Shown here: piece after piece, positions 1 to 64,000 of the stretch
How the letters are laid out: each line of letters starts with the position of its first letter
Numbering within the stretch: position 1 is the first letter of the stretch
DNA from: Isoetes taiwanensis
Lineage: Eukaryota; Streptophyta; Lycopodiopsida; Isoetales; Isoetaceae
DNA: 64,000 nt
Direction of reading: 5' to 3'
Assembly: GCA_021234155.1 (NCBI GenBank)
Contig: JAJEKV010000103.1
Span: forward strand, 1,488,001-1,552,000
Notes under the pieces: generated by a model
The model's database searches: none
What the model was told of the DNA's origin: nothing
What the model saw: the letters and a program-made list of their open reading frames with translations, nothing else
Position numbers and translations under genes: made by a program

Positions 1-37
1 TGTGGTAAGTGGAGTCATATATGAACCCAAAACAACC

Positions 38-1211
38 AGCATGTGCTCCTCAGATAGACGAAGACCCTCCATGAAGCGACCAAAGAACACACACTAACTC
101 AAAACAAGATACCGAAGAAGGTGCCACCAAGAAGTCAAGGGAAGAACGTTTTTGTATGGGGTGGAAGTCTGGGGTCCGGTCATATCCCCGACCACGTGGA
201 ATGAATTGGAGCAGATACAGGAGCTTTTTTGGCCGGGGTGCTCGGGGTGAAGTCCACTGTTCCATATCAGATCCTCCTGCAGGAGACCAGTTTCTTAACT
301 CTTCAGTGGGCCGCACTTGACCGCCACATTATTTACTTTCAGAAGGTGGTGGGTATGGGCAATGAACGTCTCCGCAACCTGGCTTATACCGTGGCCATGG
401 ACCTGCAGCGCCTCAAGGCATGTTGGAAGGAGAGGCGAGCACAGTGGTTCTCCAGATGGGGCGTACAAGAGCATAGGCACATCCAAGTTGAAACTGAAGA
501 GGACCACCATCAACTATGGCAATACCTAGATGCTTGCTCCCTCAGCAAGCTTTGGGATACTGGTGCCCTTGGGATACTGATGCCCTTGAACATGTTAAGA
601 CATCGCATTATAAGGTCCAGATCAACCCCACGCTTGCACATGGCCCACATCGCTACCTCCCTTCACATTTGCCACTGAAAAAGCGTAGATTCATAGCTTC
701 CATTTGCACAGGTGCACATCACTTGCAAATTGAGACATGCAGATGGACCCGGGAAGCACAGGGGAGGATAGATCAGGTATGCATCTTTGCCAACATGGTG
801 CTATTGAAGATGAAAGCCACACTCTACAGCATTGTCTGGCATTCAATCACATTCACGCCAACTATGCTCAGTCGATTCTGCCTAACCAGCAGCTGCATGC
901 ACTGCAACGTCAGTGGGCTCACTAGGATCTTATCTCCGGGACATCATGGATGCCCGCACTCAGTTATGTCCTCGAACGAGGCACGGAGGCACATCATGAT
1001 GTACCATAATCATATATCATTGTACACTTTCTCAGTATACCTATTACTGCCCGAATCCCTTCTTGGAGCACAATGGTTCCATGGGTGGCTAAAGGATCAT
1101 GGCACCACCGGCCCATGTATCGAGATCGACTTACCCCCCAACATCCATAGGTCAGCTCACCGCGCCTATCGAGGTCAGGACGTCCCAACTGACGGTGCCT
1201 GCGACCCAGGG
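38..1211 (+). mobile_element. Partial copy of the 3' internal end of LTR element 1, upstream of its 5' LTR
   Basis: This stretch matches 10854-12026 almost base for base, so the sequence before both LTRs of element 1 is the same. It has a short unique lead (38-147), a LINE-derived piece (148-1051) and a pre-LTR segment (1052-1211). Bases 1-37 do not match the corresponding sequence before 10854, which puts the junction at about 38. The likely origin is a neighbouring or tandem copy of the element cut off at 38, because in a simple single insertion the 5' flank would be host DNA. Target duplication therefore cannot be tested on this side. Confidence 0.75.
148..1051 (+). pseudogene. LINE ORF2 3' fragment (RT C-terminal region and zinc-binding tail), copy 1
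   Basis: The translation shows the region that follows the palm in plant LINE reverse transcriptases (LLQETSFLTLQWAALDR, then GMGNERLRNLAY). It ends in a zf-RVT-like tail of the form C-x2-C then GAIEDESHTLQHC, best read in the second copy. Several frame changes and an inserted GGGATACTGATGCCCTT-type duplication break it here. A less rearranged relative lies at 21258-22140. The fragment no longer has catalytic residues and appears as passenger sequence next to the LTR, in two copies. Confidence 0.75.
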
Positions 1212-2786
1212 TGTGACGTTCCCCTAAAATATACGGCATACGTACGTATATTTTACGGCCACATCACCATACATTTCTACATCCCTAGACATGTATAAGA
1301 ACAATGTGGGGGTAATGACTAAGTTATCTATAACTTAGCCAACCTAAGGTAAGAAGCCATTTCCACATGGCCTCACCTTATAGGCATACCGCCACATAGA
1401 CGCACCTATAGAAGCCAAGTGGCACTCATGTAAACCCTAACATATAAAAGGCTAAACCCTAAACCCTAGCCACTTTTGGCTCCACCAACCTCAGACCCAC
1501 CAGTTCGCGATCAGAGCTCCGACTTGAAGACCGTCTTCGACAGCCTGAGTTGCAGCAGCAGAGGAGGATCATCTTCTCCAACACTTGCTGGAGATGGAGA
1601 ACCAAGGAGTAGCAATAGCGCGTCAGGGGGTAGGTATTTTGAATAGATTCCAGTATTGCAGTAGAGCCATTCTAGAACCCATTGTCTTGAACATGAACCC
1701 TAATCAATGAACCCTAACTATAAGTTAGATGTATGTGATTAGGATTAGTTGTTATTCTCTTTTATTATCAAGATTATGTTGATATGATGTTGGTTGATCT
1801 CATATTTGCACCTCTTGTGTATTGGGAAGGGGGTAGAGACCTAAGTAGATGATGCTCCTAGTTTAGACCCACTAGTTCCCATTATTATGCGGCCTGTGCA
1901 TAGAGCCCACCTGGCTACGGAGGCTATGGAGTGACTGAGCACCACACAACGGGGTAAGTGGCAAAGTGGAGGGAGGACCCTGCTGAGCGCGGCTACTGGG
2001 GTCCCATAGCGGGCTAGGCTCATAGTCGGTCGCTTCGTGTGGGCCGGGTATGGGTCCGACACTTCCTGGGTCAATGGTGTCGCCCTGACTCTCAAGAGTT
2101 GCAAGTGTCGGCTTGGCTCTTGTTTTGGGGAGTTCAGTCGGGTACGGACGTGTGTCGCCACGATCCTCTAGCCGCCCATGGAGCCACTGCACTTCGGGAG
2201 GGGGAGATGCAACCCTTCCTACCTCATCGGACCGGGGAGATGCAACCCGGAGTAGTCTCGTTGGGTGATACCATGAGATTACGTCTCCGGCAGGTTACAG
2301 TCACGACAGAGCCTGATTTAGCCTATCTGCAAAGTATGCACAGGAGGGGCGGATGGAGTGGTCAACCCTAGCCATTGTCTATTGCCAGCCCAAGTCATTG
2401 CCATAACTCGTGGCCTCTGTTCTATCCGAGGCCCCCACCGGCAATCGACTCCCCTTGAGTCTGAGCCCTGGGTAGGAGCCTCTACTTGATGTATTTGACG
2501 CATTCATTGTATTGTTGTATTTGATGACATGGTTAGATGGATTATCACTACCCTTCGAGGTAGTCTGTTGTTATTATTGCTAGTGCTTATGTTGTATATT
2601 TTGCTTCCGCTGACATAGGGAACCCATAGAGGACGGGACGAAATGACACCTCTGTGTCCTCTACTCGATCATCCGACCCCGTGACGCTGAAGTTAGACAG
2701 AGGGCCCATAATGACGGTGCCATTGGATGGGGAAGGTCCTTCGATGTATACCTGCTGTCGTCATATATAGTGCAAGGAGCGTCACA
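1212..2786 (+). repeat. 5' LTR of Ty3/gypsy element 1
   Basis: Begins TGTGACGTTCC and ends GGAGCGTCACA, which are inverted versions of each other, as expected for LTR ends (TG...CA). It is followed directly by a primer binding site and is repeated at 12027-13643. A TATAAAAG box lies at 1443-1450, next to telo-box-like AAACCCTAAACCCTA. It shares blocks with the LTR of element 2, for example the run around TTGTATTGGGAAGGGGG (1817-1833) and the GGAGGGGCGGATGGAGTGG block near 2342, so the two families are related. Length is 1575 bp. Confidence 0.92.
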
Positions 2787-2787
2787 A

Positions 2788-2822
2788 TGGTATCAGAGCA
2801 ATGATCTTGGTTGACCAAGATC
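2788..2822 (+). promoter_or_regulatory. Primer binding site for tRNA-iMet plus adjacent hairpin, element 1
   Basis: TGGTATCAGAGC at 2788-2799 is the standard plant primer site complementary to the 3' end of initiator tRNA-Met, one base after the LTR. Right behind it, GATCTTGG (2803-2810) and CCAAGATC (2815-2822) form an 8-bp stem with loop TTGA. Element 2 has a similar hairpin at the same distance (33284-33302) in which a paired position has changed on both sides, so pairing may matter. A role in dimerisation or packaging is inference. Confidence 0.9.
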
Positions 2823-5800
2823 AAGCACTGGCCATCACCTTATGATAGAAAACTAACTGGCCTAGTAAAAAGTTGGGGTGCAAATCCCAATAGTGAAGCT
2901 CGAAAAGTGGAAAAACTTTTTCCACGAGTAAAGTCGTCATTTAATAATAGAGTCCACGAATTCTAGTAAATTTGGGTGAAAAATTGTGCATGAACCCAAT
3001 ATTCTGCCAGGAATAAGTCGAAGAATCGGCCAAAATAGACTTCCTAGTGGAATATGGTGCAAATCCACAATGAATAACCCAAGAACCATTGAACATTTTA
3101 GAATTTTAATACTTTTATGGTCATTATGAATAAAGGTGGTTGTCCTAAATGACCACAAATATCACCACAAATATCCTAATTTAGCCCACAAAACGAGTCA
3201 TCGTTGCCAAAGGACATGAATTTGGCAAAAAGAATACGAAGAGAGATATTGGGAGTACTTCTAAGGAGCAAACCCCTGTTTGGTGGTATTGTTGAGGGGG
3301 CTAGGAATATTATCTTGATTCACGCCGAAAGTTAAGCCCAAAGCCCTGCTGCTAATATGTTCCTTGTCGCTAAATCATTAGCCGCTATACGAGTATGGGA
3401 TCATTAGCCGCTATATGAGTATGGGAGTCTTATATTATATGGTGGTGTGATTTGAAGTTCAATGCCATTTAGCATAAGACTAGCTTCACGATGGCTTCAC
3501 AGGGTCACTCACTGAGGTGAAGTCGTAACAGGGTAGCTGTAGGGGAATCTTTGACTGGATTGAATCTTTTTCAAGTTAAGAATGCATTGAATAATGGATG
3601 CATTGGCTTGGAGTTTATGGCATAAATTTGTATGCCATAAGTACCATCACAGTTTAGTTCACTTCTCAACAGAAGGTCCCATCTTAACAGGTTTTGCCCT
3701 CAGAAGCCATTAAGAATTATCTTGAGGAACTTTTCAGTGTAATAAGCTATTGTGGTAATGTCTTGCCGTTGGAAGCCTCGGTTTACAATCAGAGTATCGA
3801 AAATAACTTAACTATTGACAAACTTCTAGAATAATATTTTTACACTTGGGCATATTAACGTTGCTATGAGTAATAAATAAATAGAGGCAGTGCAAATTTA
3901 TGCACATTTCTTATAACATATATACTTTGATAACCTATACCAAATGCCATAATACATAGCTCATTCCCTGCACTAGCTCGACACTATCTCTTACTCACTC
4001 TGTTGCAAGGAAAGCATATGTGTTCGGGTGGCTATGTTTATATGACTTGAGTTGGAACTTTGTATTAACCAGTTATATTTATTATATTTAACCTGTGATA
4101 ATGCGTTGACAATCCATTGGATTCAATCTGTGTTGACATATTATATTCAAGCTATAATTGGCCATATTCAGTCAGCATCAATAGAATTCAACTTCCTTAC
4201 CAAAGGTAATCAGAAGCAATAGATTATCGATTATTAAATTGAATTACCGAGTAATCAGAGAAGTAGATCATAGTGTAGCAAGCCGAAAATGTCATCTACC
4301 GCAAGCCCCCAAACCGTAACAAGCCAAAACCGTCATCTTTGCAAGGCCGCCTCGGGGCTCAAGTGACGGCCCTGGCTCAACCGATATGGATCATCTCCCG
4401 TCATTAATAAATTACAGCTCATAAGCCAAGATAAGCGGTTTTTGTAACCGACTTGTTGGAATCCAACGTTACTGAATTTGAAAAAAACAGAGGGACTCTT
4501 CCTTTTTATGAACGACCATAGAAGCTGTGCTACATGCTACGAATGCTAAGTGTACCTATGTTATAGGCGCATGAATCCATGTTCAGATGGACCTAAACGC
4601 AATGGCAGGATATCCTATCATTTGAGGGCTTAGAATGAAGTATCTATATGGCAATACATGTTCTATTCGCATATGGAGGTGGAAAGTGAAGTTTAAACAG
4701 AAGCTCATGCCAACTAAAATGAGGTGCTGGCCAAATGATAGTCTACCTTACAAGGTAAATCAAGTACTCGACAATATGTCCTATGTTCTGTACCACTGCA
4801 GGTATGATATATTTTGTAGAGCTGCCTACGTTTCATTTAAAAATCTTGGAGCACCATCTCTATCCATGAAACCGCATTTCATTATAACCCCAAATCTGTA
4901 GCAAGCAAATCCGCAGCAGGCCCAAACTGTAAAAAGCTGGAAGCAACATTTAGAAAAGAAAAAGGGCACTATGGGCGACTCATGCCGGCGCCACGGCCTC
5001 AACCAAAAACCTCGCAGAGCTTCCAGCGGGGATCGATCGCTGTACATAAGAAAAATATGATTTTTTCCTGCCTTCTTCCATCAAAACTTCGATCAAACTC
5101 CTGCAAACAAGATAGCATCTATCCGGATCAGATCCGCTCAAGAATAAACTTACCCGCAGTAACTATCATCCAAAGAAAGATCATTAGCCGACCTGAGAAA
5201 AGCCCCGAGGCGACTCATGCCGCGCCCCAGGGCCATGCCAAATCCTTGCCGAACCTCCAGGCGCGGGGTCTGTCGCATTCGACCCTTCTTCCTTCTGTTT
5301 GCCCTAAGACATTTCAATTCGACCTCTTCTTTTCTAAGTTCCCTAAAACGTCCTGAGCTTTTGTTGCCCTAAAACAACCCTAAAACATTATTTTCGATCC
5401 TCCTGCTTTATAATTTTTTGTTGTCACTACATTTTGTCTATTTCGTCTGTCACATTTTATTTTATTTTTTTTCATTTTTTTTTTCCCTTGTCTCAGTGCA
5501 CCTTGTAATTTATCTTTATTTTTATTTTCTTCTTGCACCATTATTCAAACACTGTTCACTATAGAATTAATAGTTTAACGGTCACAGTCAAGAACCACCA
5601 ACTAGGCTGGAGCTCTCCACCGATTATCCCATATTCAATTCGCTATATAATTTCATCTATGTACATCGTTTCTATGTCATCAATTTCCATCATTTCTCAG
5701 TGTACTGTTCCATATTTGGAGCTGGAGGTGGTTAATTATTATTCGAACACATCTCCTCGTTCCAACCCTATACTTAACCACTGATAATTATCTACATGTA

Positions 5801-6679
5801 AAACCTTATTTATGTGGTTCCATATCTACATAGTTCATCAATCTTGAAGAAGTCTCCTAAACGATTAACCTTGAATAACTTGAGATGATCTACTATCAAA
5901 TTTTTCTCATGACACCTTATGCCAAGACACATTGTGCCTAACCCTTGCCCAACTATATGCTTAGACCTTGTGCAAGTTAGAAAGAGTGTTAGTGCCATTA
6001 ATTTTTTCTTCTAGTGCCTAGACCCACTTGCCACGTTAGTGACATTTCTAGTGCCTAGACCATCTAGCAGTATACAACTATTTGTGTATTTTTCCACTTG
6101 ATGCATTAAGTAAAGAGCATGCTAAAATATTATTTTTCTCCATAGATTATTACCCTTAAGTGGTATTCAACATTTGGCATATTATGCCCAACCAAGTTAG
6201 CTACATGCTTTTCAACTAAGTTGGGTCTGTTACATACCTTTGTTTAAGGCAGATGCATGTTTTACATTTCTCAACTCAGGTTGGGCCTACTAAATCGGCT
6301 CAAAAATCTTTCCCAATAGGTTGGGTTTGCTTCATGCAAATTATTCAAGGCACATGCCTGTTTGCCTTATGTACGCACACAAGCACAAACACAAGACACA
6401 AGTTTTTAATAAAAACTTGTTAACATATGTACATGTACATAACATAGAAAAAAAAAAGGGACATGATTGGGTTACTTGAATTCCAAGCCCCAAATACTCA
6501 TGTACTAGGACAAAACCTAAACTTTGAAAAATTAGGGTTTTGGCACGGAACCCTAAGAGCCTTTTACGGTACATCTATCGTCTTGCTTCTACTAAAAGAT
6601 ACAAGGAGCTTACTCAAGCCATTTTCCACTCCTCTTACTATTTTACATAGCCGTTTCCTGCACCTCGCCTAGTTCTATG
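2823..6679 (+). other. 5' internal region of element 1 without a recognisable gene
   Basis: No frame in this stretch gives a convincing protein. It contains a short mitochondrial rRNA-like piece (3511-3572), an imperfect duplication of a GC-rich block (about 4981-5043 and 5217-5280, sharing the CATGCCG start and CCAAA...CCTTGC core) and AT-rich filler. In element 2 the equivalent position holds the histone H3-like gene. I looked for the H3 signatures HAKRVT, LARxIxGER and the ARTKQTARK tail here and found none. Confidence 0.5.
3511..3572 (+). pseudogene. rrn18: Fragment resembling the 3' end of mitochondrial small-subunit rRNA
   Basis: GGTGAAGTCGTAACA at 3516-3530 followed by GGGTAGCTGTAGGGGAA and then GGATTGAATC matches, with a few changes, the last 50-60 bases of plant mitochondrial 18S rRNA. 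Those end in a GGTAGCCGTAGGGGAA block and GGATTGAATCC. The nuclear 18S and the chloroplast 16S ends differ after the AAGTCGTAACAAGG block, so the mitochondrial version fits best. It is too short and diverged to work as rRNA. It is most likely nuclear mitochondrial DNA that landed in the retrotransposon or was carried by it. Confidence 0.65.
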
Positions 6680-7690
6680 GTGCCTACAGAGTTTATTGAA
6701 TAGTATCGCAACTCAGAGCACATCAAAGAGGTACCAATCGACGGGGTATTTCAAGTCTTTCAGCATACCTTTTATGAAACAACATCAAGGACACCGTATT
6801 ACCAAGATATCCTTGGTCAATACAATCAACAGCTCTAAGGCCAGGATGTGAGACTCCAAGGGCAAACCGGAGCGTGGATCTTTCTCAAAGCTATCACATA
6901 ACACTGAATCAGACACCAAAGAAGACAATCTGGAAAAGGGCTAAAAGAATGCCACGATACATGACATGTATGGTCCAAAGGCACAAATATTTATCAGCAC
7001 AAGCAGCCTTTGAAACCTTCTTCCATTATCAGGCAATAAATAAGACAGGAGAACCATCAGTCCGACCTCTTGATCTAGCACCATTGAATATGAGGGCAGC
7101 TAGACCACATTTAGAGGAACTCGACACCAAGGCCAACCTTCTAGAAGGTCCATCAACCAAGTATTAGGAAGGGGAACATGACTATGAGGAGGAAGTCCAT
7201 GAATTTGAGAATGAACCCAAATTAGCCAAGAAAATAGAGAAGTACATCGAGACATAGAGGACCTCCCAAGAAAAGCAACAGCAATCCAGCTGAAATCACA
7301 TCTTTTACACCAATTATTATTGAAGGGGAAGAATACCTTTTTGCAGATGATATCTTACACCTACCATACTGCATTGATTAAGGTCTTCACATGGATGAAC
7401 TCCTACCTATGATCATTGATACTTATAATGACGACTTCATCGACTATTCAGAGCAAGAACTTCCAAGGGAAATAGCCGAAAGAGAGACATATACAACGCA
7501 TAACATCACGGACAGACAAGCATATGCTTTTATCGAGCACCAGATGCAACATCAAGATCTTCTAGATGAAGAGGAATTTCAGGCAATTCAAGCAAGATTG
7601 TATAAGAGTGGGAGCACGGCCAAACTCAAACATGCCATGTCATTAGGGGGCCAAACCCTGAGGGCCAGTCATATAGCGTCGTCTCGATGA
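6680..7690 (+). pseudogene. Decayed homologue of the unknown ORF2 protein of element 2
   Basis: Translated pieces align in order with the 35885-36930 gene. Around 6747-6830, a VFQ then TPYYQDILGQY segment parallels VFG then TPAYRQVLAEF. At 7306-7374, TPIIIEGEEYLFADDI parallels APIIIDGEEYLLLSDI, followed by MDELL and LDELL. At 7391-7690, EEFQAIQARL parallels EEFLAIRERM. Stop codons and frame changes break it (for example TAG 9 codons after the ATG at 6680), but 7391-7687 is still open for 99 codons. That this unknown protein is shared by two diverged families argues it was a working part of these elements. Function unknown. Confidence 0.65.
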
Positions 7691-8459
7691 AGAGGGATCA
7701 CAATGACCTAGTGGCGATAGAAATACAAGGTCAGGCAACCATGAGAAATGGGCCCAGATCCGCAATCGGCATGGGGATATGCTACTATCTCCCTTTGCTC
7801 ACTCAAGGTCAAATAGTAGTTATTTTTTAAAAACGATTTAACCACATGGGAGCAGGCAATTTACTTGCTATCAGCACTTCCTGGCTTCGGGAGTCATTCC
7901 AAACTTTGCGAGAACATCGACCATGTAATCCTAATTAGGAGATCTATGCCCTTTCATTACCTTCATTTAGCTCGAGGATACCTTCGAGATGCACCCTTAG
8001 CAAAGAATGGCTGCGGGATCTGATACGTGACTTGGCACGGGAAAAAAAGTAGTTCCAAAGACCGAAGGATGCTCGACATGGAACATGCTACAAAACGTCG
8101 GCCACGACTTCAAACTCAAACATTGACGTCAGCATTAGATCCGCAATGGACCTATAAAGTTTAGATACACCTTAAATTATGCCTTTGAACTAAGACTTTG
8201 AGATCAAACATGTATCATGAATATAAGTGTTTTCACTATAATTTCTTCTACGAAGTTAAGAAAAATAAAAAGCGACAAAGATTCCCAAAGAGCCACATTG
8301 TATAACAGATATTCGTGATCAAAGTTTGCAGCTAGAAACTTCACGACATCCTCGCAGAACCTAGGTAATCAAGGTAAGAAAATTGCCTCAATAATGCAGT
8401 GCATATCATAAATGCATCGTTAAGGATGGGATTGAATATATCCCTAAGCTTGAAGTCGT
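7691..8459 (+). other. Internal stretch where gag and protease would be expected; nothing recognisable
   Basis: By comparison with element 2 this interval should contain the capsid domain (LKGAARIWW-like) and the protease. I see neither on any frame. The sequence reads as short disconnected frames with many stops, so gag and protease appear to be deleted or worn away. Confidence 0.4.
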
Positions 8460-9420
8460 CGAGCCCAGATCAAAAGAATCAAGGAGGAGGATATCCATAA
8501 GTCAACTTTTAAAATGTGGTATGGGCACTATAAGTTCACAGTCATGCCCTTTGGTCTATCAAATGCCCCAGCAAGATTTATGGGCTTAATGAATGGGATG
8601 CTTAGAGACTTTTGGATGAGTTTGTCATTATATTTTTCGATGACATTCTAATCTATAGCAAGTCCATTGAAGAACATGTGGGACATCTAAGGAGAGTTTT
8701 AGAAAAGCTAAGGCATCATCGCTACCTTTCAACTCTCAAAGTGTCACTTTGCAACAAGTAGAGTGGAATACTTGGGGTATGTGTTTCACACCGAGGGAAT
8801 CTCCACCGATCCAATACAAATTGAAGCAAGAGTAGATTGGCCAAAAAAGAAGAACGTCTCCCAGATGAGAAGTTTCTTGGATTAGTAGGCTACTACCGGA
8901 AATTTGTAAAGGATTTTGCTAAGTGGGCATCCCCTTGGTCGGACCTGACTCAGAATAAGAAACTAAAGGATTTGGTAGCACATTGGCTAGAGAATGTTCA
9001 AGCCTCATTCAAAAAGCTCAAAGAAGCCTGATGACAAAGACACCAAGGCTCACCCTAACAGATCCAAACAAGGATAAGTTAATAGCAACTGATGCAAGTA
9101 AGCTAACAACAGGTGAAGTTCTCATGCAAGAACGAAGGGTGGTAGCTTATGATTCTAAGAAGATGAATGGCGTTGAACAACGTTATCCAACGCATGATCA
9201 AGAACTTCTAGCTGTCGTAAGAGCCTTTCATATTGGCGGCACTATTTTCTTGGTAGGACATTCCAGTCAGACACTGACCACCAAAGCCTCCAATACATTT
9301 TCATGCAACCACTCCGCAATTTGAGGCAAAGACGTGGGATGGAATTCCTCGAAGAATATGACTTCGAGATAGTCTATAAGTCAGATAAATTAAATGTGGT
9401 TGCTGATACAATCTCTTGAC
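8460..9420 (+). pseudogene. RT C-terminal half and RNase H of element 1 (broken)
   Basis: Starts mid reverse transcriptase with an [10 protein letters not shown]-like segment, then YGHYKFTVMPFGLSNAPARF (about 8515-8580). The catalytic DD box is FFDDILIYS near 8635-8660, reached only after a frame change. The connection region KKNVSQMRSFLGLVGYYRKFV lies at about 8849-8910. RNase H begins near 9060 with ATDASKLTTGEVLMQE and continues through YDSKKMNGVEQRYPTHDQELLAVV. The upstream fingers and palm are absent. Several frameshifts make it non-functional. Confidence 0.85.
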
Positions 9421-9539
9421 GACCATTGGAGACTCGAGTGCATTGAAATGCCATCTCCACCTTGTCTAATAAGTTCAGCAAAATGATTGAGGAAGTTTTA
9501 CCCTCAAGCAAAGAATTCAAGGAAGTATGGGCTAGTCTT

Positions 9540-10850
9540 TGGTCCTTGCAGGAAAGCAAAGATAGATAAAGAAAGAGAAGCCTATAAAAGATATAAAAAG
9601 GTAGGCAAACTCTTATATCATAAAGACAAGTTTTGCATTCCAGAGTAATCAAGAGTAATGAAATTAATTCTCCATGATACTTGATAGCCGGCTACGGGGG
9701 ATTCATGAAACTTACTTCAAGATAAGGAGTAGTTACTTTTGGCCTGGTATGCAGAAAGACACCGCCAACTGCATTCGACAATGTCAGTTATTTCAGGAAA
9801 CAAAAGCAGAGCAACTTCGAATCCTAGGAACCCTAGAACCTTTGGAGGTTCCAAATGACAAATGGGAGGTTGTAAGCATGAACTGTATAACTAGGCTCCC
9901 AAAAATAGCAAGGGGCCATGACACCTTAATGGTAGTGGTCGACAAACTATCAAAGATGGCGCACTTTTTGCCATGGCGAACCACAGATATGGCTTTAGAC
10001 ACCGCCTTGTTTTTCGTAAAGGAAATATTCAGATTGCATGGGATGGGAAGGAAAATCATTCCAATAGAGACCCCGACTTTATTTTGGAAGGACTTCTTCA
10101 ACACGATTCAAACAAAGTTATCCATGGGTACATCATATCACCCCCAAACAGATGGGCAGACTGAACGTACAAGTCGGATAACAAAAGACATATTGAGAAC
10201 TATGTGTGGAATAAGTCAAAGTGGGAAGACTCTATTTACTTGGTAGAGTTATCCATGATAAATTATGGTTATCCATGCCTAACACCAGACACTTGGCATA
10301 ATCGAGTGTCCAAGCTAGAAGATTCTCAATAAATGTTGATTGATATGCAACAATTAGTGGAAGAAGTTCAAGGTCATCTCATGGAAACAAGAAGTCGACA
10401 AAAGAGCATAGCCGATAGACACAGAACCAAAAGAGAATTCCAAGTAGGGGATAATATTTGACTCAAAATAAAAGTCAAACACGCTAAGCTCTGCATCGGC
10501 AATTTAAGAAACTTTCTTCAAGGTGGGCGGGACCATTCAAAATCATTCAAAGAATAGGTAACCAATCCTATAAGTTGGATCTCCCCGCACACTTGAAAAT
10601 TCATAAAGTCTTCCATATAAGCTTGCGGGAAAAGCATACTCCCAACCTAGAGGAGATATTGGAGACACCAACTTTGTTGGAAATAACCGAAGAACAACTT
10701 GAGATTGTTTCAAAAGCTCTTCTCAATAAAGCATATAAGAAAACAAGAAGACCTCAGTCCTCCAATATCTAGTCAAGTGGACACACTTGCAAGTGGATGA
10801 CGCGACATGGGTACTTAAATCTGATCTCGAAAAATAGTACCCACAGTTTA
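9540..10850 (+). pseudogene. Integrase and chromodomain of element 1 (broken)
   Basis: After a KLLYHKDKFCIPE segment (about 9606-9646), the HHCC zinc-binding region is partly lost, and CIRQCQLFQETKAEQLRI marks its end. The DDE core follows: MNCITRLPK (first Asp lost, Asn in its place), a missing DRDPxF block around 10060-10090, and YHPQTDGQTERTSR with the Glu. The GPY/F-like tail and chromodomain region run 10480-10850, including DLPAHLKIHKVFHISL and, in another frame, YLVKWTHLQVDDATW. Loss of catalytic Asp and several frame changes rule out activity. Confidence 0.85.
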
Positions 10851-10964
10851 TGGAGCATGTGCTCCTCAGATAGACGAAGACCCTCCATGAAGCGACCAAA
10901 GAACACACACTAACTCAAAACAAGATACCGAAGGAAGGTGCCACCAAGAAGTCAAGGGAAGAAC

Positions 10965-11862
10965 GTTTTTATATGGGGTGGAAGTCTGGGGTCCGGTCAT
11001 ATCCCCGACCACGTGGAATGAATTGGAGCAGATACAGGAGCTTTTTTGGCCGAGGTGCTCGGGGTGAAGTCCACTGTTCCATATCAGATCCTCCTGCAGG
11101 AGACCAGTTTCTTAACTCTTCAGTGGGCCGCACTTGACCGCCACATTATTTACTTTCAGAAGGTGGTGGGTATGGGCAATGAACGTCTCCGCAACCTGGC
11201 TTATACCGTGGCCATGGACCTGCAGCGCCTCAAGGCATGTTGGAAGGAGAGGCGAGCACAGTGGTTCTCCAGATGGGGCGTACAAGAGCATAGGCACATC
11301 CAAGTTGAAACTGAAGAGGACCACCATCAACTACGGCAATACCTAGATGCTTGCTTCCTCAGCAAGCTTTGGGATACTGGTGCCCTTGGGATACTGATGC
11401 CCTTGAACATGTTAAGACATCGCATTATAAGGTCCAGATCAACCCCATGCTTGCACATGGCCCACATCGCTACCTCCCTTCACATTTGCCACTGAAAAAG
11501 CGTAGATTGATAGCTTCCATTTGCACAGGTGCACATCACTTGCAAATTGAGACATGCAGATGGACCCGGGAAGCACAGGAGGATAGACTGTGTCTGTACT
11601 GCCAACATGGTGCTATTGAAGATGAAAGCCACACTCTACAGCATTGTCTGGCATTCAATCACATTCACGCCAACTATGCTCAGTCGATTCTGCCTAACCA
11701 GCAGCTGCATGCACTGCAACGTCAGTGGGCTCACTAGGATCTTATCTCCGGGACATCATGGATGCCCGCACTCAGTTATGTCCTCGAACGAGGCACGGAG
11801 GCACATCATGATGTACCATAATCATATATCATTGTACACTTTCTCAGTACACCTATTACTGC
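10965..11862 (+). pseudogene. LINE ORF2 3' fragment, copy 2, captured before the 3' LTR of element 1
   Basis: Near-identical to 148-1051. The zinc-binding tail is clear here in frame at about 11587-11680: CLYCQHGAIEDESHTLQHC fits the C-x2-C-x9-H-x4-C pattern of plant LINE zf-RVT ends. The orientation is the same as the host retrotransposon. Because the same junctions recur in both copies, the capture happened before the copies were made. No poly(A) or target duplication is visible, so a simple LINE insertion is not shown. Confidence 0.8.
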
Positions 11863-12026
11863 CCGAATCCCTTCTTGGAGCACAATGGTTCCATGGGTGG
11901 CTAAAGGATCATGGCACCACTGGCGCCCATGTATCAGTACTCGACTTACCCCCCAACATCCATAGGTCAGCTCACCGCGCCTATCGAGGTCAGGACGTCC
12001 CAACTGACGGTGCCTGCGACCCAGGG

Positions 12027-13643
12027 TGTGACGTTCCCCTAAAATATACGGCATACGTACGTATATTTTACGGCCACATCACCATACATTTCTACATCCC
12101 TAGACATACGTATATTTTACGGCCACATCACCATACATTTCTACATCCCTAGACATGTATAAGAACAATGTGGGGGTAATGACTAAGTTATCTATAACTT
12201 AGCCAACCTAAGGTAAGAAGCCATTTCCACATGGCCTCACCTTATAGGCATACCGCCACATAGACGCACCTATAGGAGCCAAGTGGCACTCATGTAAACC
12301 CTAACATATAAAAGGCTAAACCCTAAACCCTAGCCACTTTTGGCTCCACCAACCTCGGACCCACCCGGTTTGCGATCGAGTCTCGACTTGAAGACCGGTC
12401 TTCGACGGCTGAGGGTGCGGCAGCCGAGAGGAGGATCATCTTCTCCAACACTTGCCGGAGATGGAGAACCAAGGAGTAGCAATAGCGTCGTCGGGGGTAG
12501 GTATTTTGAATAGATTCCAAGTTCTGCAAGAGCCATTCTAGAACCCATTGTCTTGAACATGAACCCTAATCAATGAACCCTAACTATAAGTTAGATGTAT
12601 GTGATTAGGATTAGTTGTTATTCTCTTTTATTATCAAGATTATGTTGATATGATGTTGGTTGATCTCATATTTGCACCTCTTGTGTATTGGGAAGGGGGT
12701 AGAGACCTAAGTAGATGATGCTCCTAGTTTAGACCCACTAGTTCCCATTATTATGCGGCCTGTGCATAGAGCCCACCGGCTCACGGAGGCTATGGAGGAC
12801 GAGCACCACACAACGGGGTAAGTGGCAAAGTGGAGGGAGGACCTGGCGGCGCCGGCTCTTGGGGTCCCATAGCGGGCTAGGCTCATAGTCTGGTTAAACT
12901 TTGTGTGGGCGGGTATGGGTCGACACTTCTGGTCAATGGTGTCATGCGACTCTCAAGAGTTGCAAGTGTCACTTGGCTCTTGTTTTGGGGAGTTCGGTCG
13001 GTCTGAGGCGTGTGTCGCCACGATCCTCTAGCCGCCCATGGAGCCACTTGCCGGGAGGGGGGAGATGCAACCCTTCCTACCTCATCGGACCGGGGGAGAT
13101 GCAACCCGAGTAGTCTCGTTGGGTGATACCATGAGATTACGTCTCCGGCAGAGTTTCTGATCCGCGATAGAGCCCGATTTAGCCTATCCGCAAAGTATGC
13201 ACAGGGGGGCGGATGGAGTGGTCAACCCTAGCCATTGTCTATTGCCAGCCCAAGTCATTGCCATAACTTCGATTACGTTCTATCCGGAGGCCCCCAAGAC
13301 AATCGACTCCCCCTTGAGTCTGAGCCCTGGGTAGGAGCCTCTACTTGATGTATTTGACGCATTCATTGTATTGTTGTATTTGATGACATGGTTAGATGGA
13401 TTATCACTACCCTTCGAGGTAGTCTGTTGTTATTATTGCTAGTGCTTATGTTGTATATTTTGCTTCCGCTGATATAGGGAACCCATAGAGGACGGGACGA
13501 AATGACACCTCTGTGTCCTCTACTCGATCATCTGGACCCCAGACGCGAGTTAGACAGAGGGCCCATACGACGGGTGCCGTTGGATGGGGAAGGTCCTTCG
13601 ATGTATACGGCGGGCTGTCATATATAGCGCAAGGAGCGTCACA
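12027..13643 (+). repeat. 3' LTR of element 1
   Basis: Starts TGTGACGTTCC and ends GGAGCGTCACA, as in the 5' copy. It contains a tandem duplication of about 49 bp near its start (about 12059-12156) that the 5' LTR lacks. TATAAAAG is at 12307-12314. Differences between the LTRs are mainly one-base losses in CG- and CCG-rich runs rather than an even spread of substitutions. It is followed by CAGGGGTT, with no matching 5-bp repeat on the other side because the 5' flank is itself element sequence. Confidence 0.92.
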
Positions 13644-13649
13644 CAGGGG

Positions 13650-14280
13650 TTGTCAGACCTATACCTGGTCCATATGCTGTGACCGACTATAAGCCTAGCA
13701 CACTATAGAAGCTCCAGTAGCCACGCTTAACAAGGCTCCACTTCCACTTCTCCATTATGTCCGTTGTATAGTGCTCAATCTTGGCATGACATCCACAACC
13801 AGGTGGATTCTTGTACACATGCCGCATTTATTGGGATTTATGGGATTCTAGCTAGAAACATCTCTATTCCTACTAGCCTTTAGGTCTCTACCCTCCCTTA
13901 TCCCACAAGCACAAGAGGTGCAACAAAGGAACTACTATACATCATAAATCCATTTATAACTTCAAATAGAGCATCAATATAAGATTAATCATTCATCTAT
14001 GCAAACGAGGTTAATCCTTAACTAGAATCTCAAGCTAACTAAGCCTACTAATCAGTATCTGAGCCCGAATTTTGACTAACCCTAGATTAGCAAGTTCATG
14101 AGGGCCAATCGATTTGGCCCAAGTGGCACTTGCTAATTAACCTAATTAATCATTAATTAGCATATTCTAGTTATCAATTTCATAATTAGCTTATTTAATT
14201 AATATCAATTTAGCATAGCTAACTTTAGCCCTTTTGGTTTATTTTGTAAATGGTCAACGCACTATTACATCCCCATGGTG
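13650..14280 (-). repeat. Diverged antisense LTR fragment of the same retrotransposon group
   Basis: Read on the minus strand, this stretch shows blocks present in both LTR families: GCGGCATGTGTACAAGAATCC (about 13798-13828) parallels the LTR 2 block at 32463-32487. The segment around TAGGTCTCTACCCTCC (13881-13896) is the complement of the GGGTAGAGACCTA block. Similarity fades after about 14050. It abuts the 3' LTR of element 1, so it may be an older insertion into which element 1 landed. Confidence 0.55.
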
Positions 14281-14689
14281 ATGTGACATGTATTTGTATG
14301 TACAACATATCAATACGTGGAAGGTCACATGAGAATGGCTGAAACAGTAACATAAGAGGATTTTGTGCAAATGCATAGCTTGTTAAATGACGGACTTATT
14401 TCCGCTCTAAAGATGAAATATTTGGGATTAAAGTCACATAATAGAGGGTTGTCTATCAGTTTGAAGGAAGGAAGGAAGTATATTTTAATGTCCACGGAGG
14501 TCAACTGCCCTATGAGACGGTACATACAATATATCGGATAGTATCCAAACACAAAAGAAAACCACAGAAGCCCTGTACAATGTGTCTCTACCACTGGGAC
14601 AAACCCCCCATGTGGGAGGAAAAACCCTTGTAGTAGGCGTTCAAAGTCGCTATCTGGGTGCTCAAATTCGTTGTGCTATGAGGGACTCT

Positions 14690-16055
14690 CTGGCGGTGGA
14701 GACTTGCAGAATGTAGGACGCGAGACGTGCAACCATTGGCGAAGCCAGCAGTTGATGAATTGCTATCTCAGAGCATCTGAGATCGGCATGAGCTGCTCGG
14801 ATGTGTGCATATGCCGGACACTCCTGCAGAGCATGGTGTTCATCTTCTACTATCTCGCATGTGGCAAGACGGCATAATCTCTCATGCCGGAGATTCCCCG
14901 CCCTCCATCCGCACCCGGCGGCTGTCTCAATTCGCGAGATGGTGGGACCCCATCCCTAATTGCAGCTATGGCTCGCCGCTTCTTGGTAGAGATGTGTGCC
15001 TTCAAATACTGGTGGGGCCATGTTCAAGTGATCGGATTAACTCGTGTGGTAGTGCTCGCTTTGGGCTTTGCAAGAGTGGGTGCATCCCACGAGAGGCAAA
15101 GAAAGCGCCATTCAAATGCAGCTCCTGCTCACATATCCGCATATCCATAATCTGGCCGATATGCTCCTCGCCACACTCTCTTCAATCGTTATGCCCCTTG
15201 TGCCAATAATGAGTCTGGAGGGGAGACGTTGTGCATCTATTCTCGTCAACCTTATGGAAATACTCAAGGTGCTGCGCATAGCGAATCGCCGCGGGGCCAA
15301 AAGCCGGGCCTCATACAACAAAATCGGATAAGGCAATCGTGGTCGACGCCAGGCCGTATGTCGTGGAAGCCTTCGTACCCTCTCTAGCTTATCCCAAGTG
15401 CCCTTGCTAATCGCTGGCCCCTGACCTCTACCCCATACAAATCTTGGTTTAACGAGTGCTCTGAATGGTGTGCTTTGCGTGCCCAATCGCAGAGATCTAT
15501 TCTCAGAATAGCCTATTCTCAAGATTGCATCTGTGGGCTTTCCATCCCGCGCTGACCCTTCTTTCTACACAGTCATCCCATAGTATGTTAGCAGAAAAAT
15601 CGATTCCCAGATACTTAAAGGTCCTTACAACTTCCATCCTTTGTCCTCTGTAATAGAAGTCTGGGATATCACGCTGCGTAGACAGGATTGACAACTTGGT
15701 TTTCTGCTGGTTGACGGTCATTCCTGCTGTGTCATAGAATCGATTGAGAGCATCCAAATGTTCCTGCATATTCCTAGTTGTATGGGACAATAAGCCCAGA
15801 TCGTCTGCATAGAGCAACTGTTTTATTGTATATGCCTCTGGCAACTGCGGGCCACCACCTCCATGTTCTTGCATCCAGGTCTCCAACTTGTCAATATAGA
15901 GTCCAAAAAGCATTGGAGATAACGGACATCCTGTTTAACACCTATGGTGCTATTCACCAGGTGATCTGACGCAGGCAAAGTGGCATGTATTCCATCATAG
16001 AGCCGGTAGATGGCATTCTGCAAATCCTGTGGGACACTTCTGGCTTATTAGGTTG
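14690..16055 (-). pseudogene. 5'-truncated LINE, RT palm to zinc-binding tail (broken)
   Basis: On the minus strand, 16055 down to about 15500 encodes RT motifs: VPQDLQNAIYRLYDGIHATL, then VNSTIGVKQ, MLFGLYIDKLETWM, the catalytic LLYADDLGLLSHT and VNQQKTK. From 15500 to 15110 comes the region ALVKPRF...GTWDKLERVRR. At about 14880-14790 a zinc-like tail reads VEDEHHALQECPAYAHIR. A frame change near 15935 splits the IGVKQ-GCPLSP box. It belongs to the same broad LINE group as the fragments at 148, 10965 and 21258 but is a different family. Endonuclease and RT fingers are missing. Confidence 0.8.
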
Positions 16056-17637
16056 TTCTTGCTACTCTACATAGCCTCTGATCGAAGGAAACAATAATTG
16101 ACTTGTAAGGAAGTCTTGGATAAGGTTCAGGATCAAATTCTAGCATGACAGTTATTTAGAATATCCAACGGAGTGAAGGAATTCACAGATTCAGAAGCTG
16201 CCTGATCTACAAGAATGAGTAGTCTCGTGGCTGAAATCTTCTAGCTCAATTGATGCAGCCGAGGATAGATGCCACAGGTCTCAAAATAATTCAGAATTGG
16301 CTGTTGTGCAAATAGTTTGACTGCAGGCTTGCCGAACTGCTACTAATCGATGATATCTGGGGTCAGAAGTTGATCGTCTTGTTCAATACTACTGCCAATT
16401 TGCTCCTTTGTCTGCTATCAGGTCCATAGTTTGCCTATGGACACTAGCTAAAATAGTCAAGGTTCACCTTTTTGTCTCAAAAGGTAACCTTTATTGAATA
16501 AAGATATTGAACTCCTCCTTGGCTATATTTTGCTGCCCCCTTTCCGCATCCTCATCCTCGAATCTTAATTTGGTGTTAAGAACCTTTTATAGACTTAAGG
16601 TGCTCCTTTATATTTAATATCAAAGGTCCATAATAATCATAGTTATTCTCAATGGTTTATATGTAGTCATATGCGCGCTTGGAAAAACCTTAGGAATACA
16701 TTTATATAATATTTGTTGTATTTTGCTATCCCTTTCAATGTGGACCACTCCCCCATGTGTTGCTTCATAAAAATCCTTTCCTTTTTCAAGATAGTTCGTC
16801 CGTGATCATCAATGACCCGGTAGTGCTATGAACCTGCAAATGTCCAAAAATAATTATGGATATTTTTGTGCTTTCACAGGACCAGACATCCCTCGTACTT
16901 TCGCGGTATATTATTATCTTTCGTACCACTGTGGTACTACTTGATTGTATCTCCGCAATGCAGTGTATCTCTGCAATACAAATGGAACTTTTGTCAGGCC
17001 TATTGTGTTGCAATTGCAATTACCACTCTTCAAAAGTACACATCATGAACTCTTGTTCAAGCCTATTGTGCTGCAGCACAATTATTAATCTACCAAACGA
17101 CATTCACATCTAGTATACCAATCGTAATTACTAATCTACCATGGGTATATATATTAAAAAAATAAAAAATAAAAAACAAATAAAATTCTATTCTTTATTC
17201 CGTATTAAAAAAATCAACTTACAAATTTTTCCCATAAGTCCATACTATATGAAGCAATTTGAGATTTCGCATCCAGCTTTTGCATTCATAATTCTGATGA
17301 CTTATCCATGGATCAAAGAAATTCATTCTAATCATCTGGTAATAATATTCATCATCCTTAGCACTAAGAAATCCTGCAAATAATATCAAATATTAGTGTT
17401 GCCACGACCTTGCTATCCAACCGAGCTCTGAGATGTCCGCGATCTTATGCACGAATCCTTAATTGGTGATTTATATTCCAAGTAAGTCATATTGGCAATG
17501 TTATTAAAGTTTTAGCTCGATCTCTCCTCTCTCCCCCCTCCCCCCCAAATCCATAAAAAGTCTCACGTGTCTATATTGCACCACCCAATTTTCTCACTTT
17601 GATGAGCGTATGTTACAGAAAAAGTGGTCTTTGTTAG
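16056..17637. other. Intergenic, AT-rich; contains a dispersed repeat
   Basis: No protein-coding signal I would support. The segment 16590-16738 is repeated at 20684-20842. A C-rich tract lies at about 17528-17545. The rest is low-complexity AT sequence. Confidence 0.4.
16590..16738 (+). repeat. Dispersed repeat, copy 1 (about 150 bp)
   Basis: Starts TAGACTTAAGGTGCTCC and ends in TTGTATTTTGCTATC. A second copy at 20684-20842 has a small insertion. No inverted ends or coding content are visible, so class is unknown. The second copy sits directly after a foldback MITE and is followed by a CTATT-rich run. Confidence 0.8.
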
Positions 17638-17830
17638 CACTAGAGTTATCTCGGGGACTTTTCCTGATCCATGGACCAAAATTGATCCAGTTGACCCATT
17701 GCCACTTAAACCATTATATATGAGAATAGAAGTTTCAATTTCACAATATATCACTGCCATATCAATCTTTACTTGATTCTTAATGATCTTGGAGAATCTC
17801 ACAACCAATGAACTCACCTATATGTTGTGG
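17638..17830 (+). mobile_element. Left-end fragment of the TTAA-type element found at 40957
   Basis: Begins CACTAGAGTT and stays alignable for about 190 bp with 40957-41150, including the block AGAATAGAAGTTTCAATTTC and the end block AATGAACTCACCTATATG. The first four bases outside are TTAG instead of TTAA. The right end is absent, so this is a truncated and older copy of the family. Confidence 0.75.
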
Positions 17831-18039
17831 TGAATAAGCTGGTGCATGCTTCACTTTATAATATAGTAATAATATGGTGCATGTTCCATAATAGTAATTG
17901 ATAGGTAATCTACCATTACATCCCATGATAATGCCCACGTGCCAGCAGAACTATGTCATTCTAATATTGAAATAAGACATACCAACAATAGCATACCATA
18001 TCAAACAACCATTTGTAATCAATCTAACATTGAAATATC

Positions 18040-18180
18040 TAGCATTATAACAGGGGGTTAACTTTTGATATTTTATACGCTTTTCTATATGGTTTTTCTA
18101 TGATTTTGTTGTTGTATTCGAGTGCGCATACTAAATAGTATTTCTAGAGTGCATCAATTTTTAACCGTTGATTTGCGAGG
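18040..18180 (+). repeat. Repeat segment with an inverted copy at 31250-31386
   Basis: GCATTATAACAGGGGGTT at 18045-18062 and the block ACTAAATAGTATTTCTAGAG near 18130 recur as reverse complements at 31386-31250 in the same order. Similarity continues weakly beyond. The shared end (ATTATAACAGGGGG) could be the terminus of a DNA transposon, but I could not find a matching opposite end in either place. Confidence 0.6.
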
Positions 18181-18814
18181 CTGTGGTTTCTCTTTTGATT
18201 TTCACCCTTAAAAAAATCTAAAGCTACAAAAACTTTAGGGCTTTAGGGTTTGTGTAGGAAAGGAACTCGTGCTTGGGGATTGCAAACTTTAGGGCTTTAG
18301 GGTTTGTGTAGGAAAGGAGCAACTCGTGCTTGGGGATTGCTGGATTTCAAGCTTCAGCAAACCTGGATACCCTTCCATTCTAAGGTGGGATCTGGCAGTC
18401 GAGCTTTGGGCTTCCATGGTTATGGCGGATTTTTGGTACCCAAATCGGCAAATCTCTAAGATGTGGCTATGGCGTATCTGCGGCTTCTGGGCGATCAAAA
18501 CCTGCTGGGAAGAATACTTCTGGAGCCCCGACAGTGCAAATAATGCATGGGTTTGATTGTGGAATTCGTTCTGCTGCTCATAACGATTTCGCCACTGTTG
18601 CAGGCTCAACAGCGCAGAAGAATGTGGATCTGGCAAACGTGCTCCTATGGCCGCAACAGGTTTTTAAACAGATCTCACTCTTGTATTTGAAGGCTCCGAC
18701 ATATTTCTTCATTTTTGGAAAGGAATCTGCTCGAAAATTTTGTTATCTCATCTTCTAAGCAGACTTAGGCTGGCAGATCCTTCTATGTCGTTTATGCTCA
18801 GATTGCCTTGCAGG

Positions 18815-20082
18815 TGCTTTTTTAGATATGCTCATACTAGCATCAGGTTATCAATCTACTGGAGATCCAGTTTTATAGCAGCCTCAAAGCGTGAAAAGGG
18901 CATTTGAAAGGGCCACCATGTTTGAAGATCTCATGGCAAAATTTCCTGCGACCAAAGAGGGTGAAACATCTAAGGAAGCCTTTGATCTGGCTCTTTTAGA
19001 TCTCATGGATGCCACTCCTCACCCTCCAGGATTGCCAGTCTTGTCATCTTCTCTGCTCATCGAGGCTCAAAAACTTCTTGTAAGTGCTCTTACTGGTGCA
19101 TTTGGAATTGGCAATGGACAGCTTGTTCCTGTTATTGTGCTAGCCTCAGAATTAGACAAAGAGAGCACTTCTGTAGAATGTCCACATGCAAACCAAATGC
19201 GGAGCAGGAAGCGGTCTTTTGATGAAATGGAAGACGAAAGGCCAGAGAATCTACCAGCTAGGGTAATGGTTGATAAATTTGAAGAAGGAATAAAAGGGCA
19301 GTTATTCTCCTTGGTAGTGCAACAATTGAAGGATAGATATTCTTGTAAGACATTGGTGGAGTCCCTTAGTCGGGACTTAGAAATAACTGGAAGTTCTCTT
19401 GCCAAATGCGGCACAAGTGTTAAGGATTCTATGGATATTTGGAAGAGATCACTTGGAGCAAAACAATTCTGAGACATTTCTTGTCTGTCACTGTGAACAA
19501 TGGGCTAGAGAGAGTTTGTTGTATATCACTTCTGCGGAGACAATGTACAAGCTCATGGGAGGGATGATCGTTTTTAAGTCTGAAAGCGCACATTGGACAA
19601 ATGTTTTTGAACAGATACTAGCTGAAAATAATAAGCACTCAGAAATCAATACATGGGTTGATATTGCAGAGCTCTGTTGTCTGTGTCTGGCATCAGAAAG
19701 CTGGAGACAAATGCAAAACAAGTTACTTAATTTCTTACATTCTTATCTAGTTTTATCATCACAAAACCAATTGTCACGTTACTTTGATGGATGGTCGGAT
19801 GGATGGTGGGAAGAATCAGCATCTGCTTGTGGCCTTAGCGATTCTAAATGGACGTTGAGCATGAAAGATGAAGTTGAGAAATATTTGCTAGGTCATTTGA
19901 GATCAAAAGAGGGTTTGTGTTGGAATTTGCCACCAATCATTGCAGCATTTGCTTTGAGACATGGCTTGAGAAACATGCGATTGAGAAAGAAAGGTCAGGC
20001 CTGTGCTCGTGCCACTCATGTTGTAATACCCTATGTTGTAATACTTTATGAATGCTTTGCGGAAATAATTTGTTTGTCTTGA
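18815..20082 (+). pseudogene. Unrecognised conserved-looking protein, broken (possible host gene remnant)
   Basis: A coding-like stretch runs from about 18817 (LDMLILASGYQSTGDPVL, then an in-frame TAG) through 18891-19472 (FERATMFEDLMAKFPATKEG ... RSRKRSFDEMEDERPENLP). It continues in another frame from about 19455 to 20082 (SETFLVCHCEQWARESLLY ... FDGWSDGWWEESASACGLSD). Amino-acid use looks like a soluble helical eukaryotic protein. Upstream, TTGCAG at about 18598-18603 with a downstream CAACAGGT and the acceptor-like TTGCAG at 18809-18814 look like splice borders, so it may be a spliced gene that has decayed or has indel errors. I do not recognise the family. It ends before a foldback MITE. 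Confidence 0.45.
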
Positions 20083-20186
20083 TGTTATTGTGCTTTTTAG
20101 TAATTAATATTTAGGCCCATAAAGCTTACCTATGTTTGCTTTAGTTAGGGCCCGAAGGGCCCAAAAATGTTTTTAATATAACAATA

Positions 20187-20627
20187 ACACACAACTATCA
20201 TTAACATTATTAACACAAACCATTGCATTTAACACATTTAAATTAAAATCCCCCTTAAACCCCCTTTGGTTTGGGTGCATATTCACACGGGGGGGTTACG
20301 TAGGGCAGCGAGAGCTCCAAAAATATATTTACAATACATGTACAAAATTAACACCATTAAGTACATTCTCTCAAACCTTATAGTATTTTACAAACTTTAA
20401 TATACAGTAAACAAAAACTTGTACATGCATACCCCACAAACGAGGATCTCTATGTACGGTCCAGATCTTGGAATAAAGGGCAAATATGCCCATCCGACAG
20501 CTCTCGCTGCCCGGAGTAACCCCCCGTGTGAATATGCACCCAAACCAAAGGGGGTTTAAGGGGGATTTTAATTTAAATGTGTTAAATGCAATGGTTTGTG
20601 TTAATAATGTTAATGATAGTTGTGTGT
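20187..20627 (+). mobile_element. Foldback MITE, copy 1 (long terminal inverted repeats)
   Basis: Begins ACACACAACTATCATT and ends AATGATAGTTGTGTGT. The arms are inverted repeats of about 130 bp that include a TTAATTTAAATG-type run, the run AAACCCCCTTTGGTTTGGG and the GTGAATATGCACCC block, separated by a loop of about 180 bp. A second copy at 28198-28634 has its loop in the opposite orientation. No coding capacity. The flanking bases do not show an obvious target duplication, so the superfamily is unassigned. Confidence 0.85.
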
Positions 20628-20683
20628 ACCATCTCACGCGACCGTTTGTAATCAAGCATCTTCCAAAAAAAACAAGCAACACT

Positions 20684-20842
20684 TAGACTTAAGGTGCTCC
20701 TTTATATTTAATATCAAAGGCCCATAATAATCATAGTTATTCTCAATGGTTTATATGCAGTCATATGTCCCCTTTAAATATGCTCTTGGGAAAACCTTAG
20801 GAATACATTTATATAATATTTGTTGTATTTTGCTATCTCTTT
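20684..20842 (+). repeat. Dispersed repeat, copy 2
   Basis: Second copy of the repeat at 16590-16738, with an extra CCCCTTTAAATATG-type insertion after CAGTCATATGT. It runs into a CTATTTTATTCTATTC tract, a composition also seen at the tail of the LINE at 26241. Confidence 0.8.
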
Positions 20843-20875
20843 TCTATTTTATTCTATTCTATTCCTCAAAATATT

Positions 20876-21012
20876 AGAAAACTAGCATTCTTCACTTCTA
20901 TACTTATGTTATGCATATGTATATTTGAACATGAATGCACTTAGAAAACTAGCATTCTTCACTTCTATATACGTATGTTATGCATATGTATATTTGAACA
21001 TGAATGCACTTA
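20876..21012 (+). repeat. Tandem duplication, 67-bp unit, two copies
   Basis: AGAAAACTAGCATTCTTC starts at 20876 and again at 20943; the units run to TGAATGCACTT. The second carries three extra bases (TATACG for TAC). No coding content. Confidence 0.9.
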
Positions 21013-21257
21013 TAAAGGAAACACATGCCAGTCGTCGTGAAGGGGGGATGTAGTACACATAGGAACAATGAAGGTGGTTCAAGGAATAGTCAGACATAAC
21101 CAGGTGATTTATATTTCGGTCGATTGTGATGATTGTAGAATATTAATTTAATTATAGTTTGTAGCACTTGTAAGGCACTTTATGCAATGCAGCTACAAAG
21201 CAGAGTTGTATGACTGGCCCCATCTGTCCCACTTGTTCAGGGTTTTGGTGGAACCTA

Positions 21258-22140
21258 TTCTTTTATATGGGGTCAAAATCTGGGGTTCGGTCATATCCCC
21301 GGCCACGTGGAATGAATTGGAGCAGGTACAGAAGCCTTTCTGGCCTGGGTGCTCGGGATGAAGTCCACTGTTTCATATCAGATCCTCTTGCAGGAGACCG
21401 GTTTCTTAACTCTTCAGTGGGCCGCACTTGACCGCCACATTATTTACTTTCAGAAGGTGGCGGGTATGGGCAATGAACGTCTCCCCAACCTGGCTTATAC
21501 TGTGGCCATAGACCCACCGTGCCTCAAGGTATGTTGGAAGGAGAGGCGAGCACAATGGTTCTCCAGATGGGGAGTACAAGAGCATAGGCGCATCCAAGTT
21601 GAAACTGAAGAGGACCACCATCAGCTACGACAATACCTAGATTCTTGCTTCCTCAGCAAGCTTTGGGATACTGGTGCCCTTGAACATGTTAAGACATCGC
21701 ATTATAAGGTCCAGATCAACCCCACGCTTGCACGTGGTCTACAGCGCTGCCTCCGTGAACATTTGCCACTGAAAAAGCGTAGATTGATAGCTTCCATTCG
21801 CGCAGGTGCACATCACTTGCGAATTGAGACTGGCAGATGGACTGGGGAAGCACGGGAGGATGGACTGTGTCTGTGCTACCAACATGGTGCTATTGAAGAT
21901 GAAAGCCACACTCTATAACATTGTCCGGCATTCAGTCATATTCACGCCAACTATGCTCGGTTGATCCTGCCTAACCAGCAGCTGCATGCACTGCAATGTC
22001 AGTGGGCTCACTAGGATCTTATCTCTGGGACATCATGGATGCCCGCACTCAGTTATGTCCTCGAACAAGGCACGGAGGCACATCATGATGTACCATTGTC
22101 ATATATCATTGTACATTTTCTCAGCATACCTATTACTGCC
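21258..22140 (+). pseudogene. LINE ORF2 3' fragment, copy 3, free-standing
   Basis: Starts earlier in the RT than the two copies in element 1, with VEPILLYGVKIWG and SPATWNELEQVQ (21250-21335). It continues through LLQETGFLTLQWAALDR, GMGNERLPNLAY and the zinc-like tail CYQHGAIEDESHTL followed by a stop in place of Gln and then HC. The in-frame TAA at the LQHC position (about 21917) and other frame changes break it. It lacks the inserted duplication seen in copies 1 and 2, so it is closer to the source LINE. The family 3' end is about 22138, where similarity with the other copies stops. Confidence 0.8.
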
Positions 22141-23009
22141 TAGGTTTTTCCCTCGAAAACCCTCCGGGGCGGGGGGTTTTTTAACCCTAGCAGTAACATG
22201 CTTGTTGTATTCCTTGTTTGGGTCCCATTGGCCAATTGGTCTCCGAGGACGATAAAAATCAATTCAGTTCTAACAATGGGATGGTGTATAGGAATTGTAG
22301 CACCCATAAAAAAACAAATGAAGAAGCAAAAGAACATTGAATCACACCATCATCAAATGGATCAAGTGCTTATGTGTGTAAATTCTATATTGGCGACCCA
22401 AAAAATACAATCGCACCCAGCACCTAATGCGGCCAGCCTTGCACCGTGCATTAAATACATGCTTTATGCCCCCACCTATTCCATTAAATATCCTCTTTCT
22501 GTCCATAATCATTCCAAAGATAGAATTCGAGCTTGAAGCTTCCGCACCATGCCATTTGCTGGAAGCCCAAATTCTTACACGAGATGTGACGCTCCTCGAA
22601 CTTATACGATGCTCCCATCGTAGGCCATACTAAAGCTGGATATCTCAGATGGTTGCTTTTCATACAGAAAAGTACATGATGTTAAGTGTTTTGCATTGAT
22701 ATATTTTGTTTAGAACTAATCACTAAGTTTAGTTTTGATATATTTGCTAATGTTAAGCTGACGAATCACAGGATACTACACAGCAGATAGGCCAGTCATT
22801 CAGTACGGTTTTATTCTGTAAGTGTATTTTCAATGATTATCCTATAAATGTTATTTTTGAGGTTGATTTTTAGTGGTTGGGCAGAGAAAGAAATTCTCAA
22901 AAATAATTTGCAAGGTTTTTGATGTTTGTTTATCTAGCTCAAGATCTTCGTTCTATTTTAGGGATAGGTTCATATTCCATATGCTTTCCATTATTGTTGC
23001 TGCATGTCC
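22141..23009. other. Intergenic between two LINE remnants
   Basis: Contains a GC-rich run (TCCGGGGCGGGGGG, 22163-22176) flanked by complementary AAAACCCT and TTTTAACC-type bases. A loosely complementary counterpart lies at about 27548-27592. No supportable gene. Confidence 0.35.
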
Positions 23010-23015
23010 ACTTAA

Positions 23016-24077
23016 ATGAATAAAGATCTAATTCTGATCATAGCGTATTACCCACGGAGTAGTGACAAACTAGAACTGTTAGAATTAGGGGAGACCATGA
23101 TGAAGTGGAAGGAACAGGGACCAATGATACTAATAGGAGATCTAAATGCCAGGACAGGCCAGGAGCAAGCGCAATATACAAGCATAGATGAAACAAATGG
23201 ACAATGGATTCACACAGCAAGATCACAAGAATGGAACAGACAAACTGAGGACAAGGCAGAAATCAATGCGAAGGGAGAACTGCTGCTCGAGGTGTGCACG
23301 GCCACAGGGGCCATCATAGCCAATGGGGTACAGAGGTGGACAGGATCGGGGGAGTTCACGAGTCAGAACGCACACGGGAGAAGTATAGTAGATTACGTAA
23401 TACTGAATGAGCATGCAACGGACACAGTATCGAAAATTGTGACCCTAGAATGGCCAATTGGGAGGAGGGAAAGTCATAGACCCATGCAGCTGACAATTAT
23501 AGTGGGGGAACAACCTAAAACTGAAGGGCAACAGAGAAAGAAAAGAGACAGGGGAAAGCTGAAAATACATTTCCAAAACAAACACGCAGACACGTTTGTA
23601 CAATCCATCAAAGAAGAAATGGAAAAATGGAAGTGAGATGAGCACAGGGCAAATGAGAATGGGGATGCACTCAATGACATAACAGTGAAAGTGGCATTAG
23701 AAATTTTCGGGAAAAGAAGGAAGAGAAAGGGAAACAATGCCTTCAAGGCCTCAATCTGGTACGACAATGAATGCAGGGAACAGAAAAGGAAAGTCAAGGC
23801 GCTCAGAGGCAAGGAAACATATCAGAATGAAAGAGCGATATATCTGAGGTTACTGAAAGCAAAGAGAAACAAAAACCTGATGCAACACCAATGGGGACTG
23901 GCCAAGCTAATCAAAAAACAACCCCGCAAATTCTGGGGTGGATTTAAAGAGAAGGGACGGGGAATAGGGGAAGTGAAAACACACAAGGCGACATTGGAAC
24001 AGCCGGATGGGAGAATTACCTTGAAAAATTATATAAGACAGGGGCATCTCCGGCACCAATACCGGAACTGCAGATGA
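23016..24077 (+). pseudogene. LINE apurinic-type endonuclease domain and linker
   Basis: The APE-like endonuclease core is clear: IIAYYPR, ILIGDLNARTG (23100-23150; GDLNA is the active-site strand with the catalytic Asp and Asn), then GELLLEVCTATGAIIANG, HGRSIVDYVILNEHA and the final ESHRPMQLTI, where the His closes the site. The first motif with the metal-binding Glu would lie upstream and is missing. A TGA at 23634-23636 interrupts the linker, which resumes at 23685 in the same frame (ASIWYDNECREQKRKVK, typical of the region before RT). Confidence 0.85.
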
Positions 24078-25612
24078 TGGACCGACCGTGTTTCAATATA
24101 CAGGAAGTGATGATAGCGCTAAATGGGATGGCCAATAACAAAGCCCCAGACTTATATGGATTAACTGTGGAAGTATTAAAATGTGCAGATACCATGATAG
24201 GGAAACATGTGACAGATATATTCAATGGTATAATACACACAGGGCTCCCGGACAGATGGGCGTACAACAGGGTCATACCCCTACACAAAGGGGGGAGTAA
24301 ACAGGAACCTGGAAACTACAGGACAATAATGGTAAGCTCCATTTTCGCAAAGTGGTACGGGAAGGTCCTAGACAATAAATTAAAGCAATGGGCAGAGACA
24401 GGGAATTTGAGAGCACAGGGGCAGGCAGGTTTCAGACCAGAACACTCAACAACGGACCACCTAGTAACCCTCCGGATACTGATAGAGCATAATAGAGGCC
24501 ACGGGAAGAAAGTAATATGCTGTTTTGTGGACTTCAGAAAGGCTTTTGACACGGTACCAAGGGAAAAGCTCATACAGAGGCTCATAGACATGCAGGCACC
24601 GAGAGACATGGTAGGGGCAATTGCAAGATTATACTACAATGTATATGCAAAAATAGAAGAAGAAGAAGGAAAGGCAATAAACTGCGACACGGGAGTCAAA
24701 CTGGGATGTCCTTTATCCCCAACATTGTTTGGAATATATATAGATGCCCTACAGGATTTCATAGTGGAACAACAAGGGGATGTGGACGCTCCCATACTCG
24801 GGGAAACCAAGGTACCTATCATGTTATATGCTGATGATTTGGGCATGATGGCCGCAAAGAACAAGGGAGTGCACAGGATGCTGAAACTACTAGAGACCTT
24901 CTGTGAAAAGACAGGGCTAACAATGAATCTTACAAAAACCAAAATAGTCTTTTTTGGTAACAGGAACAATCACAAGCCGTTCAAATATCTGGAGATAGAA
25001 TTAGAAGAAGCAACAGAGTACAAATACCTAGGGTATGATACACACGACACAGGGAAGTGGGCGAAAGGAGCAGATGCTAGATTCCAATCAGCCATTGGGA
25101 GCTACTACAACATGAAAAACTTCTGCAATAGGAACAGAATAATAGACTGGGAAATCAAATGCTACATATTTAGTGCAGTAGTCGTCACAACGCAGCTATA
25201 TGGGGCGGAAGCTTGGGGACCGGGGCTAACAGACAAGAAATTGGAAGAGCAAGAAGGTATTTTCAGACAGCTGCGTAAACAGGAATTCAAACTAAGAGCA
25301 AACACACCGCTGACAGCCATAGTATATGAGACAGGTCAGAAACCTATGGAGATGAGAGCATGGGAAAAGACCATCAGATACATCATAAGGAATAATGCAG
25401 GGGAAGTCAGAGAAATTAGCGAGCATCGCGATCAACGAATCAGCAAAGTCAGACATCACCGCGAAAGCGTGGGATGGTTCAGTGGATGTAGCAATATGGA
25501 CCGTAGAAATGGGGATGAATCTGAGCTTAACCCGATCGATGAAGGCCAATGGAATGAGGATCGGGCAAGCAAAGCTACGCCAAAGCATGGTTACAAAACA
25601 CACGTGACCTAA
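24074..25612 (+). pseudogene. LINE reverse transcriptase
   Basis: An uninterrupted frame of about 440 residues covers the RT: NKAPDLYGLTVEVLK, WAYNRVIPLHKGG, GNYRTIMVSSIFAKWYGKVL, QAGFRPEHSTTDHL, the metal-binding VDFRKAFDTVPRE, GCPLSPTLFGIYIDALQ, and the catalytic MLYADDLGMMAAK, then the thumb (YKYLGYDTHD). The motif KGGSKQEPGNYRTI is a normal LINE feature. The last 70 residues of this frame are probably out of phase: from about 25405 the +1 frame (SEKLASIAINESAKSDITA...) reads more naturally. Joins the upstream endonuclease only through a frameshift. Confidence 0.9.
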
Positions 25613-25624
25613 AACACTGCGCTT

Positions 25625-25984
25625 ATGACAGTCTTCAATTCAGAGCGGATGATAGGGCAACAGATGTACCAAGATAACATGCTTGGAAAACGGAGAAGAG
25701 ACATCCTAGCAAAATTTAGGATGGGGTGCCATGATCTAAGAATTGAAAAGGACAGGTGGAGAAAAATAGAAAAACACGGTAGAATATGCAGGATTTGTGA
25801 CAGAGGGGAAGTGGAGGACGAAAACCACATGCTCAATGAGTGCCCAACATACAGAGACATCAGGGACAAGTACAGAAAAGTAAGATGGAGACAACCAGTA
25901 CACGCCATGATGGCAAGGACAGAAACAATGAGAGATCTGGCAGATGCAATACGAGATGCTGACCAGACACCGGGAAGCACATGA
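25625..25984 (+). pseudogene. LINE zinc-binding C-terminus
   Basis: Contains CRICDRGEVEDENHMLNEC at about 25790-25845, a C-x2-C-x9-H-x4-C zf-RVT motif, preceded by FRMGCHDLRIEKDRW and followed by a basic helix. It is in the same frame as the RT but separated by a TAA at about 25610. It ends with a natural TGA at 25982. Confidence 0.85.
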
Positions 25985-26245
25985 GCAAAAAGGGCTTACG
26001 ATATGAGTCGCTCAAGAGGCGAATCATAGATGCCCATTAAATGTACAAACTTAAAAGTCGCTTTGATATAGACGATACCGCGACGGCCTAGACGCCAGTT
26101 AACAAAGTAGGGTGCCTAAGATTAATAGAAAAAAGAGCCTTCTAAAAGGCTACAATAAAACATCGTGGATGAGCTAGTAGCCCCCCGGTGGAGCTTCGCC
26201 CATGCTACGAAGTCCAAAGGGCCTCGGGCACAAGGGATGATAATG

Positions 26246-26300
26246 TATTCTATTCTATTCTATTCTATTCTATTATATTCTATTCTATTCTATTCTATTA
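26246..26300 (+). repeat. (TATTC)n microsatellite at the LINE 3' end
   Basis: About ten TATTC pentamers with one TATATTC interruption follow the LINE 3' UTR. Plant LINEs of some families end in short simple repeats instead of poly(A), and this position fits such a tail. Confidence 0.85.
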
Positions 26301-26303
26301 TTA

Positions 26304-27913
26304 TATCATGTGGCAATATGCAGGCTGATTCTAATAATCACTTGAATAAAAGACAGATTTAAATGCCCTATGTATACATGGTAAATGTTTTCCTTATCTG
26401 CATTACTATTCACCTGTGACACTTGGAAGGTTGGCAAAGAAAATAATATCAAGGGAATTTTGGCCAGGCAAAAAGATTGACCTGAATTGCAAGTCATAGA
26501 AGGTCCAAACTTGGAAATAACAAAGCGTAAGGGAAGTTCGACAATATCACAGCAATTAATTTCATAGTTAGTACTCGGCTGCTATAAAGTTGATGCTACT
26601 CATAGGAGGCTCCCACAACGTTGAATCCTTTTGACATTTCTTGAACAATTTACATTCTTTAATTGAAGAAGGGGATATCTAAATACCAATGATGGCACTG
26701 TTTTGAAGAGTATGGGTGGGCCAATAATGGCACTTTCTGAAATGTGATTGTTGTCATTTAATTTATGCGGAGATTTGGAACAATTAGGCAACCAAAGACA
26801 ACGTTTGGCATATGTTATGTATTTGGCCATCTCTTTAATCTCCAATTTTGTATCTGGTCCTGATTTTAACTCATAAAATATTGAGATATTCCAAGTCTCA
26901 TGTCAACATGGGCAAGGCCTGTCCATTCAACATCAACATTTTTGTGAATAAATACGGTAAGTGTTCGCTTTGTGTCTAAGGAAAAGGAAGCAAGTCTATT
27001 TTAACCTAAGCTTGGTGCACTTGGTGGGAACATTTGGTGATCTATTATATAACGGTTGGTTGCAGCACGTATGTTTTCTTTTTGCATGAGATTGACCTGG
27101 GCCATTCTAAAGCATTTGAGATAGGATAAATTTGTTATAGAGGACAACAAATGAGAATGCATTTAGGTTTGCAAATTTTAGATAGTTATGCTTTTAAAGG
27201 CACACGTTTGCTTTTTGTTGTCAATGGTAAAGATGAAAGTGTTTAACTACTTTCAAGAAATCGTTATGCTAAGAGATTTATAGAGTCCAAATGTATGAGG
27301 GCATATAAAGATGAGATTTTGGTGAGAGACTCGTCTGGAGGGGGAAAGCCGGCCGATAGATAGGCATATCTTTCATCACAGCAATGTACAACATTTTGAA
27401 AAAATATCTAAGGTGGAGGGTAGTCCACCAATTGGGTCTGACTACCCACTAATAATAATAAACATAGGAACAACCCAGGCCCCTTCAAGATGGCGCAAAA
27501 TAAGAAAGGCAAATAGGAGGCAACATGCGAAAGTTTATCATCGGGATGAAAAACCCCGCCCTTTTGGGTTTTCGAGGAAAACCCTAATGATAAACCTTCG
27601 CCCGACGGCTCCAAAGGAAAAGCCCGGGCCATCAAAGTGGAGATCATGGATGAAAAAGTCGAGGAAGCACAAGATGGAGGTCACAAATCAGACGATGCAT
27701 CTCAAACTCCATGGGAGAGCCGAACAAAAGAAAGAAATAGCCATGATCACCTGAAAACTTAGGAGAAAAAAAAACAAACAAAATGCATTAGACGTTAGAA
27801 AAGTAACGTAACAAAGTCGCAATTAACTCAAAAAATAGAAGCCATCACGCCGGCTCGGCGAAGCCTCCCAAGGGGGCTGGTCCATGACAAATTACAATCA
27901 TGCAATAAGAGAA
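26304..27913. other. Intergenic; no supportable gene
   Basis: Short unrelated frames only. Segment 27318-27360 (TTTTGGTGAGAGACTCG then TCTGGAGGGGGAAA) recurs at 31388-31433, and the adjoining AGAGTCCAAATG to CATATAAAGATG run (27282-27312) recurs near 48569-48600. These belong to a dispersed repeat of unknown class. Confidence 0.4.
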
Positions 27914-28082
27914 GGGGCTGGTCACACGAGCCACGCGACATAAGAGCATATCTTCAAACAACATAACCTCTCAAATACAGAGGGGTTGGTCACGCGAGCC
28001 ACGCGACATAACATCATATCTTAAAACAACATAACCTCTCAAATATAGAGGGGCTGGTCACGCGAGCCACGCGAAATGGAAT
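27914..28082 (+). repeat. Tandem array, 68-bp unit, about 2.5 copies
   Basis: GGGGCTGGTCACACGAGCC starts at 27914, with matching starts at 27982 and 28050. The shared core is CGAGCCACGCGA followed by CATAACCTCTCAAATA. The inner palindrome-like ACGCGAGCCACGCG is notable. No coding content. Confidence 0.85.
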
Positions 28083-28145
28083 CACAAATCAAAATGAAAA
28101 ACATGAATGCAAACAACTTAGAGTGGGGAGGGAGGGAACTAAGAC

Positions 28146-28197
28146 AAAAAAAAAAACTGCTGTGAGAAGACGCCGATAATGGAGAAAGAGCCCAAAG
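28146..28197 (+). repeat. Short repeat shared with 48453-48504, interrupted by MITE copy 2
   Basis: AAAAAACTGCTGTGAGAAG through GGAGAAAGAGCCCAAAGAC is nearly identical to 48453-48504. At 48505 the sequence goes on to GTATATATAGCC, while here the foldback MITE starts, so the 48.4-kb copy marks the left junction of the insertion. Confidence 0.75.
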
Positions 28198-28634
28198 ACA
28201 CACAACTACCATTAACATTATTAACACAAACCATTGCATTTAACACATTTAAATTAAAATCCCCCTTAAACCCCCTTTGGTTTGGGTGCATATTCACACG
28301 GGGGGTTACTCCGGGCAACGAGAGCTGTCGGATGGGCATATTTTCCCTTTATTCCAACATCTGGACCGTATATAGCGATCCTCGTTTGTGGGGTATGCAT
28401 GTACAAGTTTTTGTATCTTTTGTATATTAAGGTTTGTAAAATACTATAAGGTTTGAGATAATGTACTTAATGGTGTTAATTTTGTACATGTATTGTAAAT
28501 TTTTAGGGCTCTCATTTGCCCCTCGTAACCCCCGTGTGAATATGCACCCAAACCAAAGGGGTTTAAGGGGGATTTTAATTTAAATGTGTTAAATGCAATG
28601 GTTTGTGTTAATAATGTTAATGGTAGTTGTGTGT
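28198..28634 (-). mobile_element. Foldback MITE, copy 2
   Basis: Ends ACACACAACTACC and GGTAGTTGTGTGT with about 130-bp arms like copy 1 at 20187. The loop (TATACAGTAAACAAAA in copy 1) is in reverse orientation here. Arms have lost a few bases relative to each other (for example one C less in the right GGTTACGAGG region). Confidence 0.85.
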
Positions 28635-28926
28635 TAATGGTTTATGTTAACTAAAAATTTTCTTTCCTTTGGGGCCTTAAGGATGGTGTAGGGATATATA
28701 ACCATAGAAAGATAAATTAATATGTGAAGCAACAAGAATTGAGATTTGGAACCATCGTTGTTGTAGTTTGAAGATATAATCTTGAATCGAAAAAGCACGT
28801 TTTATTGTAAACGACATGTATCACCGAAATGAGGCTTGACTTGCCACTAAGCGTATCACACTTCTATGGAATTTATACACAAAACAAGATTTCTAGATTA
28901 TATGCAACCTCCCTTGCTCTCAACGT

Positions 28927-29760
28927 CTTTGCGAATTCAAACAACTTAAGAAGGAGCATTATTCTTCAAACAACTTAAAAACTTAAGAAGGAGCATTATT
29001 CTTCTTCAAACAACTTAAAAAAGGAGCATTATTACGTCAAACAAATGAAAAAATATTGTGATAATGAAGATGTACTACAGTATAAAGATTGTGCGGATCA
29101 AGTCTTGTCCCATTTAAAATAGCATCTATAAATGCTTCGGGCCGGAATGAGATGGCCATGATGTCATAATGAAGATGCACTCGTATAGAAATTGTGCGAG
29201 ATCAAGTCTTATCCCATTTAAAACAAGTCTTATCCCATTTAAAAGAGCATCCGAAATGCTTCCAAGAATGAAACTTGCCATGACCTAAATTGCATACCAT
29301 ATCTCATCTATGAGAGCATTTTGGTTGACTCAAAATGGTAGCGAGCGGCCCTTTGCTTGGCCATATTTTGCCCGAAATAGTTTCCTTGCTTGTCATTTCA
29401 AGATTGCCTGCACAATTCAAACAACTTAAAGAAGGAGCATTATTCTTCAAACAACTTAAAGAAGGAGCATTATTATGTCAAACAAATCAAAGAAGATTGT
29501 GGTAATGAAGATGTAGTCTGTATAAAAATTGTGCAGATCAAGTCTTATTCCATTTAAAATAGCATCTAGAAATGCCTCCAAACCAGGAATGAGATGGCCA
29601 TGATGTCATAATGAAGATGCACTCTGTATAAAAATTGTACAGATCAAGTCATATCCCATTTAAAACAACATCTGCAAATGCTTCCAGCCCCGGGAATGAG
29701 GCGACCATGACCAAAAATTGCATAACATATCTGCATCTATAAGCATTTTGCAGATAGGGG
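28927..29760 (+). repeat. Imperfect direct repeat of about 475 bp with inner repeats
   Basis: The motif TTCAAACAACTTAA followed by AGGAGCATTATT occurs five times (about 28940-29035 and 29412-29472). A second motif, TAATGAAGATG then TTGTGCAGATCAAGTC and ATCCCATTTAAAA, occurs four times. Together they make two large degenerate units starting near 28930 and 29405. I see no gene. The structure resembles a decayed satellite or the inside of a non-coding transposon. Confidence 0.7.
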
Positions 29761-30621
29761 CCAAAGAAGGTATCATTATTGTGGTAATTCTGTGAAATAC
29801 AACAATACAACAGTAAAGGGTACAGATCGTTAAGGAAATTCGATATGTTTTACTTACCTAACATGACGCGATTGAATAGTATTTTAAAATATCCATCTGC
29901 TCTTTTTTTTGCAACTTCGGCTCTTTTAGCCTCTTCTTTTTTCCTTGCTTGCAATTTCAGCTTCAGATGGGGACTTCATCTGCAAACTTCCAGCTAGATT
30001 TACTGCAAACTTCCAGCTAGATTTACTGCAACCCAGACGGCCGTATGGGGACTTCTTTTCTCATTTAGGGCTTTCCAGTTTCGATGCTGCAACCCAGATT
30101 ATTATCATGTCCTTGGCATGCCCAACGAGGGCATGCACTAGTGTGTGGAGATGGCGTGTGTGAACTATGGGGAAATAAAATTTAATATATGCCAAAAGTG
30201 TGGCCAACACGAGGGAGAAATCATAGCAAACATGTACAGAACATGAGGGTTACACAAGCTTCTGGATTAAAATAACAATTGTGATGATGCTACATATAAA
30301 AGATAAATATGGGAACTGTTGATTTTAGTGCTCCACCATACCACATATGGCCAACACGAGCCTCTCAATCCATGCTACTCATGCTCAAATCCAAGCCATG
30401 CTGCCTGTGCTCATAAATGGCTTCAAGGCATCCAAGCTACAAACTAAATCTTCTGCACTCTGTATATTTGGTTTCCTAGAGGCATAAAACCAACAGGGAC
30501 TCTTTTGCCCACAGAATGGTGCAATCTTCAACAAAAGATGCAGTTTTGGAGGCAAACAGGATGATTTGCAAGCACAGTAACGGAATTCAGAACACAGGTA
30601 TGGAGCAAAAGGCATACTCAC

Positions 30622-30789
30622 CAGTTTCATCGCCAGAACACATGCAAATTCAAGTTGTAGTTTCACCGTCAAATCCGAGGCCCTTAATGCGGTCTGCAAG
30701 GTCGCCACTGCAAAGGGCGAATCTCGGAAGTCTGGCGAACAGAATTGGCAGAAGCTTGATCTACCAATTCCGGCAAGAACAGGCTCCAT
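30622..30789 (-). CDS. Possible first exon of an unrecognised gene
   Basis: On the minus strand, ATG at 30789 (context GCGATGGAG) opens a 56-codon frame, MEPVLAGIGRSSFCQFC...LEFACVLAMKL. It runs into a consensus splice donor, CTG|GTGAGT, at 30621-30616. The exon is GC-richer than its surroundings and follows a plausible 5' leader. The N-terminal style, with Ser, Arg and Cys, would suit an organelle-targeted protein. I could not find a convincing second exon downstream, so this may be a captured or orphan exon. Confidence 0.35.
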
Positions 30790-31249
30790 CGCTTGCCCTC
30801 TTCTACTAGGGTTCCGATCTTGGTTTTTTGGTTTGAAGCACAAAATCGTGTGATGCTGTGAGCCGATGTGAGGAAAAATGCTACATATTAATTCTAAGAA
30901 GGCCCAAAACGATCGATTGACAATCGACAACGATATCACTGGAAAACAGAAATTATAACAGGATTTGATACTCAAAAGGAAGGATGAGGAATGAACCAAA
31001 TACTTTTTCACCATATTCCACGTTTGATCTAATCTCTCTAGCAATAACAAAACCTCGTACCATATCTAGTATGAAGAACACCACTAATCGACACCACCAC
31101 CAAATATTCACTCCGCCAACGACACGAATCGAGAAGACAATAGTGCAATCGAGAAGACAATAGTGCAGAGAACAAAATTTTTAGGGTTTGATCCATATCC
31201 ATATGAATGCAATGGTCACAATAACAACCGTTAGATTGTTGAAGCTAAT

Positions 31250-31386
31250 CTAAATCAACGCTCTGAAAAAGGCACACTCTAGAAATACTATTTAGTATGG
31301 GCCAATGAATACAGCACTAAAATCATAGGAAAACCATGCCAAAAAGCGTATAAAATTACAAAAGAAACCCCCTGTTATAATGCTAC
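31250..31386 (-). repeat. Inverted copy of the 18040-18180 repeat
   Basis: Reverse complement carries GCATTATAACAGGGGGTT and the ACTAAATAGTATTTCTAGAG block in the same order as at 18040. Spacing is conserved. Class unknown. Confidence 0.6.
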
Positions 31387-31602
31387 ATATTGGTGAGAGA
31401 CTCGTCTGGAGGGGGAAAACCAGCCGATCAAAAGAGAACTTCTATAAGATGATCAGCAAGGTATGATTGCCACTATAAAGTTGACATATGTTGAATGAGC
31501 ATCAGAAAAAAAGCCATACCATGTCTAACAAATCAAACTCCCAAATGTAATTGCCAAGATATGAAGAGTGCTAAATGTATCAAAGTGGTTCTGAAGGAAA
31601 TC

Positions 31603-33267
31603 TGTGGCGTTCGGGACGATTATACGGTCCCGGGGCGATATCTTTATCTTGCCTGCCAATCACGCATACACGCCACTCCGACTGACGTGTACGCCGACAT
31701 GTAGCCAAGTGGGTAGCCCTAGGGGGCAACTTGCTAAGAATGTGCATTAGTATTAATGTGCACATTTACCAATGTACACATTAATGTGGGCACACATTTC
31801 CATGTGGACACTTTATGCCAAGTGGGCCATACCCAAGTGTGCAATTAATGTGCACATTTACCAATGTACACATTAATGTGGGCACACATTCCCATGTGGG
31901 CACATCTTGCCACCTAGCCATTAAAGGCAAGTGGGCCCATTCCCAATTATCCCACATGCCTAAAGGGGATAATTGGAAACCCTAGCCAACCCCTTGTCTA
32001 TTTAAGAAGGGAAACCCTAACTTACCCATTTTTCGTTTCTAGGGTTTTAGAGCTCTGTTTTGGCTGCTCAAGAGCCAAAACCGCCCTCGAACTACCTCAG
32101 AGAATTGCACCATTAGTTTCCCTTGATTCGAGCGTTTCAGCAGGATGGTCGAACTCAGGTCAGAAGGAGCCACTCAAGGATCAGGTATTTGGCCAATTAA
32201 ATAGTCTAAACCCTATTTCAGTCATAGAATCAGTAGGTTTAGCCTATTAAATTGCCCATAACAGCCTTCTAGATCTCTAGATACCAGCCTCTAACTAAAG
32301 AACCTAACTCTATGATATAGATTAGATATAGTTCTTTAGTTCTTCTGTGATATATATGGATGATGTATCTCTATGAACTCCTTGTATTGGGAAGGGGGGT
32401 AGAGACCTCAAGCTTGGTAGTAGATGCTCCTAGATTAGCCTCTCTAGCACACTATAGATTCGGCTTGTGCACAAGAACCACACCTGGTTGTGGGTGAAGG
32501 GGCCAGACTGGCTAAGAATGAGGTTCATGTTCTGACTCTTGAATGATCCCTCTGGTGTGTAAGGCCTACCAGGGATCATAGTGACTAGGTCTAATGGCTT
32601 ACCACTGAGTGTGGGTAGGGCATGGACTCGACACCCGTGAAGTGGTGTACACTTTCCAGTGGGTTCAGTCGAATACGGGCAGTGGCCCTCTAGTCATCTT
32701 GAGTCGGCATGCAGATCTCTGGAGGGAGCGATCCCTTCCTGCCCCATCGGAACTGAGAGGATGAGACCCAGGAATAGCCCCTTTGGCTATGCATCCGGCG
32801 GGCTACAGTCAGGTCCCGACACTTTTCAGCCTACTCTGCAAAGTGTGCACCGGAGGGGCGGATGGAGTGGACAACCCTATGCCATGTTCATATGCCAGCC
32901 AAATCCATTGCCATGAATTCTGTCTACAATGAACTCTGGAGACCCAAGCCGTCAGTCATCCCCTTGAGTCTGAGCCTTGGGTAGGACTCCCCATATGTAT
33001 TGTGCTCACTTTGTCTATGCAAATGTGATGGGCCACCCTTCGAGGTGGATATGTGCTTATGTTATATACTGACATGTATGTTTACGCTTCCGCAGCTAGG
33101 TAAGCCCTGAGGGAGATGGGGTATAATGACCCCTTCACTCTTCCCACTGGAACCCGTCACGGTTGCAGTGTCATGTGGAGGGCCCTGTATCGGCATGGAG
33201 CTGGTATGGGGGATGAACTCCTGTTTGTATACGGTGAGTGCACCGTATATGAATAGGGGACGTCACA
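31603..33267 (+). repeat. 5' LTR of Ty3/gypsy element 2
   Basis: Starts TGTGGCGTTCGGGACG and ends GGGGACGTCACA; the matching 3' LTR starts TGTGACGTTCC. It contains a repeated block, ATTTACCAATGTACACATTAA, at about 31765-31785 and 31858-31878. A TATA-like CTATTTAAGAAGG sits at 31998-32010 before AAACCCTAA. This TATA-like block is deleted from the 3' LTR. A primer binding site follows two bases later. Length is 1665 bp. Confidence 0.92.
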
Positions 33268-33268
33268 G

Positions 33269-33302
33269 TGGTATCAGAGCAATGTTCTTGGGGACCAAGA
33301 GC
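33269..33302 (+). promoter_or_regulatory. Primer binding site for tRNA-iMet plus hairpin, element 2
   Basis: TGGTATCAGAGC at 33269-33280. Next, GTTCTTGG (33284-33291) and CCAAGAGC (33295-33302) form a stem with a three-base loop, in the same place as the hairpin of element 1. The element 1 A-T pair is here T-G, so pairing is kept despite changes. Confidence 0.9.
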
Positions 33303-33483
33303 AAAGCACTGACCATGCTCCCAGTAGCACTAACTTGATAGGATCCTTAAACCTCGAAAAATGGGAATTTTTTTTCTCATTTTTGTAGTTTATGCTAAGC
33401 TAGCAACAGTTAGAAATGACTGAAAATATAATGAAAACATAAAAAGACTAAAATTGGTGAGCCAACCTTCAAAAAGTAGGGTG

Positions 33484-33550
33484 GTCTCACACGTCGCGCC
33501 AGGACAGATAATGAGAATCTCATTTTCGGGCTGGGCACAACGTGTGAGAC
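33484..33550 (+). promoter_or_regulatory. 67-bp palindromic hairpin, type A, before the H3-like gene
   Basis: Outer arms are GTCTCACACGT and ACGTGTGAGAC, a perfect 11-bp inverted repeat. The inner palindrome AATGAGAATCTCATT sits in the centre, with imperfectly paired CGCGCCAGGACAG and GGGCTGGGCACA between. Exactly 67 bp, as in the other three copies. The arms carry an ACGTGTG core, known as a plant bZIP/ABRE-type site, and three of the four copies carry TGTCTC at the arm. This suits either a DNA site for a dimeric regulator or a structured RNA. Confidence 0.85.
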
Positions 33551-33656
33551 ATTCAGCTTGAACACACCAAAAAGTCATAAATTACGGACTAAGAAATAGT
33601 AAAATTGGCATATTATACGCTTAAAAAGTATAAAATTTAATAGCGGGACCCACCAT

Positions 33657-33723
33657 GTCTCACACGTCGCGCCAGGACAGAAAATGAACTTTTCATTATC
33701 GGTCTGGGTGCAACGTGTGAGAC
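33657..33723 (+). promoter_or_regulatory. 67-bp palindromic hairpin, type B, before the H3-like gene
   Basis: Same outer arms as the type A copy, but the centre reads AATGAACTTTTCATTATCGG and the right half has GGTCTGGGTGCA. Type B copies (here and at 35507) resemble each other more than they resemble type A, so the A-B pair was duplicated as a unit. Confidence 0.85.
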
Positions 33724-33801
33724 CATGCTTAAATTTAGGTGTTCTAGATGTTTTAGGTAACCCAAAAAGGTAGTTTGGAATTTGACCTAAAAATCGACCC
33801 C

Positions 33802-33809
33802 TATAAATA
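33802..33809 (+). promoter_or_regulatory. TATA box of the H3-like gene
   Basis: TATAAATA lies 79 bp after hairpin B and 103 bp before the ATG at 33912. The shared motif AGGCGATCTTCCA follows at about 33871. The second cassette has the same arrangement at 35763. Promoter activity is inferred from this repeated layout. Confidence 0.75.
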
Positions 33810-33911
33810 GATCTGGACCCCCTCCCCCCATTTCCGCGTCCCCTCCTTAGGAAAATCGCCTCTCACGCCAAGGCGATCTTCCAAATACCACGCATTGAAG
33901 AACCGTCAAAT

Positions 33912-35162
33912 ATGGCCCGCACAAAGCAGACCGCCAGAAAGCCCCGCCGACGTGGATCCTCCAGCGCCAGTGATCCCGCCCTGATTCAGAGGATACTCCA
34001 AGAACGCCTTTTCCGGCAAGGCGAATCTTCTTCCAGCGAGGAGGCAGGATCGGATCGGAGCGACCAGACGGAGGTCATAGAAGAGGAGCGGCCGGACATT
34101 ATGCAGCAGATTCTCGAAGAGATGGCCGAAGAGGAGAGGAGGAACAGGGAGGAACGGGAGCAGTTAGGGCAGCCGACCGTCGAGGAGCAACTCGAGGCTT
34201 GGGCCCGCCCCAGAGGAGGAGGAAGAGAGGAGGAGGCGGTAGAGCTTAGCCCTGCTGAAGAAGCAGACCTCACGGCCTTCATCAGCAAGTATGAAGCCAA
34301 GGAGCACCGCCGAGAGAGGAGGACGAAGAGCCGGGAAGACGACCCAACCACAGCCGGCGGGCCGAAGAAGAGGAAGGCCAAAGCCATTAAGGCGGGCAAG
34401 AGAAAAGTTGTGAAGGTTGGTAAGCGAGCGACGGGTCCCGTCATCAACGAGCCATCAGGCGAGCAGACCCCGCCTTCTACCGACGACTCAGACGAAGATT
34501 ACGTCCCCAACACTGGGGGGGCAAGCTCTTCAAAACCCCCGGTCGTGGAGAAGGAAGTACCGGAGCAAAAAGACCGAAAGCAGAAGAACAAACCAGGTGC
34601 ACCAAGCCCCCACCTTTTCCGACGTGGGATAGAGTTAAAGCCCCGCGACCCCAACAGGAGGCGTACGTGATAGACCCGGTCAAGGTCTATCAAGAAGAAG
34701 ATTAAGGAGCACAACGCCTACATGGCGAAGTGGGAGGCGTACAACGCTTACTACCAGGAGCACAGGGTGAGAATGATTGAAGGCGGACGCCCAACAAAAA
34801 GCCAGACCCTGAAGCTGCCGCCACCCAAGCCCAAGCCTCCCAGAGCACCAGGAAAGAAGCGGACCAAGAGCAAGCAGAAGGAGCAGAGGGCCCTCAAGGA
34901 AATCCGCACTTCCAAATGGGTTACGGACTCTTGATCCCCCTCGGCACCATTTCAACGCTTTGGTCCGAGAAGTCATGCAGAGAGTACAACACGGATATGC
35001 GCTGTGACCGATGAAATGTCATTGCACGCACAGGAGGCAGCAGAGGCGAAAATAGTGCAGCATTTTGAGGATTCGACGACCTGCACAGTTCATGCGAAGA
35101 GGGTCACGCTTATGAGACAGGACATGTTTTTGGCCAGACACATCAAGGGAGAACGCCCTTGA
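33912..35162 (+). CDS. Histone H3-like protein encoded inside a retrotransposon (frame interrupted)
   Basis: The ATG at 33912 gives [10 protein letters not shown], identical to residues 1-9 of histone H3 (K4, R8 and K9 kept; S10 replaced by Pro), then [11 protein letters not shown] long charged insert follows: acidic at about residues 35-85 and rich in Lys/Arg at about 130-175 ([14 protein letters not shown]). From about 34883 the H3 fold appears: ALKEIR (alpha-N), [12 protein letters not shown] (alpha-1, +1 frame), then [25 protein letters not shown] and [10 protein letters not shown] to a TGA at 35160, the natural H3 end. In the last 43 residues I count about 26 identical to plant H3. Loop 1 keeps canonical length, unlike CENH3. 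TGA-TAG at 34668 and frame changes near 34930 and 35005 break this copy. An AT-rich 3' UTR-like tract follows. Canonical H3 is 135 residues; this is about 416. Confidence 0.88.
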
Positions 35163-35307
35163 ACTTCTTGTAAATAACGAAAATTTTTGTTAATATAAAG
35201 AATTTTTGTGTAAATAATGTGTCCAAATCTTGCTTAATTAGGTTAGGATATTGAATTTTAGCTTTTGTTTTGGCCAAATTGGAGTTTTTGAGCAAAATTG
35301 AGACGAT

Positions 35308-35374
35308 GTCTCACACGTCGCGCCAGGACAGAAAATGAGAATCTCATTTTTGGGCTGGGCACAACGTGTGAGAC
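35308..35374 (+). promoter_or_regulatory. 67-bp palindromic hairpin, type A, before ORF2
   Basis: Outer arms GTCTCACACGT/ACGTGTGAGAC and centre AATGAGAATCTCATT as in the type A copy at 33484, with only a few differences over 67 bp. It lies about 145 bp after the end of the H3-like gene. Confidence 0.85.
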
Positions 35375-35506
35375 CATGCCCAAAAATGCCCAAAACAGCT
35401 CCAAATCGACCAAATAAGGGGTCAATTCTGCCTAACTCGGCAAGTTTAGTAGAATTACAGCCTTAGATTACCCAAATTGATTAAGTTTAGCCCATTTAGA
35501 ACCCAT

Positions 35507-35573
35507 GTCTCACACGTCGCGCCAGGACAGAAAATGAACTTCTCATTATCGGTCTGGGTGCAACGTGTGAGAC
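35507..35573 (+). promoter_or_regulatory. 67-bp palindromic hairpin, type B, before ORF2
   Basis: Matches the type B copy at 33657 almost exactly (centre AATGAACTTCTCATTATCGG). The A-to-B spacing is 199 bp here and 173 bp in the first cassette. Confidence 0.85.
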
Positions 35574-35762
35574 CTCGCACCATTTTGTTCACCATGCCAT
35601 ATCCAAGTGATCTCCAAATTGTTGCAATAGGTTCATTAGTCTATCTTAGCATGCTTTAAACCTAAAAGTAGTCTTCAAACTCTCAATTGCCCTTTAATAG
35701 ATCAGGATCACCCAATCTCAGTAAATTCTAGATCATCCAAAAATTAGGGTTTTCCCCTTTTC

Positions 35763-35770
35763 TATAAATA
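35763..35770 (+). promoter_or_regulatory. TATA box of ORF2
   Basis: TATAAATA followed by GGTCC, 115 bp before the ATG at 35885. The 5' leader shares AGGCGATCTTCCA (about 35820) with that of the H3-like gene, which supports duplication of a whole promoter-leader unit. Confidence 0.75.
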
Positions 35771-35884
35771 GGTCCTCCACTTCTCATTTAGCACCCTGCA
35801 AGTTTGCTCTCGACTGCTTAGGCGATCTTCCAGCTCCCTGAGGCGCTTCTGCATCCGTTTGATACTCTCTTCTTTGCTAGATCA

Positions 35885-36930
35885 ATGGCCAGTGCTGACT
35901 TCAGGCGATGGTACAACGCCAGTGCCCATGCTGCCGAGGCGGATGTCAATGACATCTTCCGAGTCTTTGGGAGGGAAATAGATATCCAAGCCACGCTGAA
36001 TGCAACCCCAGCATATAGACAAGTCTTAGCAGAGTTCCAAGCTAGGGTAGGACCCTCCCTTGTCCAGGTTCCCCCTTGCATAGGCTATTTTGTTCCCCGC
36101 CCATCCCTTCAAGCAGCCTTGGGTGATGTCCCCAACATCGCCAAGTACCTAACTAACAAGGCGCAGAGGCTACGGACTACATGGTCCCCGACAATAACGG
36201 GACCAAGTATTTCTCCTACACCGCCGCCTTAGCTATCTTCCTATCCCACCGTGCCGAAAACCCATTGGGGGCAACCTCTATTCCTCCCATGGAGGTAGAC
36301 CCCATAGCGGCCCAAGCAGAAGAGCAGATGCTTTTGCAGTACCAGCAAGAGCAAGAAGGAAGAGAGGAAGAAGAGGAGTCGGACGACGAAGAGTACACCG
36401 AGCTAGACTCAGAGGAGGAACGGCGACAAGCGGAGGAGGAGCTGGTCAACTTCGAGCAGAACCGGCAGAACATCAGAGTTGCTCCCCCACTTGGGCTAGG
36501 CATCACAAGCCTAGCCCCTATCATCATCGATGGAGAGGAGTATCTACTCCTCAGCGACATCCAGAACCTCCCCGAATGCAGAGAGAGGGAGCTCCGATTG
36601 GATGAACTGCTCCACCAACCTACTTAGACCGACATGGACGACTTCATCATCCGGGAGTCTCGGACTTCCCGCTTCAAGTCGTGGAAGCCGACACCTACTC
36701 GAGGGAAGCGACTTCCCATATCCGCATACAGCAAAGATAAGGCGTGTTATGGAGACCGGAGACTGGCCATCCAAGAAGAGTTCCTCGCCATTCGTGAACG
36801 GATGGGGATCGAGGCAAGACCACCAAGATCCGATGCCGAGTCCCTCGACACCACCTCCAAAGAAGAGGAGCAGAATCGACCTCAGCGAAGTCGACTCCAC
36901 AATCAAGACTACCGGAGCTCACCGAGATAG
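35885..36930 (+). CDS. ORF2, acidic protein of unknown function carried by the retrotransposon
   Basis: The ATG at 35885 (context ATCAATGGCC) opens MASADFRRWYNASAHAAEAD. One frame change near 36180 joins it to YFSYTAALAIFLSHRAENP, an acidic run (EEEEESDDEEYTELDSEEE, about 36367-36423), APIIIDGEEYLLLSDI and LDELLHQPT. A TAG at 36625 is followed in frame by MDDFIIRESRTSRFKSW and EEFLAIRERMG. In the homologue in element 1 (6680-7690) the TAG position is open, so the longer form is probably original. Coding may go on with frame changes to about 37398 (KKFLEDNPSYLRF then stop). No zinc motif, catalytic signature or histone fold is seen. Acidic tracts near a basic histone gene would suit a chaperone, but that is speculation. 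Confidence 0.65.
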
Positions 36931-37568
36931 AGGTTTAATTTAATATGCCGCGGGCATAGAGGAGGCCAAACAAGTGGGGAATCATCCACGACGACAACGA
37001 CAAAGTCAGCCGAGGTACTACCCGCCATCGCTGCTAGATCGGGAGAATAGCGGTGGTACACCGCAAAATTCAGCCCCGGGGTGAGGAAGGAGTGTTCATG
37101 CCGATTGCACTCCTCGGGCTTTAAGCAGCATGCTCGAATAGCGGCAAATGTCGACTTCACGCCGTCCTAGTCAAGAGAGCAATGGCACTTGACCTCTTCG
37201 ACCGTCATACCTCATCGACGTCGCGAGATTAGCGGTGGCAGCCCCTCACATCCGACCAGCAGAGTGGAAGACTTGGCGAGAGCCTTGCGGGCGGCTCGTC
37301 GGCAAGCGTCTTCGGGAACTTGGGTCATTCTTAGGAACGGCCCAAGTTAAGAAGTTCCTAGAGGACAACCCATCTTACCTACGATTTCAAGATTAGTTAG
37401 ACTCTTGATCCCTGAGACTTTTGTACTAAAATATTATATAATATATGAATATAATTTCTTTTGCACTTTAAATGTTTTGTTGATGTGTTTTGTCCCACAA
37501 CTATGCCAACAAACCACTTATAATGCAAGAGAACAAGTAAAACTAACCACATAGCCATGAATTACTTA
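36931..37568 (+). other. Possible ORF2 C-terminus and transcript end
   Basis: Up to about 37400 the sequence is GC-rich with short coding-like frames (EDLARALRAARRQASSG in one frame, GTAQVKKFLEDNPSYL in another). Then an AT-rich stretch, with AAAATATTATATAATATATG at about 37429-37448, looks like a 3' UTR or terminator region before gag begins near 37569. Confidence 0.4.
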
Positions 37569-38596
37569 TGGATGCAGTTAGGGGCCTAGGCTCAGGGGAA
37601 CGACAATGCCAAGACCTCAGGGAAGAACAGAGTCCGCCCAGGCCACCTCCGGCAAGGAACCTGTTCGAGGAATTTGAGGAAATATCACAGATGAGGACGG
37701 GGCTTTGCTAGCCGCATGCTGTGAGCTGGGTTCGGTGCAACGCCTGCTTTACCTCAAGCATCCTCTTCGGAAGACAGAAGGGACAAGAAGAGGAGCAAGA
37801 GAAGGAGGTCCTCCAGCTCGAATCCTCCGACTCAAGCTCGATTCTGACTCAACTCGAGGAAGAGGAAGAACAGGCCCAGGACCGAACAGATGGAAGGCAG
37901 AGGAACACGGCAGATGCAAGGCAGGGGGACGCCATAGATGGACGACAAAGGGACACAGAGCCTCTGACTACCAGAAAAAGGTAGATTCTGCACTGGGCAA
38001 TGTATGGAAGGCCCAGAAACTGGAACAGTTCTTTGGGAGAACAGTCGATTAGAAGCGAGAGGCATGGTCGACTAAATGAGTGAGTACGGCAATGCTTATG
38101 GTATGAAGGATAAAGACAAAGGCAGAGTGGCAACAGCCAACTTGAAAGGAGCCGCACGAATTTGGTGGAAGGGTTATGCAAAGGCACATGGCTTAAGCAG
38201 GGATGCTTGTAAGTTTAGAAAGTTTGCTAAAGCCTTCAAGTGCCATTACGTCCCAAGGGAGCACAAGTCCAGCATGATGCAACAGTTCTACAGGTTGCAA
38301 CAGGGAAACAAATCAGTCCGAAATATCTGAGGGGAATTCATGAGGCTAAGACTTTATGTGCCAAAGTTGGGCGAAAAACATGCAGTAGAGAGCTACATTG
38401 AGAGCCTGAATGAGGAGATCCGCAAGCTTGTAAGGGCAATAAATCCTAAGACAGTATCAGAAGCAGAGTCCAAGGCAATAAGCTTGCAAGGAACGGGACC
38501 TCAGAATAGCGGGCAAAGGCAGCAAGATTACGGGATAAAGGCAAGGCAACAGGGGAGTTATAGCCCTAGGGCAGCCAGGTCCAGTCCAAATTAGAG
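37569..38596 (+). CDS. Gag polyprotein of element 2 (interrupted)
   Basis: A plausible start is ATG at about 37566-37569 (MDAVRGLGSGERQCQD). A proline- and acid-rich N-terminus with frame changes follows. The Retrotrans_gag capsid core then reads NLKGAARIWWKGYAKAHG (about 38138-38190), FKCHYVPREHKSSMMQQFYR and, after a TGA at 38328-38330, GEFMRLRLYVPKLGE...VRAINPKTVSEAESKA. That pattern is standard for plant chromodomain gypsy elements. I see no clear CCHC zinc knuckle. The role would be assembly of the virus-like particle. Confidence 0.85.
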
Positions 38597-39160
38597 CCCC
38601 ATATGGTGGCAACCAGGGGAAACAGCAGGAGAAGAAGCAGGTGTCCTTCAAGGACAAGCAGGAGGGGTCAAACTACTCCAAAGCAGTGCGATCCTTTTTG
38701 CAGGCTATGCCCAAGGAAAAGAGACAGGAGTGCATAGAAAAGCAGCTCGCTTCCAGCTTCCAGCCAGCCATAGGACGTGAACTGCCCCTCGTCATGAGTG
38801 CAAAGACTAGCGAATTGGGAGATTGGGACACTCACGTCGACGACGACGGCGAGGAAGCCCGACTACATTCGTGGTGAGTGTCATATCTTTGCCGCAATAG
38901 ATACAGAGCAAGCAGAGCCGCCAAGATAAAGTAATTTCCACAAGAGGGGAAGGCCAAGACCAAGTCCTTCATAGTCTTGATAGACTCGTAAAGTAGCCAT
39001 AACTTTGCATCCCCGAATGGTTCAAATGTTGAAGTTGAAACCACTAAAGTCAAAGCCAAGGCCCGTTGTCTTAGCAAGTGGAGCAAAAAAGGCGCACGGC
39101 GGCAAGAGAATTAACCGACATCGACTTGCCGTGGATTAATATCCGGATAGGGGCGAAGTA
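38597..39160 (+). pseudogene. Linker and aspartic protease N-terminal part (broken)
   Basis: The retropepsin active site would be DSG-A/S-SHNF. Near 38977-39015 the sequence reads IDS-stop-SSHNFASPEWF, so the catalytic Gly codon is replaced by TAA. The segment downstream loses frame until [12 protein letters not shown] (39167-39215), the flap-to-C-terminal strand of the same protease. The break may be real or a base-calling error, but as written no active protease is made. Confidence 0.65.
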
Positions 39161-40264
39161 ATGGGCATTGGCAAGTACGACTTGATCATAGGAATGGAGT
39201 ACCTTGGACCAGCAGGGGCCATTATTGATTGTGGAAAGCGGAAGGTGACCTTCCCAACGCCCGATGGCAAAATCATTGAGATCACAGGTAAAGAAGTTGT
39301 TCCCATCATGCAATGTATGTCTTCTAAACGGCTGTTCAAGTGCATCAAGAGCGAGCAGGTAGCATACATCTTCAAGCTTGAGATTGATGAGCCAGAGTCA
39401 GAAGAAAGCAAAGAAGACAAGGTGCTCAGCAAGTTGCCGAAGCAAATAGCTAAGCTGATCACGGAGTTCCATGGTCTCTTTCCAGATGAGATCAAGCAGC
39501 TTCCTCCTTATAGGGGAGTCGAGTGTGAGATAGCACTCGAACCAGGAACAAAGCCGACAAGCAAGGCTCCATACAGAATGACGACGCAGGAGTTGACGGA
39601 GCTGAAGAAGCAATTACAGGAGTTGCTCGACCTAGGCTTCATTAGACCTAGTGTCTCGCCATTTGGAGCGCCCATTCTCTTTGTAAAGAAGAAGGATGGC
39701 AGTTTAAGGATGTGCATAGACTATAGGCAGTTGAACAAGCACACAATTAAGAACAAGTATGCGCTCCCCAGATCAGATGACTTGATGGATCAACTCCAAG
39801 GTGCAAAGGTCTTCTCCAAAATCGACTTAAGGTCAGGTTATCATCAGATCAGGATAAAGGAAGAAGATATCCATAAGACCGCCTTCAGAACGCGGTATGG
39901 GCATTATGAGTTCACGGTAATGCCTTTCAGATTATCGAATGCCCCCGCGACGTTCATGAGGCTCATGAACGACATCTTCAGGGAATTTTTAGACACCTTT
40001 GTGATTGTATTCTTTGACGACATTTTGGTGTATAGCAGATCCCTTGAAGAACACGTACAACACTTAAGGAGAGTGCTAGAAAAGTTGAAGAGGCACCAGT
40101 TGTACGCCAAGTTGTCGAAGTGTCACTTACCAAGAAGGAGGAGGGTAGAAAACCTAGGGCATGTGATATCGCAAAAAGAATTTCGACGGATCCCCGCCAA
40201 GATTGAAGCGTTGATTCAAAGGGCGGCACGAAGAATGTGCATGAGGTCAAGTTTTCTCGCCTAA
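39161..40264 (+). CDS. Protease C-terminus and reverse transcriptase of element 2
   Basis: After LIIGMEYL (protease end), the RT starts with [20 protein letters not shown]. It shows all main gypsy motifs: [74 protein letters not shown] and the catalytic [15 protein letters not shown]. Plant elements more often have Y/F-V/I-DD, so FFDD is acceptable. The frame ends after LSKCHL, where the usual FGQ/FG-G-H-V box has a small frame change. Converts element RNA to DNA within the particle. Confidence 0.93.
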
Positions 40265-40952
40265 GGTGGTACTACAAAAAGTTTGTGAAGAACTTTGCCA
40301 AGATAGCGCCCCGCTAATGACTTTTGACGAGGGCGAGAAGGTGAAAGATTGGGCGAGAGCATTGACACAAGAAAGCCCAAGCGGTTTGAATTGTTGAAGG
40401 AAGCTTTAACAACAGCCCCAGTCCTAACCTTCGCCGACCCAGAGAAGGATAAGCTTGTAGCGACAGATGCGAGTAAGATAGCTACAGGTGCAGTGCTCAT
40501 GCAAGAAGAGCGTGTGGTAGCGTATGATTCTAGGAAGATGAACGACGCTGAAACGCGCTACCCCACGCATGATCAGGAATTGCTTGCGGTTGTCAGGGCA
40601 TTAAGAATTTGGAGGCATTACCTTTTGGGAAGGAAGTTCCAACTGGATACAGATCATCAAAGCCTCCAGTATGTATTCACGCAACCACACCTCAACCTGA
40701 GGCAGAGAAGGTGGATGGAGTTCCTTGAAGAGTATGACTTTGATATAGTCTACAAGCCAGGGAAGCTCAATGTGGTAGCAGATGCGCTTTCAAGGCATCC
40801 CCTGACAACTAGAGTGCATTGCAATGCAATTTCGACGCTCTCCAGCGACTTTGGTAAGAAGATTGAAGAGTCCTTGCCAACGGATGTGGATTTCAGGGAA
40901 GTATGGGCGAGTCTCTCTAGGGAGGCTAGAACAGATAAAGAGCGGGAAGCCT
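40265..40952 (+). CDS. RNase H of element 2
   Basis: After the RT thumb, TTAPVLTFADPEKDKLVATD begins RNase H: ATDASKIATGAVLMQE (catalytic Asp), YDSRKMNDAETRYPTHDQE with the catalytic Glu, FQLDTDHQSLQYV with Asp, and the connector LRQRRWMEFLEEYDFDIVYK and VADALSRHP. The open frame is cut by the nested transposon after GAAGCCTTTAA at 40946-40956; its last residues beyond that point are transposon sequence. Confidence 0.9.
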
Positions 40953-40956
40953 TTAA

Positions 40957-43498
40957 CACTAGAGTGGTCCCGGGGACCATTCCTGGTCCATGGACCAGAA
41001 TTGGTCTAGTTGACCCACTGGCACTTAAACCAATATATCTAAGAATAGAAGTTTCAATTTCGCGATATATCGCCATCATATCAATCTTTAATTGATTGTT
41101 AATGACCTTCGAGAATTTCAAGACCAATGAACTCACCTATATGTTGTTGTGATTGTTCAAATATTAGAGAATTTGACAGTTTCTGCAACAGTCCAGAACT
41201 GCAAGCTTGGGTTTTCCTAGCTTAAACAGGCCTAAACCTTGCTAAAATTGAAAGTATTTGTCTATTTATGATAGAACACATTGATTTGTATGTTTTCAGC
41301 TTTGGTTGCTATCATGTAACGTCTGTGGAAACCGGCAAACCCTATTTTGTTCAAAAATGCTGGTGCGGTTTAGGAATTATTTCTCTCTTAGTATTACAAG
41401 TTTTGGCTTAATTCTTGTGGCCATAGTTTCTTAACTATATGTACAATCTTATGTTTTTTTGGAGTGTTCATAAGTTATATCAACTTCGAAATCTAATAGA
41501 GAATTTCCTATACAGAATTTAGGACAAAATTATATGCTAAAATGCTCCAAAATCACCACCTGTAAGTATCATGAGGGTAATGAGTGATGCATTCTTCTTA
41601 TATCTACATAGAAATCTACTCTATCAACTTGCATATAGTGTAATTAGGGTTTAACCATGCAATTAACTAGATTTAAATTTGATGTACAGCCATAGGATTA
41701 ACACATTAGAGGTTAAAATTTTAAGTTAATTCCAAAATTATAGGCGAAAAACTCATCATTTACTAGCTAGTGATGTTTATTGATGAATGAAAGTGAAGAT
41801 CGTGAAGTTTAAGCATAAGAATAAAAAATTAAACCATATGACCTTTGATGCGTCTTTCTCAGCTTTGTAGAGAACACACTACATTTCTTCAAATAAGCCT
41901 TCCAAATGGTTCAAAATATGACGAGGGACATATATATAGGTCCCCTATGTAGGTTGTGTGGCTTTCTTGGCAAAAAACACGGAGAAATATGGTTATTTTT
42001 TACTAGTATAAAACTATTATATCCATTGCTGCTACAAAGCATTAGTGTTTTAGTAGGATAATGTTACAAGTAGGTCATCTTTCATGTACACTATATTTTT
42101 CATGAATGCGGGCCTTCCTTTGCAATATAACTCTCTATTTTCATATTGAAATTAAATACTATTTGAAAGATACGAATATAATTAAGCATGAACCATTTAT
42201 GGTCCATAATTAGACCAATTGTATAGAGCATATATCTCTCACTAGCCCTATCCATTTTGTCGCCATAATGATACCATGGTTTCTTACATTTAATAGCATA
42301 ATTTTTGAAAGGTGTGAGTGTAAATCCATGTAGATTCAATTGGCGAATAAGTACCCATGAATTCACAGTTGTTTGTGCTTAGACATTGCCCTCAAATTAT
42401 GCAAGCTCGTCTAACCAATTAATTTTACCCCATAGAGACCTGTACCCATAAACTATATTCTAAAGTTGAGATCAAAATTGATTAAGATGTTGTCTCTATT
42501 AATTTTCAAACTTCCACTCCTGTGGACCAGTAATGGTCTGCAAGTGAAACTGCACATAGCAGTCTAACTTGACTTTTTATAGTCATAAACTTCCATATTT
42601 TTCTTTGAATTTTTTTGCATTGATTTTATGACATGGGACATTTTGAGAATGTGTTTTTTCAAAGTCACGTCTCGAGGCATAAATCTAGAATAAACATAGA
42701 AGACATATTTGAATTTGATGCTATAAAGTTTAATCCAAATCTCAACGTTATGATCAACAAATATTTTCATTACTAAAGTAAATCAGAAGCTATTCATATC
42801 TCAAAATTCAACTTCAGATCAATTAACATAAGGAAGTTATTGATTTTAAATGGACCTATGGACCAATAATGGGCTCAGGTACAGAAACCTTTCTTGATTT
42901 CTTGTGACCATGTCTTTTACATTTTTAATGAGCTTGTTTTTGCATTGGTTTCATATCATTTTAAACTTTCACACTATGATTTTTTATGGGATGAAGAAAC
43001 TTGTCAATTGCTTATATATCAAATATTAGCTCAAAATGCGTTTCCTCGTAAAAGTTGTTGTATTTAAACTACAACTGCCTTCTGGGAACCATAATTGGTT
43101 TTGAGGAGACAGAAAGCAGTTTTGACCCTGTCATGTTTGAATGGCCCTATCTTTCTTCACAGACTTCGGATTGACATGTGGTTTTTTGTGTCCTTTTCCT
43201 TATCTCATGTAGAAAAATATCATAGTAATCAAAAAATTTGAAAAAATCATTTTGTCGAGACAGTTTTACTTTATGTAAACATGAAGCTTTTGGTACTTGA
43301 CCCCCCTGAGTTTGCTAGAGCATAACTTACAAGAATGGAGGTGTATATATTTTTAGGTATTTTTCTAGTGAACCATGACTGCCATATATGAACTCCTAGG
43401 AAGGGTTTGAATAGATTTTATACCATTGATTTTATATGAATTTTAATGTGAACACTGCAAATGGACCATTTCTGGTCCATCACCTGACCACTCTAGTG
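40957..43498 (+). mobile_element. Nested TTAA-target DNA transposon (piggyBac-like, non-autonomous)
   Basis: Bounded by TTAA at 40953-40956 and 43499-43502, with terminal inverted repeat CACTAGAGTGGTC / GACCACTCTAGTG. Removing it with one TTAA leaves the integrase frame intact across the joint (EAF then KYYKKKGN), a strict test that the boundaries and the 4-bp duplication are right. CACTA-superfamily elements share the first five bases but duplicate 3 bp, which does not fit. No transposase frame is seen in the AT-rich 2.5 kb. The palindromic motif GGACCA-N4-TGGTCC or near variants occur at 40974, 40992, 42524, 42860 and 43463, so they may be subterminal binding sites. A left-end relative is at 17638. 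Confidence 0.85.
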
Positions 43499-44890
43499 TT
43501 AAATATTATAAGAAGAAAGGCAACCTGTTATACCATAAGAACAAGTTGTGCGTGCCCGAATCATCAGGGGTAAGGAAATTGATCCTCCATGACACGCACA
43601 ACAGCCCAATAGCTGGCCATGCGGGATTCATGAAAACATATTTCAAAGTGCGCAGCAGCTATTATTGGCCAGGAATGAAGAAGCATGTAGCTCGCTACAT
43701 CAGGGAATGTCAGCTATGTCAGCAGACGAAGGCAGAGCAGCTTCGAATTCCAGGAGCATTAGAGCCATTAGCGGTGCCAAACGCTAAGTGGGAGGTGATC
43801 AGCATGGATTTCATCACAGGGCTTCCAAGAACAGTAAGAGGAAAGGATGCCTTGATGGTAGTGGTCGACAAGTTGTCAAAGATGGCATATTTTGTGCCTT
43901 GCAGGACCACAGATACGGCTATGGATACAGCAAAGCTCTTCACCAAAGAGATCTTCAGGCTTCATGGCATGCCAAGGGAGATTATCTCCGACAGGGATCC
44001 GCAGTTTATGAGTGCCTTCTGGCAAGACCTCTTTGCGACCATTGAGGCATTTAAACTATCCATGAGCACGGCGTATCATCCTCAGACGGATGGCCAAACG
44101 GAGCGGACCAACAGGATTTTGGAAGACATGCTATGAAACTATGTCTGGAATAAGCAAGGTATGTGGGAAGAATTTATTCACTTGGTGGAGTTTGCATACA
44201 ATAGCACCAAGCAGGAATCATCCCAAATGTCGCCGTTTATGATTAATTACGGCTATCAGTGCCTAACTCCAGACACTTGGCACAATCCCGTGTCAAAAGT
44301 AGAGGTTTCGCAGCAGATGTTGGCCGATATGCAGCAGCTCGTGGAAGAAGTTCGAGGATATCTGCTAGCAGCAAGAAGTCGGCAGAAGAGCATCGCCGAC
44401 AAGCATCGAACAGTCAGAGAGTTCAAAGTTGGAGATGATGTTTGGCTCAAGATCAAGGTGAAGCAGGCAAAGCTCAGGATCGGGAATTGCAAGAAACTTG
44501 CTCCAAGGTGGGCTGGACCTTTCAGAATAGTCAAGAGAGTAGGCAATCAATCCTACAAGCTAGACTTGCCAGCACACCTAAAGATTCATAAGGTCTTCCA
44601 CGTGAGCTTGCTGAAGAAGCACACTCCAAATCCAGACGAAGTCTTGGACACTCCAACGTTGTTAGAAATGACAGAGGAGCAGCTGGAAATAATTCCAGAA
44701 TTGATTCTTGATAAAGCTTTCAAGAAAACAAGGAGGTCGGAGTTCCTCCAATATTTGGTTAAGTGGAAACACTTACCGGTGGAAGACGCGACGATCTAAT
44801 AAAGCAGTACCCGCAGTTTATGGAGCAATGGGACGGCAAAGTCATCTCCGAAGAAATCGGCTCAGGCATGTCGATTTGTGTAGATTAATT
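43499..44890 (+). CDS. Integrase and chromodomain of element 2
   Basis: The zinc-binding HHCC region is intact: H in ILHDTH, H in AGHAGF, then CQLCQQTK. The DDE core has SMDFITGLP, SDRDPQFMS and QTDGQTERTNR with the Glu. A TGA near 44135 in LEDML-stop-NYVWNK interrupts it. The GPY-like region (WAGPFRIVKRVGNQSYKLDLP) and the chromodomain follow: FLQYLVKWKHLPVEDAT, a short deletion, then LIKQYPQFMEQW. Chromodomains of this type bind histone marks, classically H3K9 methyl, and steer integration into heterochromatin. The core aromatic W after DAT is lost by the indel. Confidence 0.92.
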
Positions 44891-45760
44891 CTTGTATAGT
44901 TAAGATTAATCTACGCATGCAACCTATGCTAGGTATGGGTCGCATGCGTTGTTACCGATGATGGGACCACTACGGTGATCTCTAGAGCGTGGTGTAATGT
45001 CAATGTAGGCATGACCGCGTTTTCGCTTGGGCGAGTGGAAGGTAGATTAGAAAGTCTACTTCTGTTCCACGGAAGTAGACGACCTCGAGAGAAAGAAGGT
45101 CATTAAGGAATGCACTGATAGGAAAAGCACCTCTAGCCCCATATATGCTTTGATAGGAGGAATCAGGCCTTCACGCCCCATATACGGGAAGGACCTATCC
45201 TCCACGATGGGCAACTAGGGTGTAGGCATGAGCGGCATATAGGCATATAGGCGCTGTCTCCACGGCCATAATGGAAGATTCACCCTCTTCCTACGCCGGG
45301 AGATTAGCCATGCATCCATGTAGATAGGTGGGGTGGTCACTATATAACCAAAAATTTATTAATAATTAAAATGGTACTAACATAGTATCGACCTGCAGGC
45401 CAATAGAGCGCTCCGGAGGGCAAGGAGGTCGAGCTATGAAGACTTGCAACACAAATTTTGTTGGAATGTGTTGCAAGGAATGAAGAGTACCTCGAACAAT
45501 AATTGTAGATATGAAATGATAAATTTTGATAAACTTAATCGACGTGATAAGTAAACTATCGAGTAACTTGCTTAAAGATGTTATGAATTGATAAGTTATT
45601 TCATAATATAATGGCGTAATAATGTTCTAAAAATATTACCTTAAGGTAATCTTAATAAATGTGTAAGTATTATAGTAGTTTATCGTATGTATCGGGTTGA
45701 TTGCAGGTTAAGATGATCCCAAGGTGGGGAGAACCACGATGCTGCGGACAGCATCATTTC
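44891..45760 (+). other. 3' untranslated internal region of element 2
   Basis: No gene. Ends in a duplicated purine block: AAGGTGGGGAGAA occurs at 45721-45733 and again at 45761-45773. Confidence 0.5.
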
Positions 45761-45773
45761 AAGGTGGGGAGAA
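45761..45773 (+). promoter_or_regulatory. Polypurine tract of element 2
   Basis: AAGGTGGGGAGAA immediately before the 3' LTR start TGTGACG, the normal place for the plus-strand primer. A second identical tract 40 bp upstream (45721-45733) could act as an auxiliary site or be a remnant of a shifted LTR boundary. Confidence 0.85.
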
Positions 45774-47405
45774 TGTGACGTTCCAGGACAGTATACGGTC
45801 CCAGGACGTATACTGTACTGCCTCGTCACGCGTACACGCCACTCCGACTGACGTGTACGCCGACGTGTAGCCAAGTGGGTAGCCCTAGGGGGCAACTTGC
45901 TAAGAATGTGCATTAGTATTAATGTGCACATTTACCAATGTACACATTAATGTGGGCACACATTTCCATGTGGACACTTTATGCCAAGTGGGCCATACCC
46001 AAGTGTGCAATTAATGTGCACATTTACCAATGTACACATTCCCATGTGGGCACATCTTGCCACCTAGCCATTAAAGGCAAGTGGGCCCATTCCCAATTAT
46101 CCCACATGCCTAAAGGGGATAATTGGAAACCCTAGCTAACCCCAGGGAAACCCTAACTTATCCATTTTTCGTTTCTAGGGTTTTAGAGCTCTGTTTTGGC
46201 TGCCTCAAGAGCCAAAACCACCTCCCAGACTCTGCCCGAGAGAATTGCACCATTAGTTTCCCTTGATTCGAGCGTTTCAGCAGGATGGTCGAACTCAAGT
46301 CAGGAGGAGCCACTCAAGGATCAGGTATTTGGCCAATTAAATAGTCTAAACCCTATTTCAGTCATAGAATCAGTAGGTTTAGCCTATTAAATTGCCCATA
46401 GCAGCCTTCTAGATCTCTAGATACCAGCCTCTAACTAAAGAACCTAACTCTATGATATAGATTAGATATAGTTCTTTAGTTCTTCTGTGATATATATGGA
46501 TGATGTATCTCTATGAACTCCTTGTATTGGGAAGGGGGGTAGAGACCTCAAGCTTGGTAGTAGATGCTCCTAGATTAGCCTCTCTAGCACACTATAGATT
46601 CGGCCTGTGCACAAGAACCACACCTGGTTGTGGGTGAAGGGGCCAGACTGGCTAAGAAGGAGGTTCATGTTCTGACTCTTGAACGATCCCTCTGGTGTGT
46701 AAGGCCTACCAGGGATCATAGTGACTAGGTCTAATGGCTTACCACTGAGTGTGGGTAGGGCATGGACTCGACACCCATGAAGTGGTGTACACTTTCCATG
46801 GGTTCACCAATCTGAGGCGGTGGCCCTCTAGTCACCTTGAGTCGGCATGCGGATCTCTCGAGGGAGCGATCCCTTCCCGCCCCCATCCAATCGGGAGGAT
46901 GAGACCCAGGAATAGCCCCTTTGGCTATGCATCCGGCGGGCTACAGTCAGGTCCCCACACTTTTCAGCCTACTCTGCAAAGTGTGCACCGGAGGGGCGGA
47001 TGGAGTGGACAACCCTATGCCATGTTCATATGCCAGCCAAATCCATTGCCATGAATTCTGTCTGCAATGAACTCTGGAGACCCAAGCCGTCAGTCATCCC
47101 CTTGAGTCTGAGCCTTGGGTAGGACTCCCCATATGTATTGTGCTCACTTTGTCTATGCAGATGTGATGGGCCACCCTTCGAGGTGGATATGTGCTTATGT
47201 AATATACTGACATGTATGTTTACGCTTCCGCAGCTAGGTAGGCCCTGAGGGAGACGGGGTATAATGACCCCTTCACTCTTCCCACTGGAACCCGTCACGG
47301 TTGCAGTGTCATGTGGAGGGCCCTGTATCGGCATGGAGCTGGTATGGGGGATGAACTCCTGTTTGTATATGGTGAGTGCACCGTATACGAATAGGGGACG
47401 TCACA
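45774..47405 (+). repeat. 3' LTR of element 2
   Basis: TGTGACGTTCC to GACGTCACA, 1632 bp. Compared with the 5' LTR it lacks part of the repeated ACACATTAATGTGGGC block (near 46035) and about 14 bp containing the TATA-like CTATTTAAG (around 46141). It also has small differences in GC-rich stretches near 46800-46890. Confidence 0.92.
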
Positions 47406-47998
47406 GAAACCTGGGGGGAACTAAAAACTACTAAACCCTAGGAACAATTTGGAAATAGAAAGAAATCATGGCAAACAAATCTAAATGGCAACTAAACAAA
47501 AAAATACGCGAGACCATTAGTGGCAAATAAATAAAAGGAATAAGAAGGCATTTGTAAGGAAGACGGTTGAATAAGAAATTACTTTTAAAGGGTACGGTTG
47601 ATTGGGAGACTCGAACCTTCACCATTATACTTGGTTTAGCTAGTGGTTCCAGGCTTTGACTCGTTTATTGGTCTTTTAAAACACAAATCGAGATTTCATA
47701 AAACCGTCATATGCTGTGAATAGGTAACCGAACAAAAGGCGGCAGAGAAAAGAGAACTCCGGAATGCCAAAAACGAAGAAGAAAAGAACGGGTAGAACAA
47801 ATCCGATTACAAAATCAAAACAGAGGGAAGAAGAGCTATGCTCGATGATCAGAATTAGACTAGTAAGAGCGATTCACAAAAAGAAACAACCGATTTTTCC
47901 AAATAGACAGGTATGGGAGCAAAAAGGGGAAAAATATTAAACAGCCACAGATCGGTCCAAGGAAATCACCGGTTAATCATATAATACTGAAAGCGCTC
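47406..47998. other. Intergenic after element 2; nothing recognised
   Basis: A-rich sequence with no supportable gene. The first bases outside the LTR are GAAACCTGG. Confidence 0.4.
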
Positions 47999-48437
47999 AA
48001 TCACATGAGAATTCGAGGCAGTACCTTCCAAGATCCCTGCATGCAAGCCAAAAATTCGAGAGCCAAAGCGAGCAAGAATCATTCATACTGATAGATCCAC
48101 AAATGTATGCATGTAAGAGAAGCAAAGGAATGAAAACATGAACGAATCACGTGAGAATTTGATGCAGTACCTTCAAGATCCATGCATGCAAGCAAAAATT
48201 TCATAGCCCAAGCGAGCAAGAATCATGCATAAAACGTATAGATCCACAAATTCGTGCATGCAAGAGACACAAAGGAACGAAAACATGAACGAATCACATG
48301 AGAAGTTGATGCAGGACCTTCAAGATCCATGCATGCAAGTAAAAATTCCACAGCCAAAGCGCGCAAGAATGATTCCTAAAACTTACAGATCCACAATTTA
48401 GTGCATGCAAGAGAAGCAAAAGAATGAAAACATGAAC
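47999..48437 (+). repeat. Tandem array of three 146-bp units
   Basis: Units start at 47999, 48145 and 48292 with AATCACATGAGAA (G for A in unit 2) and end in GAATGAAAACATGAAC-like sequence. Unit lengths are 146, 147 and 146 bp. Inside are CCATGCATGCAAGC and a later GTGCATGCAAGAGA; GCATGC is the RY element recognised by B3 proteins. Only three copies are seen, so not a satellite block here. Confidence 0.9.
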
Positions 48438-48452
48438 TCGACGACTAAGACC

Positions 48453-48504
48453 CAAAAAAAACTGATGTGAGAAGACGCCGATAATGGAGAAAGAGCCCAA
48501 AGAC
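48453..48504 (+). repeat. Short repeat shared with 28146-28197
   Basis: Near-identical 52 bp ending AAAGAC, then GTATATATAGCCTCG, which contains a TATA-like run. At 28.2 kb a MITE starts at the same place. Confidence 0.75.
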
Positions 48505-49686
48505 GTATATATAGCCTCGTCTCTCCCCAAAATGGCGATTCGACGGTGTCGAATCGCATGCATTTATGGAGTCCAAATATATAAGAGCATATAAAGATGT
48601 GTTGTGTATGCATCAAAAATAGCCATAGCACAATATGGAAGAAAGTTAATTTACGTGACCTTTCCACTGAATCATGAAATTCAATTACAGAAAACAATCT
48701 ATTGATATGAAGCAATGTTTGGCATAAGAAATACATATAGACAACGTTATTTTGCTCCAATGGCCAACATGATGTTAAAATATTTGAGTGAGCAAGCTTT
48801 CCAATTAGGCATTCTCCTGCATCACTTGCAGTTGCACAAATGTTAAAAGTGGGTTTTGTTCTACATTAGGATGTTTGTTTATTTTAATCAGGATGTTTAA
48901 TGAGCATACATTTTTTATGTACTTCAAAATGGTAGTGATATTTGTAAAATCAGGGTGACAAATTATTTTTTGGATCATATTGTAGATATAGGTTGTTGAA
49001 CTACTAAGTTGTATTACATGTTAGGATTGCTAGATGCACGTAAGCATTTGCACTACCTATTTTCCAAATGATTTTGCCAGCATGATGACTTCAACTTGGC
49101 CTTATATGCACGAACATTGCAAAAGCAAAATAACACTTTTTGTTGAAACCCTCACACTTCTCCCTGAGGACAGCCCGAGCACCCATTTAGATCGAGTAGT
49201 ACTTGAGCAAAATATCACACTCCCATAAAACCCTCGCACAAGCCAATCAATGCTCAACCAGGGCAAGGGCAGGTGCACTGCACGTTAAAGGTTCAAGATA
49301 CTGACAAACATAGATGAGACATCAACTTGCAATATTTTAAAGCAGTCCTGGCTGACAACATTAATAAGAGCGACTCGCATGATTATATGGAGTGAGGCCC
49401 AAATGACACATAAATATGTATATGGAGCAGTAAATAGAACTCTCTGTGGCGTGATGTCATGCAACTATTTGGGACACTCATTGTTGTTTTGGGAGGAGAG
49501 TTTTGCCGCGTTCCACCTGTGGTTCCACATTTACTCTCTACCTTCATTGTTGGGTAGCAGATTTAAGTGATCAGGCTATATCAAATGCTCATATAAACAC
49601 ATCCTTCACTTATGCGCACAGAATGAACAAATGTTGGACAGGTGTCTACAACAGTAGGACATGCATGACCCCTTCACATGGTTAGC
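48505..49686. other. Intergenic to Helitron; no clear gene
   Basis: Short frames only. It may be the inside of the Helitron whose coding remnant begins at 49687. I could not place a 5' terminus (A|TC...). Confidence 0.35.
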
Positions 49687-49920
49687 CAGTTGTTTCAAGA
49701 ATATATTTGTGATATGTTTGCAATGATGGAACAAGAAAGGCTACAATTCGTTGTGTTGAATCAATACACCATTCCAAAAGACATGTTGTAGGGTATTATG
49801 GACTTTGAAGAAAATGATGCAAGTGCTATTGGCAGAAAATTTGTGTTACCATCCTCACATGTGGCAGGTTCGAGATACATGACTCAAAGATATCAGGATG
49901 CTATGTCTATTGTTCAAGGT
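49687..49920 (+). pseudogene. Helitron Rep/helicase-like N-terminal fragment
   Basis: QLFQEYICDMFAMMEQERLQF, VVLNQY and, after a TAG at 49789, GRKFVLPSSHVAGSRYMTQR then YQDAMSIV match the order and spacing of the Helitron_like_N domain. That domain typically shows LFQQY...E..RL.Y...NQ, then G.R.ILPSSF.GSPRYM.Q.YQDAM.IV. Only about 78 codons remain; the Rep HUH motif and the helicase are absent. Confidence 0.75.
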
Positions 49921-50173
49921 GACATTTTGAGCATAAGTCTTGGATTTGTCTTTCCAAATTTTCATCTTTCGAGGTAGATTTAACTGCCCCCCTCATCATT
50001 TTTTCTCTACTAAAACTAATACATTGACGATAATATGGTCATTAGACAATTTGAAAAAAAAAAGTAATTATGAAAGCAAGTAATGTCCATTCTTGCCAAT
50101 ATCAACATACGCTGTTGTCGAAGTTGCGCATATGGACATTAAAGATCGAGTAAAAACACATGTCAAGACATTA

Positions 50174-50212
50174 GCCCGGCAACGCCGGCAACGCCGGGCA
50201 CACGTTTACTAG
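50174..50212 (+). mobile_element. Helitron 3' terminus
   Basis: GCCCGGC (50174-50180) and GCCGGGC (50193-50199) form a GC hairpin. Nine bases later comes CTAG at 50209-50212, followed by T. This is the textbook Helitron 3' end (hairpin, about 10 nt, CTRR, inserted 5' of T) and lies about 290 bp after the Rep fragment on the same strand. The stem loop contains a further AACGCCGGCAAC repeat. Confidence 0.8.
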
Positions 50213-50428
50213 TTATAATTATAATTATTCTACCCACCTCTTTGCATGATTTATTTGCTATTTATAATCTCGTCCGCTTTTTATGTACTTTGGTATTTAA
50301 TGATTCCAGCGGGGTGGTGGACCTGTTTTTCATACCATATATAATGATACATCCAATTTTGATTTTTTCTTTTTCCCATAGCTAATTTTTCTGGGTTCTG
50401 CCTCAGGCGAAGCTGACACGTGTGGATG

Positions 50429-50570
50429 TTTTGGTTTCCAATTTCTTCGGCTGTAAGCAAGCCCAATTTCTTCGGTTGTAAACAAGCCCTGAATTATGAC
50501 CGGTCTCCAATTTCTTCGGCTGTAAGCAAGCCCAATTTCTTCGGCTGAAGCAAGCCCTGAACTATGACCA
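50429..50570 (+). repeat. Short tandem repeats around CCAATTTCTTCGGCTGTAA
   Basis: The unit CCAATTTCTTCGGCTG plus TAAGCAAGC occurs four times (about 50438, 50464, 50507, 50533) in a two-level arrangement: two pairs separated by CCTGAATTATGACCGG-type spacers, each pair about 69 bp. Confidence 0.85.
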
Positions 50571-50886
50571 GAAGAATATAATGACACGATCAGATAGAGA
50601 CAAAACTTGGGCACACAGACAAGCCAGACATGTTTTGTCTCCACAAACATAGCCATGGCATGCGAAGACATCTGCGTGATACATGGCAGATTTAGAATGC
50701 TCTGTGACATGTATAAATAGAATGGTTTTAAGCACGATCATGAATTCAGAGCGAAGGAGGTATTGTAAAATTTAAGATTTTGTGGTTCTTTCGTGCTTTC
50801 ATACAGACTTTTCAAAAATCATTTCAATTTCGTAGTTTAGATTGAAGGCTTGCTGTTCCCCTAAATTTCTAGAAAGCGGATTCGAA

Positions 50887-51080
50887 AAACTATTTCTGAC
50901 ACTATTTCTATGCCTATTCTTCAGCACCTATTTGCTCTGACTCCTGGTCAAACGAAGAAAACACAGCCTATTTCTAAGCGTATTTAAAAAACTATTTCTG
51001 AGACTATTTCTATGCCTATTCTTCTGCACCTATTTGCTTTGGCTCCCTGTGCAAACGAAAAAAACACAGCCTATTTCGCC
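50887..51080 (+). repeat. Tandem duplication of about 104 bp, two copies
   Basis: AAAACTATTTCTGACACTAT to AAACACAGCCTATTTC is repeated from about 50992, with a few substitutions. Confidence 0.85.
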
Positions 51081-51647
51081 TCTGTATTGTGGGAAGGCCC
51101 ATGTGCTTTAGCTCCCTATGCAAAATTGCCTTTATCCATCCAGCTCCATCGCTGCTTCGTCAGTCTGTTTCGCCTTTCGTGAAGCCCCTCTGCATATCTT
51201 CCTGAAGACCTCCAGAGATCTCTTAGAGTTACCTTGCCTTATGTAAATTTGATACAAAGGGATTTGTGCTACTGTTCCCTTGGATTCAGCAAATTTGTTT
51301 GATCTCCTGAGGGGCCAAGCCGCAATTCAGTCTGATCACCTGATGCCGCCGATCCAAGTTCAAGTTCCAATTTTCGGCCTGTGCAGCTCGATCCAGCATG
51401 ATCCGACCTCCCTTTTTGGGAAAAGATCTCTGCTGTCATTCGCCGCTTCATCTTAAAAAGAAATCCTTTCAAATAAAAGATCTATTAAACCTAGATTTTT
51501 GTGTTCTCAATTGTTTAATATAATATCTTTAGTTAGGAAAGTTAATATAACATCTTTAGTTAGAAAAGTTGGTTAAGATTTTTAGGACATGTGCTACCTT
51601 AAGTCTAGGGTTCAAGCCCAACCATACCCATTTTGGACCCGTACCCA

Positions 51648-51821
51648 TTTTGCCTCAAGTTTCTTGAATGCGTATGAGCTTTGGCCCTCGTTTTGGCTCT
51701 TAATGCTCTAGAAAATCTACCCCAAAAGAATGTGTTTTGCCTCAAGTTTCTTGAATGCGTATGAGCTTTGCCCCTCATTTTGGCTCTTAATGCTCTAGAA
51801 AATCTGCCCCAAAAGAATGCG
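51648..51821 (+). repeat. Tandem duplication, 87-bp unit, two copies
   Basis: TTTTGCCTCAAGTTTCTTG begins at 51648 and 51735; both run to CCCCAAAAGAATG. Confidence 0.9.
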
Positions 51822-52508
51822 CCAGGCTAAATATGTCATGCCAAAAGTATGCAAAATAAGCAACTAAAGAAACTTTCTTCTCTGCCTTATATTCTTGAGA
51901 ATCGGTTTGATAATACACAAGCAACAATTTAATAAGTAGACGTATTTTCTATTTCTATTGCGAGCATATGCACCGCAATAGACCCATGACCATTCATTCT
52001 TCCCGATGCCTCCATATATGGTATCTACAAATAAAATAATTAAGAGATCTCTTTCCTAAAAGCGCTTGTGTATTTACATTTGGTCCGCCCCCATTTGAGT
52101 TAATTAACTTACCTTAGCAAAAGACATGTTGTCATGTTAAATGTCTATGTTAAATAAGCCCAAGTTGGTGACATAAAAACGTGCGTGTGGTTCATATAAA
52201 AAAAAATTCAAATGAAACAGACACATTAGTTCTAGGTTGCACTCACTAGATATGCATGTAGACTGGTGCATTACAAATGTTTGTAAAAGTAAAATAGAAG
52301 GCGCACATTAGTTCTACCTTGAACTCACTGTGGTCTCGAAGAGGTTTAGGTTTAAGTGCAGAATAGTTTTACATATTACTTCAAAGATGAATAGACTCCC
52401 TAAAGAACTCACCTTTAATACTTGGTAATTCCACTATGAGAATCTCATGGTAATTTGCCCTTTTTCATATTGCCTGTGCAATGGTGCTTCTATTCTCGAT
52501 AATGCCCA

Positions 52509-52533
52509 TTAAAAAAAAAAAAAAAAAAAAAAA
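52509..52533 (+). repeat. Poly(A) run
   Basis: About 24 consecutive A, followed by GGATTTGATCC. Near-identical AGACTCCCTAAAGAACTCACC blocks occur on both sides (52391 and 52571), so the run may be the tail of a short retroposed insert of about 180 bp. Confidence 0.7.
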
Positions 52534-53162
52534 GGATTTGATCCTTTATTAAATCATGGTCTTTTTAGATAGACTCCCTAAAGAACTCACCTTTAATACT
52601 TGAATATAAGCCTTTAAATTATCATTATAACCAATTGACAACTTCAACATTGAAATGGCATTTTCCTTTAGTTAATAAGGGTTTATTTAAAACATAGAGT
52701 AGCATTGTCTAACTCAGATGCTCGCAATGTGAATCTCAGTTTCTGAAACCCATTTTGAGATGCTCGAAATAACACTATTTTCTTCAATAAAAAGACAATG
52801 CATCATGGTTTGAGATCGGATTGAAAATGATTTTCACACCAGTTTCAGGTTGACACAAATTCCCCAATAATAGACTTAAGAAAAGAGAAATGTTCGCGGC
52901 CGCTGCGATAAATTTCTTGTATGGTTAAACATTGTAAAATTGTAAGAAACGAAAATAAAAACAAAAACAAAATAATGCATAGGGCTTGCAACGCTCTTTC
53001 AAGATGTTGGACTCAGACGATCGTTTGCGAATAGGCTGTTTTTGGCCCGACAAGGTGATGGGCAAGTGGAATCAAGTCCTTCAATTGTCAGGTCACAGGA
53101 AGATTTTCTGCCGGGAGCTTGACATCTCTTGAAGTTTATCGGGAAATTTCTTTCATCCTGAA

Positions 53163-56100
53163 ATGCCAGAGATTTTAAAGGCACGGCGTGTTTTTGAAAA
53201 AGTAAGATTGCTTTGCTTTTATTTGAGTCTATTTTATTGCAAATGACACCGTTTCTATTTCAGCTTACACCACAAAAACCACAATTTGAAGGAATTGGAA
53301 GGTACGGTGATGAAATTATATCCCCTGCCTACTATCTTCTTAAATTGCACATTTCAATGCATATGATAGCCAGGAATCTAGATAGCCTGGACAATCTGTG
53401 CAATCAAGGCCAACACGTGGAGTCATTGGAGTTAATGGAGCAAAGGAATATTGCTTTGTCAAGAAACAATGCATATTCTCTTCTGTCTGCATCTTGTGGA
53501 AAGGACTCCACATTTGGCATTCAAGTCCAGTCCCTTATGGTGCAGAGTGGGGTTGATTTTCTCTCAGTTTTAGGTGACCATCTCATCCGCCTTTTTGCTT
53601 CTTGTGAGTGCTTAGTTTTGGCAAATCAAGCATTCAGTCGAATTTCCCAGCCAACCATTTACACATGGAATGCTATAATTTTTGCAAGTGCTGGTCGCGG
53701 TGAAGCTCTGGCACTTTACCGTAGAATGGCACAATTGGGTATTGCATGCAACCATTATGTTCATGTTGCTGCTCTGAAGGCATGTACACTAACATCAGCC
53801 CTTGATTATGGAAAGCTCGTTCACAGGCATATCATCTGCAGTAGTCAGCAGTTTGATGTCATTATAGGTAATACTCTGATTGACATGTATGCTAAATGTG
53901 GAAGATTGAGAGAAGCACATATAGTCTTTGGACGATTGCCTAATCTAGATGTGGTGTCGTGGAATGTTATGATTGCCGGGTATACTCAGAGTGGGGAAAG
54001 TCATCTTGCCTATTCTTGTTTTATTGAGATGCAAAAGATGGGGATAAAGGCAGATGCAGTCACATTTGCCAGTATCTTGAAAGCATGTGGTTGCATTGGA
54101 GACAGAGAAAAGGGCATATACACTCATAACCAGATCATTACATCTGGGTTTCAATCCACAGGGATTGTTGGGAACACTCTTGTAGATATGTATTTCAAGT
54201 GCGGTTGTTTTGAAGAGGCACATAAAACTTTTAATCAATTGCCAGATCCAGATATAATATCATGGAATGCACTGATTTCAGGATCTTCACAAGGCTATTT
54301 GGCCTTAGAATGCTTTAAACATATGGAATTGCAACGAATACCGCCCGATAAAGTCACATTTTTGAGCATCATGAAGGCATGTGCGAGCATTGGAGCCATA
54401 CAAAACGCCAGGCATATCCATGAGAAAATCATGACTGGTGGATTTCAGTTTGATGTTTTCGTAGGAAGCACACTTGTGGATATACATTCAAAATGTGGAA
54501 GTCTGGAGGAAGCTCGCAGAGTTTTTGATGAATTGACTACTCGGAACTTGGTATCCTGGAATGCCATGATTGCTGGATACGCTCAACATGCAGAAGGCCT
54601 CCTTGCCCTCCAATGCTTTGAAGATATGCAGCAAGATGGAATAAGGCCAGATTCAGTAACGTTCTCAAGTCTAGTGAAAGCATGTGGCAGCATTGGGTCA
54701 ATTGAATGTGGCAGAAGCATCCACGAGAAGATCATTGAAAGTGGGCTGCGACACCAAGTTATTGTGGGGAGTGCACTAGTAGACATGCATGCCAAATGTG
54801 GCTGCTTAGAGGAAGCACAAAATTTATTTGAGAAACTGCTTAATCGAGATGTGGTGTCATGGAATGCAATTATAGGCGGATATGCCCAGCATGGTCAAGG
54901 CACTCTTGCAATGGACTGCTTTGACAGCATGCAACAGGAAGGGAAAATGCCAGATCCAACCACGTTTTCAAGTATCATAAAAGTCTGTGGCAGTGTGGGA
55001 ATGTTGGAAATGGGTCGGCACATCCATGAGAATATTCTTGAACTCAAGTTTCAATCTGATGTTGTTGTAGGAAATAGTATTATGGATATGTATATGAAAT
55101 GTAGAAGCTTGGGAGAGGCATTGAGAACTTTTGAGAACTTGCCAAGTCGGGATGTGATATCATGGAATACACTGATTGCTGGTTATGCCCATAATTGTGA
55201 AGGGATGCTTGCTCTACGATGCTTTAACAGCATGCAGCAGCAAAAACTTCTACCCAACAAAGTCACATTTTCAAGTGTTTTGACAGCCTGTGGTTATCTT
55301 GGAGCAGTAGACAATGGCAGGCACATCCATGAGCAGATTATTGTAAATGATCTCCAATCTGATGTTTTTGTCGGGAACGGCCTTGTGGACATGTATACTA
55401 AATGTGGGAGGCCTGAAGAGGCACAATCAGTGTTCAATAAGTTGCTCTATCGAGATGTGGTGTCGTGGAATGCAATGCTTGCTGGATATATTGAGCATGG
55501 AGAAAGCATGCTTGTGTTAGAATGCTTTAACAGCATGCAGCAGGATGGATTAAAGCCAAATGCAATTACATGTTTGAGTGTTTTGAAAGCATGTGGGAGC
55601 ATTGGGGCCATGGAGAAGGGCAGGTATATTCATGAGCAAGTCATTGAAAATGGGCTTCAAACAGACATTTTTGTGGGGAATACTCTTGTAGATATGTATG
55701 TTAAATGTGGGAGCTTGAGGGAGGCACGAAAAGTGTTCGAAGAACTGCAAGTCCACGGGGATGTGGTTTCATGGAATGCTATTATGGGTGGATATGCAGA
55801 ACATGGCAAGGGCCGTCTTACTCTAGAGTGTTTTTATGACATGCAGCAGAATGGTGTACTGCCAGATTCGGCTACGTTTTCTGCTATCCTTAACGCATGT
55901 CGTTATGCAGGTTTAGTTGAAGAAGGCCAACAGTTCTTAAAATCTATGAGAGAATCCCATGGCATAATACCCGATATGCATCACAACAACTGCATGATTG
56001 ATGTTCTATCTCGTGAAGGTTGCTTAAATGAAGCCAAATTTTTGCTTACACAAACTCTACAGCCTAACACTGTTGGCTGGATGACTCTGCTTAATGCTTG

Positions 56101-56296
56101 CAGATTACATTTAAGTGTGGACCTAGGAAAGCAATGCTTTGATGAAGTTATCAGTTTAGATGCATCATGTGGTGCAGCATATGTGTTAATGGCAAGTATT
56201 TATGCTTCTAATAATATGTTGAAGGACATGGCACAACTGGAAGAACTAGTAAAGTATGCGGGGAGCAACAAAGAAGCCTGGTATGATATCTACTAA
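53163..56296 (+). CDS. PLS-type pentatricopeptide repeat protein (organelle RNA-binding)
   Basis: Starts with ATG at 53163 (MPEILKARRVFEK), then a 62-nt intron 53202-53263 (GTAAGA ... TTTCAG), then the main exon beginning LTPQKPQFEG and open to a TAA at 56294. In-frame TGA at 53130 lies upstream. If the intron is not spliced, the first ATG of the long frame is 53243. The protein, about 1023 residues, has eight blocks of about 101 residues ending in VVSWNAMIAGY-like motifs; each is a P-L-S triplet (TFSSLVKACGSIGS, then IHEKII, then VDMHAKCG). It ends in a weak E-like region with no DYW deaminase. Such proteins bind organelle transcripts for editing, splicing or stability; without DYW, editing would need a partner. 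The frame is intact, unlike nearly everything else here. Confidence 0.93.
53202..53263 (+). other. Predicted short intron in the PPR gene
   Basis: GTAAGA donor, pyrimidine-rich stretch and TTTCAG acceptor, in phase on both sides. At 62 nt it is short for a plant intron. It holds an ATG (53243) in frame with the main exon, so retention would give a different N-terminus. Confidence 0.6.
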
Positions 56297-58498
56297 TTTG
56301 TAGTAAACTATAATTGCTTGGTCAATCCATGCCAACTGCCCATTGTGTAGACATCAGATCTTTCTAGCTTATCCATATAGATCTCGAAGTCTGTTATGGC
56401 CATGAAGGTATGCACAATTTACACATGTTGCATTGAAGGGAAAGATGCCAACATGAGGATCGAGGCAAGGAGCTGAACAAGGGCATAGCCTATAGCGCCA
56501 ATCAATGGCCATTGCTTACTTGCTGAGGGTACCAGGTCTAGGGCGCACATTGATATTGCTTGAATAATGTTGGGAAGGCCCATTATATGCAATCTGATAA
56601 TTTGAGAAGGCCCATCATATACATTCTGTTCCGTATAAGATGTTATAGTCGGAAAGCAACAATCTGATAATTTGAGAAGACCCATCATATACAATCTGTT
56701 CAGTTTAAGATGTTATAGTCAGAAAGCGGTTGTACATTCTTTTTGAACGCAGGTGATTTGCGTATAACTACCAGAATTGCTATCTCATTTCATGAACCAA
56801 ATCACAAAGTTGATGAGGTGGGGTATCAAAGCGCGTTATATTGGTGTTTTGAAGTATATATGTTCTCATATATGAAAGTTATTATGTCGGCACCCAGACT
56901 ATGCAACCTTGTACTGCTGCATAGAAAGATAAACAGTAAATCAAAGGATAATCAAGCTACAGTTTCAGTTAATGTGCAAAAAGCTGCACAAAAGCCTAGG
57001 CTGCAATAGATAATATCTAGTGCTGAGTTTTAAAGGATCCAACAAGTTGCTAAATATGTTCATTTTGCTCGGACTGTAGAATGAGAAACTGCTTATGACT
57101 TGGTCTGCAAAGGGACAATGGTGTCAGGAAATCTAAAATGGTTAGTTGAAATAGTAGTAGAGAATGAAGAAATGCCATTTGGGTTAATCACCCATCATTC
57201 AGGTGACTAATGTTCCAACTTGGTGGGAACAGGAGGAACGCATATATATGGAAGCCCCAAGATTAGGGAAGTGTTTAATAACATTGGACTTATTGTGTTT
57301 AGTTTGCCTTATGGGATCCTCTGATTATTTCATTCTTTGATCCAAGAGATCTGGCATATTGTTTAGGAAAGAGACTCGGTGAAAATGTTTATGCTTGTTA
57401 GCTTCATTGGTCTTACCCAAATTGTCCCAAATAAGAGGCATTTTATTCTCAATCAGGAGTACAAGTCTATTTTGGTGGCTTTGATGATGGGTTTACGACC
57501 ACCTCTCAACTGCAAAGTAAAGATTCATCATTCAGGTAGCTGAAGGTTTAATGGAAGCGCATTACAGATTAGGTTGGACAGGTATGCACATGACATTGAT
57601 GTACTTTTAAATCAAGGAAAAAGGTTGGAAAGCAACATGGAAGATGAGTAGTTGAAACTTTTCAAGGGCATTAATAGCAGGACATGAAACCTACTTTGGT
57701 TGTTGATGAACCAGTTTTACCCGAGGAAGGCATGGTCACAATCACAGAAGGGGGTGTTCAACTTTGATTCTACTCTTCCCAATAGAGTATAATTGTTTTT
57801 GCACCTTGGTAGATTGATTCTAAAATGTGCAAGAGACACAGGAAGGATATGAGAGTTCTAAATCCTTGTTACTAAAAGGATAAGTCAGGCCTTATATACT
57901 GCCATGACACTAGAATTAGCTACTCTAACGTTACGCCAGTCATAGCCCGTCCTGTCATAGAATTATCTACTTTATCTATGATTGAAAGAAGATTGGAATA
58001 ATATTGGTCTGGTGTGTTTCAAGGCTCAATCTAGAAGCCACTTAGCTGAGATCAAATAGCATAATGGAGTATTTAATGGATGTTTTTTGGAACAAGGATT
58101 CATCACTCTTCATTCAGAAATAAACTTGTGGCTCTAGCATTGTTGCCTCCCGGGGGAGGGAATTGATTTCAGAGTCTCTTGGGGCTTCTTGCAGGTAACG
58201 ACATCATCACAATTTGGGATTTTCATTCATCTCTGTCATATTTGAAGCTTGAAGTGGATTGTTTCAAGAGTATGGGCATGGAGGCCTGAAGCAGAAGCAC
58301 TATTCTGTGTTGTTGTGCTCCAATGATGCTTCAATTCTATAAATTTACCATCATTTGGAGAGTAAACATCCATGCGCCACAAACAAAGAAGATTCAACAG
58401 CTTTTTGTACTGCGAGGGCTTCTACTAGAAACAGTATTCCCACGAAAATCTATTAGAAATATATGTCTTTCAATGAATGAATTGGTATGGATTTTCCA
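56297..58498. other. Intergenic after the PPR gene
   Basis: Contains a 70-bp tandem duplication (56591-56730). From about 57180 to 58000 short coding-like pieces in several frames (for example QIRLDRYAHDIDVLLNQGKR) hint at an old retrocopy, but I cannot name it. Confidence 0.35.
56591..56730 (+). repeat. Tandem duplication, 70-bp unit
   Basis: AATCTGATAATTTGAGAAG starts at 56591 and 56661; each unit ends near GTTATAGTC then GGAAAGC or AGAAAGC. It begins about 300 bp after the PPR stop codon. Confidence 0.9.
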
Positions 58499-58617
58499 TG
58501 GGTTCACGGTATTTGGGATGCCATTCTTGTATGTACCGGTGGGGTCCCGCGACCGACGTTAGCCAGGAGCGAGTCACCGGTATATGCCAGAATGGCAGAC
58601 CAAATACCGTGAACCCA
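58499..58617. other. 119-nt near-perfect hairpin (candidate small-RNA precursor)
   Basis: The 43-nt arm at 58499-58541 (starting TGGGTTCACGGTATTTGG) pairs with 58575-58617 with 38 of 43 positions matched and no gaps; the loop is 33 nt (58542-58574). Mismatches fall at arm positions 19-20, 30, 32 and 35. The size and gap-free pairing fit a plant miRNA or young hairpin precursor. A tiny MITE or inverted duplication is the alternative; no flanking target duplication is evident. Confidence 0.6.
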
Positions 58618-58740
58618 CAATATGGTCTTTGGCGGCCAGTCGATTTCAAGCTTCCGCAGCGATGGCGTCAAGCAAGATCGTGCAACAACTAGATTTTTGA
58701 GCTCCAGCAGCAATGGCGCTAAGCAGGATGTCCCTACTGA

Positions 58741-58862
58741 AGCTATGGCCGTCAAAAGCTTTGGTAAAGCTCAGGTCTAGAAGCTATGGCCGTCTGAAGC
58801 TCCGGTAAAGCTCAGGTCTAGAAGCTATGGCCGTTTGAAGCTTCGGTAAAGCTCAGGTCTTT
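58741..58862 (+). repeat. Tandem array, 41-bp unit, three copies
   Basis: AGCTATGGCCGT starts at 58741, 58782 and 58823; each unit contains GGTAAAGCTCAGGTCTAGA. A decayed fourth part (AAGCTCCGGTAAAGC) follows near 58879. Confidence 0.9.
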
Positions 58863-59582
58863 TTGTGGGTTTTTGGTCTAAAGCTCCGGTAAAGCTTGCT
58901 CTGTTTTCTGTTTGCCTGCAGTGTTTCGTGTTGCAAGCCATTCAAGCCTTCCCTTTACATTCTCTTCTCCGACAGCCATGCAAGCTAAGGCATAGGAGGA
59001 TATGACCGTAGGAGGATCTGCCTGGCACAGACGTTAGGCAAGAAACAGAGGTTTGGTAACAGAGCAAGAAACAGAAGAATACAGAAACAGGGGATTGTTA
59101 ACCGACTAGAAACCAGAGATGTGGAATGGTAGACTCAACTACCATTCTGCAATGGAATCCTCATGGCAGCACGAAATTAACCCAAAGCAAAAAATTGTGA
59201 CCCAAATACCATATTGTGATATAGATTCATCAACAAAGAAGGCAGCGAAGAATGATAAGGGGAAATCCAGGTATTATCACTGAACTGCTCATAAAAGCTC
59301 CTTTAGAATGCACCTTCCAGTATGCATAGTTGTTCCTAGTCAGAACAGAGTTTCCATTGTAAGGTAGCTTTCCGACATCCGAGGCAAAAAAAACAAGATG
59401 CTATGCACGGAGGGTTGCCCTCCGTGTCCCGAGGGTGAAGTGGCTTAAATCATACTTCAAGTCATGTTTTCACAATCAATCAACCATGACATTAACCTTT
59501 AGATCATGGGCCATGTGCCATGCCTCCAAAATTTGTAGAGCCATGTGCCATGCCTCCAAAATCAGCACTACGATAAAAGGAA

Positions 59583-60588
59583 GGGAAAGTTCTAAAAATG
59601 CCCTTGCATTTTGTAATAATTGTGAAAATGCCCCTGTATTTTACTTAATTATCAAAATGCCCCCAATTTTTCTACTGTACAAAGATAGCGTATGATATCA
59701 ATATGCTACTCTGCATCAGGTCCTTTTGGTGCATGCCGCCTTGATTTCGTGCATGTTTTCTACTTCAATGGGAGAAATAACATCTTATTGATCCGTGATA
59801 ACTAAATTTAGAAGCAATCGATACATATCAAAAGATATCCAAAGATATCTATCAGTTTTCACCTTAATCCAACTCTGTTGAATACATTTTGCTCGATTTT
59901 CACCATAATCCAACTCCTTTGTTGAATACATCTTTACATCTATTGAAATCAGATCCATCGTTTGAAGTTGTTGTTGGATGTGTTATGCCTTTTTTTACAA
60001 AGAACAATTTGCATGTTCCTCTAAAATTGATGCATGCATGATCTTTTGCTTTGTATCTGCTGGGACGTAAACAGGTTGGGACGTTAGAAATGGGATGGGA
60101 GGCAAATGTTGTACGATTTGGGTCATTGTTGGAGCTCTAGCTCCACCCGGCTCTGCTCCACAGATTATATCAAGTAATCCTAATTTTACGGCAGTTTTTA
60201 GTCGTAAATCCCAGCATCAGACTACGGATTTGCATGTTAGTAGCCTTGCAATCCTTCTCCTTCTTTTGATGCCTTCTTTTGGACGGATATGCCTTCTTTT
60301 TTACTTCTTTCCAGCATCTCATTCAAGATGGGTAGTTTCGTATGATTGGTTCCAAATATTCAACCGAGATTTTGCACACACGATTTGCTTCCCAACCACA
60401 TTCTCATTCTATAATGGAATAGTAAAAGAAGAGCGGAAGAGAGGAAACGGTCATTTAGACTAAGCATGGATGGAGATGGAGCTGGATTTTTGGACTTCAC
60501 CACGCCAGGGGCATTTTGGCAATACCAAGAAATATAAAGGCATTTTCATAATTATTGCAAAATACAAGGGCATTTTTAGAATTTTCCC
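59583..60588 (+). mobile_element. Mutator-like non-autonomous TIR element with 9-bp target duplication
   Basis: Terminal inverted repeats of about 82 bp begin GGGAAAGTTCTAAAAATGCC and end GGCATTTTTAGAATTTTCCC. Both sides carry TAAAAGGAA (59574-59582 and 60589-60597), a 9-bp direct repeat typical of Mutator-like elements. The TIRs contain a repeated AAAATGCCC motif about every 25-30 bases. The 1006-bp body has only short frames and no transposase. The intact duplication suggests a fairly recent insertion. Confidence 0.88.
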
Positions 60589-60597
60589 TAAAAGGAA

Positions 60598-62157
60598 TGG
60601 GATGAGAATTTGGGTTAAGCAAGTTTGCCCACATCCTTATCCTGTAAAATTTGATGTTGGCCTCTGCCTCGATAAACACAAGGATGATGCCGCCTCCCTG
60701 TGTGCGAACAAGCAGAGCCTAAGCACAGACACTCAGGCCAATCGAAAACCCTGCAGAAAATAAGGCTTAGTTCACAAGCAAAGAACAGGGTTGTTGCTCG
60801 GGCACTGCTCGAGCTTTGAGGGATTATAATGGGGACCTGGAATGCAATTCTTGCAAATCAATGCATTAGATTTTGTTCCGGCTACCGGTGACACGGTAAG
60901 GAGAGCTTCGCAGGGTGACTGCCAGTTTAAGGACGCTAGCAGGTTTGAAGCAGTTTTCGGAATATACCAGGTATATATCAGCATATCCTTAGAATATGCT
61001 AAGAACCCACCTGAGCGATGGTTTGCCCCCCTAGAGGCAACCCAAAAACTCAATAATAACTATTTTTATAAATTACTCAAAAACATTGCACTAGCATACA
61101 TAAAAACTTTCATACACACAACGCCCTAATATAACATGTATTTATCAAGCCTCATTACTCATTAACAATAGTCTTTTATGGCAACGAACATCATATCTAT
61201 AATTAACAATTGTTTTTACATCATAACAAACAATTAAGATTCTTACTCACATTAGAATTTAGTCACATATAAATGACAATTGCACTGCAATATGTTGAAT
61301 TTGAACAACACTCTCTTCCTCGGGCAAAAACCATGACATTAACCTTTAGATGACGGGGTTGTTATGCTAAACTAAAGTTCTTTTTTATGGAATTTTCACA
61401 CCACCTATTGGTCTCTGTGGATTATATATTGTATTCTATATATTAATTAACAACAGAACACACTATTTTACACAAACATAATAGACTATTCTACACAAAT
61501 TTGTTGTCAATTATTAAGATAACAATATTTGTTAAAACATAACAGTATCTGGTAATGGTCGTTTTGGGAAGGCAAATGTAAAGCTAAAACTTGATCTACT
61601 AATGGTCATTTTGAAAATCAAGCATGCAAACCACAAAGCCGTACAGTTATGACATGCTACTATTGACTTCTGCCATCATCTTTAGTTCCTGGGCCTAAAG
61701 TGAAGAAGCTGGGTTTCATAGAGAGTTTTCGACTACGTAAAAACTGGTTAAAAACCATTCTGCCTTCTTGTCCTATAGCGCCATGCCATGTGGCATTGTT
61801 TCAATCCCAAGAATGTTACTAAAAATACCTTCGTGCTTCGATGGCATTGTTAAACTGTCGCTCCAGCATTTTACCCACATTCTTGTTGTTTACCCAGCAT
61901 TCTTGATCGTTTTACCCAGCATTCTTGCCGTTTTACCCTACATTCAGATTGTTTACTCCGCGTTCTCGATCGCAGAATGGTTTTTACTGGTTGCCTATTA
62001 GTTCAAGGATTCCAACCCTTGCAAATAATTTCATTACATTGTCATTGGGGTTAGAGAATGCTATCTGCATAACCAAGGGAGGATAAAAGATCAGCACCAA
62101 CCAATCAATAAGCCTCATAGATGCAAACAACTATTTATGTGAAAAAAAACTTCGTAC
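60598..62157. other. Intergenic; downstream of the sulfate transporter gene
   Basis: No confident gene. At 60842-60970 a frame (QINALDFVPATGDTVRRASQ ... FGIYQ) is followed by a GTATAT that could be a donor, but nothing supports it further. A short tandem array TTTACCCAGCATTCTTG-like (about 61868-61960, five units of about 22 bp) is present. The last exons of the transporter should lie here, but I could not identify them. Confidence 0.35.
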
Positions 62158-63982
62158 CTATATATTTCTGGCCTTGTATTCCTGATGGAGTTCCTTGATG
62201 GCATGCAATGTGTTTGAGTCAATATAAGTTACAGCTGCAGCAGACAAATGGACAATGCATTTTTTATGACACACAGCAAAAAAAAAAAAAGCACTTACAT
62301 AGACATTTAGTCATATAAACACAACAAGATTTAGATTCTTGGAGAAGAAATGATGGATGTATGCATCGTCTCAACAATAGTAATGCAACATAATCCTTTG
62401 ACGAAGATTTTGAAGAATTTGAATTCCAAAAAGAAAGGGTATTTACGTGTCATTTCAATGATAACGAAGCGGACATCGCTAATCTGAGCACCTTTAGAGG
62501 ATGCTATTTTATGAAGTTCATATTCTCGCAGTCTTGTAAATCAAAGAAAACAAGTTAATTCAAGGCAATTACTCAGGGCAATTACAGGTGCAACTACTAA
62601 AACTACTCACAACCATATGGCTTACTTGTCTTTGATAAAACTTATATTTGCAAAATAAATCGGTGCATCAATTCGTATCGCCACAATCCCATGATAAGTA
62701 TAGGCATCCGGATACTGTTTGACATTTCGGTATACTGTTGTCCCTGGAAGGCAGCCGAGGATTGCTGTAAATTAGACGACAAAAAACATAATTTAGAGAA
62801 TTTAGAGAAAACCACGCTGTATTCTACAACATTCAAACTTGATCCATTTCTGTGAGGTGGAATCGCTTACCAATGTGTGGATGTGCTGATTCGTAAATGA
62901 CGAAAGCAAGAGACAACCCGACCTACTAGCATAAAAGTACGAATGCCATGAATTGTTTTGATTGTGGAAGGATCAGAACTGTACATATCGATCTAGATAC
63001 CACCGTACTACAATCAAGACCCCAGTCTCTATGCCAAAGTATAATGTGTTTATAGCGACATCAAGGCAGAGCAAGAGATCCCTTTTATCCACTCTCCACG
63101 AGAATATAGCTTCATCAGAATCTATCTGCAATAATGTGAGGTATCTACTTTATGCCAACATTGAATTGCAGAATCTTCTTTGTTGCACTTTTCAGTTATT
63201 TAATTCTGAATACATACCAGTCCTATAATAGCAGACATAACAATTGCCGCCAATGTAGACTGCAGTAGAAAATAAATTAGAAAACTTAAGACGAATGTGT
63301 CTCAGGAGTGAAAAAATCTAAAAACATGCTGAAACCCATTTGTTATAAAAAGTGCTTAAATATACTCATCCAAACAAAAAGAGTAGCTTCACCAAAACAT
63401 AATAGTTGCACCTAATTTAACCTCTTTTATATACATACATGCATGCAAGTGGAGCACATGGCGTAACATTCTAAGGAAGTCAATGTAGCTTCATAGGAGA
63501 AAAGAAAAGTTCACATTGATGGTCTGGATGTGGAGATATTTTTCACAACGATAATTCGTCTACAACAAGCCATAATAACTTACTTGAGGAACACCTTGGA
63601 AAAGAGGGGTCAGAAACAATAGGGCACCACCTAGAGTTAGACCCATAATAATACCAGCGAGCCCAATCTTTGCTCCCGTTTCATGATTCACAGTTGATCT
63701 AGAAAATGAACTTGCAATGCATACAAAATAATCATAATAATTCAATGACAGAATTAGAACCAATTTCTATATGAAATAAAGTGTTTGCATCACAAACAAC
63801 AACTTGATGGAACATGAGATGGAAAAAATGGAAAAACAAAAGGAACAACATAAAGGAGAAGCTCTATAGCTTACCGGTTGTATGATATGAATGGAAGAAT
63901 GACCCAACTATATTGCAACTCCCAAGCCAAAAAGCTGGTGCAAAGAGAGAAACAATAAAACCTTGTTTAGGATATGATCTTT
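62158..63982 (-). CDS. Sulfate transporter (SULTR4-like), 3' part, multi-exon, runs off the window
   Basis: Eight minus-strand exons read in order. About 63936-63871 gives LFGLGVA then NIVGSFFHSYHTT, 63710-63584 SFSRSTVNHETGAK...PLFQGVPQ, and 63259-63218 STLAAIVMSAIIGL. Then 63125-63012 gives DSDEAIFSWRVDKRDLLL...GIETGVLI, 62922-62871 VGLSLAFVIYESAHPHI, and 62764-62626 AILGCLPGTTVYRNVKQYPD...RIDAPIYFANISFIKDK. Finally 62532-62447 gives LREYELHKIASSKGAQISDV, and 62234-62158 PVTYIDSNTLHAIKELHQEY. These are the last membrane helices and the STAS domain of plant SULTR proteins; GSFF and VTYIDS resemble group 4, the tonoplast sulfate exporters. Borders are mostly GT-AG and in phase. The first exon needs two extra bases to stay in frame, and the last ends in TAG (ARNI-stop) where family members have Gln, so this copy may be decayed or carry sequence errors. 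Confidence 0.85.
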
Positions 63983-64000
63983 AGGCATGCTACTAAAGAC

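Follow-up and report, generated by a model that had tools for sequence, protein, structure and literature searches.

We found that a Ty3/gypsy LTR retrotransposon family in the lycophyte Isoetes taiwanensis carries a histone H3-like ORF between its primer-binding site (PBS) and gag, and that the H3 tail and histone fold encoded by this ORF are under strong purifying selection. The family was recognized in a stretch of 64,000 nt (the window), which is positions 1,488,001 to 1,552,000 of the forward strand of contig JAJEKV010000103.1 (GCA_021234155.1). A first-pass annotation of the window had proposed an LTR retrotransposon with an H3 gene between the PBS and gag, and this is supported, as a selected feature of a family. 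The same annotation wrongly assumed a fern host.

By its sequence, the element in the window is a Ty3/gypsy retrotransposon and is chromovirus-like. The order is 5′ LTR, PBS, ORF1 (H3), ORF2, gag, reverse transcriptase (RT), RNase H, integrase, and a partial chromodomain (Table 1). The Ty3/gypsy assignment follows from two LTRs, a PBS, gag, and RT-RNase H-integrase in that order, and open pol pieces are found in a second copy (L069) too. The PBS is presumably of the initiator tRNA-Met type. No clear target-site duplication was seen at the ends of the element. The Chromo score is just below the 25.1 bit cut-off; the window piece ends at a stop, and in another copy (L070) the sequence read stops inside the chromodomain. 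The order is clear in L069, which is less decayed: it has a 417-aa H3 ORF, a 511-aa ORF2, a 501-aa frame for gag in which a zinc knuckle can be seen by eye and protease is matched weakly, then RT and RNase H/integrase. ORF2 (4594-6126 in L069) has an acidic middle, and neither its two window pieces nor the L069 protein had a Pfam match. In the window, about 2.3 kb (41093-43446) separate the RNase H and integrase pieces, which share one frame in L069, as if another insertion intervened. A 200-nt piece (40953-41152) recurs at 17634-17833 (86%).

Table 1. Features of the H3-carrying element, numbered from the first letter of the window.
Feature	Position	Strand	Details
5′ LTR (TG...CA)	31603..33267	+	94.2% identity with the 3′ LTR over 1674 aligned positions
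Primer-binding site TGGTATCAGAGC	33269..33280	+	Directly after the 5′ LTR; same 12-mer upstream of ORF1 in 47/60 copies
Hairpin repeat 1, upstream of ORF1	33484..33550	+	Fold -33.3 kcal/mol; repeat family D11
Hairpin repeat 2, upstream of ORF1	33657..33723	+	Fold -38.7 kcal/mol
TATA-like CTATAAATA of ORF1	33801..33809	+	111 nt before the ATG
ORF1, H3-like protein, broken in the window copy	33912..35162	+	Three stops and a frame change
H3 tail in ORF1	33912..33941	+	100% match to H3 residues 1-10
H3 histone-fold region, alpha-N to C-terminus	34890..35159	+	tblastn E=1.4e-14 to a plant H3 query; Pfam Histone match in piece 34938-35159
Hairpin repeat 3, upstream of ORF2	35308..35374	+	Fold -34.9 kcal/mol
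Hairpin repeat 4, upstream of ORF2	35507..35573	+	Fold -38.5 kcal/mol
TATA-like CTATAAATA of ORF2	35762..35770	+	123 nt before the ATG
ORF2, broken in the window	35885..37396	+	511 aa and open in L069; ORF reading and comparison with L069
gag capsid region	38076..38591	+	PF03732 E=4e-10 in 38076-38327; PF19259 under its cut-off in both pieces
Reverse transcriptase	39140..40261	+	PF00078 E=5e-36
RNase H	40328..41092	+	PF17917 E=5e-35
Integrase zinc-binding and core	43447..44133	+	PF17921, PF00665
Integrase C-terminus with partial chromodomain	44137..44796	+	SH3_Tf2-1 E=2e-22; Chromo 24.1 bits, E=3e-5
3′ LTR	45774..47405	+	Pairwise LTR comparison

The window copy of ORF1 begins, as first described, with the nine-residue tail ARTKQTARK after the ATG, and its C-terminal H3 region ends at a stop (35160-35162) where H3 stops, in the same register as the tail. 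The earlier count of 26 H3 matches among the last 43 residues was reproduced against host H3, by eye. The proposed H3-profile search gave a Pfam Histone match for the piece 34938-35159 (35.9 bits, E=1e-8, cut-off 26.4), and the same piece matches PDB H3 chains with E=2e-11. A chance match is ruled out by E-values of 1e-8 to 1e-14. The first-pass annotation had also read one coding sequence joining both ends. The shared register stands, but three in-frame stops (TGA-TAG at 34668-34673, TGA at 34932-34934) and a frame change do not fit an intact gene. The open part is 252 aa long (33912-34670). Because of the stops, and because part of the fold (34951-34980) reads in another frame, the window copy is a decayed, dead member of the family that cannot make the H3-like protein.

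Other copies carry the H3 segment as well. At least 113 matches, at roughly 100 places and including the window itself, were obtained when the genome (1,658,258,908 bases, 1110 sequences) was searched with the window ORF1 and 100 of 12,217 candidates were scored. We read 60 copies, comprising rows 2-51 by rank and ten later ones hand-picked from rows labelled stop-free. By a length and end filter, 34/60 copies are open all the way from MAR... to the end of H3 (27/50 in rank order, 7/10 hand-picked). Pairwise protein identity among the 34 open copies is 0.67-0.98 (median 0.82), and the closest pair is 97% identical in DNA. We call this architecture type A. A search with the RT gave at least 110 matches. 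Among the 110 listed, 21, including the window, have an ORF1 match 3-20 kb upstream, and in 19/21 it lies at 4.6-5.6 kb. A random sample of 20 was taken from the other 89 listed RT matches, for which no ORF1 match is listed; 18/20 have ORF1, or much of it, together with the H3 fold, and 2/20 are blank at the expected place. Divergence in these RT-chosen copies reaches about 40-55% identity over long stretches, most have no full-length open frame, and the exact 10-residue H3 tail is found in 8/20. Because 18 of these 20 carry ORF1, the H3 ORF is a regular component of the element family, and many copies of it have decayed like the one in the window. The number of genome copies, the 34/60 open frames and the 18/20 RT-chosen copies with the ORF also rule out the one-off insertion of a pseudogene. 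A host H3 gene cluster is ruled out by the fixed place of ORF1 before RT in the 19/21 matched cases, and probable host H3 genes were found separately.

The one type A protein tested contains a Histone domain (93.5 bits), and its best PDB sequence matches are H3. The comparison with the protein database covered type A queries. The N-terminal 252 aa of ORF1 had no relatives there at E<=0.001, and residues 330-416 of the broken copy matched only a Chloropicon histone (E=1e-4). The fold alone had 5180 matches, of which the best 120 are single-domain H3s with up to about 60% identity.

A second architecture, type B, was found by searching the genome with the Pfam Histone profile (150 of 8705 candidates scored). 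The top 15 rows (164-165 bits) look like host H3 genes, and the three that were read each encode a 136-aa canonical H3. The other 135 rows listed score 144.5-154.7 bits, far above the 93.5 bits of type A, and 36 of them have frames of at least 400 aa. As no more than 15 of these 150 rows, the best-scoring ones, resemble ordinary H3 genes, such ORFs risk being annotated as host H3 genes. The type B layout is known from eight copies (L093-L100) chosen among the 135 for long open frames, and all eight are open. In each, an N-terminal domain of ~200 aa is followed by a linker that is charged or rich in Q, by a segment that by eye is similar to H3 residues 9-14, and by the H3 fold; a free canonical H3 tail is absent. 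The fold is 83-88% identical to host H3 in the four copies compared. The Histone domain scores 141-147 bits in four proteins, and the best PDB sequence matches are again H3. Both types thus appear by sequence to possess the H3 histone fold. Predicted structures were of too low quality to bear this out: the AlphaFold models had a mean pLDDT of 54.7 and 56.8, and Foldseek with these models returned no PDB match at E<=0.001. In the three type B copies read far enough upstream, the PBS is the same as in type A, and the H3 ORF follows ~700 nt after it. The ORF after the H3 ORF in L093 and L094 is weakly similar to type A ORF2. An hhalign comparison of the type A and type B ORF2 gave a probability of 5.3% and E=0.0073, and its score of 20.9 exceeded those of all 30 shuffles (highest 17.25).

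Among the eight type B copies, synonymous sites have diverged almost to saturation (pS 0.65-0.73), suggesting that the family is old. Synonymous sites are also saturated between the element folds and the single host gene compared (L101). This gives no date for the capture, as L101 shows the same saturation when compared with another host H3 gene, L103.

Selection on the tail and the fold is strongly purifying. The proposed dN/dS comparison across copies gave values for both (about 0.04-0.07) that lie far below the value near 1 of neutral decay. In the 34 open type A copies (median dS about 0.6), the counting method gave dN/dS of 0.044 for the tail, 0.221 for the linker, 0.154 for the block before the fold, and 0.046 for the fold. 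With the codon model, omega for the whole ORF was 0.200; the fold had 0.068, the block preceding it 0.140, and the linker 0.277. For the 10-residue tail the model stayed at 1.000, which is no usable value. These copies were chosen for openness, so omega is biased downward somewhat, but in our judgement this bias is too small to give 0.05 at such divergence. Pooled dN/dS of the eight type B copies was 0.059 for the fold, 0.158 for the N-terminal domain, and 0.258 for the linker. In five longer copies, where values are inflated by decay and the broken window copy is included, dN/dS is lower for ORF1 (0.255; fold 0.178) than for any other ORF: RNase H/integrase (0.297), RT (0.313), gag (0.351), and ORF2 (0.461). 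Passive hitch-hiking of a captured host gene fragment of no use to the element is therefore very improbable. It would agree with the broken window copy, with the lack of a full-length open frame in most of the 20 RT-chosen copies, and with the captured H3 copies of a fungal hAT element, most of which are reported to be dead (PMC6710886). The strong selection on tail and fold contradicts it strongly, and the lower dN/dS of ORF1 than of ORF2, gag and RT in the five copies compared, the two architectures with open copies, and the ORF in 18/20 RT-chosen copies speak against it as well.

The residues kept and changed in type A are not those of a neutral copy of H3. The exact 10-residue tail is present in 30/34 open copies, with K4 kept in 33/34 and K9 in 34/34. 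The residue after K9 is proline in 33/34, which may disturb modification of K9. Each of the eight residues that we take to form the H3-H3′ interface is the majority residue in type A, though just 51/89 fold residues match host H3. Only 8/16 DNA-contact residues, by a list that we likewise assume, are kept. R63P and R129H are fixed (34/34) and, with the loss of DNA-contact residues, could weaken binding to DNA or chaperones. From the kept K4/K9 and interface, the 8/16 DNA contacts and the two fixed changes, we read type A as a protein that would still pair and tetramerise like H3, yet is no neutral copy of it. The fixed R63P and R129H, and a tail that is held at 0.044 while the linker varies, would also suit a decoy, i.e., a protein that stays out of nucleosomes and titrates H4, chaperones, or the writers and readers of H3K4/K9, letting new copies evade silencing. 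We consider such a decoy unlikely, as the whole fold is constrained as much as the tail and an intact H3 tail at the N-terminus is missing from type B.

ORF1 and ORF2 in the window are each preceded by two 67-nt hairpins, then the TATA-like CTATAAATA, then the ATG, and the two upstream stretches are 73% alike. Upstream of ORF1 in the 60 copies, the TATA-like box was found in 56/60, a hairpin arm in 56/60, and the exact PBS in 47/60; these counts are if anything low, as one copy (L011) was read without its upstream side. The distance from the box to the ORF1 ATG is nearly fixed, at 91-113 nt in the 50 copies measured. A search of 31500-47500 against Rfam at gathering thresholds found nothing, the hairpins included. 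The hairpin pair with the TATA-like box looks like a duplicated promoter or processing module, and we infer the promoter function from this arrangement. A TATA-like box of its own suggests that ORF1 has a separate mRNA and is not made as a Gag fusion, which counts against a packaging role. Such a role would place the ORF1 protein in the virus-like particle or pre-integration complex, where it would condense the cDNA or take it to the nucleus by way of histone import and chaperones, and it would not join host chromatin. ORF1 directly precedes ORF2 and gag, the long, charged linker of type A has basic, lysine-rich stretches, and DNA-contact residues are less well kept than the H3-H3′ interface, all of which would fit. 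A free, near-invariant K4/K9 tail would be needless in a particle protein, and we regard this role as improbable.

The first-pass annotation had the H3 captured from the host. A captured H3 is indeed present in the family and is near-canonical in type B, but the type A fold has CenH3-like residues and shares just 57% identity with host H3. Its identity is 54% to an Arabidopsis CenH3 sequence and 53-58% to type B. In a tree that included two plant CenH3s, type A forms a long branch beside them, and type B joins host H3 with support of 80. The type A fold has ALKEIRHFQK, LLIP, and RVTLMR-type residues in common with the Arabidopsis CenH3. Of 24 changed type A residues, 12 are shared with that sequence, a number reached in 0/10,000 shuffles. 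This sharing is weakened as evidence because other divergent H3s share comparably: database H3s pre-selected for similarity to type A gave 8/18 and 6/11. The type A fold resembles plant CenH3 in these residues and differs from it in lacking the CenH3 loop-1 insertion and in having a canonical H3 tail. It is conceivable, if doubtful, that two H3 paralogues entered the same place of one lineage, a canonical H3 giving type B and a CenH3, later fitted with a canonical K4/K9 tail, giving type A. The elements would then provide variants of H3 with which to label their own copies or to guide the chromodomain integrase to selected chromatin, amounting to a chromatin code under element control.

Retroelements are silenced through marks on the H3 tail, and many read those marks with a chromodomain. 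The conserved tail and core across copies suggest that these parasites use their own histone to deal with host chromatin. We propose that a Ty3/gypsy lineage captured a host H3 gene and keeps it as ORF1 with what appears to be its own promoter-like module. Two parts would have been retained: the N-terminal tail, K4 and K9 among its residues, and the complete histone fold together with the H3-H3′ interface. The protein would be imported into the nucleus, pair with host H4, and be placed in nucleosomes as a replacement of H3. There type A, through its altered tail and its long, charged linker, and type B, through the added N-terminal domain, would change how chromatin is read by silencing enzymes or by the element's integrase chromodomain. 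We infer the pairing with H4, the entry into nucleosomes and the benefit to the element from sequence features. There is precedent: a bracovirus H4 joins host nucleosomes (PMC9145170), and the chromodomain of the retroelement MAGGY binds H3K9me2/3 (PMC3350952). The fixed R63P and R129H, the 8/16 DNA contacts, the proline after K9, the lack of a free canonical tail in type B, the poor AlphaFold models, the choice of the 34 copies for openness and the dead window copy speak against an H3 variant in chromatin. On balance, we put the chance that the element supplies an H3 variant that is placed in chromatin and alters it for the element at about even, which makes this the leading explanation, with the particle protein and the decoy as its chief rivals.

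The window contains other features. A second Ty3/gypsy element (38-13643) has 2.75-kb LTRs and the same PBS type, and over two stretches the DNA of its pol shows about 67-69% identity. An H3 ORF was not detected in it; a 14-aa H3-like match at 3204-3245 was treated as chance (E=0.19, and weaker with type A (7.2) and type B (0.96) queries). Nested inverted repeats at 20145-20627 and 28198-28680 are 91-100% complementary, flank about 7.6 kb, and resemble a foldback element pair. ORFs at 23016-25612 resemble the endonuclease and reverse transcriptase of non-LTR retrotransposons (translations read). A 1027-aa ORF at 53213-56296 consists of pentatricopeptide-like repeats (translation read; repeat family D1) and fits the PPR-rich genome of Isoetes.

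To our knowledge, no other retroelement has a core histone as a standing part. The earlier statement that no lineage with its own core histone was known agrees with our search of the open-licence PMC literature, in which the best 8 to 20 titles, of up to 225, included no core histone in an LTR retrotransposon. An element lineage equipped with an H3 of its own, whose K4/K9 tail is selected, would be the first such retroelement known to us, and with it one could ask directly if parasites remodel host chromatin through histones that they provide, not through enzymes. The newness is narrower if the kind is taken to include all mobile elements that have captured an H3, as fungal hAT elements do carry one.

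Fungal hAT DNA transposons with H3-like genes (H3L of Pyrenophora tritici-repentis; Pseudocercospora fijiensis) are alike in that a mobile element multiplied a captured H3 (PMC3538342, PMC6710886). Those elements have terminal inverted repeats and are recent or RIP-inactivated, whereas the Isoetes element is an LTR retrotransposon with strong purifying selection among diverged copies and long N-terminal additions. By the presence of LTRs and gag-pol, instead of a hAT transposase and terminal inverted repeats, it falls outside the hAT-H3L class. The bracovirus H4 (CvBV-H4/CpBV-H4) is also a captured histone with an altered N-terminal tail, and it joins host nucleosomes (PMC9145170, PMC5423620). 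It differs in being an H4 of a wasp-borne DNA virus, used against another organism, with no retroelement involved. NCLDV histones (Marseilleviridae, Medusavirus) and singlet viral H3s are element-encoded core histones as well (PMC9145170, PMC11500106), but the NCLDVs are large DNA viruses, many with doublets or full sets that form nucleosome-like particles. In the main text of the viral-histone review (PMC9145170), "retrotransposon" and "retrovir" occur 0 times. Plant chromoviruses share the LTRs, the PBS, the gag-RT-RNase H-integrase order, and a chromodomain-like end with the Isoetes element. The Isoetes element differs from them by two additional ORFs upstream of gag, one of them an H3, and none such appear in the part of PMC3350952 used for this comparison.
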